Translations under genes and position numbers: made by a program
In this document: piece by piece, positions 1 to 64,000 of the stretch
How positions within the stretch are numbered: position 1 is the stretch's first letter
Layout: each line of letters begins with the position of its first letter
Notes under the pieces: generated by a model
What the model saw: only the letters and a program-made list of their open reading frames with translations
The model's database searches: none
What the model was told of the DNA's origin: nothing
Source of the DNA: Ryuthela nishihirai
Taxonomy: Eukaryota > Arthropoda > Arachnida > Araneae > Heptathelidae
Assembly: GCA_038380435.1 (NCBI GenBank)
Contig: JAWZYU010000006.1
Span: forward strand, 37,202,501 to 37,266,500
Direction: 5' to 3'
DNA length: 64,000 nucleotides

Positions 1-706
1 GAGTAGTCCACTCAGAATAGGGGGAAACACATGGAAAATCAGATTCAGACTTTCTCCCAGAAGCTTCAGTGATTTTAGGACTGCTTCTTTAAAGGAGTAA
101 AATTTGCTCTCTTCATCTCTCCTTAATGGCTCTGTTTACTATTTGAGTTGCTTTAAGTTCTGTATTTCTTTCAGGTTTTCTTAATATTTAAAATTAAATG
201 AATCTGAAGAATTGTTTATTATTAATAATTCTTTATGAATTTTAGCTCATCAGACTTTTATATTTATATTTAACTGATGCTGATGACTTGACCAAACTTC
301 AATTCCATTACTATAATGTGTCAGCAATCTGTGCTAATAATAGCATTCTCCTACCTTTCAGTTGTCCTTCACACAGCACCACATTCATGCCAATAAAATG
401 TATAATTATAGCTAAAGTCATCTGAGTAGTAAGTGTTCCTTTAGTGTAAGGAATTTAGTCAACATCTTGTTTTTTTCTTTGAGTTGGTTTTTAATTCCCA
501 TTTGTTTGCTGGTGGAAGATTTGACTAATGATGAAATTATGTTTATGTTAAATGAAGCTGAGTGATGCCATTGATACAAATGCTTCTGAAAATAAGTACA
601 AAATTAATTATCATGATAGTAATTGCAATTGATGATGGATTTTCCACAATATTTTCAACTTAATATCATTTCTGTCATATTCCATTTTCAGAAGCCACTT
701 AACAAG

Positions 707-842
707 TAAAATAGTCCATACATGCATGGGATACAGAATTCCAATAAGATGATGTGTTTAATTTTCCATACATCTAAAATAGTCCATACATGCATGGGAT
801 ACAGAATTCCAATAAGATGATGTGTTTAATTTTCCATACATC
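707..842. repeat. Perfect 68-bp tandem duplication
   Basis: 707-774 and 775-842 are identical head-to-tail copies of a 68-bp unit beginning TAAAATAGTCCATACATGC. Perfect identity implies a very recent local duplication, or an assembly or length polymorphism. No coding content was seen. Confidence 0.9.
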
Positions 843-1070
843 TGTCCTGTTTTCAGTTGTTGCATTTGGCCACTAAAGTCCAGTTCTAACAAATTCTTAT
901 TTATACCATGAAATAGGAAAAATAAATAGTAGATATTACTATCAAATAGTAAAACTAATACTAGTAGCATTATAGTTACTCAATGTTGCATGTCTGTTTA
1001 AAAGTTCATATATACATCCCAACAGTTAAAGCAAGGTAAGTCCCATGTGCTTTCCATCATAACCTTATAA

Positions 1071-1110
1071 ACTCCTAAAGTGCCTGAAGACACTGTAGTT
1101 CCCAGAGCCA
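1071..1110 (+). repeat. Terminal fragment related to the TTAA-flanked MITE at 4797
   Basis: CCTAAAGTGCCTGAAGACAC and the following GTAGTTC resemble the left end of the MITE at 4797 (CCCTTAAAGTGCCAGAAGAC). This shows the MITE is a multi-copy family. The right end was not identified here. Confidence 0.4.
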
Positions 1111-1227
1111 AATACAATATACCATATCCATATATTGGGAACTATAGTTTCCAATATAGTTCCCAATATATGCATTAGAAATCATTTTTTTGCATAGAAA
1201 TCGTCTATTTTTAAATTAAAAAATTAA

Positions 1228-1400
1228 ATATCTCCTCAAGCAGCTGCTTGCCACAGAGGTCTGACAGGAGCCTGTCAGTTTATATGCCATAGTAGAAGAT
1301 CTGAGAGGATGGCAGGACCTCAGCAGAAAAACGACACACATCCATGCCTTACCCGGGGCTCGAACCCGGTCCCATTAGATCAATAGCCAAGCGTGCTAAC
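1228..1400 (-). repeat. SINE-B copy (about 175-200-bp tRNA-derived SINE)
   Basis: This is a reverse-strand copy of a SINE repeated about ten times in the window. The family has a tRNA-Ser/Leu-like head (TGGCCGAGTGGTTAGCACGC, then box B GGTTCGAGCCC), a body with ACTGACAGGCTCCTGTCAG, and a 3' end CTTGAGGGGGTATTT. This copy keeps the body and box B but its 5' end is eroded near 1400. Confidence 0.8.
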
Positions 1401-2179
1401 ATGTTTTTTAATCAGTCCTTGAATTTTATGAACTAAATTTGATAATAAAAACCTAATGATTTTATATACCCAATGAAGTTCTAAAAAAGATGAAAGAAAG
1501 TATTACACTGCTATGGGAGCCCATTACTGTCACTTGTTTTCTCATCCAGGCATATCGATTATTTTCTTCCTTTGTTTTAATGTTCCCAACTAAAGTTTCA
1601 TGGAAAGCATTCTTTGAATTCTTGCCATTCAACTTGATCTTTCAAAATTACTTCAAAAATAACCTGTATAATGGATTAGTAGCAAATGTTGATACCAACA
1701 ATGAAAAGTACACAATATAGTGACTATGATGAAACTTTCATCAATACTGTACAAGAAAAAAAAAATACAGAAGTACATAATTATTCAGTTGTAGATAAAA
1801 TCTGTTTATTATGTAATTATGTAATATTAAGGACTTTCTTTTAAGATATAACATGTCATATTCTATTGATTAGTTATTTCAAAATGAGGTTCAAATACAA
1901 TAAAATTAGTCTTCTTTTTTGCTATATTGTTTTAAATAAATACCATTAAAATTGATATGCTTGCTGTATTTCTCAAATATTTTATTTTCCAAAAATTCAC
2001 AATTAAATGCTCTTTTGGCATATGACCTATTTTTGTCTATTAGCTATTTCAGTATAAGATTTCAAAGTTGTCCTTTTTTTCTGCTGGAAGCACCTGAAAC
2101 CTGGCCACCAAAATAAATTTTGCTGTACAAATGGGTATATAGGTATAACGGTATAGGCATGTTAGGGGCATGTTTGAAA

Positions 2180-2255
2180 TGCCTCCACTGTGACTTAACT
2201 GGTAGAGAAATTGGTTCATAAGCAGGAAGTCCGTGAGTTTTGAGTCCAGGAAGAG
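2180..2255 (+). repeat. Possible tRNA-like SINE head of a further family
   Basis: GTGACTTAACTGGTAGAG resembles a box A D-arm, and GTGAGTTTTGAGTCCAGG resembles a decayed box B about 45 nt downstream. It is unlike SINE-A, -B or -C. There is no second copy in the window, so support is weak. Confidence 0.25.
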
Positions 2256-2997
2256 GAAAGGTAGTTTTTTCACATATGCCTTTTCCCATGTATTGGTCTA
2301 CATCATCAACAGGAATGAGAATCTCATTATTCCTCTTTAAATTCCTATTTGTCATTGTTCATGTACACAAAATCTGTCTATCTTATTACCAGTCTTATAA
2401 CTGTAATGAAAATGTTCATCAGTTGTCAATATCATTTGCCAGAGGGTTCAAATCGATAGCAAAATCTAAGATTATATAAGGCCCAGTTTTTCCCTTATGA
2501 TGAATTCTTCATGACATTATCAAAAAAAAAAAATAATGATGACAAAGTAAAGGGATAATTCTAATTTAGTAATTAAAGTAAGAAACTAAATTCTCCAGTA
2601 ATAATTCTGAACCAAATACTATAAATTCATGATTTCTCTTACGTGACTCAGTTCTATTATAGAGCACCATCAATATGCTACCTAACATTTCAGGTATACC
2701 TGCTTTGATGATCAACAGAGTTAAAAGCCTTTTGAAATTTACAATGCTGTAACCACAGGATTCTAAAACTAAATATTTCTCAAGAATCCAAGTTAAAATT
2801 TTATGTCTATGCAGTTCCTACCCTTCGGAACCTACACCGTTCATTATGAAGTTATCATTTAACCAAATATTTAACTCTATTAAGTCCAATAATGCTAAGA
2901 ACTTTACCTGGAAAAGAGAATAGACTGATGTCCCAGTAATTATCACAAAAACTGCAATCATTTTTCTTGAAATAACATTTTTGACAAAATCCTTAGG

Positions 2998-3385
2998 GTT
3001 GGGTTGAGTTGTTTTACCTCTGAGTGGCACTTTTTTGCACACCATGGGCTAAAGGCCAGGTCACAAGGATCCCGAAGGCTCAGAGAAGGTTGGGGGAGGT
3101 GACCCACTGGAACAGCTGTTGGGAGACAGATGGTACCTTCTTGTCAAGGCCATCCAGTGTGTTCTTTAATGTGTGCAGGGTATGGCTCTCCCACACACAG
3201 GGCCAAGGCTTAATGTCCCATACGATGGACAACGACTTTTCCAAGCCCATCAGTGTCCCCTACTGACCATGGGCAGGGCGGGGAGTTTTGCGGAGGTAAA
3301 TCTCAACACTGACCCAGCTGGGATTAGAACCTGGGAACTGCAGATTATGAGCCTGGTGCGCTACTGACTGAGCCACCCCCGCCCC
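2998..3385 (-). repeat. SINE-A copy, full length, 12-bp TSD
   Basis: The SINE-A consensus, read here on the reverse strand, starts with a tRNA-like head (box A TGGCTCAGTCGGTAGCG, box B GGTTCGAGTCC). It continues through AGCGTTGAGATTTATCTC and a central GTTAAAGAACAC block, and ends in GAGGTAAAACAACCCAACCC. Total length is about 390 bp. The target-site duplication AAAATCCTTAGG is at 2986-2997 and 3386-3397. It sits in or beside LINE sequence. Confidence 0.93.
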
Positions 3386-3613
3386 AAAATCCTTAGGCAT
3401 AGCTCTTTTATCATAGAACACATACTACACTACAGCCAGCTGTTTAGCAACAGATTCATTCCTAGTTTTCAGCATTTCAAAAGTAATTCCATCTATCCCT
3501 AGTGACTTGTACAGTTTTAATTTTGAGATAGCTAAAGTAACTTCAGAATGGAACATAGGGCAAACACTAAAGCCAGTTATGCATCGATCTTTATTACCAA
3601 CAATTGAAGTAGG

Positions 3614-3993
3614 TTGGGTTGTTTTACCTCTAAGTTACACTTTTTTCCACACAATGGGCTAAATGGCTAGATTACAAGGACCCCGCAGGCTCAGAGAAAG
3701 TTGGGGGAGGGGACTCACTATACTGCTGTTGGGAGACAGATGGAAGCCTCCCATCAAGGCCATTCAGTGTACCTTAACATGCATGGGGTATGGCTCTCCC
3801 GCACACAAGGCCACGACTTAACATCCCATCCGACAGACACTGGCCTTTCCAAGCTCATCGGTGTCTCCTACTGACAGGGAGCAGGGTGGGGAGTTTTGAA
3901 GAGATAAATCTCAATGCTGACCCAGATGGGACCCAAACCTGAGAACTGCAGATTATGAGTCTGGTGTGCTACTGACTGAGCCACCCCAACCTC
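3614..3993 (-). repeat. SINE-A copy with 11-bp TSD inside a LINE
   Basis: The copy is full length but diverged. The duplication ATTGAAGTAGG at 3603-3613 and 3994-4004 brackets it and interrupts the LINE at 3398-5575, so the SINE is younger than the LINE. Confidence 0.92.
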
Positions 3994-4796
3994 ATTGAAG
4001 TAGGACTAACCATCTTGTTCAGAACATCTTTGTAATGCTCAGTCCAACTTATTATGATGAAATCTCACCTTCAGTGACCTTGCTATTTTTATCCTCATTT
4101 CCTGTATGCCATTCAGGTCAGGGGCTGGCTCTGTCCAGTAGCGTACTAGCTCTTAGTCTTCAATTTGTAGGTTTAAGTCCCACTATAATGGTCTTGAGAA
4201 TTTTCTCACACAAAATATTCAATATTTGGTACATATCTTTTTGTTGTAATGTCTAGCAGCATTCTTGCTTTTTGTCAGTTAAGCAATCAAACCAAAGATT
4301 TTTATCAGCCTTTAACTGATCTCTTAGATGGTTATTAAACTCCATGTGTAATAATGTATAAGATTAGTAGAGTATTGATTCAGTTTATTCCTTCACCTCT
4401 ATTTTTTTTAGAAATAAGTTACTTTTGCTTATCATGTAAATGATTCTGTCTTCTATGCTAGTTTTTACTTGGAACAGTACTGTTGTTTCAAGAATAGCCT
4501 GTTTAAAATTCTCCCATTCATCACTAGCTTCAGTAACATTTCATGGTGAGCTTTGCCAATTTATGGGTCTTTTAGTGCTTCAGTGTTAAAGATAGTTGTT
4601 TTTGACATTAGCACTTAAATCCGGTTGCAAGGCACTTTTAGCAAGGTAATTGTAACATTAAATTTAAGCTCCCCTATATGACCAGATGTTCCTACAGAGT
4701 TGAGCCATAATCAGTCATATTCTAATGTAACCTATCAGGTGAAATCTATATATATCTCCTGCTATTTATAGTAAGTGTTATTTTCAAAACTGTTAA

Positions 4797-5416
4797 CCCT
4801 TAAAGTGCCAGAAGACACTATAGTTCTATGAGAACTTTGTTGCAACATTTTATGTTTTTACTTAAAAAGATACTTCTCTTTTAATTTTTTTTCAAATTGA
4901 ACATAAAAAATTAGGAAATCGCATTTCAAATTCTACAGCTTTTTGAATTTCATATTCAGAGATGATATATAATCTGGATTTCGGTTAGGTTTCTTTTTGC
5001 CTCTGAGCAGCACTTTTTTTGCACAAAGTGGGAAAAATAGCCAGGTCACAAGGACCCTGAAGGCTAAGAGAAGGTTGGGAAAAGTTTACTCACTGGGTGA
5101 TTTTTTTTTGTTAGAAGGTTGGGAAAAGTTTACTCACTGGGGTTTTTTTTTGTTAGAAGACAGATGGTACTTTCCCATCAAGGCCATCTAGCATGTTCTT
5201 TAATGTGCACAGGGGCACAGCTTAATGTCTCTTGTGATGGATGGTGGCATTTCCAAACCCATTAGTGTCTCCTAGTGACAGAGGGCAGAGTGGAGAGGTT
5301 TGCAGAGATAAATCTGCTGGCCCAAGTGAGACTTGGACTGGGGAACAGCAAATTACGAGCCTGGCATGCCTTTAACTGAGCCATCCCCACCCCTATATTA
5401 TTTGGAATTCTAAGGG
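4797..5416. mobile_element. TTAA-flanked MITE, piggyBac-like, carrying a nested SINE-A
   Basis: The sequence between TTAA at 4793-4796 and TTAA at 5417-5420 begins CCCTTA and ends TAAGGG, matching the TTAA target and CCYT/AGGG-type ends of piggyBac elements. Deleting it restores continuity with the homologous LINE copy near 45890-45925, which behaves as an empty site. There is no transposase frame, so it is non-autonomous. SINE-A at 4983-5396 makes up most of it. Confidence 0.6.
4983..5396 (-). repeat. SINE-A copy with an internal 44-bp tandem duplication
   Basis: Diverged full-length SINE-A. The segment AAGGTTGGGAAAAGTTTACT plus a T-run and GTTAGA occurs twice in a row at about 5073-5160, a duplication private to this copy. 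Confidence 0.85.
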
Positions 5417-5644
5417 TTAAGTGTACTTACCCATAGGTGATGTTCTCATTGCTGTTATACCTATCAATGCCAGAAAGATGTATGACTCCAATCCAAAGGT
5501 AAAAGTCAAAACCAACTCTGTCATTTAAGTCTCCCAGCGTGAGAATAATATCTGTTTATTGGCAGAATCAAAAGGTTAAAAGACATGTCAATGGTATTCA
5601 TAAAAACCATAAGACATTTTTGAAAAAATTAAAAAAATAAATAA

Positions 5645-5815
5645 ATACCCCCTCAAGCAGCTGCTTGCCACAGAGGTCTGGCAGGAGCCTGTCAGTTTAT
5701 ATGCCATAGTAGGTCTGAGAGGATGGCAGGCACTCAGCAGAAAAACGACACAAACAGCCATGCCTTACCCGGGGCTCGAACCCACGTCCCTTAGATCAGT
5801 AGCCAACAGCTTGTT
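5645..5815 (-). repeat. SINE-B copy
   Basis: Reverse copy: CCCTCAAGCAGCTGCTTGCC at the 3' end, the GGCTCCTGTCAG-type body, and box B as GGGGCTCGAACCC at 5771-5783. The 5' 20-30 bp are missing. Confidence 0.85.
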
Positions 5816-6759
5816 CATAAATACGAAAGGAAAACTTATTTTACATTGTAAAAAAAAAAGTTCTCACTTCTTTTTTTTACATTTTTTAAAACCTGTATTT
5901 TGTGCTAAGTTTGGTCTGTTCAAGTTATGTAATGCTGGGATAAAACTATAAATAGAACCCACCTTCTTTCGATGATGAATTCATTAGCCTTTATACCTTG
6001 TAAATGCAGAATGTTTATGAGATCTCCTTTCCATACTATCTAATGCAGTTGTTTGAAAAGACCAAGAGAAAAGGAAGTTAATTTCCATGTTTATTCTTTT
6101 CTTAGTTATAATTTGTAGTTCTAGTGGTTGCATTTTGTAGTAGTACACCACAGTTTTTTATAGTCCAAAATAAGTTCCCTTTTAAAAATTGAATAACTTT
6201 CTAGTCATTGGTACACATTAATATTGTGTTCATGTAAGGTAAATTTCAACAAGATTTTAATTTTTTTAATATAAATATATGACCAAATTGAAGTGGGCTC
6301 TTCCAAATTATTACAAAATGGTGCCATATGTTTTTCATTCCTGTGCAACTAATGGCAGGTTAAGAAATGCTTCATTTATGAATTGCAAAAAATTGTTTTA
6401 GTATATTTTGGTTAAAATTCTATTTACTGCAGTTTTGTCAGCAGAAATGGTAGTGGTTATTCACAGACTATAACAATCAGTTTACTTTCTTTTGAAGAAA
6501 GATGTTCTGCAATTAAAAATATTTAATGATTGGTAATAGATAATCATTGTTAGAAAATGATAGCTGCTCAAAGTCAGATTCCTGTAAAACAGATTGCTTT
6601 ACAGAAAAAGGCATTTGCCTGTAAGTTACCAGTGGTGGACAAAATATGAAATTTACTCACAAGAGACCATCATTTCACACTCAGAATGATGGCAAATAAA
6701 CTGAATGTGAATAAGGAATTGATAAGGTTCATAATTACCACACCTGCTTACTCAGTGAT

Positions 6760-7000
6760 CAATGTTAAGGACATTTCTGGCCAAAGAAAAGGTTTTAGTA
6801 CTCGATCACTCCCCTTATTCCCCAGACCTGGCTTCAGTAGACTTTCTTCCATTTCCTAAGTTGAGATTGAAAGGCAGTGTGTGATGGCAGAATTGATTAC
6901 CATCAGAGCAGAAAAATTTTTCATGTCTTTCCAAAATTTATATGAGCAATATAATAAGTGTAAAAGGTCACTTAGAGAGACATTCCCTTAAAACATATTG
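6760..7000 (+). pseudogene. Mariner transposase remnant
   Basis: Around 6795-6860 the + strand reads LDHSPYSPDLASVDFLPFP, which is the third-catalytic-residue block of DD34D mariner transposases (usual form HPPYSPDLAPCDFFLFP). Frames upstream and downstream are broken by stops and no terminal repeats were found, so this is an old fragment. Confidence 0.6.
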
Positions 7001-7098
7001 CCCAATGCATCATGATTTTATTTGTCTCATCATTTGTTGCACTGTGTATGTTTGTTATGAACTATGGGAGTGAAATAAACATATCATTCAGACAGCCT

Positions 7099-7735
7099 CT
7101 AGTCATGATAGAATACCAACCTTCAATAACTTTTCTTATCTTTCAAACCCTGTGAACCATTTTGATTTTTTCCACACAAAGCATTTTAATAGATAATACA
7201 ATTCTTTATTATACTGTCTAGGAGCTTGCATCTTTGTTTTGCCAGCTATCAAGTCAAAGATTCTTATCAGCTTTCAAAAGATCTCTTAGATGTTCATTAA
7301 ACTCTGTAATGCTGTCTAAGATTAGTAGAGTGTTGATTCAGTTTAATCCTGCACCCCTTTGGTAAATAAGTTGAATTGCTTTGTCACTCAAACAACTCTG
7401 TCTTCTATGCTGTTTTTTACCTTAATATAATAATATTGTTGGTTTTAAGAATAGCCTATTTATTCTCAAGCTTAGCTGTAAATAAGTCATGATTGTTATA
7501 ATGACTAAGTGATCTATCATGATCAGCTTTGGATATTTGTGGGTCTTTCAAAGCTTCAGTGTTAAAAGGTAATTGTTTTAATATTAGCACATTTCTTAAG
7601 CTCCAGTTTGCAAGACACTTCTAACAAGGTAACAGTCAGACCCAATTTCAATTCCTCTATATCACCTGGTGTTTTTAACCAAATTAGACCATTTATGTTA
7701 AATTATAAATTATATAAATCAGTCATATTTGCCTT
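7099..7735 (-). mobile_element. LINE fragment (same family as 45012-47310)
   Basis: The block matches, in order, text in the LINE at 3398-5575 and at 45350-45830, for example AGATCTCTTAGATGTTCATTAAACTC-like and CAAGACACTTCTAACAAGGT. There is no open frame. It ends about 30 bp before the hairpin at 7764. Confidence 0.7.
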
Positions 7736-7763
7736 TGTCGATTGCAGCTTCTGATGGTCCAGC

Positions 7764-7846
7764 AGAAAAAAGTCCTGTTGACAAGAAACACCCCCCATGT
7801 TTCTGGGAGGCATGGGGGGTGTTTCTTGTCAAAAGGACTTTTTTCT
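7764..7846. repeat. Near-perfect 36-bp hairpin upstream of the THAP gene A exon
   Basis: Arms 7764-7799 and 7811-7846 are reverse complements with one mismatch (G in one arm, T in the other), separated by an 11-nt loop. Each arm contains a six-C or six-G run next to a central CATG. It lies 190 bp before the gene A exon, inside its presumed upstream intron, next to a LINE fragment. It could be a small fold-back element or a hairpin RNA source. No homology was recognised. Confidence 0.85.
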
Positions 7847-8035
7847 GTGATACTTTATTTCTAAACTAATTATTTGAAGTGTCTGTTCAAGCAGAAACCA
7901 GCAGCTGTCATGGAGAAATAAAAATCAGCTATCTTTTAACCCTAATTGAAATGCATGCAATTCATACAGTGATTGTGATTTACATGTGTTTATATTTTGT
8001 TTGGAGTTGATTATTTGTTATCTTTATATATATAG

Positions 8036-8170
8036 ATGGATATCAGTGTATGCGACGACCACTGAGGCCTAATGCAGTTCCTTCTAAAAACCTTCCTACA
8101 GCATCAGACATACAGAAGAGAAAACATCGTGTGATGATAGAAAAGTTAGATCAGCAAAAACCTTTAACAA
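8036..8170 (+). CDS. Internal exon of THAP gene A (C-terminal end of a THAP domain)
   Basis: The exon starts after a TATATATAG acceptor and ends at an AA|GTAACA donor. The frame reads (x)GYQCMRRPLRPNAVPS then KNLP and a basic stretch (KRKHR) followed by KLDQQKPLT. The segment LRPNAVPS matches the conserved AVPT/S-F-type motif that closes THAP domains, which are sequence-specific zinc-dependent DNA-binding modules of nuclear proteins. Both ends are phase 1, the same phase and the same place in the domain as the exon 1/exon 2 junction of THAP gene B at 33598/52919. The zinc-binding exon that should precede it is not in this window, and I see no convincing downstream exon before 33 kb. It is therefore either the visible exon of an upstream paralogue or a relic of a duplicated exon. 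The open frame, both splice sites and the motif are directly visible; the gene assignment is inference. Confidence 0.68.
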
Positions 8171-8565
8171 GTAACATACTTTCAGTTATTGTAGAGTTTG
8201 CTGTAGATAGTTATTTAGTAATTATATTATGAGGGAACAAAATACAAGTATAAATTAACTTAAAAAATAATAAATGCACTTAGCAGCAAAAATTAAATTA
8301 TGCTAAGTAGCTACTATATGTTGGAGTACTCTATTTCAGAATGACTTCAAGTAGATACTTCAAATGCTGTAAATTGTTCTAACAGAATGTGTAGTTTGTT
8401 GGTAAACTATGTCTTTAGTACTGTTAAATAGCAATGTTAATTGGAGCTTTGAGAGTTGAAGCAAAATTGGTCAGTAAGACTCTGGATCTTCGTTGAAAAA
8501 AATATACTTGGGAAATACCTAAAATAAGAATCAAAAATAGACTTGCACTCTTCAAGCTGTATTAT

Positions 8566-8985
8566 ATAGGGTGTCTAAAAATTGTACACTTTAAAAAACA
8601 AAAAAAAAAAATGCTTATTAAATAACTGAGAGAGAGAGAGATGACTGACATCTTTTGTGTAGAGAAGTAAAGGTTTGCATAACATGATCCATTATCTTAT
8701 TTTAAAATTCTCCACTGTTAACATACAGATGCTGTTGGTAGCAAAGAGCAAAAAAAAGCTGATAACTCTCATACAGATTTCTTCTAAGATAGCAGCACAA
8801 GACTTCTCAATTTCATGATTGAGATCTTGAAGTATATCTAACATTTTCATGTTAGCCTTATGGAGCAATGACATTATCAATGCTTTCCCAACAAAAGAAG
8901 CACTCTGACTTAGCTGTTCTGTGAGGCTTTCCAGAATATTGTTTCCCACTGCATTGCACAGTAATCACCATCAGACATACAACAG
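8566..8985 (-). pseudogene. C-terminal remnant of a mariner-superfamily transposase
   Basis: A GGGTGTCTAAAAATTGTACA end at 8570 resembles mariner termini. The reverse strand 8949-8692 reads LNHEIEKSCAAILEEICMRV, which resembles the C-terminal tail of DD41D/Tc1-type transposases (helix with CA-I...I-RV before a final Cys-containing tail). It is short and diverged, so the class is tentative. Confidence 0.4.
8626..8642. repeat. Short (GA)n microsatellite
   Basis: A run of about eight GA units just inside the mariner-like remnant. Confidence 0.7.
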
Positions 8986-9603
8986 GTTATTTGTATTGTT
9001 GGCTTAGCTTCAAAATTAACTTTTTCTATTTTTTTTGTGACTTTTACACAATCTTGAATTTTTGCGCTACTTCTAAATCAGTGTTTCAGTAATTGAAAAT
9101 GATGCAAGCTTGCATCATCTCATGTTGCACTCCCACAAGAAAAGTTACATATCAAAAAATTACAATTTTCTAAAAATGGTGTACATTGATAGGTGTCTTA
9201 TGCATCATTTCATTAAGCATGAATGCATAAATAACATAAAATTAATGGTATGCTCTTGGAATGGAACTCCAGGCAACAAAGTGAAAATATTAGCTCATTT
9301 TCATAAAGAACAAGCTAAAAAATGAAATATGTCAAAGATTAAATTAGTTACTAAATTTATATTAACTTCAGAGATAAATAGGATGGCAAAACTGGTTCTT
9401 ATAGCCAGATGTCAAGCAAACTTCCACTAAAATTTTATGTAGTGACTATTCTGTTTCTTCTTTAAAGATTTTATGTTGTCATTAAAAACAACATTATAAG
9501 GGCATTAATACTTTGGAAATTCAGACTCAATAAATTCTCAAAGTTTGGACACTTTTTTCAAGGTATGCTCATTTCCCATTTGTTCTAAATGTTGTTTAAC
9601 TGG

Positions 9604-9815
9604 TGTTAAGTCATGGCCCCATGTGTATGTTAAAGAACACATCAGAGGGGAACCTTGATTGAAGGCTTTCATCCGTGTACTAATAGCAGTTCAGTGCACC
9701 CCCCTTCCTTCAACCTTTTCTGAGCTCTTGGGGGTCCTTGTTACATGGCCATTTAGTCAATTATATGCAAAAATAATGCCATTCAGAGGTTAAACAATCC
9801 AACTTGTGTAACTGG
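9604..9815 (+). repeat. SINE-A fragment, 5'-truncated
   Basis: It starts in the central block (GTTAAGTCATGGCCCC) and runs through GTTAAAGAACAC to the tail ending AAACAATCCAACTT. The tRNA head is absent. Confidence 0.8.
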
Positions 9816-11734
9816 AACCTCTGGTCTAAATGACATAATGAAGATATGTTTTGGTTGTTGCTACAAGATATGCTTCATTTGCTATATGAAAGCACATATT
9901 CTGCTTTTTTTTTTTGCAAAAGCATTGTTGCTATATTGTCAAGCAAAAATCCAGGAGAATTTCATTTAGTGATTAATCTGTTTTTTTTTTATGTAAAGGT
10001 TTTTTAAGTGTTCTTAGCCAAAAAAAAAAAGCCACACAAATATTTTCAGCAAAAATTATGGTACAGGTAAAAGTTGTACAGATTTGTTTTGCTGTAAAGT
10101 ACTCAAAAGGATTTGGAAAAAGTGGTAATTGGCTATTTAATAACCAGACATAAATTCTTTTTTTCAGCTATTTTCAATTAGGTTTTCCCCGTATAGCATT
10201 AAAAACTCACTGCATGTGGAAAATTTCCCTGCCATGTAGTATCACTAAAGCATGTCTAATTCTTAACCTTTTTCAGTTTTTTTTACTCTTTTCAGTTATG
10301 TATGGGAGCATTGCACACTCATCAATATTTTAAAATCAAAAAAAAAATTTAATGAAAAATATTACTTTTTTATTGTATTTTTAACACGTTTTTAATTTAA
10401 GGCACAATAAAATTGTAAATGACTGATTTTGAAACTAAAACCTTAATAAAACAATTCAGTAATCTTAATTCAAATGTTCCTCCCACATCCCTTGAAAGTG
10501 TAGGCACCCTTGGTTACGAAAAGTGGTCTAGGGTGTGAGAGAGCATGTACACATAACTCTATATGGAGTAAAGAATATACCATCAAACCTGCTTATAATA
10601 AATTTGAAGGGATGATTGAAAAACTGCTATATCTGTAAATTCTCTCTAATAAATATTGATTAAAAAAACTTACCTAGGAAGGAAATATGTATTTAAGCAC
10701 AAAATATAGACTAAAATGTAAAAATAAAAAATTGCTTAAACACAGATAATGAAACCTCTTATTTTTAAAAAGCCATGCATCAAATAAACACTGCTTTTTC
10801 ATTTTGCATGAAGCAATGGATTGTTTAATGGTAAATTCTGTGTTTTGGCTCCTGCTAACCACTGGAAAAGAGCTGAAATATCAGATATCTAATCCATATA
10901 ATTTTCTTAAGCAGCACCTCTAGATTTTGCAAGCTTTGCCAGAGTTAATTCTTTGTTGGTTTTTTTTTAATTATAAGTAAAGAACACAGTAGAATTCCAT
11001 ACTACTTGAAATTAGCTTTCTTTTGGCCTTCCCCATTTTTTTTTTGATTTGACCTTTCTGTGCCAAATTAAAAAATTTTTCGTTTTTGGAACATCTTAAT
11101 GCAAACTACTGTAGCAGCTCACTGTTAGACTTTTCACTTGAAGAACAAAAACCAGAAATTTTGGAATTCACAAAAGGCAAAGTGAACAAGAAATATGATT
11201 AATTTGTTTTCTTGCCTTGCATATAATTAAATTCCCAAGTAAGTTTGCCTTCTTATTCCCTTTACCAAATCATTGATTTTCCTGGCTGTACAACACTCAG
11301 AAGACTGAACAGATTTCATTGTTATAATTGACCGTGGTTGACCCATTTATTTCATTAGAAGTTTTGTGTTAATCTACTCTTGGGGTTCTTCACTGACAGT
11401 TTGAAATCTTAATGACCCTTCCTAGGTTGGTAAACATGTTTCTCCATCTAAGGAAGGAGACTGAATATTCTGTTCTATGGACAAACTGAAGTCCCAGAAA
11501 TCAGCCTGCATTACTACAAAAGTATTAACTTTCAGGGGAAAATTGGTTGATTTTTCACTACTCTTTATGCTCTGACTAAAAGACCCTTATGGACAGAAAA
11601 GGTTGTTATGTGAGTAATGAACAGAAAAGTCATTCATAATAAAAAGTACATATAAATATAATTTTAAAACCCAACTTGAAGGAGAATGGGCTTTACTACA
11701 GCCATAATTTTTTATAACCAACTTCATTATAAAT
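9816..11734. other. AT-rich stretch without recognised genes or repeats
   Basis: Many short A/T runs and no convincing coding frame. CAAACCTGCTTATAATAAAT near 10585 is weakly reminiscent of pogo-type termini. The short reverse frame at 10674-10862 is low-complexity and unsupported. Confidence 0.5.
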
Positions 11735-11748
11735 GGGTTTTATTGTAT

Positions 11749-11930
11749 TTGAAATCCAAAGTGAATGCACAGTATTCCCTGTTAAGAAACAATAATTAAT
11801 AGATTCTGAAAAAAATTCATCGCCGCCACGGCGGGAATCGATTCCCGCCGTGGCGGCGATGAATTTTTTTCAGAATCTATTAATTATTGTTTCTTAACAG
11901 GGAATACTGTGCATTCACTTTGGATTTCAA
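11749..11930. repeat. Perfect 182-bp palindrome
   Basis: Arms 11749-11839 and 11840-11930 are exact reverse complements with no spacer. I checked them base by base. The centre is GGCGGGAATC/GATTCCCGCC. Confidence 0.93.
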
Positions 11931-12196
11931 TTATATATTTAACGCGGTAGCGTTAGCGACCTTCTCATTAACATCTGATAATCAAATGCAACGACTGTAA
12001 AACGTTGCATCTCCTTGAGTATAGATGGCGCTGTCTCAGTCACGTCTCAAGAAGAAAAACTTAAAAGGTCATATTCTGAAAATATTCGTTGTCCGACGCG
12101 TGGTGCAATGGTAGCGCACTCTGGCATGAATCTGGAGAGATGCGGGTTCGATTCCCGCCGTGGCGGCGATGAATTTTTTTCAGAATCTATTAATTA
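11750..12196 (+). mobile_element. Retroposed tRNA-like element with a perfect terminal palindrome, 15-bp TSD
   Basis: GGGTTTTATTGTATT occurs at 11735-11749 and again at 12197-12211, bracketing a 447-bp insert. The 3' part (12094-12196) holds a tRNA-like unit: box A-like TGGTGCAATGGTAGCG, stem CTCTGG/CTGGAG, and box B GGTTCGATTCC, then GGCGGCGATGAATTTTTTTC. The 5' part is a perfect palindrome (11749-11930) centred on TCGA, made from the unit's 3' end repeated in inverted orientation. The tRNA loop (GGCATGAATCTGGAGAG) resembles the SINE-C heads at 38 and 53 kb. The long TSD and Pol III boxes indicate LINE-mediated retroposition. Confidence 0.8.
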
Positions 12197-12211
12197 GGGT
12201 TTTATTGTATT

Positions 12212-13136
12212 AAGTGATATTGCAAAAAGGCTGTCTCTGTCTCTTACAGTTTTTCAACTTTTTGTTTTTAGAGTGAAAAATTTTTAGTTTTTTTTTTTTT
12301 ACTATAAATAGTACTAATGAACTATTGGGATTCATATTTTTGGAATCTTCCAGGTTTTAAATTCTGCCATTAGAGGACTCTAAAGTTGGAAAGTACACAA
12401 CGTGAAAGAAATATTATAAATGATTTATTGATGTTAGATGTTTGAAATTTTCATGGTAAAATGAAATGGTCTGGAGCAGGGGTCTGAAACTCAAATTATA
12501 TAGAGGCCAAATCAGTTACTTCTCAAAATATGGTGGACTGCATATTGTTTTTAAACAATAAGCTTCTACAAAGAAGTTGAAAACCACATTTAGTGATTAA
12601 GGTAGTGAATAGATGAAGAATTATTTGGTAACCTCTGTCTATTAAATATATTTGATTGGCATATATTATTCTGCTATGAGAATATTTAAACTCATTTATG
12701 TTTAGAAGGTTAAGGGTAATTTGTTCATAAGAATAAAGTGAGGATCGTATGTTACCATCTGAATTTTTAATATGGTAAATTAAATTTTACTACAACTTCT
12801 CAAAACATATGTCAGAACACCTTCAGTACTTCTAATGAATAATAATATGAAGAAGAGGTACAGTAAACATTCTTTAGGAGGAGAGTTTATAAAATCACTT
12901 TATTATAATGTAGTTTGCTTTTTAGCCAAAAAAAAAAGGAAAATACTTGCTAGGAGAAATTTTCTTACATATGATTTACCCCCACTTCCCATTAGGTACC
13001 TTTACTTTTGGCCTAATGCTGGTTAATATCAGTTGTCATTGACTTCTTATTGAACATGAAATTAACATTAAAGAAACTTGAAATAAGTATTAAACATGAG
13101 AACAGTTTCTTAAAATATCTTCATGTGAACCTGTGT
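12212..13136. other. AT-rich sequence with a possible hAT terminus
   Basis: AGCAGGGGTCTGAAACTCAA near 12475, followed by GAGGCCAAATCAG, resembles a common hAT-type end (CAGGGGTGTCAAACTC). No partner terminus was found. The rest is featureless. Confidence 0.35.
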
Positions 13137-14215
13137 AATACACTGAGTAGCCACTTTATTAAGTACATTTTCCCTTTCTATACAATTGACTGCTCCTTCA
13201 GTGACAACGTCATATTTCATGCCTTCCTATTTAAAGCTGATAGGTAGGTACCTGGATTTATGTGTGCATGTACAATTCAGCATGATAATGGGCCTGATCA
13301 ATTATTTAAATGAATGTGGCATGATAATTGATGTCAGACGTGCAAGCATGAGCATCTCAGAAACAGCAGCCCTGATTGGGTTTAATGCATGACAATGTCT
13401 TGGGTATATTGAGAATAATTCAACACCCAAACAACATCTAGCCAAAGGCAGTCTTTGGTTGATTAGAGATGAGTTACAGTCAGTCAAATAATAGCTGAGT
13501 ACAACAGTGGTAGTGAAAGAGGTATATCAGAACACACAACTCATTGTTCCTTGTCATGGGGTATGGCAGCAAACTAACTGGGTTCCATTCCTGCCAGTGA
13601 AATGCAAGCAACAGCAGTTGCAGTGGGCAATGCAGCATAGACACTAGAGGATCGGAAAAACATTACCTGATCTGATGAATCCCAGTTCTTGCTTTTTCGG
13701 ATTTTTATAAGGACCAGAATATGGTAAAAACTGCATGAGTCCATAGATCCATCCTACCACGAATCAACCTTGCATGCTGATGGTGACAGTATAGTGGCAT
13801 GAAGAGTGTGTTTGCAATACTCATTGGATCTCTAGATACCAGTGAGGTAATGCTTGAATGCCACAAGATATGTGAACATAATTGCCAATCAGGTGTAGCT
13901 CTTTATGGCAGCAGAGTATCCATCTGCAAATGGGTTCTTTCAGCAAAATAATGCTCCATGTCACAAGGCTAGAATCATCCAGAGATAATTCCAGAAACAC
14001 GACAGTGACTTCAGCATTCTGCAGTGGCCTCTTCAGTCACCAAATCTCAATTCAGTTGAACACTTATAGGATGTTCAACAACAATCTATTTGTAGGAGAG
14101 ATCTACTATCAGCCAATTTACAACGCCTATGGGAAGTCTTGGGACATCATCCCTGTGGCATGCTTTCAACACCATTTGAATTGAGTCCATGACCTGAGAA
14201 GCTGACTGTTCTGAG
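13137..14215 (+). pseudogene. Tc1-like transposase pseudogene (first of two adjacent copies)
   Basis: The left end CACTGAGTAGCCACTTTATT (13141) is a typical Tc1-superfamily terminus. Pieces of transposase follow in three frames: ISETAALIGF (helix-turn-helix region), a DE-(S/T)QFLLF-like block near 13670, and QQNNAPCHKARIIQ then LQWPLQSPNLNSVEHL near 13950-14070. The second catalytic Asp is Asn here and stops interrupt the frame, so it is dead. Spacing from that position to the last Glu is 36 residues by my count. The right terminus was not found. Confidence 0.7.
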
Positions 14216-14242
14216 AAGAAAAAAGAGAATTACTTGCAATTA

Positions 14243-15478
14243 CAGGGGTTTATCAAAGTAATGGAAACACCAAAGGCAACTGGAGTACACACAATTCATT
14301 AAATGCATATCACAGGGATGATGTCACCCATGATGTGAGATATATAAAAGGGAGAATTACGATGTCAGCTATCACATAGCAGTACCACAGGTGCAGTTGA
14401 AACAGCCCTTGTGGTGTAATTGTTAACAATGTCAGATCTCAGCAGCCTCCAAAAAGGCATGATCATCGGTGTGCATCTTGCAGGAGCTTCAGTAACCAGA
14501 ATGGCATAAATAGTAGGTATGACATGAGGAATTGTATCGATGATTATGACTACCTATCGAAAAGGACAGGGCATTGCCTCCAAATGTGCAAATTGTGGAT
14601 GTCATACGAAGTTGTCAGATAGGTGAACATTGGCATGGATTGCACAACGGAAGCAAAAGACCACGGCATCACAAATAGCAGCAGAGTTAAACACCAGACG
14701 GAATGATCCCGTTTCCATCATAACAGTTTGTTGGGAACTTCATCATGCCAGTATTTATGGCCATATTGCAATCCACTTTGATTACCAACATCAATGCAAC
14801 AAGACATGTAAGGTGGTGCAAAGGACATAAAAACTGGGATGCTAAAGACTGGTCTGATGAATCGTGTTACACATTGTTTCCCACCACTGGTAGAGTTATG
14901 TCTGGCAAAAACCTGCAGAAGCGTACCACCCCAACTGTTTGGTTCCGACTGTGAAGCATGGAGGTGGATCCCTGATGCTGTAGGATGCCATATCATGGCA
15001 TTCCTTAGGGCCATTAGTTTTTCTGCAGGTCATCTGCAACATACGAATCCATTCTCAGGGACCACCTGCACCCAATGTTGTAGGCATTGTTCCCTAATGA
15101 CTGTCCCTGGTTTAAAGTAGATAATGCATCTGTGCATTGTGCAAAACGTGTCAAATTGTGGTTTGCAGAGCATGAGGATGAGGTACAGCAGCTACCCTGG
15201 CCATCTCAATCTCCAGACCTCAATATTGTTGAACATCTGTGGGAATATCTGGAGCGCAAAGTCAGATCACACTTCCCACCTCCAGCATCACTGGCACAGT
15301 TGGGCCATATTTTACAGGAAGAATGGTCCCACATTCCATATACCATATGTGCATGACTTGTATAAGTCTATTCCATGTCAAATTGTGTCTGTTCTGAATG
15401 CCCGAGATGGGCCTACAGCTTATTAATTAAATGTTCTCCTTAAACAGTAGGTGTTTCCATTATTTTGATAAACCCCTG
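14243..15478 (+). mobile_element. Complete but inactive Tc1-like transposon (1,236 bp)
   Basis: Inverted termini CAGGGGTTTATCAAAGTAAT and, at the other end, ATTATTTTGATAAACCCCTG are flanked by TA at 14241-14242 and 15479-15480. The + strand carries a frameshifted transposase: AWIAQRKQKTTASQIAAELN (HTH), and VDNASVHCAKRVKLW with WPSQSPDLNIVEHLWEYLER. From the Asp of VDN to the Glu of VEH there are 36 residues, fitting DD36E rather than DD34E by my count. Frameshifts near 14850 and 15100 make it a pseudogene. Confidence 0.85.
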
Positions 15479-15480
15479 TA

Positions 15481-16734
15481 GGTAGATGTGCACAATAAAG
15501 GAATCACTCAGTGTATATGCTAGTTTGCTTATAAAGTTCAGTAGTCAAGATTTGTTGAAGAAAAAAATTCAATATATTTTTTATTAATCTCATTGAACTA
15601 TTTTTCGCGATGTAATTCTCACTTTCTGATATGTCAATAAGTCATCAACTGATATATTTATTGTGTGAGTGAAACTGTTTGTAACATCCAAAGCCTGCAT
15701 TTTACCAGGCTGTGAAGGAGAAACATGAAATTCTTATTTAATCATTTGAAGATGCTTGTCGTACATCAGACACCAATACTGTTAATTTGTGATCAGATAA
15801 TTACTACACATGTACTTTACCTGCAATTTTTCTATTACAACACTCTAACCTTCCCACTCTATATCTTCCTCTTTCTTATTTCTCTAAATTCACTGATGTT
15901 ATGATAGAAGCCACTGTATCTAAAACATGCAGCTTATGCTCTGATTTTCCACACTTAGGACATCAATGTTGCACCTTATAAAACTCTACTTGTCACTAAT
16001 CTACAAATACCCCAAAGCAGCATTCATCAGCACTTTATGGAAGTTATTGACAAAAAACACTTTGGTGTAACTGGTGTAGTATGCTCATAAAATTTGGTGG
16101 TAGAAACACTCACCTGATGTTGTTCAGATCAGTTTCAGAATGAACAAAGCAGTGGCAACAAATAACACTGCTTTCTTTTTCTACAACAAACTCCAACATC
16201 AAAAAGACTTGAGCTATTGAATGTAAAATTTGAATGTCATGTATGCTTTCTTATTTGCCTCACAAGTACATGGCATATGTTTCGCACCTCAGAAATCATA
16301 TGGGTGAGATGACTATCATTAATAAATTTCTTGTAAACTGTGTACCTCTGCAGTGTATCAGCAGTATCAGTTACATTTTTCAGCTATTCTAATATCTAGG
16401 TTAAAATATTTCCTCAATTGCATAATGGAAAAAGAAAATGCATAGAGCCTTAAACTGGTAGGATTAGTGCCATCTGCTTCATAGGCATTTAATCCTTACA
16501 GTTTTGAAATTTTTTTCTCTGAAAATGCAACTCAACTTCTGGCTTCATTATGAAACAACGAATGAATAAAATAGTTTACATATTAAAAGAAAAAGCACTT
16601 AATTCTGAACAAAAAATATAAAATTTAAAGGAAAAAATGGTAGTTAAGCATAAAAAAATGCAATTATTTGTAGTGATTTTCAAAAAATGTTTTTTCAGTT
16701 TTCAACACTTAAAGGGTTAATTGTAAAACTCCTG
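15481..16734. other. No gene recognised
   Basis: AT-rich sequence. Near 16450-16495 a short block (AAACTGGTAGGATTAGTGCC) repeats part of the fold-back element that follows. Confidence 0.4.
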
Positions 16735-17345
16735 TGGCTGATCTTCATATGGCTCCCTTCAATGCTTCATGTCTTCACATTATTACCTTGCTTCTGTCAA
16801 CGTTGTTGGTTGCCAGTAAATCTTGATGTTATCCCATGTATTTTTCCTCTTCACTTAGCTATGGGCATTAATCCTACTGGTTTAATTTCATTCCAGTTTA
16901 TTATCAGACTCTTGTATTAATTTCATTCCAGTTATGTTATCAGACTCTTGTGAAAGAACAGTATAAACTCATTATGCAGACTTTACTATTTTTGATTTAC
17001 TCTTTATTAAGAATGCTTGCTACTAAGAGTAGCACTCAGAAGAAGGCCCACCAAAGGCTGAAATACATTTGTGTTTTTAATGATGTATATAGTAAGTGTT
17101 TTTTGTAAAGAGTAAATGAAAAGTATTCGGTCTGTGAAATGAGTTTATACAGTGATCAAAGTTCTATTGCAAGAATCTGATAACATCAGAGTGAAATTAA
17201 ACTGGTAGGATTAGTGCCACCAGCTAAGTGAAGAGGAAAAGTAGCCAATAAGATAACATGAAGACTAACTGGCAACCAACAGCATGGACAGAAGCAAAGG
17301 CAGTGATTTTAAGACATCAGATAGTGAAGGGAGCTATATAAAAGA
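16735..17345. repeat. Fold-back element with long imperfect arms
   Basis: The left arm, about 16735-16980, pairs with the right arm, about 17130-17345. Shared inverted blocks include GTTGGTTGCCAGT, TTTTCCTCTTCACTTAGCT and TATAAACTCATT. The arms flank a 150-bp middle containing an inverted ACTCTTTA/TAAAGAGT pair. The left arm also has a private tandem duplication (TTAATTTCATTCCAGTT at 16880 and 16917). No transposase. Confidence 0.65.
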
Positions 17346-18054
17346 CAGTTGCAGTAGTAGGGACTTGACAACGAAACAGACACAAAGTAGGACAAAAAGG
17401 TTGTATGCACTTCCTCTTTTATTGTAACTTATACAAGCAAGGAAAAATATGGGAACTAGGTATTGAAATAGGATGAAAAAAGTAGATTGATACTGCTGTA
17501 TAGGTACACAGTTTAGAATAGTGTTTTATATTAAAGTTATTCATGACGAGTTTTCAAGCTCCAAACCATATTGCACATTTTTCCCTGCTTAGCAATGCAG
17601 CATAGTAAAATGTTCTTTGCTCTGTTTTCCATTACATGGATTTTTCTTTGCTGCAAAGATTTTGTCAGGCATTAAATTCTAATACTGACTCATTAGCATT
17701 TTTGCATTTCTTTAAACCAATCATCTGAGTTTTCAAAGTTCATTGCATTTTAGTTTTAATTATAGCCCCACTTATTACACAGTTGTCTTTCTGTTTATTG
17801 CTGAAAGCTATTCAAAAAGAACTTCTTGAAGATCACAGTGATCAGCACTGCATAATTTTGTGCTTTCCAAGCTGGTTTCCTGTAGAACAGCAGCTTTCAT
17901 TTTTTTTCTTGGCAATTCAGAATGATGAAGAAGTTCAAAGTGTATTGCCTACTAATTACTCATTCTCCTATTTTTACTTATCTCTGCTAACTACCAACCT
18001 GTCCTTCGTGAGAAAGAGGATACTGATGAGCTGGAAAGATTGCCATCTGCCAGA
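17346..18054. other. No gene recognised
   Basis: A 91-codon + frame at 17783-18058 starts plausibly (LLKAIQKELLEDHSDQHC) but becomes low-complexity. No splice sites or homology support it. Confidence 0.4.
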
Positions 18055-18248
18055 TTAGATATTAAGCCATGGCCCTGTATGTAGGTGAGCTAGCTAGCTA
18101 TACCCTGTGTATGGTTAAGAACACTTGATGGGTGTCTTAATCAAGTCCTCATTTGTGTGCTAACAACTTCCCAGTGCATCCCCTTCCCTAGCCTTTTTTA
18201 AGCCCATGGGATCTTCGTGACTTGAGCATTTAGCCCATTGCATGCTAT
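18055..18248 (+). repeat. SINE-A fragment, 5'-truncated and diverged
   Basis: TTAAGCCATGGCCCTGTATG through GGTTAAGAACACTTGATGG to GCATTTAGCCCATTGCATG. The tail is lost against the SINE-B at 18262. Confidence 0.7.
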
Positions 18249-18261
18249 ATTTACTTAATTA

Positions 18262-18436
18262 TCCCAAGCCATCCCGTGACCAAGTGCTTGGCTACTGATC
18301 TAAGGGACCTGGGTTTGAGCCCTGGAAGTGTTGTTTTTCTGTTGAGGTCTTGCCACCCTCACAGACCTACTATGACTTATAAACTGACAGGCTCCTGTCA
18401 GCCTCTGTGGCAAGTAGCTGCTTGAGGGGGTAATTA
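18262..18436 (+). repeat. SINE-B copy
   Basis: The head CCATCCCGTGACCAAGTGCT, box B GGTTTGAGCCC, body and GCTTGAGGGGGTAATTA end are all recognisable. Confidence 0.85.
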
Positions 18437-18786
18437 TTTTTTTTATCTCAAACTTTGTATTCTAGTCTGAACACCCTTGTTCTTGGCTATTTCTGTAGGT
18501 GGCAGAATGAATGCAACTTCACTTCTTTTTCGGTTTATGAAAATATGCAGTGATAAAAGAACAACTTTGAAGCAGTTGAACCCGATTAGTTGCAGTATGT
18601 AACATAGAAATTGTGGAACTGAATTGATCTTCAACAGAGAGGCTCATATGCAGCCTCAAACTGCAGTTTACCTTTTGATGGGGACTGAGATGGAAAAACC
18701 TTTTCCCCTACACAGTATCAGTGACTTTCAATTCTCCAAACCCATATGGTACACCTCTCTCTCTGCTTAACAATGTTAATTGTTTT

Positions 18787-20372
18787 ACCTGACCTGTGTG
18801 GTCTGTAAATGGTAGCTAGGTAGTCACTGGTCAGGTCTAGCACCTAATGTTCGACCCCGCCTTCTCGTGGTGCAGACCATTAATACCTTTCAAAAGAGAT
18901 ACTCTCTTGTGGAAGTGGAAGGGGAAGGCTGCCAGATTAGTTTGGCCTACTGCTCTGGACAACTCTGGCTGCTTTTCTTTTTTTTTCTATCCTGCTGAGG
19001 AGTGGTCAACCACACAGGGTCCTGTGCTGACCATATAAACCCACTGGACTGGATTGAATTATGGCTCTGAGCTTGATTATGGATCCTGAATTTGCTGCAC
19101 TGGTGGGCTTCTGTGGAGGGAAAATCTTCTGCTGTGTTTTCTGTTTGTTTGTGGGTTGACAGCCCCAAGTGAATAGATTCACAGGATATGTTTATCATCT
19201 GGTGGATAATCCTGAGCAGAGGTAATCTCAGGCACCTGAACTCTTCGCTTCTACTGGCATTGTCAAATTCTACATTTGGGGAAGTCTTCCAGTGTAGATG
19301 GCTTCAGCCTTTAGTGGTGGGGGAACGTGTCTTTGCCCCATGTCTGTGATTAGGGGGCTGTTTGATATTGTCGCCATTTCCTCTCTCAATAAACATAGTT
19401 TCTTTGAACATCCCACTAACCATTTTCTCTCCATATGTAGTTGGAATGTGAGGACTTTGCACAGAGCTTTTTCTCTTGATGTCCTCACACAAGAATTCGC
19501 CTGTTATAATTTAGATATTCTCAGCTTGCAAGAGACCAGATGGGCAGATAAAGGTCAGATTCGTAAAAATAATCTTAAATTTCTCTTTTCAGGGAGGGAC
19601 GATAATAAACATCACCAAGACATTGATGAGATGAACTCTTTCATAAGAGCTGTTGATGAAACTGGTAGTAGAGTAGGTTTGGTTATAAACAGAGAGAAAA
19701 CTAAAATGATGAAAATTGGTCAAGCAAGCTGTGATTCAGTTAATCTGAATGGTTGCAATCTTGAACAGATGTCAAAGTTTAATTATCTTGGGAGCTATGT
19801 AACAGATACTGGTGATGTGCAGCATGAGATTAACAGATGGATAGGGATTGCTGCTGGGACTTTTAAGAATCTATGAAGAGTGTGGAGAAAAAGGCGTAAA
19901 AATTAGACTGTATAATAGTTTGGTTCTTTCTAGGGTTAGTTATGGCAGTGAAACTTGGACACTTTGTAAACAAGATAACAGGAAACTAGATGCTTTCGAT
20001 TCTAGATGCTTATGCAATATCTTGGGCATTAGGTGTTCAGATTTGTAACTAATGATGAGGTTAGGCAAAGGAGTCGGCAACCTCCTTTAAGCAGAATATT
20101 GTGCAGAGAGAGACTCCGTTGGTTTGGTCATGTTGCCCGTTTCGATAATTATAGATTGGCGAATAAGGTTATGAACAGTGTGCCTAAAAGCTTCAGAAAG
20201 AGGGGGAGACCAAGGATGCAGTGGGCAGACAATATCAAACAGGACCTTATTAGAATTGGTGTGCAGTGGCCAGATGCAGCTGATGTAGCTCAGGACAAGA
20301 CTTGCTTGGAGAACTAAATTGCACGGTCTGGTTGGACCTCCGTAGCCCATGGCTACTTGAGGATGAGGATGA
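18787..20372 (+). mobile_element. Internally deleted LINE with endonuclease start and RT C-terminus
   Basis: The 5' region (GGTCTGTAAATGGTAGCTAG onward) matches the 5' ends at 39668 and 47310. An open frame from 19298 contains the APE-type endonuclease start SWNVRTLHR ... LDILSLQETRW. At about 19610 (FSGRDDNKHH) it jumps directly to the reverse transcriptase end: ETGSRVGLVINREKTKMMKI, YGSETWTLCKQDNRKLDAF, RLRWFGHVA and GRPRMQWADN. About half of ORF2, including the catalytic RT core, is deleted. Frameshifts occur near 19875 and 20035. The 3' end has a GAGGATGAGGATGA-type tail. The architecture suggests an RTE/BovB-like LINE. Confidence 0.82.
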
Positions 20373-21425
20373 CCTGGGTGCAAGGGCCACTCTGTAAATG
20401 TTGTGCATATTGGTTGTTTTAGCAACTAAAATTTTTTCAAAGGCAAAATTCTTAGGTCATCTGTGTCAAAGGGGTTTGTATGTTGTAGTCACAGGTGAAA
20501 TGTTAACCACAAAAAAAGTAATTAACACAAATAAAAGTGTTCATAATAGCAAAAACATTAATCTTTGAATAATTTGTCCTAACAGATTTTCCTTTATAAG
20601 GAAATAATGAATGATGAGATGTATGTAATAATGAGAAATGCACATACATTACCCACTACATTAATCAGGGATTAATGTAGTGGATGCATTTCTGACAACA
20701 CCCAATGAAGTGAAATTCACATTCACCTGGAGTTCATGTATTTCAATGAGATAGGGTATGGGCTCAAGTATAAGGCACTCAAATAAATGATTATTAATAA
20801 ATGATTTATTATGATTAAAAGTAAAAGGAATGTAAAAATTAATAAAGAAGAGTTGCTTAAGAATAAATAAGATAAAAATTATATGTGTAAAATATGATGA
20901 AATCACTTGGAACTTGCTTGCTTTAACCATCATACTTCCTTGATGTGATTCTCACTAAAAAATAATTCAGACTCAACTACTTGCCATTTTTTTTCCACAT
21001 GATATACAATATATGTTTGTGACACTCATGAAGTCGTTATATGTTCCTGTAACATTCACGCACTGATTATGCAAAGAAAATGCTTCTTTAGTGACTTCAA
21101 TAGTCAACACTTCCTATTAACTTCCCACTTAAGACAGCAATGTATTATAGGTAAACTACCTGTTTTGTGTCATTTAAGCTGTGTATTAATCCTTTGAATT
21201 TAATCCTTTGAATGAATTTTTTTATAATTTGATGGGAGAAGAACATTATTTTTTTGTACAGGATTATAGGTTCTCTACATTTAACATAGTTAAATTCATA
21301 ATGCATTAACTTTAAAGCTTGTAATGAAGTTCTCAATATATCAAGCTTTCACTGTACTTCTTAAAGCAAGACTACCAAACTTCTAAGCACTAAAAGGCTG
21401 CTGCATATTCTTGGCCTCTATTGAC
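20373..21425. other. AT-rich, no gene recognised; one small hairpin
   Basis: CCACTACATTAATC at 20653-20666 pairs perfectly with 20670-20683 around a 3-nt loop. Otherwise no features could be supported. Confidence 0.5.
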
Positions 21426-21815
21426 TGGGTTGTTTTACCTATGAGTGGCACTTTTTTTTGTACACAATGGGCTAAATGATCAGGTCACAAGGACTCCGAA
21501 GGCCAAAGAAGGTTGGGGGAGGAGACCTACTGTAACATCTGTTGGAAGACTGATGGTAACCTCCCATCAAGGCCATCCAGTATGTTCTTTAACGTGCACA
21601 GGGTATGGCTCTCCTGCACATGCGACCACAACTTAATGTCCCATGCGACTGACAGCAGCCTCTCCAAGCCCATTGGTGTCCCCTACTGACCAATGGACAG
21701 GGCAAAGAGTTTTACAGAGATAAATCTCAATGCTAACCCAGCTGGGACTCAAACCTGGGAATTGCAGATTATGAGCCTGGCATGCTACCAACTGAGCCCC
21801 CCCCCCCCCTGCCCC
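21426..21815 (-). repeat. SINE-A copy, full length
   Basis: Reverse copy from the AAACAACCCA tail to the tRNA head. The head borders a C-run at 21799-21810. Confidence 0.9.
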
Positions 21816-22087
21816 TACACTTATTGGTAGAGGCACTGAACCTGAGGCACCTCCCTATGGGCCATAGTATAGAAATTGAAGTATTTTACTTTTACAACAA
21901 AACATGCACTGTTTCTGCCTTTGTAATGATCAAATATATGAAGAATTTGATTATTCATATATATTTTTTTCATCCATCACCTAAACTTTTGCTCCTCTCT
22001 TCCTCTGGAATTTAGTTTAAGTCAACTCCCCTGAAGAGATTTTCTGGTTGTGGATCTGCAAAACGACAAACTGTTATCACTATACAA

Positions 22088-22262
22088 TTTCACTAATGGC
22101 TGAGTGGTTAGCACTCTTGGTTGCTGATAAAAGGGACCTGACTAAGGTATTGTCTTTCTGCTGGGATCCCTCCATCCTCGCAGACCTTATACTACAGCAT
22201 TTAAATTGGCAGGCTCTTGTCAGAACTCTATGGCAAGCATCTGCTCGAGGGGAGGATTTATT
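22088..22262 (+). repeat. SINE-B copy, diverged
   Basis: TGGCTGAGTGGTTAGCACTC head, AAGGGACCTG, TGGCAGGCTCTTGTCAGA body and GCTCGAGGGGAGGATTTA end. This is an older copy than most. Confidence 0.7.
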
Positions 22263-22506
22263 TGAAATTCCAGTGGTTCAATTCCTTCTGGATAAAACAT
22301 TGTCTCAAGGGAAGAAATATTTGAAATTACTCATTTTTGGTCTGCAATTTCAATAATAGGGATTAAATGCAAAAATTTTAAAATTTCATTGAATTAATTT
22401 CATTGCTCTACTTTAATAATAGAAAGACATATAGATGTACAATTTGCTTCTCCTTTTTTAGTGGTCTTTAAAAGGTTTCTTGCAAAATATGCATAATATA
22501 CATATA

Positions 22507-23790
22507 CGGGAGGCATTCAAAAAGTTCTTGACATGTATCTGCAGAACAAAAACCATCATACTTTACTTCAAAAAACTTACACATCAAAGTACTCCCATCC
22601 AGAATCTATACAAAATTGACAATGTCTATGCCAATTCTGGAACACTTGATGCTACTCCTGTTGTGGAATACTTCACAACTCTGAATGAATGCATTTGGAA
22701 GGTCTTACACCCTTGAAATAGACTTCCCAGCAAGTTCCTTTTTAATTTTTGGAAACTATCAAAAATCACATGATACAAGAACAGGTGAATGTGCAGGATG
22801 AGATAGATGTTTGATTTTTTTCTGCTCCAGATAGGACGTACCTTGCCAGATTTTGTGAGCATTGGCATTGTCATGAAGGAGAACCCTTGACATGCCTGTT
22901 GTTGGATGCTGCTCCTTCATCTCTTTAACCATTTTGATCAAAACAGTTAGTGTAGTATTGACCATTTATAGGCTTTTTTTTCAGGTAAGTTGTCCATGGT
23001 TATCACTCTTTGGGAATTTAAAAAAATTGTGAAAATCCTTAGTCCTTGAGCAAAAGTCTTGTCAGAGGATTTGGGGATGCAGTTCATCTTTTGCATCCCA
23101 AACATAGATGCCAATCTTTCTGGGAGTTGTAATAAAACTGCATCTCATACCTGCGACAATGTCTGTTGACTTTTTCGAGCCACTAGGTTCAGTCATTGCA
23201 GGTATGAGTCAAATTGACTCTAACCCTTTTTTTGTTGGTTTGTGGGGTACCCATTTGGCATGTTTTAGAACTTTAAATGTTGATGAATAATTGTTTACAC
23301 ACTCCCAATTGATACACTGACATCTAAACTTATTCCCTGAATGTTTATATGTGAGTTTTACTTAATGAGTTCACGAATAGCAGTGATGGTTCTCTCATTC
23401 ACTACTTCCTATTCTAGGAAGGTCTTCGAAGCTCTGCCACCCTTCTCTAAATTAGTGCATCCATCCCATAATAGGGCCATATGAACAGGCATGATTGCCC
23501 TATATCTGTGATAATCAGCATGGATTTTTTTTCATGTCATCTCCAAATTGCATACTTGTGAAAATGTAAAATCTTTGTCCAGCTTTAGTAGGCTCCATAG
23601 CAACAAATAAAAAGATTTCGCAGACCAAACTTCAAGCTGTGCCAGTGAAGAGAGAAATGATGGTAGGCCTCTGTTTTTAACACCTAATAACAAGTTTAGG
23701 CAAGCTTTCAAGCATGTTGTAGCTTGTTAACTTTGGAGGAACAAGTGCAATTCTAATGGAACATGTCAAGAACTTTTTGAATGCCTTCCA
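22507..23790 (-). mobile_element. Mariner (DD34D) transposon, inactive, 1,284 bp
   Basis: The ends share a terminal inverted repeat of roughly 28 bp (GGCATTCAAAAAGTTCTTGA in both), next to TA on each side (22505-22506, 23791-23792). The reverse strand holds a decayed transposase. The segment at 22965-22759 reads SRVLLHDNANAHKIWQ then HPAHSPVLVSCDF, with 34 residues between the Asp of HDN and the Asp of CDF, the mariner DD34D spacing. N-terminal text near 23400-23650 is broken by stops. The size matches a full-length mariner. Confidence 0.82.
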
Positions 23791-23792
23791 TA

Positions 23793-24593
23793 TGTTTATT
23801 ATTTTTTGCAGTTATTAATTTTTTTCAATTTTATTTGCTTTTTAACAACTGATTTAACTGGTGCAAACCACTGTATGACACCATATATGTATTTAATTAA
23901 AATAATACTTCATTGTTTTGTGTCTGTACAAAAAATATTTCATTTAGAATTAGGGCATCAAACCATCCCTCCAAAAAATGTTTGGGTTTCAGATTAAAAA
24001 ATGTGTTCAGGTTTGGTTTTAATTGTAAAAGTAATTTGACAAAATGCATTATATAAATTAAATTTTTGTTCCTATAATATGTATAAAGTCGAATAGAAGT
24101 GTTGATTAAAAGTATATTTTCTGAAATATATGTAAATTTTAAAAATATTTTGGGAGATTAATGAAATATTTTGTATCATTTCTGCAGAAAAAATGAATCA
24201 CTGTGGTGAGATAAATTTAATGCAGAAAATGTGTATAGTGTGACCCAAATTCATTCATTTTGGTATCCTTATGTAAGCTAGATATCGGTTCATAAAACTT
24301 GAATTCGTTTTTACCCTCCTTTTTTAATCTTATTTCAAATATTGTTCAAGAATAATCCTCTTTTTTTTTCATCTGTATCAGGGGATTTTTTTGGTGGATA
24401 TGCTTGTACTTCATGTTTGAAATTTTTTTAAACATTTACACTATTAATAATTTGCTTTTTGCCCCTTCTTTATTTTTGCCTAAAGTCAATCTGTATCTTG
24501 CATCTAATAAAGCATTGCTTAAAAAATTCTCTTTTAATAATGTTCGAATAAAGATTCTATGCTAGTTTTTAATCTTTTTTTTATAGCTTAGGA
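23793..24593. other. AT-rich, no gene recognised
   Basis: Nothing supportable apart from A/T runs. The boundary with the repeat array at 24594 is gradual. Confidence 0.5.
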
Positions 24594-27266
24594 CACATCT
24601 TGCATCACAAGCTTTCATTTGACATATAGCTGGTTGCTTTCAGCACACACGTTCAGGAGATATAAGGGAACAGTCATTTTCATATTTCACCCCTTTTAGA
24701 GGAGAAAGAACCAGGGTCAATATTTTATAGCCTGTGACACTCTCGCATCACAAACTTTCATTTGACACATAAATCATTAAATTTCTCCATCACGTTTGAA
24801 AGATGGAATAACTATTTTGACAAATCCACAAACCTACAAATGTCAAAATGGAAAGCAATAGGTAGATAGGTATTTTTTAAATTTATTTATATATACAGGG
24901 TGTCTCAAAAATATAGGTACAAACTTTTAGGGGAGGTAGATAACATCTAAAGGAATGAGAATTGCATAGGAACCCATAACCGGAAACGTCATGGGAAAGT
25001 GGTAGCAGAGGTACAAGATCTGAAAAGACACAAGACAGTGATTAATGGGAAACATTTATTGGACATAATTATTACAAATGGCATACTAGATGATACATTT
25101 CATAATGTTACAGCAGATGCTCGAATGTTCCACCATGAGACACGATGCATGCGTGACAGTGATGGAGCATTAATTGCCGGACACGGTCGAACACACCTGG
25201 AGTTTCTTTGATAGTAGCAGCAGCCCAGACAAGTCTTGCCACGAGATCCATGTCAGACTCCACAGGCGATTCATACATGGTAGCTTTAAGGGACCCCCAC
25301 AGAAAGAAATCAACGCTCATTAAATCAGGTGAGTGTGGGGGCCAGGCAACTGGTCCAGCACGCCCAATCCATCGTTGCCCAAAAGACATGTTCAAATGCG
25401 CACTAACACACCTTCCATGATGGGGAGGCACCCTATCATGTTGGAACCACATTTTGCTTCTCACATTTGCTGGAACATGGGCAAGTAAGCCTGGTAGAAC
25501 CTGTTCTAGAAAGATCAGATACTTCACAGAGGTCATGCGGGATGGTAAAAGGTATGGCACGACTAAGCAGTCGCCGACCAAACCTGCCCACACATTTACT
25601 GTGAAACAATGTTGTGCCACATGGGTGTGCACACTATGGGGGTTCTCGTGAGCCCATAAATGTGCATTGTGCTGATTGAATACGCCATCCTGAGTGAAAC
25701 TGGCCTCATCAGTAAACAAAACATAAGCTGGGAAATTCACATCTTGGGCACTTTCTTGGAGATACCACTGCGCAAAACACACACCCGTGCAGGATGATCT
25801 GCGCGGAGAAGTAACTGAACCCTTTGGAGATGAAAGGGGTGTAAGGACTCGCCATCCAAAACACGCTGTACACTGCAACGAGACACTCCTAAGGCAGATG
25901 CAACGGCACGTGTGCTGGTACTAGGATTAGTCTCCACGGCATCCAACACATTTTCTTCCATGGCGGGAGTACATGTCGATCGTGGCCTGCCCTCACTTCT
26001 GCTACCTCTTAATGACCCATAATCGTACAAATTTTGATGCACACGCGCAAACGGTGGCCCTGTACATGTCTGTATGGGAAGCATTCTTGATACATTCGTT
26101 GAGTGGCTCGTCCATTGTCCTCAGCTATTCCATACACTAAGTGCATGTCTGCCAGCTCCCTGTTCGAATACCTTTGCATGCACTTCGTCAGCTGACTACC
26201 GCTCGAATGAGGAAATCCGAAATTTCCCCTCTAGCGCACTGATGAATAGCGCTGCCTATTGACTTACGGTGACGTTTCCGGTTATGGTTTCCTATGCAAT
26301 TCTCATTCCTTTAGATGTTATCTACCTCCCCTAAAAGTTTGTACCTATAGTTTTGAGACACCCTGTATATATTTAACTATCTTCCTGTATGGGCCCAAAA
26401 AAGTAGAAAATCAACCTAAAGTAAATCAGTCACCGGGTTCATATTTACTTCAAAGGAAGTTAGGATGCGTCCAATCGTGTTGAGTAGGTAAATCGGCACC
26501 CTGTCTTCGTTTGAAGTGAATACGAACTCAGTGACTGATTGCACCATCAATATGCTTCTGGTTTATTTTCCATTTTTTAGGGCCCAGATACGTATTTTTA
26601 GAATTTTTTAATTTATATTTTGTCATTAAAATCACTTACCTTCAAAAACTTTCATTGGATATATAATTCACAAACATCAAACACATTTTCTCCCCTTTTG
26701 GAGTCATGTTTGAGGTAGTCCATGATGCTGGAGACATCACAAGCTTTAATTTGAGCTACAACTCGTTAAAGTCGAATTCAGCGGAAATCCACCTCCCCTC
26801 TCCTTTTATCAGGGGGGGGAATAGTGGGGCAAAATTCGAAATAGTTTACGATGGTTATTATATGAGCATTCATTTGACACCTAAATCGTAACTGTATGCC
26901 CTAGCATATTATAGAACGACTTACACATTTCCCGTTTTTAGGGGGGAAGAAAGAAGCATGGGGAGTCAATTTTTTTATAGCCTAGGACACTCCCCGTATC
27001 ACAAGCTTTCATTTGATACATAGCTTGTTGTTTCCGCACGCGCATTCTGGAGATATAGCGGAAGAATATTTACCATATTTCCCCATTTTAGGGGGAAGAA
27101 AGCATGGGGGGTAAATTTTTCTGGAACCTATAACACTCCGCATCACGGGCTTTCATTTGATAGATAAATCAGTAAGTTTCTCCATCGCGTTCGAAAGATA
27201 CGGTGGAACAACATTTTATGAAATCCACAAACCGACAAATGTCAAAGCCAAAACCAATAAGAAGAT
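24594..27266. repeat. Degenerate repeat array, split by a mariner insertion
   Basis: A motif close to CATCACAAGCTTTCATTTGA, then ACATA, recurs at about 24610, 24745, 26735, 26866 (weak), 26998 and 27142, with a weaker copy at 26650. It is often followed by CGTTCNNGAGATAT. The 24594-24877 and 26981-27266 stretches align over about 270 bp, each containing two motif copies about 130-145 bp apart and CCCCTTTTAG between them. The DD41D mariner at 24896-26365 lies inside. Confidence 0.6.
24896..26365 (-). mobile_element. Mariner-superfamily DD41D transposon, nearly intact (1,470 bp)
   Basis: Terminal inverted repeats of about 94 bp begin CAGGGTGTCTCAAAA and differ at only a few positions. TA duplications lie at 24894-24895 and 26366-26367. 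The reverse strand encodes the transposase. It starts near MQRYSNRELADMHLVYGIAE (about 26190), continues in another frame with RAVASALGVSRCSVQRVL (HTH), and then in the long frame 25878-25108 with LFTDEASFTQDG, WFQHDRVPPHH and WPPHSPDLMSVDFFLWG. Between the Asp of QHD and the Asp of SVD I count 41 residues, the DD41D (rosa/Visitor-like) signature. All three catalytic Asp residues are present, but two frameshifts (about 26050 and 25775) make this copy defective. Confidence 0.88.
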
Positions 27267-27723
27267 AGGTAAAAAATATGCTTGGTTTAGAGTGGTTTAA
27301 TTGCGAATTCGGTTCGACATTGCAGCGTTAAACGCAACGAAAAGGGAATTTTAATTTTCCTGTGACAAAAAACGATATTAAATTTTTGGCTGTAACGAAA
27401 TTTCTTTCCGCTTACCAACACTAACTGTAAAACAATAAATAATGCTTTCGATAATAGTAGTAACGTGGGTGGAAAATGGGGAAGCTAAAACTGCAGTTGA
27501 TACTTCGACAGTTCTCATAAATCAATAATTTTATCAATCTATGATTTTTGGCAGCTGTCGAAGCATTAACTTTGTAGTGTCATAATCTTTTCCATTCCAC
27601 TTAATACTACGCATAACAAATTTATTGTGAAGGGAAGTACTATTTATACAAGTGTTTCCCAAATGGGGGTTCCTTGAAGTGAAAGTAAGGATTATAAATA
27701 TAACTGTTTATTTAATTATATTA
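27267..27723. other. No gene recognised
   Basis: CG dinucleotides are more frequent than in the flanks of the window. No coding or repeat family was identified. Confidence 0.4.
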
Positions 27724-27796
27724 TCGCCATCCTCGCAGACCTCCTGCTATGGCGTATAAACCGACAGGCTCCTGTCAGTCCTCTGTGGCAAATAGA
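27724..27796 (+). repeat. SINE-B fragment (body)
   Basis: CGCCATCCTCGCAGACCTCC through CCGACAGGCTCCTGTCAG to CTCTGTGGCAAA. Both ends are missing. A detached piece of the 3' end (CCTCAAGCAGCTGCTT, reverse) is at 28067-28082. Confidence 0.75.
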
Positions 27797-28663
27797 GATT
27801 TACCGCTTAATATGTAGTTTATGCAGATAAGCAGCTGTTCTGTGGGTCATTTATTTATAAACTTTTATATAACTAACATGAATATGAATGGAGATTATTA
27901 TTATTATTAAAGAAAAGCAGAAATGGCATACACACCTACATACATCAGTAAATGTATATGACGCCTAGAACCAGTTTTATGATAAAATAGATATAAAAGA
28001 TAAAATTTTAGTGGACTGTTACATCATCTTAAATCTCAAAATATAATAAAAGAATTAAAAAAATCCTCAAGCAGCTGCTTTTACTGCAACAAAAATTAAA
28101 AGAAATTTTAGCGATAAAGGAAAGAAACCTTAAGTTTTCCCGATGATCCAAATAGATTATATAAGCCAGTCAATATAAAAGTAAAATGCAAAGCTTCCAA
28201 ACTTCGTTCTTATAATAAAGTACAATGTAACCTGTTGATAACAAGAATGAAAAAAGGAATCTGTCTGCATGCTAGACCCACAAGTGAATTTTACTAAAAT
28301 GTGTTACTAGATCATTTAAATTATTGGCCAACAGCAGTAGGGTGATAAAATTTAAAAAATTACTATGTTCTGAAATTAATACACCTGTACAACTCAACCA
28401 TCTACACGTTCTTTAACTGTATAAAATCAATTGTTACATTTTAAACGAATCGTAAAATTACCTCAAAATTAAAACGGTAGTAAAAAATATGGGCAATGAA
28501 GATTTTTCTTGCGTCAACCTTCTTTGTATAACAAACTTTTTTGCATGAATTTTTTTTTCATACTAATTTGTTTTCATCTGGAAATTTTGCATTTGTTTCG
28601 AACCTAATTTTCTTGCTTACGAAATTTATATGCTTGCGAAAATTATTCTTGCTTACGATATTG
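27797..28663. other. No gene recognised
   Basis: AT-rich sequence with a short ATT repeat near 27897. No supported frame. Confidence 0.45.
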
Positions 28664-29042
28664 GGGGAGGGGGTTCAGTCGGTAGCGCGCCAGACTCATA
28701 ATCTGCAATTACCAGGTTCGAGTCTCAGCTGGTCCAGCGTTGAGATTGATCTCCGTAAAACTCTCCGCCCAGCCCACAGTCAGTAGGGGACACCGGTGGG
28801 CTTGGAAAGGCCGCCGTCCGTCGGATGGGACGTTAAGCCGTGGCCCCGTGTGCGGGAGAGCCATACCCTATGCACGTTAAAGAACACGCTGGAATGCCTT
28901 GACGGGAGGCTACCATCAGTCTCCTAATAGCTGTGCAGTGGGGCCCCTCCCCCAATCTTCGAGCCCTCGGGGTCCTTGTGACCTGGCCATTTAACCTATT
29001 GTGTGTAAAAAAGTGCCGTTCAGAGGTAAAACTGCCCAACAT
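28664..29042 (+). repeat. SINE-A copy, CpG-rich
   Basis: Full length from GGGGGAGGGGGTTCAGTCGG to AAACTGCCCAAC. It retains many CG pairs (CGGTAGCGCGCC, GCCGCCGTCCGTCGG), suggesting youth or little methylation decay. Confidence 0.92.
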
Positions 29043-29147
29043 GGTTCAAACATTCTGCTTTATAAAAAGTAAGCAACACTGAAACCAACTGATGAACATA
29101 GAGTGCTTTTGTAAAATCGAGTCGTTGTCATGCCCTTCTTATAAGAG

Positions 29148-29529
29148 GGGTGGGGGTAGTGCAGTCGGTAGCGCTCCAGGCTCATAATCTGTAGTTCCCA
29201 GGTTCGAGTCTTAGCTGGGTCAGCGTTGAGATTTATCTCCGCAAAATTCCTCCCCCTACTCACGGTCAGTAGGGGACACCGATAGGCTTGGAAAGGCCGC
29301 CGTCCGTCGGATGGAACGTTAAGCCGTGGCCTCGTGTGCGGGAGAACCATACCCTGTGCATGTTAAAGAACACGCTGGATGTCCTTGACGGGAGGCTACC
29401 ATCTCTCCCAACAGCTGTTCCAGTGGGTCCCCTCCCCCAACCTCTGAGCCGTCGGGGTTCTTGTGACCTGGCCATTTAGCCCATGGTGTACCATAAAGTG
29501 CCGCTCAGAGGTAAAACAACCCAACTTAA
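29148..29529 (+). repeat. SINE-A copy with 14-bp TSD
   Basis: Full length and CpG-rich. CCTTCTTATAAGAG at 29134-29147 and 29530-29543 is the target-site duplication. Confidence 0.95.
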
Positions 29530-29543
29530 CCTTCTTATAAGAG

Positions 29544-30112
29544 AAATGGATCAGAGAATGGTTGTGGTTAGTGTAATAAGTTTACGGAGCGAGGATTATG
29601 TGAGATATTCAATTATAAGTGCATCTTCGGTTAATCTTTTTAAATTTTGAGAAATGTCAGGTTTCTTCTTAGTTCACCACCCTAATAACGAAAATATTTG
29701 GAATGTTAAAAATAATGTTATTTCAATGAATAGCAGAAGGAACACCAGTGGTAGTCATAACAGAAAACACCTGGTAGTTATACAATGAGATTAGGAAAGC
29801 AACAAATTCGGTCCCATTGCAGAATAGTACTGCAGATTAAATGATAGTCTTTTTATCTAAAATATTTTTGCTGGAAAAATATTTCAGCAAAATTATTTTT
29901 TAAATTTTTGTGTGCAATAATCTGCTTTTGTTGTTGATTGAGTCTAGTTTCAAAATTTTCAGCGTGCTGTTCATTCTAACTTTATCGTATTAATAAAAAT
30001 TATATACACCCATCTCTCAATTTACAGACATTTGCTTTACGAAGTTTCGAACAGCGAACAAAGCAAATTTATATCTATTTTTCGGTATGTGAGGAAATAT
30101 TTGACATAACTA
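29544..30112. other. No gene recognised
   Basis: AT-rich spacer between two SINE-A copies. No coding frame or repeat could be supported. Confidence 0.45.
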
Positions 30113-30505
30113 AGGTTGGGTTGTTTTACCTCTGAGCGGCACTTTTTTGCACACCATGGGCTAAATGGCCAGGTCACATGGACCCCGAAGGCTCAGAGAA
30201 GGTTGGGGGAGGGGACCCACTGGAACAGCTGTTGGGAGACAGATGGTAGCCTCCTGTCAAGGCCATCCAGCGTGTTCTTTAACGTGCATAGGGTATGGCT
30301 CTCCCGCACACGGGGCCACGGCTTAACGTCCCATCCGACGGACGGCGGCCTTTCCAAGCCCATCGGTGTCCCCTACTGACCGTGGGCAGGGCGGGGAAAT
30401 TTTGCGGAGATAAATCTCAACGCTGACCCAGCTGGGACTCGAACCTGGGGAACTACAGATTACGAACCTGGCTTGCTACCGACTGAGCCACCCCGCCCCA
30501 ACCTG
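30113..30505 (-). repeat. SINE-A copy, CpG-rich, close to consensus
   Basis: Full-length reverse copy from GGTTGGGTTGTTTTACCTCT to GACTGAGCCACCCCGCCCC. It is among the best-preserved copies in the window. Confidence 0.93.
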
Positions 30506-30602
30506 ATAGGTACTCTGACTATTAAGGTGCCGAAGTCAGCACAAGTTACCGCTAACAGAGATCGTGATAACACCCTATTATCATTAATAGTTCAATTTGG
30601 AT

Positions 30603-30668
30603 TTTCGAACCTGGGAATTACAGATTACGAGCCTGGCGCGCTACCGACTGAGCCACCCCCGCCCCCAC
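30603..30668 (-). repeat. SINE-A tRNA-head fragment
   Basis: Only the head survives: box B as CGAACCTGGGAATT and box A as CTACCGACTGAGCCACC. It could be mistaken for a tRNA gene but has no paired acceptor stem. Confidence 0.8.
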
Positions 30669-31002
30669 CATAACAAAGAGAATGGGTATAATACAAAGGG
30701 TCGACTCGTATGCATTCCACTGGATTCTGCACAACGAAACTACATATAACTGCTACATTATTTTGAAACGTCACGTAAGAAAGAAGAGATAAAGAGCTTC
30801 AAATCATCGAACAGCTCGCGCACTGCCATGAAATTCTTCGACGATTGCTTTAACATAGCAGCCTATGAGAGTCGACACTCTATACATACCTATGGTCCAA
30901 TAGTGTGACTATCACCAGTTCGCCTTTCCTACCTTAACAAGTAAGCCGGCAATGTCGAATTCTTTCGGTGAGTTTTACAAGGTTATATTTTTCCTTTAGG
31001 CG

Positions 31003-31265
31003 TATTTTGCACACAATGGACGCCGAGGGCTCGCAGAAGGTTGGGGGAAGGGGGGGTCTCCTCGACAGAGGGGGTATTTATTTTTTTATTTTTATGGCTA
31101 TCTCCCGCATAGGGCCCATGGCTTAACAGCCCATCAGAAGGACGTCGGTCTATTTAAACTATCGGTGTCCCCCTACCGACCAAGGGCAAGGAGTTTTGTG
31201 GAAATAAATCTCAACTCTTGCCCAGGTGGGACTCGAACCTGGGAACTGCAGATTAAGAGCCATCC
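31003..31265 (-). repeat. Rearranged SINE-A with SINE-B-like tail sequence inside
   Basis: SINE-A text at both ends (TTGCACACAATGG, and TGGGACTCGAACCTGGGAAC), but the middle at about 31063-31097 reads CAGAGGGGGTATTTATTTTT, like the 3' end of SINE-B. Confidence 0.6.
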
Positions 31266-31453
31266 CTGGTACAATTGGAAAAACTAACTAGATACTGCTG
31301 TAGTGTATGACAACTAACATAAATTACTGTAGTATTGTTTTTGTTTTAATGATTCTTTCATATTATAAGCCAATATGGTGAAGAAATTTTCGAAATTCTG
31401 GAGCCCAAGAACTAATCGTAACTTTTTACATTGAAATTAATGGGATGTGAGGT

Positions 31454-31711
31454 CAGGCGCGGATTTAGAAAAAAAATCGACGGGAGACCAAGTAACACAA
31501 TCGAGCCGAAAAAATATAAAAGAGTACTGGATTTCCAATGCAGTATAACATTTTCCTGTTCCGTTTTGGAGATCTTTTAACAATTTCTTGGGAAATACAT
31601 GAAATATAAATAAGTTTAATATTTTTTGCCTCTATTACCATTACTTAGCATCTTGAAAAGCGGGGGTGGGCAGTGACATGGCCCCCTTGGTCACTCCTAG
31701 ATCCGGTCCTG
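31454..31711 (+). mobile_element. hAT-like MITE copy 1
   Basis: Ends CAGGCGCGGATTTAG and CTAGATCCGGTCCTG are inverted repeats. Internal text TGGATTTCCAATGCAGTATA is shared with copies at 32525 and 35703. Flanks GATGTGAGGT and GATGTGGT are an imperfect candidate 8-bp duplication. There is no transposase. hAT assignment rests on the CAGG-type ends only. Confidence 0.5.
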
Positions 31712-31815
31712 GATGTGGTTCGATTTACGAATTTTCGCATCACGAACAGTGTTAGAGGAACGAATTGCTTTCGTAAATCGAGGGATGGGTGTATTGGTAT
31801 AATTTCGATATATTT

Positions 31816-32012
31816 ACTCATGTGGCCGAGTGGTTAGCACGCTTCGCTATTGCTCTAAGGGACCTGGGTTCGAGCCCCGGATAAGGCATGGATGTGTGTG
31901 TCGTTTTTCTGCTGAGGTCCTGCCATCCTCTCAGATCTTCTACTATGGCATATAAACTGATAGGCTCCTGTCAGACCTCTGTGGCAAGCAGCTGCTTGAG
32001 GGGGTATTTATT
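31816..32012 (+). repeat. SINE-B copy, full length
   Basis: TGGCCGAGTGGTTAGCACGC, box B GGTTCGAGCCCC, the complete body, and GCTTGAGGGGGTATTTATTC. A decayed SINE-A tail (AAACAACCCAACC) lies just after, at 32077. Confidence 0.93.
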
Positions 32013-32206
32013 CTTTTATTTATTTCATCAAATATGTTTACACAACCAATATTTTTTTTTCTAATTATCAGAGATGAAACAACCCAACCAACACTCAATT
32101 ACGTAACACATAGATCCTCCCACTAACGAAAACAAATTCAGTGTTATATAATGAGAATACTATGTTTGCATATTTTTACATAAAGTGAAAATAGTTTTTG
32201 ATTTTG

Positions 32207-32276
32207 CATAAAAATAAATGTAGTAAACGGAAGAAACGGTTTTTTTACATTTAAATCATAGATTGAATTGCGTGAC
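32207..32276. repeat. Duplicate of sequence from THAP gene B intron 1
   Basis: ATAAAAATAAATGTAGTAAA and the next 45 bp (GGAAGAAACGGTTTTTTTAC, then TAGATTGAATTGC) match 33642-33711, just downstream of the exon 1 donor, at high identity. The similarity stops abruptly on both sides. Confidence 0.75.
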
Positions 32277-32524
32277 TGATAAAGGTGTTACATGTGTGCC
32301 CATGTACCCCTCTAGATTTGTCACAGGTTTTTCGTATATAGCATTATGTTTTCGTGTCAATATATATATAGGACCAAGTTTAGATCTGGGAGGGGGAGAC
32401 CAAGAGGGGATATCAAGGGGGGGATTAAGTTTTACACACACCCCTCGTGCCTTTAGACTTTCAATAATTTGAACGGAGGCGAAAAACAATTTTTTAAGAC
32501 CAGTAAGAGAGGGAAAATATGTAC

Positions 32525-32775
32525 TGAAACGGTATCCCCCTCCACCAGGATCTAGAAAAAAATAATGTGGGGCAAGATACTAGATTTCCATTGCAGTATA
32601 TAACATTCCCCCCGTTTTAGATGCCTTTAAAAATTTTCATGAAAAATGCATAAAATATGCATAACTTGTATACGTTTTTGCTTCATTACTCTCACTCCCC
32701 CCCCCAAAAAAAAAATAGTTCGGCATTGCCCTCCTCCCCATATGTTCTTTCTAGATCAGAGTCTACAGAGGACTA
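32525..32775 (+). mobile_element. hAT-like MITE copy 2
   Basis: CCAGGATCTAGAAAAAAATA start, shared interior TAGATTTCCATTGCAGTATA, and TTTCTAGATCAG end. A further piece (TTTAGATCTGGGAGGGGG) at 32378 suggests an adjacent broken copy. Confidence 0.5.
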
Positions 32776-33179
32776 ACTATAAATATTTTGCTTTGAAGGT
32801 TTTTAGATTATCAGAATACAAGAATTTTAAAATTTCAGTTTCAAAACTCGTTTTCTGGGTTTGCACCCTACAAAAAAAATTAATACTCGTTGCAAACAGG
32901 TTTTTTGAACGATTTGATTTCAGTCAGGATCGTCTAAAATAGGCTTTATTATACATGTTAAACCATAAAACTGAAAAAGTGAAGATTAGAATCGGTTGCA
33001 TATGGAATATTAATATATAGTTATTAGTTAAAAATATTCGTAAAATACAATCTGTTGCAAAAATCGTAAGACTTGGAATGTAGAAAAGTTGGTGTTCAGG
33101 TGATATTTTATCGAAACATTTTTTTTCTTAAACTTTTTTATCATTATTTATATCTCCTTCAGAGAACGTTGCATTAAGC

Positions 33180-33408
33180 GCTTGTGCAACTAACGAACGA
33201 GAAGAGAAATTCGATATCTGCCAAGTTCACAGCTATGGGTTGCCTGAGCACCGCGTTTCAGTAAAACGTGGGTAACAAGCTCTGGCCAATGGCGCTGACG
33301 TCACGTCCGGGAAAACGTTCCAGTAGAGGTCGCTGCGATCACTGCGCTAGTAGGGAAACGAGCTAAGATTTTCAAGAGAACTCCCTTATATGTTGATTAC
33401 AAAGCGCG
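33180..33408 (+). promoter_or_regulatory. CpG-rich promoter and 5' UTR region of THAP gene B
   Basis: This block just upstream of the exon 1 ATG is clearly richer in CG dinucleotides than the window as a whole. It contains a palindromic CRE, TGACGTCA, at 33296-33303 and a CCAAT box (GGCCAATGG) at 33285-33292. There is no obvious TATA box close to the ATG. The layout fits a TATA-less, broadly active promoter of a small nuclear protein gene. The transcription start cannot be placed from sequence alone. Confidence 0.55.
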
Positions 33409-33598
33409 ATGGTGAATTGTTGTTGTGTAAGGGGATGTTCGAATAACGTGTTTTCAGGAGTTAGCTTTCATCGCTTTCCGAAAGATGAAGATATATGCAA
33501 GGAATGGAAACTTCGATTAGCTATCGGTAGAAAAATTACTAAATGGATGCAAGTGTGTTCCGCCCATTTTACGCCAGAGGATTTCAGAGTTGCTGCAG
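33409..33598 (+). CDS. THAP gene B, exon 1: N-terminal half of a THAP C2CH zinc finger
   Basis: The ATG (GCGCGATGG context) opens MVNCCCVRGCSNN and the frame runs 63 codons plus one base to a strong GCAG|GTATGT donor (phase 1). The THAP signature is visible: Cys5 and Cys10, Cys50 and His53 (C..H spacing in VCSAHF), Phe23-Pro24 in FHRFP, Trp33 in CKEWKLRL, and HFTPEDF ending the first half. These are the zinc ligands and hydrophobic core of THAP domains, which bind DNA in chromatin regulators and in P-element-derived proteins. The AVPS-type motif needed to finish the domain is absent here but present in exon 2 at 52919, in the matching phase. Translation beyond the donor would run into intron sequence, so the longer open frame is not the real product. 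The promoter-like block immediately upstream supports this as a true first exon. Confidence 0.85.
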
Positions 33599-33883
33599 GT
33601 ATGTATATGGATGTATTGTTAAGAAATAACGAAATAAAGAGCATAAAAATAAATGTAGTAAATGGAAGAAACAGTTTTTTTATATTTCCATCGTAGATTG
33701 AATTGCACAAATATCAACGAATGACAATGCCAGTAAAACGTATGAGGTTTTATAGAACCTGAAAAATCTGCGTGTAATTAGTGTAAAATTGTCAGTCGGC
33801 AAAGTGACAAGCAGTAAAGAGAAAAAGTTTATTCTTCCTTTTTCCCCCGGTGCCTCACATTTTTTGGGGGGGAAAAGCTGTTT

Positions 33884-33976
33884 CTGCCATCCTCTCAGAC
33901 CTTCTACTGTGGCATATAAACTGACAGGCTCCTGTCAGACCTCTGTGGCAAGCAGCTGCTTGAGGGGGTATTTAAT
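33884..33976 (+). repeat. SINE-B, 5'-truncated
   Basis: Begins at CTGCCATCCTCTCAGACC and runs to GAGGGGGTATTTAA. It lies in gene B intron 1. Confidence 0.9.
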
Positions 33977-34249
33977 TGTTTTAAGATTATCTAAAAAAGA
34001 AAAAAAATTGACAAAAGGGATTTAAAAAAAAGCTGCAAAATGTATGATATGCCCACAATGCTTGGTATCAAAGCAATGAAATATATATTTGTGTGCATTT
34101 AAGATTACCAACTATATATTTTTGAATATTGAAATCCACACTTGTTAATTAAATGAGCTTCTGCTGCTGTTGTTTTTCTTTTATTTAAATTGAACTCATG
34201 GATCATGAAGAAATAGAAATACACTTAAAATCTCTATGAATGATAAAAA

Positions 34250-34463
34250 GTATGGGTTATGAACAGTGTGCCTAGAGGCCTCAGAAGGAGGGGGAGACCT
34301 AGGATGCAGTGGGCTGACAATGTCAAACAGGACCTTGTTAGAATTGGTGTGCAGTGGCCAGATGCAGTAGATGTAGCTCAGGATAGACTTGCTTGGAGAA
34401 CTAAATTGCACGGTCTGGTTGGACCTCCATAGCCCATGGCTGCTTGAGGATGATGATGATGAA
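34250..34463 (+). mobile_element. LINE 3' end, 5'-truncated
   Basis: Begins at GGTTATGAACAGTGTGCCTA, covers the RT C-terminus (GGGAGACCTAGGATGCAGTG, which encodes GRPRMQWAD), and ends CTTGAGGATGATGATGATGA. 5' truncation is typical of LINE insertion. Confidence 0.85.
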
Positions 34464-35276
34464 ATTCCATTTTTAGTGATGACTGATTAAGGGGAAATAT
34501 CATAAATTCAGTAGTGCTGAGAAGATAGAAAGAATGCAGATATTTTTTACCTGAAGTTTCCAAATTTGATGCAAATTATGTATTTTTGATTATGCCCCTG
34601 AACAGTGCTTATTTTGAGCAGATTTCCAGCATAATAGTTAGGTAAAGTATACAAAATTTATAAACTGGAAAATTGTTTGTTCTTGAAGTGAATATGGGCA
34701 AAGCAAAAGAATTGATTTTTTTTTTAAATGCAGTGTTTATTTAAAATGTTTTTATTTATGTTCCAACAGATGAATGTATGTAGAAATGCACCCAATAGTT
34801 TGCAATTTACAAAATTTTACATTATAGGCAGCAGATTCATTTGATGATAATACTAAGATCTTTTGCTCATTCAAGGTATTTTCTTAAAATTATATGTTTT
34901 ATTGGAATTATTTTCCAAAATTTAAAGAAAATAGTTAATAAAAGAAAGAGATTCAAACATCAGATAATCTTGTTGATAGCGGATATTTGGAGTTTATCTG
35001 CCTTTGTCACAAGAGTTTATCTGCCTTATACACAAAGATTTTTTTTCCATTTCTCACTCTGAATGTAGAATATATAGTTGCCCATATCCACTCTTGTTCA
35101 AATTCACTTTTGCAGTTTGGAAGTACTGACACATCACATTAATTTGTTCAAAAAAAAAGAATTTTTTATAACTTAAGTTAGAATTCCACTGTCTTTTTTT
35201 TCATCTCTGTAAGTTCGATGTACTTGAAGTAAAAAGAGTTGCAATCAGTTTGGTGTCCATAAGATTTTCTTCAAGT
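34464..35276. other. Intronic AT-rich sequence, no gene recognised
   Basis: Within THAP gene B intron 1. A small private duplication (AGTTTATCTGCCTT at 34991 and 35013). No supported frame. Confidence 0.5.
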
Positions 35277-35289
35277 TTCTAAGCCTTAG

Positions 35290-35503
35290 CCGTCCCATGG
35301 CCGAGTGGATAGCGCTCTTGGCTACTGATCTAAGGGACCTGGGTTCGAGCCCCGGGTAAGGCATGGCTGTTTGTGTCGTTTTTCTGCTGAGGGCCTGCCA
35401 TCCTCACAGACCTTCTACTATGGCATATAAACTGACAGGCTGCTGTCAGACCTCTGTGGCAAGCAGCTGCTTGAGGGGGTATTTAAAAAAATATATAAAA
35501 AAA
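35290..35503 (+). repeat. SINE-B, full length, 13-bp TSD
   Basis: TTCTAAGCCTTAG at 35277-35289 and 35504-35516. The head CCGTCCCATGGCCGAGTGG and the GAGGGGGTATTTAAAAAA tail are intact. This copy defines the family ends. Confidence 0.95.
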
Positions 35504-35702
35504 TTCTAAGCCTTAGGCATCGATTTTGCTGCACCAAAAAAAGATCACAACTCCAAAATTTGTTGCTTTATCTCCTTTCTGTAAATGAGAATCCTGTTCC
35601 AAGTTTATTGTCTTGACTCATCTTGAAGTCAATATTTAGCTATGTCATATGCATAAGCATCAACTTTTCACTTTTAGCATGGGGTCAGAATAGTTATATC
35701 TA

Positions 35703-35932
35703 TAGGGGGCAGTGGCTGCAAAGGAGCCATTCCCCCCTTGAGAATGCTATTAAAGGAAATGGGGGTGAAAATTATTAAACTTGTGCATATTTCACTCATT
35801 TTTTCAATACTTTTTAAAAACCTAAAAAGGAGAGGGAAATGTTATGCAGCAATGGAAATCCAGTCTCTTGCCCCATCCCCTCCTTTTTGCAATAGCATCC
35901 CCCCCCTAATATTTCTTCTAGATCCGGGCCTG
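35703..35932 (-). mobile_element. hAT-like MITE copy 3
   Basis: On the reverse strand it starts CAGGCCCGGATCTAGAAG and contains GACTGGATTTCCATTGCTGC, matching copies 1 and 2. The other end is vague. Confidence 0.5.
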
Positions 35933-36370
35933 ATTATGTTCGAATATTTAATTGACTTTTCATGAAAAATGACCATTTTGGCGAAGACTGTGATGAGTAA
36001 AAATCGGACAAAATATTGAACTAAATGTTTCTCTCATGTTCAAAATTGTATCTCACAAGTTATTAACAATATACACATCTTCAAATATAGGCATTTCCAT
36101 TGAATGCCTGTTTTTTAAAATTCTGCTTATAATTTTCAACATAATGTGTCAGCTTTTTTCATTTCTTTTTCAGAAATACATTTCCTTTTACATGAGACTT
36201 GCAATGCATTATTAGCGGAACACATGCCAACCAGTCAAGCTGACCTGTAACAGTGCCCAGTGCTACCACAGCATTTACCTCTATTCAGTATTTCCAACCT
36301 CAACTAAAGCAATAATTGTATCTGAAGTGAAAATTATCTTTCGCAGTTCACTGTTGTACATATGATAATT

Positions 36371-36755
36371 GGGGCGGGGGTGGCTCAGTCGGTAGCGTGC
36401 CCGGCTCATAATCTGTAGTTCCCAGGTTCGAGTCCAAGCTGGGTCAGCATTGAGATTTATCTCTGCAAAATTCTCCGCCCTGCCCACAGTCAGTAGGGGA
36501 CACTATTGGGCTTGGAAAGGCCGCTGTCCGTCAGATGGAATGTTAAGCCGTGGCCCCATGTGCGGGATAGCCATACTTTGTGCATGTTAAAGAACATGCT
36601 GGATGGCCTTGAAGGGAGACTACCATCTGTCTCCCAACAGCTGTTCCAGTGGGTCCCCTCTCCCAACCTTCTCTGAGTCTTCGGGGTCCATGTGACTTGG
36701 CCATTTAGCCCATGGTGTGCAAAAAAGTGCTGCTCAGAGATAAAACAACTCAACC
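36371..36755 (+). repeat. SINE-A copy, full length
   Basis: GGGGCGGGGGTGGCTCAGTC head to AAACAACTCAACC tail. In gene B intron 1. Confidence 0.93.
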
Positions 36756-37998
36756 ATGTGAATTTGAACTTCGTTTTGCACAAGATGCAAGATGAAATTT
36801 GTGTTTTTTAGTTTTAAAATGACGGGTGAAAAGATACTTTTACCCTCATTCCTAAATAAGTACAGGGTCTGTTGCCCCGTGAAGTCAGTGCCTATGGTCA
36901 TATGGGAGAATTGTAATTGATTTATTAATTCTATCTCTTTCTTTTTGGCACAAACCCATTTATCTGGCAGTATCAAAATATGCATTGTTTTAAGCTACAA
37001 TAAGAAAAAAACTACGTCAAATTAGAGGTCTTAGCTCTTACTGTTAGGAGAAGTTCTTGATCAAACACTTATGCAGCAGTTGTATATTTTTAATGTAACT
37101 TTCAAGGTTACTTTTAAGACATCTTTTATAGTTTTTTTTCACAAGTTTAACTATTTGTGGTGTAATTTTGTAAAATCAGCTCTTGAAAGTTAATTTTTAG
37201 ATTGCTAAAACTTTATAGATAAGAGGTTCATATTTCTTAAGGTATTGCTCATTTTTGAACAATAAAATTGAAACCAGTCACTATAACAGTACTTTTGATT
37301 ATATGTCTTAGTTGATTTGCAGACACCTGACCATTTTTGTGGAATTTTTCAACCAAAATGTGCATATGCAATAATTGTTTATAACAAACTTGAAGGGGGC
37401 CTGACAAAAGCTTACATATGTAAATAAATGTGCTGGGAATAATATCAATGAAAAAGCATAAAACAAAAAATCCAGTTTTTAAAAAGTTCATTTATTTCAC
37501 AACCAATATTCAAATGTACACTCATCATTAGAGAATCTTCCTATAACTGCCAGATGGTATGTTTAGTGAAAGAAGGACTTCAAGGCTGAAAACATTCAAA
37601 AGTTTTTTAATGGCTGGAAGCATGAAAAGTCATCATGCCTTCATGTTATACAATAACTGATTAAATCTAACTATAGCAAATTCACACAATTGTTTGAATC
37701 TTCTTAGGCACAATGTAAATGGAAAAATAATTACATATCCTTAATACAATAGATTCAAGGCCTATATTCAAAACATCTATCGCATATTGGATATAGTTGT
37801 GCAACATGTATACTTGATAACTACTCCATATAAAGAAAGATTGTGTTTTCTGAAAATTCTAGTTTATTATTATTAGAAATTCTACAATAAATTTTAATTG
37901 GCATACAAACAAACTAAAATTAAAACTTGACTAGGTTGTTATAGCATGTAGCTAGCAAATGCATTCTTTCATTGACCCCCTTCAAACACTACCAAACG
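36756..37998. other. Intronic AT-rich sequence, no gene recognised
   Basis: No repeat family or coding frame could be supported between the SINE-A and the pogo-like element. Confidence 0.5.
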
Positions 37999-38163
37999 TA
38001 CAGTAAAGGTTCAAAAATCCAGAGTGCTTGGGGATTGGGATGGGCTGGATTTCTGAATTTTTCAGATTCTCAGGAGTAACTTTGAGATTCAAATTTAAAG
38101 AAGGATGAAGAAAAAGAAAACATGTAAATCATGATAGTTTTTTTACTCTGAAATAATACAGTA

Positions 38164-38717
38164 CTGTTGATAAATCAATAAATATTTTGCGGAAAAAATT
38201 TTGCTGACATACGGTACTTGAACCGACATCTCTCCAGAAAACATGCCAGAGTATTCTACCATTGAACTAATGCCAGCTCTGTCTTTTTTCCACTAATTTA
38301 GGCTTTAAACTATTCACCGAGATTTTTGGGCCAACTGTTGGTGCCATCTATGATATTGGATGGCAACTATTACTTTTAATATTGCACTGAGTAAGATGAA
38401 ATTAATAATAGTTTCTTCATGCTATTTAGTGTTATTAATGATTTAAACATAGACAATAATCACAGTGTTACCTGTTAACATTTGTAAATCACATTAATCA
38501 ATAGTTGGCCCAAAAATCTCAATGAAGAGTTTAAAGTCTTAACTTAGCAGAAAAAAAGACAGAGCTGGCATTAGTTCATTGGTAGAATACTATGACATGT
38601 TTCTGGAGAGATGTGGGTTCAATTCTTGTATGTCAGTGAAATTTTTTCTGAAAAATATTTATTGATTTATCAACATTAAAAAGTCAACAGGTAATGCTGT
38701 GATTGTCATCTATGTTT
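38164..38717. mobile_element. Inverted-dimer tRNA SINE (SINE-C), 11-bp TSD
   Basis: The duplication ATAATACAGTA at 38153-38163 and 38718-38728 brackets a 554-bp unit. The right half reads, on +, GACAGAGCTGGCATTAGTTC with TGGTAGAATAC (box A-like), CTGGAGAGATGTGGGTTCAA (box B-like), then AAATTTTTTC and TTTATTGATTTATC. The left half is the same module on the reverse strand. Upstream of both heads lies GTTGGCCCAAAAATCTC. The arms pair over about 170 bp, and a further piece of the right tail is inverted in the middle (TAAACATAGA near 38447). Confidence 0.85.
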
Positions 38718-38728
38718 ATAATACAGTA

Positions 38729-38925
38729 TGAAGTGGCCGAGTGGTTAGCACGCTTGGCTACTGATCTAAGGGACCTGGGTTTGAGCCCCGGATTAAGCAT
38801 GGATGTGTGTGTCGTTTTTCTGCTGAGGTCCTGCCATCCTCTCAGATCTCCTACTGTGGCATATAAACTGACAGGCTCCTGTCAGACCTCTGTGGCAAGC
38901 AGCTGCTTGAGGGGGTGTTTATTTT
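38729..38925 (+). repeat. SINE-B, full length
   Basis: GTGGCCGAGTGGTTAGCACG to TTGAGGGGGTGTTTATTTTT. It lies directly after the SINE-C duplication and inside the pogo-like element. Confidence 0.92.
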
Positions 38926-39667
38926 TTTTTATGAATTTAACCTAAAAATCATTCCCAAAAGAAACATTGTTATAAAAAAAAATTATTCCTTCATTTTGAT
39001 GACTTCATATGCATTATTTGTGGATGGAACACTTGTTCTATGTAGACATTTTTACAGCTTTTTTAAGAAAGTTTCTTATGTTGCTTTGTTTACAAGATTG
39101 TAATTTCTTTCTGATCAAATTGTTTTTCACCATAAGCACATGCATGGCATCTTGAAGACTGAAGCAGTGGTTATGTTCCACAAATTTTATGACATTTTCT
39201 ATACTCTTTTCTTCTTGAACTACATTTTCTTCCTCACCAGGATCTTCAAAACAGTCCTCTTATTTTTTATTGGGAATTAAATTTAGACAGAGGTTGATAT
39301 TCAGAAGATAATTTAGCAGTTTCCATCAGCTCTTGCATTTCCTGTTCTCTCTGTCTTATTTGAAACTCTTCAAAATCTTAGTCTTTATCTGACTCTCAAT
39401 CAGCCAATATCATGTTTGATCATAACTTTCACATGCTCTCAAAAGAGTTACAGGTTTTACCACCTCCCATGCATTCATTAATGAAAAAATTGTAAAACTG
39501 CATTGAAATTCTTGAGGTTCCATATTCTCATTTATCATGAAATCAGTTTTATAATGACACTTCAGTGCTTGAATAAGTGAGGTTATATTTAGTGGCAAAT
39601 AACAAACAAAAATATTTCTGCATTCAGACACTAATTTTGATTCATATAAGTGAGCCCTACAGTTATC

Positions 39668-40386
39668 AGGTCTGTAAGTGGTAGCTAGGCATAAGCTTGA
39701 AGGAGAGCCGTGTACCAATCCCCAGTGATGATGCACAGAACCGGCCAGGTTTGGTGCCTAATATCCAACCCCACCTTCTCGTGGTACAGGCCATTAGTAC
39801 TTTTCAAAAGAGATATTCTCTTTTGGAGGGAAACGGAAGGGGAGGGCTGCCAGTTCATTATGGCCTACTGATCTGGTCATCTATGGCCCCCTTTTTTTTT
39901 GTTTTAACCCTGTTGATGGGTCCTGGTGCTGTATAATAGTTTGGTTCTTTCTAAGGTTAGTTATGGTAGCGAAACATAGACCCTTTGTAAGCAGGATAAC
40001 AAGAAACTGATGCCTTTGATTCTAGATGCTTAGACAGTATCTTAGGCATTAGGTGGTTTGACTTTGTAAGTAATGATGAGGGTAGAAGAAAGAGTTGTCA
40101 ACCTCCTTTGAGCAGCATATTGTGCAGAGAGAGACTGCATTGATTTGGCCATGTTGCCCTTATGCATAGCTGCAGATTGGGGAAGAGGATTATGAATAGT
40201 GTACCGAGGGATATCAGAAAAAGGGGAAGACCTAGGATGCGATGGGCAGACAATATCAAACAGGACCTTGCTAGAATTGGCCTGGAGTGGCCAAATGCAG
40301 CAGCTGTAGCTCAAAAGTGACACGTCTGGAGAGGAAAATTACACAATCTGGTTGGACCTTCGTAGTTCATGGTTACATGAGGATTT
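39668..40386 (+). mobile_element. Internally deleted LINE inside the pogo-like transposase
   Basis: The 5' UTR (GGTCTGTAAGTGGTAGCTAG to CTGTTGATGGGTCCTGG) is fused near 39930 to the RT C-terminus (ATAATAGTTTGGTTCTTTCT onward; YGSET, LRLRWFGHV equivalents are degraded). The whole endonuclease and RT core are missing. Its insertion splits the pogo DDE domain. Confidence 0.8.
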
Positions 40387-41518
40387 TGTATGTTTGTATG
40401 TGTAGTGATCGAGAAGTAAAAATCACTTTGTATATTTAGGCTTCCCCAATTTGATTAAGTTCTGATTAACAGATGGAACAAAATGACTAATGAACCAATC
40501 TTGAAATATTTTTTGTCCATCCAAGCATTTTTTTTTTTGTGCTTTATAGGTGACAGGCAAGTACACAATTCCATTTAAGGCCCTTGGACTCTGAAATTTG
40601 CCAATCACCAAAGCTCAATTTTTTGCTGACCTCTGAAGCATTGGGACATATAAGAACTGTTAATCTGCTCTTGTTAGGTTTCAACTCAGTAGCATTTCAT
40701 TCTATACACCTATCCAAAGTTTTAGTTGGCAAACACTTCCAATAAACCCTTGTTTCATCAGCATTATAAATTTGATTGGCTGTGAGGTCATAATCCTTAA
40801 TAATTATCTCAAATGTTGTACTGTGTTTTGTAGCTACTTCTGCATCTGCTGACTGCTTTCTCCAGCAATATGTAACTGCCTAATGCCATGATGAATCTTG
40901 AATTTCTAAGCCATCCATCAATAAATGAAGATTCAGATTTAATGTTCATTTGCTTCTTAAAAAAAAATGCTTTAGCTATAAGAATAGGTCCATAAATTGC
41001 CATACCTTCTGATTGTTTTAGAAAAAAAAAATCATTCATGCAATACTTTATCAAGGTTTTCTAGTTTTGGTTTATGCAAACCTTTTCTTTCAGCAATTTT
41101 ATTAATAGGTTCCAAAGATGCAGTAAATTCTAAAATTTTCATCTTTGCATTCTTTATATCATAAATTGTTGACTTGCCTATTTTGTAAGTTTCCATTAGA
41201 ACAATATTGCTTTCACCACACTCTATTTTCTTAGCTATTTCAAGTTTTTCACTCAGTTTTAATGTGGCGTTTTTTTTTTCCTTTCTTTTAACACCATGAA
41301 TCTACTTTTGGAGCCATTATTATGGGGTTAATAAAAATTTGTAAATAGTATGTGTAAGCTGCATATGTAAATGAAAGCAGTAGGACAGCAAATAATACAC
41401 TACAGTATTTAGTGTTACCACAGATCGACTGTGACTTATATGTTTCAAAATCTTGAATCATCACAGATGAAAATAGAGTTGCCACAAAGCACCATTGGTG
41501 CTTCAACCAGAATTCTCT

Positions 41519-42290
41519 AATCCTCCTCCTCCTCAAGCAGCCATGGCCTACGGAGGTCCAACCAGACTGTGCAGTTTAATTCTCCAAGCATACCTGTCCT
41601 GAGCTACATCTGCTGCATCCGGCCACTGCACACCAATTCTAACAAGGTCCTGTTTGACATTGTCTGCCCACCGCATCCTATGTCTCCCCCTCCTTCTGAG
41701 GCCTCTAGGCACATTGTTCCTCCTTCTAGGCACATTGTTCATAACCCTATTCGCCAATCTATAATTATCCATATGGGCAACATGGCCAAACCAGCGAAGT
41801 CTCTCTCTGCACAATATGCTGCTTAAAGGAGGTTGCAGACTCCTTTGCCTAACCTCATCATTAGTTACAAAGTTAAACCACCTAATACCCAAGATACTAC
41901 GTAAGCATCTAGAATCAAAAGCATCTAGTTTCCTGTTATCTTGTTTACACAGCATCCAAGTTTCACTACCATAACTAACCCTAGAAAGAACCAAACTATT
42001 ATACAGTCTAATTTTAGTCTTTAGGTGTATGCGCCTATTTCTCCACAATCTTCCTAGATTCTTAAAATTCCTGGCAGCAATCCCTATTCGTCTGTTAATC
42101 TCATGCCACACATCACCATTATCTGTTACATAGTTCCCAAGATAATTAAATTGTGACACCTGCTCAAGACTGCAGCCATTCAGATGAACTGAATCACAAC
42201 CTGCCTGACCAATTTTCATCACTTTAGTTTTCTCTCTATAACCTATGGTTTACCATCTACTCTCCTACCAGTCTCATCAATAATCTAATA
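41519..42290 (-). mobile_element. LINE 3' end (reverse) with open RT C-terminus
   Basis: The reverse frame 42222-41548 is open for 224 codons: MMKIGQAGCDSVHLNGC, FNYLGNYVTDNGDV, RLYNSLVLSRVSYGSETWML, LRWFGHVAHMDN, RHRMRWADNVKQDL. Just upstream, text corresponding to ETGRRVDG appears to about 42290. The 3' end carries a GAGGAGGAGGA run. It has a 12-bp tandem duplication (CTAGGCACATTGTTC at 41703 and 41727). It is 5'-truncated, with no catalytic RT core, so it cannot be active. Confidence 0.86.
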
Positions 42291-42398
42291 CATTGGGAAA
42301 ATAACAGACTGTGAAATTCACAATAGTTTGCTGATAAAAAGTCCAAATTCTTGTGTTGTCTGGATTTCTGGGGTCCAGATTTTCAGACTTTTACTGTA

Positions 42399-43567
42399 TT
42401 ACAATTATCAACACTAAGTGTTTTTGATGGACACCCAATTTTATTTTGGGTTTCATTTACTTAAGTAGCAATGTATTTGCATTCTTGTTTGGTTTACCAT
42501 CTATTTCAGTTCTTGTTTGGTTTACCATCTATTCAGTTACAGTTAGCTGCAAGTCATGGTTTTCCTGTCAAAGTGATGTTATATTATTGTATTTAGGATT
42601 GTTATATTATTGATATATAAGTCATGTTATATTATTGTAGTATGTTCAATTATTTAAAATTTACAAAATTTCAAACAATAATTCTAAACTCCTTAGTTGC
42701 TGTCATCTACAGACACTCCACAGTGTGTGTTTTTAGTGCAAAATTAATAATTGCATATGTATTCATTCTGGCATTTGACATTTTCCTTGCTATAGCCATC
42801 AGTTTTCAATCAGGACCTGACTATTTGAATAAACATGAAGCTCAAATCAACAAATTAACTATTATAATGGACAAAGTTATGTATGAAAAACAAGAGTGTC
42901 AACTGCAGCAGAATCACTATCTTAAGCTTTGAGGAATTTATTTAAGAAGTTCACAAGATTCCCAAACGAGGTTTCACATTAAAAATTCTTTTGTGGCTTT
43001 CAGAATTCACATGAATATCAAAAATCCTGCAACTTCATTACGCATTGTTATACCAAGGTATGTTCCTGGGCCACTGTGATATGTTCAGCCTTTCCATTTA
43101 TTCTTCAACACAACATCCTGGATATTTGCTTTCAAATTGTCTGTGTGTATGGACTTTTATGCGTGATATGTATGAATTACACAAAACAGTGAAAAGAAAA
43201 ATGACTTGCAGATAAATAAATAAATTACAAAAAGCCACACCTCTAAAACTTGATAACATATGAAACAATTTTTGACAAAAAATGACTACTGAAGATGTGG
43301 TCAAACTAGTAGACCATAAAATGCTTCTAGGATCATAGCAGAGCAGACACATCTAGCAGCAAAATGGTAATGCATCACATCCTTTCTTGCCATTGTTACC
43401 ATTACTGTTGGATTGTACTACTACACTTTGCTATGTTTTATTAATATACAATGTATTAGAGTTTTATTAAATTTACAAAATATGATACATGGTAAGTACA
43501 CAATTGGCCATTTTGCGAGTAACTTCTTGCTCACATTGTTAATTTTAATTTACTCTCAATGATAAGT
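42399..43567. other. Intronic AT-rich sequence, no gene recognised
   Basis: Small private duplications at 42485-42535 (TTCTTGTTTGGTTTACCATC twice) and 42580-42640 (GTTATATTATTG). The frame 42624-42932 is unsupported. Confidence 0.5.
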
Positions 43568-43579
43568 TATCTAATAATA

Positions 43580-43979
43580 CGGGGCGGGGGTGGCTCAGTC
43601 GGTAGTGCGCCAGCTCGTTCCCAGGTTCGAGTCCCAGCTGGGTCAGCGTTGAGATTTATCTCCGCAAAATTCCCCGCCCTGCCCACGGTCAGTAGGGGAC
43701 ACCGATGGGCTTGGAAAGGCCGCCGTCCGTCGGATGGGACATTAAGCCGTGGCCCCGTGTGCGGGAGAGCCATACCCTGTGCACGTTAAAGAACACGCTG
43801 GATGGCCTTGACGGGAGGCTACCATCTGTCTCCCAACAGCTGTTCCAGTGGGTCCCCTCCCCCAACCTTCTCTGAGCTTTCGGGGTCCATGTGACCTCCT
43901 CCTTTTTGCACACAATGAGCATTTAGCCCATTGTGTGCAAAAAAGTGCCGCTCAGAGGTAAAACAACCCAACCCAACCC
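43580..43979 (+). repeat. SINE-A copy, 12-bp TSD, partly deleted tRNA head
   Basis: TATCTAATAATA at 43568-43579 and 43980-43991. About 18 bp between box A and box B are missing (GCGCCAGCTCGTTCCC). A short inverted duplication near 43902-43945 (TTTGCACACAATGAGCATTT against CCCATTGTGTGCAAAA) is private. It is CpG-rich. Confidence 0.95.
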
Positions 43980-44019
43980 TATCTAATAATATACACTGAA
44001 AAACAATTTATTATACATG

Positions 44020-45005
44020 TTCACCTAATAAAGTGTGGGTCCATCTTTCTCCTTCATAACAGCCACAACATATTGTGGCATGGACTCTACCAGGTTTGGG
44101 AATATTAGGGTGGTGTAGCCCATGATTCTAGGACCGAGAGATGCTGGTAGCCAGTTTCTGGTTCAAACACTTTACTACACTTCATCCCACAGATGCTCAA
44201 TAGTGTTCAAATGCAGAGAGTGAGAGGGTCATTCAAGGATTGTGAATTCACTGGAATGCTCCTCCAATCAGTTCTTTGCCAAATAGGCATGCTAAGATGG
44301 AGCATTGTCTTATCAAAAGAAAGCATCCAGTTGTGTAAAATAGATAGCCATGAATGGGTGTAGGTAGTCAGCAAGTACATCAGCATAATCTTGTGCAGTG
44401 ATGGTAGTTTCAAGAGGCTACAAGGTGGCCCATGTAAATATGCCCCACCATTACACCACCTCCACTGTCCTGCAACACCCCAACTTGATGGCCTGGGCCA
44501 GCATCGAGATTTATCTCAGCAAAAACCCCACCCTGTCCTCAATCAGTAGGATATACTAATGTGCTTGGATAAGCCCCCATCTGTTGGATGGGATGTTAGC
44601 CATGTACAGGGAACTATTACACATTAAAGAAGAAGCTGGATGGCCTTGATGAGAGGCTAACATATGTCTCCCAATCATGTTGGGGGGAGGGGGTCCAGTG
44701 GATCCCTTCCCCCCAACCTACTCTCAGCCCTCAGGTTCCTTGTGACCTAGCTATTTAGCCTGTGGTGTGCAAAAAAGTGCCATTCAGAAGTAAAATAACC
44801 CAACTTGACAGTTTTGGAGTCCATGGCCTCATGTAGTGTGTGCCACACACAACCCATAGGTGTGTTGTAGTTGGAAACTCAATTCATCAGACCAAGCTAC
44901 CTATTTCCCGTCTTCCATGGTCCATTGGTGATGTTCCTTCATCCATTGCACCCAGTGGCATATTGTTTACAAGGGTACTCAATATGGACTTTGACTGCCA
45001 TTGCC
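44020..45005 (-). pseudogene. Tc1-like remnant interrupted by a SINE-A
   Basis: TTCACCTAATAAAGTGTGGG at 44021 is a Tc1-like terminus and relates to the end at 13141. Reverse-strand blocks such as CTTCATCCCACAGATGCTCA and ATTCATCAGACCAAGCTACC (44885) correspond to usual Tc1 transposase coding text (PIEHLWDE and SDE-type segments). It is heavily mutated, with the SINE at 44495-44806 in the middle. Confidence 0.65.
44495..44806 (+). repeat. SINE-A, lacking the tRNA head
   Basis: Starts GGGCCAGCATCGAGATTTAT and ends GTAAAATAACCCAACTT. Inserted in the Tc1 remnant. Confidence 0.85.
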
Positions 45006-45011
45006 CAGTCA

Positions 45012-47310
45012 AACATTTCCTGTTCTAAGCATTTCCATAATAATTTCATCCATCCCTGGGGATTTATGTAGTTTAAGTTTAGAAATTCCAAAATAACTTC
45101 AGACTGTGTTATAGGGCAACCTTAAAACCAGTAATACATCTATCATCGTTACAAACAATGGGAGTAGAATTAACCACATTGCTTAGAACATCACTGAAAT
45201 GCACGGCCCACCTAGCCATGACAGAATCCTCACTTTCTATAACCTTACCTTGTTTATCCTTCAATCCCTGTATACCTGTCAGTTTTCTACCATACGAAAC
45301 ATTAACGATCTGTACAACTCTCTGCTGTTGTGCTGTCTAACTGCTTCCTCTGCCTTGTCAGCTAACTGATCCTTTACACGTTTATTAAGCTCTCTGTAAT
45401 CCTTTCTATTAGGACTAGTAGGGTACTGATTAAAGACATTCCTGCAGTTCCTCTTTCTGAAATAAGCTCAAGTGCCTTATCACTCAAATAATTCTGCCCC
45501 CTCTGCTCCTTTTTTCCTAAAAGAATACTGTTAGTTTCCAAAAAGCCTGTTTAAAATTGCCCCATTCTTCCTCAACTTCAGTAGTAAGCAAACCATGACT
45601 GTCATAATGACTAAGTAACCTATCATGGTAAGCTTTAGCTATAACTGGGTCTTTCAGAGCATCAGAATTAAAGGTAATTTTTTAACCTTAGCACAACTCT
45701 TTTTAAGTTTAAGTTGCAAGACACTTTTAACAAGGTAATGGTCAGATCCAATTTCAAGTCCTCTATATGCCCTGGTATTTCTAACAGAACTAGCTCATTT
45801 GCTGTTAATATATAATCAATCATATTATTTATGCAGCCCATCAGGTGAAACCCATGTGTTCTTATGTATGTTGCAGTGTTTGTAATAAGTGTTAGTTATT
45901 CTGAAACCATTGAATTTACTTACCTGTAGGAGACGTTGCCCATTGCCATTGCAGCTACCGATACCAAAAGGGCCTATCACCCCTCCCCAAAGGTCAGAGT
46001 CAGTATCAACTTTGACATTGAAGTCACCTAGAACAAGGATAATATCTCCTTTCTTGACAGAATTCAAAATATCCTGAAGTTGTCTTGGAAGACATCTAAG
46101 AAATGATAGCAATTTGCATCTTGGGAACTTTTTATAAATATAAAAGTCTCATTAAGTTATAGTTCACCATGATAACTAAAATCATAGCTTGGCTATGTGA
46201 AGATAGTGTTAAGCTTAATGTAGACTAGTTGCTCAAAAGTCTTTGGTCATACAGCACAATTGTGAATTAAACATTTTTTAAAACCTATCCTTCTTATCCT
46301 CATCAGCATCCTCAGTGGGGGCATAACAGCAGATAACATTCAAGCCTTTAACTCTTGTCTGAAATTTTGCTATAAGAAATCTTTCATTAATGCACTCATA
46401 TCCTAGAAGAGCATCGCTAGTGTGTCTGCTGAGAAGCATACCCACGCCTTGGTGATGCTTTTTGTCGTCCCTCCCTGAAAAGAGAAATTTAAGATTATTT
46501 TTAAGAATCTGAACTTTATCTGTTCATCTGGTCTCTTTCAAGCCGAGAATATCTAAATTATAATGGTGGAATTCTTGTGTGAGGACATCAAGAGAAAAAG
46601 CTCTGTGCAGAGTCCTCACATTCCAACTACCTATGGAGAGAAAATGGTTAGTGGGATGTTTAAAGAAACTATGTTTATTGAGAGAGGGAATGCCGACAAT
46701 ATCAAACAGCCCCCTAATCGCAGACATGGGGCAAAGACCCATTCCCCCACCACTAAAGTCTGAAGCCATCTACACTGGAAGATTTCCTCCAATGTAGAAT
46801 TTGACGATGCCAATAGAAGCAAAGAGTTCAGGTGCCTGCGATGACCTCTGCTCAGGATTATCCACCAGCTGATAAACATATCCTGTGAATCTATTCATTT
46901 GGGGCTGTCAACCCACAAACAAACAGAAAACACAGCAGAAGATTTTCCCTCCACAGAAACCCACCAGTGGAACAAATTCAGGATCCATAATCAAGCTCAG
47001 AGCCTTCAGTCCAGTAGGTTTATATGGTCAGCACCAGGACCCTCTGTTAGTGACCACTCCTCAGCAGGGTAGAAAAAAAGTATCCATAGTTGTCCAGGTC
47101 AGTAGGCCACACTAATCTGGCAGCCCTCCCCTTCCATTCGCTTTCAGTAATTTCAGTAACAAGAGAGTAGCTCTTTTGAAAGGTACTAAATGGCCTGCAC
47201 CACGAGAAGTCGGGCTCAGACATTAGGTACTAGGCCTGGCTGGTTCTATGCATCATCACAAGGGATTGGTGCATAGTTCTCCTTCCAGTGACTACCTAGC
47301 TACCATATAG
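45012..47310 (-). mobile_element. LINE copy with endonuclease domain (longest in the window)
   Basis: Read on the reverse strand, the 5' end is near 47310 (TAGCTAGGTAGTCACTGGAA). The ORF then begins at 46769: MASDFSGGGMGLCPMSAI, IGSWNVRTLHRAFSLDVL, LDILGLKETR. After a short break, 46112-45825 reads KGDIILVLGDFNVKVDTDSD, the catalytic GDFN block of an APE endonuclease. Downstream, the inter-domain and start of the RT region are degraded to about 45012, and the RT core and 3' end are missing. Several frameshifts. The family resembles RTE/BovB-type LINEs by the SWNVRTL and GDFN motifs. Confidence 0.85.
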
Positions 47311-48138
47311 AGGCCAGGCATTATATTTGTTCACAAATATAGGGTAACATTATTCTCTGACATCCTGCATTTAATGTGTAAATGATAGGGTGGTCTATTT
47401 TAAACACAGTTTTTCAGTGAGTTTCTGAAATCTGCTGAACTTCTTAGTATTTTTCAGGAACATGTCTAGCTATGATTTCACTCTAGTAAGTTTTGCATTC
47501 CATTGCTTTGAATAACATCAATTAAATCTTTCTGAGGTACTGCAAACATTCATGTGATCAACAGTGCTATTTTTTTCAGATTCTTTAAAATTCATGTATA
47601 ATATTTCTATTTCTTGTTTCATAACTGAATATTACTTTTAAATTACTTTTTATCTGATGAATAGAAAGCTTTTATTTCTTTTATTGCATTAAATAATGTG
47701 AATCTTTAAATGAGAAATAACATAAATTTTGTTCCTCATATATTTTTATTACTGAATTTAAGTATTGGGTTAAACTGACTTTAACTTCAATGGTTTGAGT
47801 TACAGCAATTCTCTATTATGAATGAAACACACATGGAAAAACAAACGGGAGGTGAGTTATTGTGCGGCTTCTGTCCTCTTGCTTGCTTGGAAGGAAGACT
47901 ATTTTCTAAAAATTCACTTTAAATCTTTTTTCCTAAGTATAAAATTCTTTGTAAATCACTAATTTAATTTGATGCATTAGGTTTTATGAAATATAATATA
48001 AAATTATATATATTTCATGAGGCAAAAAACAGTAGTTTTGCTTTAAAAGTTTAATATTAGGACTGAAAACTTAATTAGTTTAATAAAAGGACTGAAAACG
48101 TGACTTAGTGTGAGTACTAATACCAAGGAACCTGTCCA
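47311..48138. other. Intronic AT-rich sequence, no gene recognised
   Basis: No coding frame or repeat family supported. Confidence 0.5.
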
Positions 48139-48560
48139 AGGTTCGGTTGTTTTACCTCTGAGCAGTATTTTATTTGCATACAAGCTAAATGGCCAGGTCA
48201 CAAGGGTTGGGCTGTTGTTTAACCGTAAAATGGCACTTTTTTGCACACAATGGGTTAAATTGTCAGGTCACAAGGACCCTGAGGGCTGAGAGAAGGTTAG
48301 AGAAAGTAGACCCACTGACAATTGTTAGGAGACAGGTGGCACCTGTCAAAGCCAGGTTCTTTAACATGCATAGGGTTTGGCTCTCCTGCACAATGGGCCA
48401 TGCATGGCTTTCACTCCATTCGATGGACAACAACATTTTCAAATCGATCAGTATCCCCTTTCTGACTAAGGGTAGAGTGGGGATTTAGCAGACATTAATC
48501 TCGATGCTCACACAGATACTTGTGCCTGGTACTACTGAATGAACCAACACCCACCCCAGT
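48139..48560 (-). repeat. Two SINE-A pieces, one inserted in or beside the other
   Basis: A tail fragment (GGTTCGGTTGTTTTACCTCT to GGCCAGGTCACAAGG, 48139-48205) is followed at once by a second, more complete but diverged copy starting with its own tail (GTTGGGCTGTTGTTTAACC). Confidence 0.75.
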
Positions 48561-48867
48561 ATTTGCCTGCCCAGCTGAACCATCACCAAATAGTAACTAT
48601 GGTTTTAATACTTTATTTTTTTAAAAATTCTTCTTCTATTTAAGTACATCATGCAATGTGCACTATTAAACTCCCTACAAACTTCTGGAAAAGTTTGCAA
48701 CAGTGCATCAAAAAGAAAACTGGAAAATCTAATCATCTTTCCTGAATATGGAATGCTCATTTTCAAAGAGAAAAAAAAACATTGTTTGCTTTTGCCTAAA
48801 TTAAGTCCCTCTAATGATGTAAACTCAAACTACTGGAAGATTTGAAAACACTGAATACAGTTGTTCT

Positions 48868-49142
48868 TTAACATACACAGCATATGGCTCCTTTCGTCGT
48901 TTTATTTGATGGACAGCACCCTTTCCTTATATCGTTTTATTATTTCTACCATTGAACTAATGCCCTTTCCTTATATCGTTTTATTTGATGGACAGCACCC
49001 TTTCCAAGCCCATCTTGTCCCCTCTGATTAAATGCAGGATGGGGGTTTAGTAGAGATAAATCTGAATACTGGTAGTGGGATATAAACCTGGTAACTGCAG
49101 ATTACAAGCCTAACACAAAACTGACTGAGCCAACTCCTGCCC
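48868..49142 (-). repeat. SINE-A fragment with internal duplication
   Basis: GTTCTTTAACATACACAGCA to AACTGACTGAGCCAACTCC. ATTTGATGGACAGCACCCTT occurs twice (48905, 48985), separated by CTACCATTGAACTAATGCC, which is the reverse of a SINE-C head. Confidence 0.75.
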
Positions 49143-50527
49143 TCACTATTGTATTAGTATATTGATATTGTATTTGCCCTAATCCCACCCAGAAAAAATT
49201 TTCAATTTGGCACCTAGAACAAAAAAAGCTGCATCTTTAATTTCCCTGGCAGTGAGAGAGTAAGTTTCTATGGTCAATGTAAACTCCTTGCTTACTACAT
49301 GTACCAGTAACAGAATTTCAAATTCAAATGAAAGTTACTTAAAGCCTTATTTTAAAACATGATAGACTGTTTGGAACTTTAATTGAGATAATTAACAATG
49401 GTGTTAAAAATACTGTAGAAGATATTCCACCAAATTTTTAAATTCTTTTGTAAATAGACTATTTACAATATTCATATAAAGTTTACACACTTTCCAACTT
49501 TAGAGCTTCCATCTTCCGAATGAGGACTAAAAGATGCAGAAAATTTGAATATTTTATTAATATAATCCATCCCAAAAAAGAATTTTTCATTTAGCTCTTA
49601 AAACAAAAAAAGTTGAATGTCTACAATAGATGACAAAATGAAAACAAATAGCTCATTAAAAAACAGTGCTAAAAAAAGTCATGATACGGATTTTTGTTTC
49701 ATAAATGCCATGTGTCCTGCAATGACCGCAGTCAGCTCTCTATAGCCGAAAGCAAGCACTCTCTTGCTTATAAGTGACTGAAGATGTGCAGCAATTCCTG
49801 CTGCTATTTGCATTCATTGCAAAAAAAAATACAATTTGACCCACAGCTGATGAAGGCAATTTGAAGACGTCCAAAGTGTTTTGTTCTTACTGCAAGATGT
49901 GACCTAATCAAACTATTACCCAGATGTAAGCTACCATATGTCCTTGTTTTCTTATTCATGTTCTCACTTAAAGTGTCCAAAGAGAATTTATAATTCTTTT
50001 AAAAAGTAACTCGGCAACACCAGAATCTGTGGTGTTATCAACTTGAACACATTAATAAATGATATGTGCTTCATTTCTGACATAACTATTTTTTATTTGC
50101 ATGACCTTTATGCTTGTATATATATATCATAATTGCAGGGTTAAGTTCCAAAATTCAGTCGTTTTTCTGTTGAAAAAAAAAAAAAAAAAATTGATCTTGC
50201 CCACAATTGCATGCATTGTGAGAAACCTGACACTTTAAGGCTAAAGAGTTTAAAACTAATTGTTTTAAAATTAAATGCTTTACTATTAAATAAAAAATAC
50301 CAATTAAGTATTATTCTTTAATCAGTTATATATTTATGATACAGAATTTATAGACTGATTGCTCATACAGTCAAATCCTGCTAGTTATAGCAGGGGGACT
50401 GGTAAAACCTATTGCTATAGACAGTGGGTATAAACTAAACATTTGAAATATTTTGGTGTAATTTCAAAAACTTTCTCTAAAATTTTGTAATACCAAGAAA
50501 CAACTAAACTATGCAATTAGAGAGATA
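49143..50527. other. Intronic sequence, no gene recognised
   Basis: Contains an A-run at 50175-50190 and weak inverted text near 50370-50440 (AGTCAAATCCTGCTAGTTAT) that may be a decayed pogo-type end. Nothing firm. Confidence 0.45.
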
Positions 50528-50540
50528 TATATATGGAATA

Positions 50541-50722
50541 GCCGTCCCGTGGCCGAGTGGTTAGCACGCTTGGCTACTGATCTAAGGGACCTGGGTTCGA
50601 GTCCCGGATTAGGCATGGATGTGTGTGTTCTGCTGAGGTCCTGCCATCCTCTCAGATCTACTGTGGCATATAAATTGACAGGCTCCTGTCAGACCTCTGT
50701 GGCAAGCAGCTGCTTGAGGGGG
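50541..50722 (+). repeat. SINE-B, full length, 13-bp TSD
   Basis: TATATATGGAATA at 50528-50540 and 50723-50735. Head GCCGTCCCGTGGCCGAGTGG. A 10-bp deletion in the body (GTGTGTTCTGCTGAGG). Confidence 0.95.
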
Positions 50723-50735
50723 TATATATGGAATA

Positions 50736-51764
50736 AGAATTTTTATTTTTAGTCATTTGCACTCATTCACAACTAATTTCATTGTGATTCCTCTATATTA
50801 TGCTAATTGTGTATTTTTGTACAATATTGTGACAAATGTCTGACTGGCTGTTTATTATGTAATTTTTTCCCATTTTTTTAATCTTGTATTCCTTTTGCTA
50901 GACATACTATTAATTAAAAAACCACCCACAGATCAAAATGTAAAAGCATCTTTACTGTCATACCACACAATAAAAATGGTCATATGACTGAATAACACTG
51001 ATAATCAATGGGTGATCTTTGTGCTCTTATAGAAGGAACTCACTCCTTTGCAGTTCTTTCATCTACAGAAAATAAAGTCAAAAGTCCAGTATTATGGTAT
51101 GTCTTACACCGGGTGACATGCATCAACCATGTGTCTTTATAAAGCAAGGTAGAATAGAGTTGAACCAGTGAGTTGCTTTAGTGCTGATGTGACATTAAAA
51201 ACCTTTTAGGTAATAAGCAAATCATTAACAAGGAGTGGAATGTTGCACCCTATTTTATTATCTATCTAGAGCCCAGAATGTGACATTTGTGAACCTTGTT
51301 CTCAACAATTCGAAAGGGAGGTTTCGAGCATGATTGGGCAACCTTTTCTCATCAGCAGACCAGATGAGTTTTCAGAATGTCGTGGACCAAAACTTTAATT
51401 ATTGCATAAAACACTCTGACCCCTCTAATCCATATCCAATTCTCTGAGTAGATTATATATATATAATCAAGGTAATTATAACCTTAATTAGAAGTATAAA
51501 ATATAAATGCTAAATTTTTACATGTACATATTTATTGCAAAAAAGAATAAGAGAATTAAATATACAGAAGTAAATACATAATTAGGATAAAAATAATATA
51601 TGCATTTTAATGACTTTTGCAGTTGAACATTTTTCACAAGATCATTGCTAAAATTTGGTAGGTTATTACTTAAAGCAATGTGTTGGCATCCACTACCTTT
51701 CAAAGAAAAAAATATTGAATTTCACAAATTGCTTAAGAATTTAAAAAATGGGGCAATAATTTGC
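50736..51764. other. Intronic AT-rich sequence, no gene recognised
   Basis: No coding frame or known repeat supported. Confidence 0.5.
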
Positions 51765-52005
51765 ACAGCAAATAGCCATGAGCTATTTGGAAACTGCATG
51801 CAGATCACACCTAGCCTGTGAGTCATGGATTTCCCATGACTGGTGTCAGTCGAGCCTCACCCAAAGTCCAAGCATGGGAGTAATTTGTACAGCAAATAGC
51901 CATGAACCGTTTGGAAACTGCAAACCGGTCACACCTGGCTTGCAAGTCATGGATTGCCCATGACTGGTATAGGGATTAGAGCTGGAGCCCTTCCCCAAAA
52001 TTCAA
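51765..52005. repeat. Two diverged tandem copies of a roughly 125-bp unit
   Basis: Each copy runs from AGCAAATAGCCATGA through TTTGGAAACTGCA, TCACACCT, AGTCATGGATT and CCCATGACTGGT to TCCAAGCATG or TTCAAGCATG. No similarity to other repeats here. Confidence 0.75.
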
Positions 52006-52284
52006 GCATGAAAATTTGAAAAAAAAAAAAATCATTAGTCTGTGAAATTGCTTTCTGCACATATTGGATGATTTTTTTGACTTGTTATTAATCTGTTTTA
52101 TGTAATTATTCTATTTAGTGTAATTGGTGACATAGTCATTCTCTGTAGAGGAGTTAAATCTGTAATCCCCCTCTTGGCTATGCCAGTGTATGTAATTATA
52201 AACTTCATAAATAAGTAAAAAAATAATGTTCCTTTATACAATTTTTTCCTTTCATTTTTCACCATCTCTCATTTTACACTCTGT

Positions 52285-52605
52285 TGTAACACACTGAGAT
52301 TTATCTCCCCTAAACCCCCACACTACCTTTGGTTAGAAAGGGGTTAATGATGGGCTTGGAAAGGCCATTGTCCATCAGATGGGACATTAGGCCATGACAT
52401 CTTGTACAAGGGAGTCATACCCTGTGCACATTAAATAACACCCTGGATGACCTTGATGGGAGGCTTCCATCTGCCTCATAGCAGCTATCCAGTGAGGCCC
52501 CCTTCCTCTAACCTTCTCATAGTCCTGGGGTCCTTGTGACCTGACTATTTAGCCCATTGTCTGTAAAAAAAGTGCTGCTCAGAGATAAAACAACACAACT
52601 TTATA
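52285..52605 (+). repeat. SINE-A, lacking the tRNA head
   Basis: CACTGAGATTTATCTCCCCT to AGAGATAAAACAACACAAC. It lies 300 bp before THAP exon 2. Confidence 0.85.
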
Positions 52606-52918
52606 GCATCTGACAAAAGTATTTTCTGGCCGTGTGCTTCAAAAGGGACATATGTCAGGTCAGTTAATGAGTAAAGTAGAATATTTCTGTATACTCCATT
52701 TGTACCATTTTCCAATTTGCATGCATACCTAAGTAATTTGGTACCATCAGCAACTCAGCATGCTTTTCTAAAATGTCAACTTACATGTTCTGTATTTTGT
52801 ATTGTTGCATTTATATATATTATATTGTTTGCATATAAAAGTGGAATCATGTAGAAATATGAATTATAAAATTATGTGAAATTTGGAACAAAGAGTTTTT
52901 ACCTGCCTTTTTTAACAG

Positions 52919-53095
52919 GTGTACAAATGAAGCGTGCCAAACTGAAAAATGTTGCAATTCCATCACAAAAGTTGCCTGAACTTTTGAATCAGAAGATACT
53001 TAACAAAACAAGCAAACAAATCAATTTAAGCAATAAACCATTGAAGAAACTATGTACTACAAAGAGACCAATTATAACAGTAGTGAAAGCAGAAG
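52919..53095 (+). CDS. THAP gene B, exon 2: end of the THAP domain plus basic linker
   Basis: The acceptor is TTTTTTAACAG after a pyrimidine tract and the donor is GAAG|GTAGGA. Entered in phase 1 from exon 1 (G+GT = Gly), it reads VQMKRAKLKNVAIPSQKLP, then a Lys/Asn/Leu-rich stretch ending TKRPIITVVKAE. LKNVAIPS is the AVPS-type C-terminal THAP motif and aligns with LRPNAVPS of gene A, followed in both by a K-LP. The downstream part is basic and has no recognisable domain; it may be a flexible or nuclear-localising linker. Intron 1 is about 19.3 kb and full of transposons. The join is supported by phase and domain completion, not by transcript data. Confidence 0.75.
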
Positions 53096-53397
53096 GTAGG
53101 AAATAATACTGTTGTGGCCCAGCATGACGTGATGTAATTTTTTTTAGGTTTTGCCTAAGTCACTCAGAATTATTTTGTTTGATAATTATATTTCGTATTT
53201 AATTGCTGTGAATACTGATAAGAATACAGTAATAGTTATTATTTTTTCTCCAAAAAATTAAGCATATATAACTGTTTTAAAGTGCAGTACAATTTATTAG
53301 GTAGAAAACCCAGTTGATATTCTTCAACATTGGTGTAGTTGGTAAGTAGATGGTCAGTTTGTGGGTATGTTGGTTTCCTTTGGTGAATTAATTTCTT

Positions 53398-53945
53398 TAA
53401 TAAATAGTTTGTGAAAAAAATTTTGCTGACATGCAGGACTTGAACCTGCATCTCTCCAGAAACATTCCAGAGTATTCTACCATTGAACTAATGCCAGCTC
53501 TGTTTTTTTACCACTAATTTAAGACTTTAAACTCTTCACCGAGATTTTTGGGCCAACTGTTGGTGCCACTATGATCTTGGGTGGCAACTATTACTTTTTA
53601 TATTGCACTGAGTAAGATGGAATTAATAATAGTCTCTTCATGCTATTTAACGTTATTAATGATTTAAACATAGTGATAATCACAGCATTACCTGTTGACT
53701 TTTTAACATTGGTAAATCAATAAATCAACAGTTGGCCCAAAAATCTCAGTGAAGAGTTTAAAGTCTTAAATTAGTGGAAAAAAAGACAGAGCTGACATTA
53801 GTTCAATGGTGGAATACTCTGGCATGTTTCTGGAGAGATGTGGGGTCAAGTTCCATATGTTGGTGAAATTTTTTCCGCAAAATATTTATTGATTTATCAA
53901 TATCAAAAAGTCAACAGGTAACGTTGTGATTGTTATCTATGTTTA
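53398..53945. mobile_element. Inverted-dimer tRNA SINE (SINE-C), second copy, 12-bp TSD
   Basis: AATTAATTTCTT at 53386-53397 and 53946-53957. The 548-bp body is collinear with 38164-38717 over its whole length, including the same inverted arms (left head reversed near 53450-53505, right head at 53787-53870) and the same middle (GCACTGAGTAAGATGGAATT). Different flanks and TSDs show that the dimer moved as one unit. It is in gene B intron 2. Confidence 0.88.
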
Positions 53946-54287
53946 AATTAATTTCTTGTTTGGTGTGCTCTAATGCAGGCAAGATCTGAAGCACACAACC
54001 ATTGGGTCTATTATTGAAGAACAACTGATTTAAAAATAGCTTATAAGCTACTCTTTATCACTGCACAAAACTTCTTAACCATCTCACAGCACCTCCAACC
54101 TCTTTTTTTATTTTTAGATCAAAACTGTAATCTTTTTTTTTTACTATTAATCTATAGTTTTTACTATGTTAGAATATGTAAGTAAAATTTCCTAATCACA
54201 ATATTATGTAAGGTATGGATGTTTAAATTTATCTATATACCTATATTGGCAAGACAGTATTTTGACTTCTGGAGATTCATACTACAC

Positions 54288-55900
54288 TGGTGTCCAAAAT
54301 TAAGCATAATTGACAAAGTAGACTGTATTGAACAAACATTCGGCAAAAACAGCAATGAAAGGTACATGCAGATATTTGTGGGCACATGAATGTGGGAATA
54401 ATGATGCAATAGCATGTGACCACATAATTTGCACAAGAGACAAGAACTGCAAACCTGTAATGGTATAAATAATGGGATAGATGTGGAAAACTTCATTTCT
54501 TGTCCCCAGCACATTCTGTTTGTATTCAAGCCAATTTGTTGCCATAACAATGTCACACAGATAGCATGTTGATGTTCTTACACATGGTTGAGATGTTGCA
54601 ATCAGGCTAAACACAGAGTGCAATAGGTTGCACCAATCCATGATGTCAAGGCTGCAGAGAAGGTACCAAGAGATAGAAACAGTCGACCATGTAATCAGCA
54701 ACTTTTGAGCTCTCACAGCATACACCAAAAATTGTCCATGTGTGCAGAAACAGTTGTCCATGTGTGCAGGGTCAATCACAACTTAAAATGGCTCAGGATG
54801 ACTGTGATGTGACACTAACAGCAAGATGTAATGAACAGATGTCAGTGAGAGAGCTTGATGTTAAACTGTCTGTTGCTCATGGGCAAATGATATACAGAAG
54901 GCTTCATGAACAAGGACTTTATGCAAGTGACTTGCAGTTTGCATTCTACTCACTTTGTTGGAAAGAAAGGCAGGTTGTTGTGGTGCAGACTGGGACTAGA
55001 CCTCAAACTAATGGACAACACTAGGACTGGATCTCAAAATAATTGACCAGTGGTCTCTTCTGTGACAAATCCAAATTCAGTATACTGATAGATAGTCATT
55101 GTGTTGTCATCTGGAGAGAACCCAGAACCCATTATCACCCCTCAAACATTAAAGAAATACACCATTATAGAGGTGGTGGCTTGCTGATGTAGGTTGACAT
55201 TAGGTCATATGGCCGCATGACACTCCATGTCTTTCCTGGAGGAACTTTGAAGGCATCAGGTATAGAGATGAAGTCCTTGAATCCTTCGTGAAGCTTTTTC
55301 AGAGTGCTGTTGGCCACAATTCCTGTTTATGGACAATAATATGCATGCACATAAGGTTGTTTTAGTGGATTCCTGTGAAATTCATTTAGTGATTTCTGTG
55401 AAATCAATATATCCAGCTTTTGCCATGGCCAGTATATTTGCCAGACCTCAACCCTATAGAGCAGTGGTTCTCAATGTGGGGTATGCGGTAAAATTTTTTG
55501 GGGTATGCTGTGAGAACTCAAAAGTTGCTAGATCTAGTAACAAAGTAAAATTAACCATTGTTGTACTATAACTATAGTTTTATCTGTCTATACAAGGGGT
55601 ACACCAGTTACATACACATTCCCAGGGGGTACATGAAGCATAAAAGGTTGAGAACCAATTCTATAGAGCATATGTTGGCTGCATTGGGAAGACAGATTTC
55701 AGCTTATCACCCTCCTCCCATAACTCTCCTGGAGCTCCAATCTGATCTTGTATAGAGTGGGATTTAATACTTCAAGACCTTACTGTCTCATAAACAGCAT
55801 GCAACATCAATGTGACACTTGTTATGTCTGCTTAGGTTAAAATTTGTATTGTAATCAAAGCAATGGAAGGTCTAAGCAACAAAATCTTTAATTTTAAAAT
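54288..55900 (+). pseudogene. Tc1-like remnant split by a hAT MITE
   Basis: The left end CACTGGTGTCCAAAATTAAG at 54287 is Tc1-like. Downstream there are degraded transposase pieces: HCVVIWREPRTHYHP near 55100, GGGLLM, and a split SPDLNPIEHML-type block (CAGACCTCAACCCTATAGAG before the MITE, then ATAGAGCATATGTTGGCTGC after it). Many stops. The right terminus was not identified. Confidence 0.65.
55462..55660 (+). mobile_element. hAT MITE (199 bp), 8-bp TSD
   Basis: CAGTGGTTCTCAATGTGGGG start and GGTTGAGAACCAATT end form a Charlie-like inverted repeat. CTATAGAG is duplicated at 55454-55461 and 55661-55668. It interrupts the SPDLNPIEH-coding block of the Tc1 remnant. Confidence 0.85.
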
Positions 55901-56233
55901 AAAAGGTGCTTGATACTCATATTCATTAGACTAATAATGTTAAATGGCTGTGGGGAAAAAAATCTTACTTCTATCTATTGGGTAATTACAAATGAATATA
56001 ATTATTTTAAATATTTATATATTTTTTTTATATGTAAAGAGATGAGAATCATATTGAACGTTTGTAATTGTTATTTGGTATGTAAGAAAGTTCATAAGTG
56101 TTCTCTCAAAATATGTAGGATTTGCTGATGTTCCATTTATAGTTTTTTTTTTTAAAGTAAGACATTTAAATTCATTACCTTTATTTGTAATCACTCAGTA
56201 TTTGATTTACTCTTAATAATGTATATGGAGATA

Positions 56234-56990
56234 CACTATGTTGAAAAAAGTATCCCAACACTTTCATGTTATGTGAATGGAAAGCCACTTTCAAAGCTCC
56301 CCAACATTGAAAATAAACTTTTTATGCAAAAACTGTTATTGGCGATAAATTGTAGATGCCACTCAAATCTCTCTAAATATATTTCCTGCAATATTCGTTT
56401 AATATTTAAAGAATGAATGGAAGCTGAAGCATTTATCTTCAACTTTTGACACTTGTGAAAAATACTTCAATAGATAAAACACAACTTTTATAACAATTTG
56501 TTCACTAACGTAAATTAAGTATCTGAAGTTTGTATGACAATTTTTTAAGATTTCATCAATTTGGAGGCAATGTGACAATGTCAATTTTCAACAATCTTCG
56601 ATCAATATTTAAAGAGTCATTGAAGCGGGACAGCAGATGACACTGCCACATTGCCACCAAATTGATGAAATCTTGAAAAATTGTCATACAAACTTCAGAT
56701 ATTTAATTTATGTTAGTGAACAAATTGTCACAAGAGTTGTGTTTTATCTATTGAAGTATTTTTTCACAAGTGTCAAAAGTTGGAGATAAATGCTTCAGCT
56801 TCCATTCATTCTTTAAATATTAAACGAATATTGCAGGAAATATATTTAGAGAGATTTGAGTGGCATCTACAATTTATCGCCAATAACAGTTTTTGCATAA
56901 AAAGTTTATTTTCAATGTTTGGGGAGCTTTGAAAGTGGCTTTCCATTCACATAACATGGAAGTGTCCGGACACTTTTTTTCAACATAGTG
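56234..56990. mobile_element. Fold-back Tc1/mariner-type MITE with about 350-bp arms
   Basis: Arms of about 56234-56582 and 56638-56990 are inverted repeats with high identity (for example TTTATCGCCAATAACAGTTT against AAACTGTTATTGGCGATAAA), around a roughly 55-nt loop. Ends CACTATGTTGAAAAAAGT are flanked by TA (56232-56233, 56991-56992). There is no transposase. It lies 165 bp before THAP exon 3. Confidence 0.9.
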
Positions 56991-57154
56991 TATGTTATCA
57001 TCTGCTTTTTTTATTATTCAAATTGTGAGTTTTTAATGTATTATGAAAGCTAATATAAATTTTTGTTCAATCTATTTGAGTAAGGCAATATTTTTTGCAG
57101 ATAAAATGATGGCTAAAAAATGACTGACTCAAAATCATATTTCATTAAATACAG

Positions 57155-57296
57155 ATATTGCAAAAGTAGAAGAACACAATGCTGAGCGAATTGAAAAGAA
57201 ATGTGAAATAGTCAAGACAAAAGTAAAGGAAGAAGCAAATCCAACTAATAAGCTATTACCTGTTTGTGACAAAAATATACAAAAGATTTCTGTTAG
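57155..57296 (+). CDS. THAP gene B, exon 3 (charged, probably helical segment)
   Basis: The exon follows an AAATACAG acceptor and ends at a strong TTAG|GTGAGC donor. Continuing from exon 2 in phase 1 (G+AT = Asp), it reads DIAKVEEHNAERIEKKCEI, then a Lys/Glu-rich stretch (KTKVKEE), then NKLLPVCDKNIQKISV, ending in phase 2. The Glu/Lys pattern suggests a helix or short coiled coil, which THAP proteins often carry after the finger. Read straight through, the frame meets TGA at the donor (AGG TGA). A short terminal exon is therefore possible, but the excellent donor favours splicing to a further exon that I could not find. Intron 2 is about 4.06 kb. Confidence 0.62.
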
Positions 57297-58377
57297 GTGA
57301 GCTTATTAATATAATAGATTATTGTGCATTTAGATTGTTCCTATGAAATAAAGAAGTGTAGGTAGGTGTAAGAGTAAAGACATTTTTGCAGAATAATGCT
57401 GGTTTTAATAGGGTTTTTTTTTTTTGGATGAGCATCTGGTTAGTATTTGTGGCCTACTTTTTACTAATAGAATTTTGCTTCATAGAGTGGAATTTATTAT
57501 GAAAGACAAAGCACTTTGAATTTATGTGCTTATGAACAACTCCAAATCCAGTGGTTAGGGCAAACTCAATTGTATATCCCTATAAATGCTATTCAAGTTA
57601 TTAAATATTTATTAATAGTTACATTTAAAAAGTAAATAATATTTATCATTGAATGTTTAATTATCCTTATTATTCTATTAATAAAGATTTTTGTCTAAAA
57701 TTTGAGTTTATATGAATATAGGGTTGCCAGATGAAGTGAACCACAAAACTGGACCCTGGAAAGATGGAATTTTTCAGCACATTCTTGATATTTTTGTGTG
57801 CTAGCATGTTTAATGACTGCTTTTATGCTATCATAACTTACAGTAAAATTTACATTACACAATTTGCACTTTGCCTTAGAACTGTCTTCACCTCAACAGT
57901 TGACAATCCAAGAATATTGTGTTTCCCATTCCAAATTATATTTACGTATTTTCTCTTTTTTTTTGGAAGTTTTTTTTTTCTCTAGATTCAGTTATTTTAA
58001 AAGCAATTGTCAGTAGAATTTAATATATTTATGTTAAATTTTATAAAATATACCACCATCCTTTCATTGAGTTATTATTAATATTTTATTATTTTCTTGA
58101 AACAATACTTCATGCTGGCATGTTGTACTAAATACTCAGATGGCTGCAGGCAGACTGCAGCATGCACTGTGTTGCCATGCATTCATGTTATATTTGCAGC
58201 AAGATGTGTTGACAGCAGAAGGTGCTGGCCACTGAACGTTTTGTAAATACATCGTCACAGCCTACTGATTTCCACAACTAATGATTTATCATTTAATGTT
58301 GAAATCATTATATTTGCACCATAAATAACTGAACAGAATACTTCAGTCAAAAAGGGGACAATGGTGGAAATGCCAAC
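57297..58377. other. AT-rich sequence after THAP exon 3, no gene recognised
   Basis: No further exon could be picked out. Long T-runs near 57412 and 57955. Confidence 0.45.
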
Positions 58378-59100
58378 ATCTATTGGAGGGTACATAAAGC
58401 CATGGCCCCATGTGTAGTATAGTTGCACCCTGTACATTTTAAAGAACACACTAGATGGCCTTGAAGAGAGGCATCCATCTTCTAGCACAGGCATGGCCAA
58501 CATACGGCCCGCGTAATGATTTTATGTGGCCCGCGAACAATTTTTCAATATTAGCATTTAACTTCTAGTAATTAATCGAATGAATTCTCGATACTTCTAT
58601 ATTTTTTAAAAAAGATTCCGTTATAAAGAATTAAAACTTTTATACTCATCTGTACTCGATATGATCTGTTTGATGATTGAATCATTTACATTTGGAGGCT
58701 GTGTTAAGAATAGCTACTACAAGTATAGAACCAGATATTAAAAAAATAATAAGCGATGCAAACCGCCTCAACACGTCGCATTAGTTATTATGTTAATTTG
58801 TTGTATTGATTTACTTACAATTATTCATAAACAAATTTGATAATAAAATTTTGTTTACTTAAAGAAATAAGTGTTTTGCTTAACATTTTTCAATTTTAAT
58901 ATTTCGTCCGGCCCGTGAAAATATTTTTTTTTCCAATCCGGCCCGGGGGCAAAAACAGTTGGCCATGCCTGTTCTAGCAGCTGTCCATTGTTCCCCTTTT
59001 TACCTTCTCTCTGAACCCTTGGGGTCTTTATGACCTGACCATTTAGTAGTCCATTGTGGGCAGAAAAAAAGTGCAGCTCAGAGGTAAAACAATTGACAAC
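58378..59100 (+). repeat. SINE-A fragment split by a hAT MITE
   Basis: Two SINE-A pieces: 58378-58479 (CATAAAGCCATGGCCCCATG to GAGAGGCATCCATC) and 58980-59100 (GCTGTCCATTG to GTAAAACAATTGACAAC), collinear once the MITE is removed. The tRNA head is lost. Confidence 0.82.
58488..58971 (+). mobile_element. hAT MITE (484 bp), 8-bp TSD, inside a SINE-A
   Basis: Ends CAGGCATGGCCAACATACGG and AACAGTTGGCCATGCCTG are inverted repeats. GGCCCGCG and CGGCCCG blocks follow inside both ends. TTCTAGCA is duplicated at 58480-58487 and 58972-58979. No transposase was seen. Confidence 0.93.
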
Positions 59101-61423
59101 AGCAGAATTTGTAGCCAAGAGAGCAACAGCAATGGCAGATCATCCACAATGCCAAGCCATTCAAGATTCTAAGGTCCTATCTCATGATAGGGACTCAAAT
59201 TTTTAGTTTCACACAGGGTCACTTGGGAAACTCAATACCAAATTTGGAACTGGTGGGTCAAGTATATGGGGAACTACACCGGTGCTGAAATTTGTTGAAT
59301 AAAACTCTCAATAGTTTGCATAATGATGAAGCCATTAGCAACAGTCAAAAAGCATGTTGATGTCAAAACACTGAACACTGCTAAAGAAACATGCATTGTC
59401 TCCCAGTGTCTGTCCATTTTGCAGAGCCATTGCCTGTTTGTTCACCTGGCTACTGCTATTATTTTTTGGATCAGGTATTAAGATTGATTATGTTACACAG
59501 TGCTCTTTTCAGAGGCCTGTAGAATATCACATACTCTACAGGCCTCATGTTCACATACTCTTTCGATCTGATATACCTGTTGTGCAATAATTACTTTACG
59601 GTGTACCTCCCATTGTAGTAGGTTCCTGCAAAGCACTGTCATATCTAATTGTCTCCATTCCTTTACAAGCTTTCCATGATCCATCAACATTTCGCAATTG
59701 ACATTTATCCAAAGCTTGATTCAAGAGTTCAAATGAAAGTCAATGGGCAAAGCATCCAGTGGCCTCACAGGAATGTCTTTGAATGATGCAGTGCAAATTC
59801 TGGTTTCATCTGCTATCATTTGAAGAGGGGGCGGGGATGGCTCAGTTGGTAGCGTTCCAGGCTTGTAATCTGTAGTTCCCAGGTTTGAGTTCCAGCTGAG
59901 TCAGCGTTGAGATTTATCTCTGCAAAATTCCCCGCCCTGCCCACGGTCAGTAGAGGACACTGATGGGCTTGGAAAGGCCACTGTCTGTCGGATGGAATGT
60001 TAAGACATGGCCCGTGTGCAGGAGAGCCATACCCTGTGCACGTTAAAGAACACACTGGATGACCTTGACTGGAGGCTACCATCTGTGTCCCAACAGCTGT
60101 TCCAGTGGGTCCCCTTCCCCAACCTTCTCTGAGTCTTTGGGGTCCATGTGACCTGGCCATTTAGCCCATGGTGTGCAAAAAAGTGCCACTCAGAGGTAAA
60201 ACAACCCAACCCAAATCATTTGAAGATATTTGCACATTACTGAGGTATGACTTAAAGCTTTGTCTTAATGTGACCATACAGTGTTGATGTCTTTATTGTA
60301 CAAAGCAGGCAGTTCGTCCCAATATGTTGGCTCCAGAACATTTGTCTGATGGAGGGAGTTTGCTTTGGCAACCTTTTCAACCCTATGGATTTGCAGCTTC
60401 CCATTATAGCTGTATCTAGCAGTGACCATGAAACTTTTGGAAAAACTTTAGCACATTTTGTGTAACACTAAAGTTTGATAGGCTGTTTAGTTGACAATAT
60501 ATTGATGTGGACTTTTTGTAGTTGTCTAGATAGATGCATCTCTCATCCAGCATGGCTGCATATTTCCACTTGTAACATTCATACAGCTTGTGGCAATTGT
60601 ATGCAGTACCATTATAGCAAGGCAGCAACTTGTGGACACATGACTTGTATGTGCACTATGAGTTTTTTGGACACATTTGGTGACCATTCTCTGGATTTCT
60701 GAGTTTTGTCCACTGACCATTATGTGAACCTTCTTTATAATTTCTGGTGTGCATCTGGGCACCACATTTTTTTTTTTCCTGTAACCACTTCTGGGAGTTC
60801 GTCACCACCACCACAATTGTCATGAGTTGTACATGAACAAGGTAAATTTACATATGAAATCTTCACCATGTAATGTAATCAATTTAAGTATAAGGAACCA
60901 CAGGATTTTGAAATCTGTTGAAACAGAAATGAATCTCTCAATAATTTGCATATTAATGAAGCCATTGGCAACAATGAGAGAGTGTGCTGAAGTTGGTACA
61001 CTGACTTCAGCACATGATCATGAAAATTCGAAATCTGATGAAACATGAAAATTCTCTACCAGTGTTTATTCATTTGTCCACCTGGATACTGCTATTATTT
61101 ATTTTGATGATAACCTTTGTTCTTGGCCAGCCCCACTGTAGTTAAGAGAGTGGATATGTGCACTTGCATAGTTTAGGAACGTGATCTATCTCCACCTCAC
61201 AAAATCTATGTGCTTAGGCAGTATGGTTGAACAGTAGCTTTTATTAGAAGCAGATTTGTCATGGTAGACTTGTTGAATTGTTGTTTGGATCATCTGATGC
61301 CACTGGACTTGCTCCTCCAGTTTTACCTAAAATCCAAAGTTTATAACTTCACCACCACAGAAACTGCCAAATCTAGAACAATATGATGTTGTAGCATGTA
61401 GCACTATGGATGTAGATCTGGCC
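59101..61423. repeat. Region bounded by about 205-bp direct repeats, otherwise unrecognised
   Basis: About 59270-59475 and 60900-61107 share ACTCTCAATA then TTTGCATA, ATGAAGCCATT, GCAACA, and later CACCTGG then TACTGCTATTATT, in the same orientation. Between them lie a SINE-A (59827-60214) and two short reverse frames (60765-60526, 59690-59493) of unknown identity. It might be a degraded transposon or a segmental duplication. Confidence 0.45.
59827..60214 (+). repeat. SINE-A, full length, 12-bp TSD
   Basis: ATCATTTGAAGA at 59815-59826 and 60215-60226. Complete from GGGGGCGGGGATGGCTCAG to AACAACCCAACCCA. Confidence 0.95.
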
Positions 61424-61760
61424 AAATCTCAGGTGGCTCAGTTGGTAGCTCGCTAATCTTGTAATCTGCAGTTCCCAGGTTTGAGTCTCACCTGGGCCAG
61501 TGTTGAGATTTATCTGCACAAAACTCCCCACCCTGCCTTCTGTCAGTATGGGACACTGATGGGCTTGGAAAGGTCACCGTCCATCAGATGGGGCATAAAG
61601 CCGTGGCTCTGTGTATGGGAAAAACCCTAACCTGTGCGTGTTAGAGTGCCAATGGGTCCCCTTCCCCCAACCGTCTCTGAGCCCTCGGAGTCCTTGTGAC
61701 CTGACCATTTAGCCCATTGTATGCAAATAAAGTCACTCAAGGGTAAAGCAAGCCAACTCA
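61424..61760 (+). repeat. SINE-A, diverged, with a central deletion
   Basis: Head GTGGCTCAGTTGGTAGC, box B GGTTTGAGTCTCAC, then a jump from GTGCGTGTTAGAG to GCCAATGGGTCCCC, and the tail AAAGCAAGCCAACTCA. Confidence 0.85.
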
Positions 61761-62739
61761 GGACAAATCTAGGGGGGATGCAAGAGGGCCATCCCCAGCC
61801 CCTTTTTAAAATGCTATAGTAAGGATGATGGAAGCCAATAATTAAACTTTGGTGCAATCAGGCACCAAAGTTACATATGGGTATTGCCTTGATAATGCAC
61901 TTGATTATAAGTTTGCATAAAGGAACTCCTGTAGAACATACAATCAGTTTCAGCTGCTGTCTATGTATACAAACTTTGAATGTCATTAGCTTGGTTACTT
62001 TTAGTCAAAGGATTATATGGATGCATGAATGTGTGTTGTTAGTGACAATAGGCCATGTAGGATATGCATTTCCACAACTCATTGCCTGTTCTTTTAACTT
62101 TGTTTAAAGCTCCAGAGTTTGAACTTTTTCAATTCTCTATTTTTTTTTTAGTCTTTGTGTTGTGATTTCATCTTTATAAATATTATTTGTGACAATTTAC
62201 ATTTAAAGAAATCTGTAAGATATCTCCAACAAAATAGCTTCTTGATTTTTTTTTTGTTCCAAATGCAAAGATCATTCCATATAGACAATATAAATTTTAT
62301 ATAGACCAATTTAAATTTCAACAATATAAATTTCATATAGACCATATAATTGCTTTTATGTCTGAGTGATTGCTGTTGGCTAAATCTGTATTTAACTCCA
62401 TTATTGATCCCTTTGTGCATTATCAATATCAGAATATTCCAATATGTATAACTGAACCTTAGTAAGATGATGAAAGAGATGCCATTTCTTGCTATAATAC
62501 ACAATTATTTTTAGCTTCACTGTATGAAATTACTCTTATACTTAAAGGAAGGATGGTATCAATATACCAGTTTTAAGATTTTTGTATTTTACTTGATTTA
62601 GATGTAAATATGATGAAGAAAGTATTTCAAATTCAATATCATGTTTATTCCTAATAACCATGCATATATATTCAGTTGCCTTTACATTATAGCCACTCAT
62701 ACCGTAATATGTGGTCTCCTCAGACTTTAATTGCTCGAA
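61761..62739. other. AT-rich sequence, no gene recognised
   Basis: A block at 61765-61830 (CAAATCTAGGGGGGATGC) weakly recalls the hAT-like MITE family at 31-35 kb. Short repeats ATATAGACCA and AATATAAATTT near 62285-62345. Confidence 0.4.
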
Positions 62740-63960
62740 CATGATGTGTGAGTGCTAATAAGTTATGATTCGCTTCTACCAAATTGACTACTAAAGTGTC
62801 CCACAATTTAGTAACAGTAACAATTGATATATCAGCCTAATGGATTGCCCTTTCCATAATATTCCATAGATATTTGATGTGGTTTAAGGTCTGGGAAGTT
62901 GGCTCTCTGTGTGAGGAGGAGGAAGTTGCCCAAGTGTTCTGCAAACCATTCCAGCACAAAACAAGCCTAATGACATGCTACATTGAAATATCCATCACCA
63001 TTGAAGAATGGGATTTACATTGCATGATGTACCTGATCTGCAATGATGTTCAAGTAGTCCTCACATATATCAGAAAACCAATAGATCATCCTCCGACCAT
63101 GTGCCACTGGCTTACACTACTTTGCTATACATTTAGCAGTCCATCTTCAAGGTCCAAAAAGAAACTTGATTCATCAGACCAACAGACCTTTTTTTTTAAA
63201 TTGTCTGTGCTTGATGTGTAAACTGTAGTTTTTAATACATGGAGTTAGGAACAGATGTATTGAACATCTACTCTGATGGGGGAAAGACTGCCATCCATTT
63301 GAGGAGCATTAAACTATGGGTCTGTGTGTAGCAGAGCTTTATTCTGTGCATATGAAAAAACATACTGGATTACCTTAATGGTAGACTCTGCTCTGGCTCC
63401 TAAGAGCTATCCAGTGAGTCCCTTTTTTCTGAGCCCATAGCATCCTTGTGACCTGTCCATTTAACCCATTGTATGCAAAAAAAATGCTGCTCAGAGTTAA
63501 AAAATTCAAGATCTATTCTGATATCCCAAATGATGCTGATTTTGTTGCAGAGTTCTAGTGGAAATCCATTATGCCTCTTCAGCATTTGATTTGTAGACTT
63601 GTATTTCCCCATCATAATTCTTGCATTTACAGGTTGTTTTCTTTCAGTGCTCCAGTCCCCATATACCTTTACAACAGTTGCATTGGAACAAACAATTATG
63701 CTGTTTCTCAAATAGATGCACTACATCCCTGGAATTGAAAATTATCCTCTTTCAAATTGTGATAATTCTGCTATTTTCCTGTTGTTTGTATTCCTTTTTG
63801 TTTCACATCTCATAACTTTAATGCTCTCACTGTTAACATATGCATTTTTTTTTACCATTTCCATAGTACATTCTGTAGCATAAGGTGGGGGATCATAATT
63901 CATTGGCTCATGTATAGACTGAATTATAATTTTTCCAGTTTATTAAGAAGAAACAATCTG
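62740..63960 (-). pseudogene. Tc1-like transposase remnant with a nested SINE-A
   Basis: Read on the reverse strand, the N-terminal part (about 63710-63540) gives NATVVKVYGDWSTERKQP with the HTH-like spacing of Tc1 transposases. The C-terminal part (62995-62860) gives ACFVLEWFAEHLGNF, then a decayed PDLNPIE-type block. TTGATTCATCAGACCAACAG at 63166 corresponds to the SDE-type block. Stops and a SINE-A at 63270-63510 break it. Confidence 0.6.
63270..63510 (+). repeat. SINE-A, diverged, lacking the head
   Basis: CTCTGATGGGGGAAAGACTG through GGTCTGTGTGTAGCAGAGC to TGCTGCTCAGAGTTAAAAAA. An old copy inside the Tc1 remnant. Confidence 0.75.
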
Positions 63961-64000
63961 TTGTTTAATGGAACTGCATGGCCAGTTTTGTATAATTTTT

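Follow-up and report, generated by a model that had tools for sequence, protein, structure and literature searches.

Head-to-head tRNA-bearing retroposons in the spider Ryuthela nishihirai, probably mobilised by Penelope-like machinery with priming from both target strands

Parts of PMC3846280 describe Penelope-like elements (PLEs) as tandem units with mostly head-to-head inverted pLTRs, one of which may bear a 31-bp tail, and excerpts of the published accounts give target-site duplications of 9 and 10 bp (PMC3846280; PMC11167929). In an in vitro study from 2024, reverse transcription began internally, at two adjacent sites delimiting the tail; both strands were cut and extended, targets were AT-rich, and the later steps were left for validation (PMC11167929). 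The two tRNA-bearing families described here, one old and one young, share with Penelope/Poseidon-type PLEs, as portrayed in part of that literature, the tandem, mostly head-to-head units, a tail at one end, target-site duplications and AT-rich targets. They differ from them in a unit of 310–328 bp that contains a tRNA-like sequence and no long frame that we could see, in a tail (about 43–52 bp in both families) that exceeds the published 30–40 bp, in a nearly absolute rule of one outer end of type S and one of type T per insertion, and in that no hammerhead was found.

Hammerheads were absent from Rfam searches of the whole 64,000-nucleotide stretch analysed (the window) at gathering score, of window positions 11700–12230 at E 10 and of eight loci at E 5, as well as from a scan of both units for the core motif; a whole-genome search for the family was uninformative, its controls being silent too. 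By analogy with an anole PLE, which needed no hammerhead in vitro (PMC11167929), we do not treat this absence as disqualifying PLE membership.

Other systems resemble the tRNA families in single respects. Metazoan non-LTR retrozymes, in parts of PMC7229834 and PMC7761336, likewise consist of short (150–450 bp) tandem non-coding units, for which a PLE has been proposed as the mover; they are defined, however, by a type I hammerhead, of which none was found in the tRNA-family units, and the word "inverted" is absent from the main text of PMC7229834. tRNA-derived SINEs (SINE2) are also short, high-copy elements with a tRNA-like sequence and A and B boxes, whereas the tRNA families have two fixed outward ends, a head-to-head layout, a tRNA in every tandem unit and a T-run before the ends. 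Helenus TRIMs are non-autonomous retroelements containing a tRNA-like sequence, but the sections of PMC10886601 that describe them present LTR elements with a primer-binding site, a polypurine tract and 4–5 bp duplications. The short nonautonomous Penelope elements of heliconiine butterflies are likewise non-autonomous PLEs, with no tRNA content or end structure described in the relevant passages of PMC6685494. Within those portions of the open-licence literature that were accessible, no tRNA-bearing or SINE-like element was found assigned to PLEs.

The window contains two old-family elements, here e1 (38164–38717) and e2 (53398–53945), whose coordinates, head-to-head arms, tRNA content and flanking duplications were all correctly given by the original prediction. 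They are 88.4% identical across 551 aligned bases, and the inverted arms within e2 are 87.9% identical to each other. In a self-comparison of the window the match between them stops at the element ends, so the pair is not a segmental duplication that includes flanks. Copies of the 11-bp sequence ATAATACAGTA lie on both sides of e1 (38153–38163 and 38718–38728), and copies of the 12-bp sequence AATTAATTTCTT on both sides of e2 (53386–53397 and 53946–53957). In e1, the S-arm (38164–38498, minus strand) runs from outer end S at unit position u283 to an inner junction near u267, is slightly over one unit long and takes in most of what had been called the middle; the T-arm (38499–38717, plus strand) runs from u109 to outer end T at u328 and includes a tRNA-like sequence at 38565–38637 (plus strand, 31.8 bits). 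The corresponding arms of e2 are an S-arm at 53398–53725 (minus strand, from S at u272 to about u267), with a tRNA-like sequence at 53425–53497 (minus strand, 46.5 bits), and a T-arm at 53726–53945 (plus strand, from u109 to T at u327). Both of these Rfam tRNA matches are above gathering score; the right arm of e2 has a weaker one, 27 bits, under it. The right-end sequence also recurs, inverted, in the middle of the element, a feature overlooked in the original prediction; it does so because the element is built of ~328-bp tandem units.

For an unbiased view of the old family across the genome, loci were picked with one arm and the M segment as the sole criteria, so that the second arm played no part. 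Among these 38 loci, 33 are head-to-head and none is tail-to-tail; at the other five, one arm was found. Over all old-family loci 58/63 are head-to-head, and their outer ends are S+T in 49, S+S in one (L068) and T+T in none, with one end unclassed in eight; where both ends are classed, S+T thus holds in 49 of 50. Site T lies ~50 bp beyond site S. The S and T class windows jointly cover 62 of the 328 unit positions. Of the outer ends, 108 of 116 lie within them; in the unbiased set, 13 of 64 inner ends do, and the inner junctions of its 32 loci with a mapped junction range over the whole ~328-bp unit. Tandem or partial-tandem units are present in both families, and in one old locus (L030) three direct units are accompanied by inverted ones. 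Hits to a dimer query are almost constant in total length and often have a junction near u110|u265; both features, at first believed real, are attributed to query selection.

Exact duplications of at least 9 bp flank 26 of 49 old-family insertions, and in 29 of 50 the duplication score is above the 99% threshold set by mismatched flank pairs; exact lengths range from 9 to 15 bp. Across 43 duplications, A is favoured in the left flank at −3 and −2 (0.65 and 0.49) and T in the right flank at +2 and +3 (0.44 and 0.58), a symmetry that cutting of a single motif on each strand would be expected to produce.

A member of a younger sister family, also overlooked in the original prediction, occupies window positions 11750–12196 as a 98.9% palindrome between two copies of the 15-bp duplication GGGTTTTATTGTATT (11735–11749 and 12197–12211). 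Its T-arm (11750–11837, minus strand) has its outer end at ~v96 by BLAST and its inner end, v1, inside the tRNA T-arm, overlapping the next arm by 4 bp. The S-arm (11838–12196, plus strand, outer end S) comprises one 310-bp unit (11838–12147) and a further 49 bp, with a tRNA-like sequence at 12094–12166 (plus strand, 41.1 bits) whose A and B boxes are followed by seven T. Of 21 young loci read, 19 are head-to-head; outer ends are S+T in 18/18 loci with both ends classed, and exact 10–15 bp duplications are present in 17/18. Arms reach up to ~5 tandem units (L072, L074). The young units are 97–100% identical, yet 13 of 19 inner junctions all differ; the remaining six (the window copy and five lookalike loci) cluster in the tRNA T-arm, five of the six loci having been chosen for likeness to the window copy.

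Fixed outer ends combined with inner junctions that vary over the unit do not in general support retroposition of the dimer as one unit, which the original prediction claimed, though its view of a genuine mobile family, unusual for a SINE, holds. We favour the reading that the inverted form is rebuilt at each insertion rather than inherited; a template folding back on itself is then no longer a difficulty. Outward-facing tRNA promoters are present, as had been noted, but in both unit sequences the sole T-run of at least four lies directly after the tRNA, ahead of S and T; judging from this position, a Pol III product is unlikely to be the template.

We put at roughly 80% the probability that these families are tRNA-bearing non-autonomous retroposons mobilised by PLE machinery, with both target strands priming. 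The architecture, the fixed S and T ends, the variable junctions, the duplications, the target symmetry and the matching ends of two PLE-type copies from this genome form its observed basis; from these we infer a PLE enzyme, a read-through RNA, dual priming and end joining. A tandem read-through RNA of units would be bound by dimeric PLE protein, and the two target strands would be cut 9–15 bp apart. Each cut strand would prime reverse transcription within the RNA, one at S and the other ~45–50 nt downstream at T, so that S and T would be start sites of the reverse transcriptase. The two cDNAs would extend back across part of one unit or several units, stop variably and be joined end to end, giving a head-to-head insert with one S and one T outer end, a variable junction and unit number, and a target-site duplication.

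The genome contains PLE-type GIY-YIG endonuclease copies: a query that scores 27.3 bits against Pfam GIY-YIG gave 1765 candidates, of which 150 matched at E ≤ 1 (best 2.5e-14). The Pfam GIY-YIG profile at E 0.001, a threshold too strict for PLEs, found one place only, which we take to be the host gene SLX1. No reverse transcriptase frame was seen at the three PLE loci with frames listed (L093, L097 and L099). At L093, assigned to PLE-A, the inverted arms are unequal by ~57 bp, and no duplication of at least 7 bp was found. The 3′ region of a second group, PLE-B, was scored at 40 places among 355 candidates, forming eight outward and no inward pairs within 5 kb. Ends were read for two of the eight listed outward pairs, and both end S+T, with tails of 31 and ~34 bp and a 12-bp duplication. 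The link of the PLE-B frame to PLE-A depends on 43 residues; searched against Pfam and PDB at E 1, the frame matched nothing, and a protein homology search was also empty.

The S–T region of the tRNA families showed no significant likeness to PLE-B. Of 5000 shuffles, 1243 (young) and 2026 (old) reached the anchored score; the global score was reached by 291 (young) and 234 (old) of 2000, and the window controls gave 378 and 764 of 3000. Other end comparisons with PLE-B were equalled by 57 to 265 of 500 shuffles, and one of eight, with the whole doubled old unit, by 2 of 200. PLE-A loci showed no convincing likeness to the tRNA-family ends. A common 8-mer near T, TACTGTGC, is a lead only.

Were a fixed inverted dimer instead the mobile master, copied whole from one hairpin RNA, shared junctions would be at home, and some occur. 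Elements e1 and e2 have the junction u267|u109 and their end types in common, together with 21 differences from the unit consensus against ~1.4 expected by chance, some of which resemble subfamily variants or gap artefacts. This pair may represent a copied dimer, although in an A-core comparison the five nearest relatives of the e1 right arm exclude that of e2. The six young copies with a common junction region in the tRNA T-arm, and the many dimer-query hits with junctions within 4 bp, point the same way, but they were chosen by or for likeness to a query with that junction, and in the sample unselected for a second arm, junctions occur throughout the unit. Inverted arms are 87.0% alike within a locus against 85.2% between loci; even so, the same-locus copy is the nearest neighbour in just 5 of the 81 arm copies that have one, and the arm phylogeny, a test of dimer inheritance, is nearly star-like. 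A single copied dimer also fails to explain "swapped" pairs, in which S and T change sides relative to similar junctions. As a general account, the copied master seems to us improbable.

We regard it as very unlikely that the families are a standard tRNA SINE moved by a LINE, its 5′ part inverted through twin priming or snap-back. The tRNA with A and B boxes, the 9–15 bp duplications and junctions with short overlaps or gaps, resembling end joining, would all suit such a SINE. Twin priming, however, fixes one end only, whereas these insertions have two fixed outer ends, unlike each other, instead of a single fixed 3′ end; the T-run that follows the tRNA comes ahead of S and T; and head-to-head insertion is the rule, not the exception. 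Foldback elements are palindromic with variable tandem units, a layout seen here too, and another palindromic repeat lies in the window at 56231–56993, but a DNA transposon of foldback or MITE type, with long inverted repeats and a tRNA by chance, is scarcely credible: the termini differ by the tail (S versus T), leaving no matching terminal inverted repeats, and the exact duplications are of no constant length (9 to 15 bp).

Mobilisation by PLE machinery would make the families, reasonably probably in our view, a kind of SINE dependent on Penelope-like elements rather than LINEs, with a tandem RNA copied from both nicked strands at once from S and T starts. If so, the strict pairing of one S with one T end would imply a set allocation of the two start sites between the subunits of a PLE dimer, and the tRNA would act less in template promotion than in recognition or processing of the RNA. 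The model offers a mechanism for inverted SINE-like repeats otherwise attributed to chance or recombination, and points to a class of tRNA-bearing elements that searches for LINE-type SINEs could mis-annotate. These insertions would record how Penelope retrotransposons, a poorly understood class, insert: they are short, abundant and partly near-identical, and since both ends, the junction and the duplication are visible at each locus, the dual-priming model can be tested by counting.

Two elements, at 38164–38717 (e1) and 53398–53945 (e2), align over 551 bases with 88.4% identity, and a perfect duplication bounds each of them (ATAATACAGTA around e1, AATTAATTTCTT around e2). As in the original prediction, the tRNA-like sequences read in their arms face outward, and in the self-comparison of the window the similarity ends where the elements end, which argues against a segmental duplication that includes the flanks. 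The predicted “shared middle” exists as sequence, but it consists of the remainder of one unit plus an inverted copy of a segment, X. A genome search with e1, in which the best 40 of 6231 first-look candidates were scored, together with 38 fetched loci, showed that this old family is built from a tandem unit of ∼328 bp (positions u) in the order M, tRNA arm, X, with a tRNA-like part at ∼u173–u246 (A box u181, B box u225) and two outer end sites, S near u275 and T near u327. In one S-arm (L041:1482–1848) the stretch ∼u196–u235, within the tRNA-like part, recurs about every 42 bp, and at 48944–48964 the tRNA arm has an exact match of 21 bp, set within an imperfect tandem repeat.

Because the first 38 loci had been chosen with the whole dimer as query, that sample was biased toward the query's junction and length, and a second search therefore used one arm plus M only (38177–38445; 40 best of 4333 candidates scored). 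From our reading of the list, this unbiased set held 38 separate loci, 15 already sampled and 23 newly fetched, with pieces ≤450 bp apart merged as one element. The count of dimers versus monomers, a check named beforehand, gave 33 of 38 loci head-to-head, none tail-to-tail, and five with only one arm visible (L048, L053, L059, L063, and L067), where a very short second arm may escape detection. One locus amid other fragments (L035) was counted together with the piece flanking it, and its core element alone shows the same end types.

Both samples pooled comprise 63 old-family loci, 58 of them head-to-head: 49 pair S with T, one pairs S with S (L068), none pairs T with T, and eight have one unclassable end. 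The end windows (S, u262–u292; T, u312–u14), chosen post hoc from the data, together span 62 of 328 positions. They capture 108 of 116 outer ends, and inner ends of the unbiased set lie in them at the chance rate (13/64). Inner junctions in 32 loci of that set spread over the whole unit, with inner ends at u35–u328 in the S-arms and at u2–u318 in the T-arms (L035 was left out of this mapping, and the arms of L043 lie 425 bp apart). Of the 49 S+T loci, 26 are flanked by exact duplications ≥9 bp long; by a looser duplication score, 29 of 50 loci lie above the 99% level obtained from mismatched flank pairs. The unbiased set thus does not support an inverted dimer that retroposes as one unit, since inner junctions occur anywhere in it. 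For e1 and e2, which have a junction in common and common differences beyond chance, a copied dimer is possible. The original observation is correct, and of greater interest than the interpretation placed on it.

The same plan recurs at 11750–12196 in a young sister family; here the unit is 310 bp (positions v), the duplication is 15 bp, and the centre of the palindrome lies in the tRNA T-arm. A genome search (40 best of 995 candidates scored) yielded near-identical arrays, and we read, with short flanks, 20 of the 39 others among the matches listed: 15 from the group with a single-unit match and five resembling the query. Including the window copy, 19 of 21 loci are head-to-head and two show one arm (L079 and L085); the fetched sequence of L074 lacks the locus's left end. 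Arms are 97.1–100% identical to the window unit, all 18 loci with both ends visible pair S (v46–v63) with T (v92–v102), and 17 of these 18 carry exact duplications of 10–15 bp. Thirteen of the 19 junctions are all different; the six in the tRNA T-arm are those of the window copy and the five query-like loci. Because these units are near-identical yet their junctions differ, the young family gives the strongest indication that the inverted form arises at insertion.

Flank base preference around 43 duplications is symmetric, with A at −3 (0.65) and −2 (0.49) and T at +2 (0.44) and +3 (0.58). In both the old-unit consensus and the window's young unit, the sole sense-strand run of at least four T lies after the tRNA and before S (six T at u251 and seven T at v27, respectively), so a normal Pol III product would stop short of the ends seen at insertion sites. 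The template would be a read-through tandem RNA.

Other repeats were also seen in the window. A many-copy tRNA-Ser-like SINE of ∼190 bp appears in the self-comparison at 38733–38928, beginning 4 bp past the right duplication of e1, and at 31822, 35287, 50549, 1213, 5614, 18277, 22096, and 33884. The 763-bp palindrome at 56231–56993 (self-comparison; arms 92% identical) is probably ordinary, with ends that we take to resemble a mariner-type MITE, and two overlapping, apparently broken transposase frames on the minus strand at 25108–26120 are presumably mariner-like.

Rotifer Penelope has been described with inverted pLTRs placed head-to-head, units in tandem, and one pLTR that bears a short tail (PMC3846280). 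In an anole element both strands are cut and extended, and reverse transcription begins at two adjacent internal sites bounding the tail (PMC11167929). The window's families carry these marks of such Penelope-like elements (PLEs), with S and T as putative start sites.

A genome search with a PLE endonuclease consensus, which scores 27.3 bits to GIY-YIG, drew on 1765 candidates and gave 150 matches at E ≤ 1. A separate genome search with Pfam GIY-YIG at E 0.001 gave a single match (L070), which is probably the host gene SLX1, beside LINE-like frames. Two endonuclease-bearing families of this genome were read. PLE-A (eight loci returned, L091–L098) has stops within the endonuclease stretch in two of the eight; its copy L093 is head-to-head with arm lengths differing by ∼57 bp, and a target duplication looked for there was not found. 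L093 and L094 are interrupted by a repeat close in size to a ∼390-bp family present in both orientations in the window (3002, 3612, 21426, 28661, 29147, 30114, 36369, 43581, 44493, 48203, 52295, 59828, and 61432). PLE-B has 19 of 43 endonuclease residues in common with PLE-A, and its frame found no match in Pfam, PDB, or database proteins; no reverse transcriptase frame was seen in the three PLE loci with frames listed. For the PLE-B 3′ region, 355 candidates gave 40 scored places; among these, eight outward pairs and no inward pairs lie within 5 kb, and both pairs read, of the eight listed, follow the one-S-one-T end rule. At C17 the arms are 96–97% identical, the left arm's end is TTTATTAAAGA, the right arm is 31 bp longer, and GATGACATGGAC stands on both flanks; at C5 the sides are reversed relative to C17, the tail is ∼34 bp, and TTTTCAGAAAGG stands on both flanks.

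Compared with each other, the S–T regions of the young and old tRNA families were alike on the anchored score, which 42 of 5000 shuffles reached, and less alike on the global score, reached by 153 of 2000. Neither family's S–T region had significant likeness to PLE-B, whether anchored (1243 and 2026 of 5000 shuffles reached the score) or global (291 and 234 of 2000), so the enzyme is assigned by insertion signature rather than by common sequence or experiment, and by that signature the mover of the tRNA units is probably a PLE. We do not class the units as retrozymes, because searches of eight loci, the window, and both units found no hammerhead, nor as LINE-type SINEs, because their outward ends are two and fixed. 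The old and young families are best classed as a tRNA-bearing non-autonomous element that behaves like PLEs.
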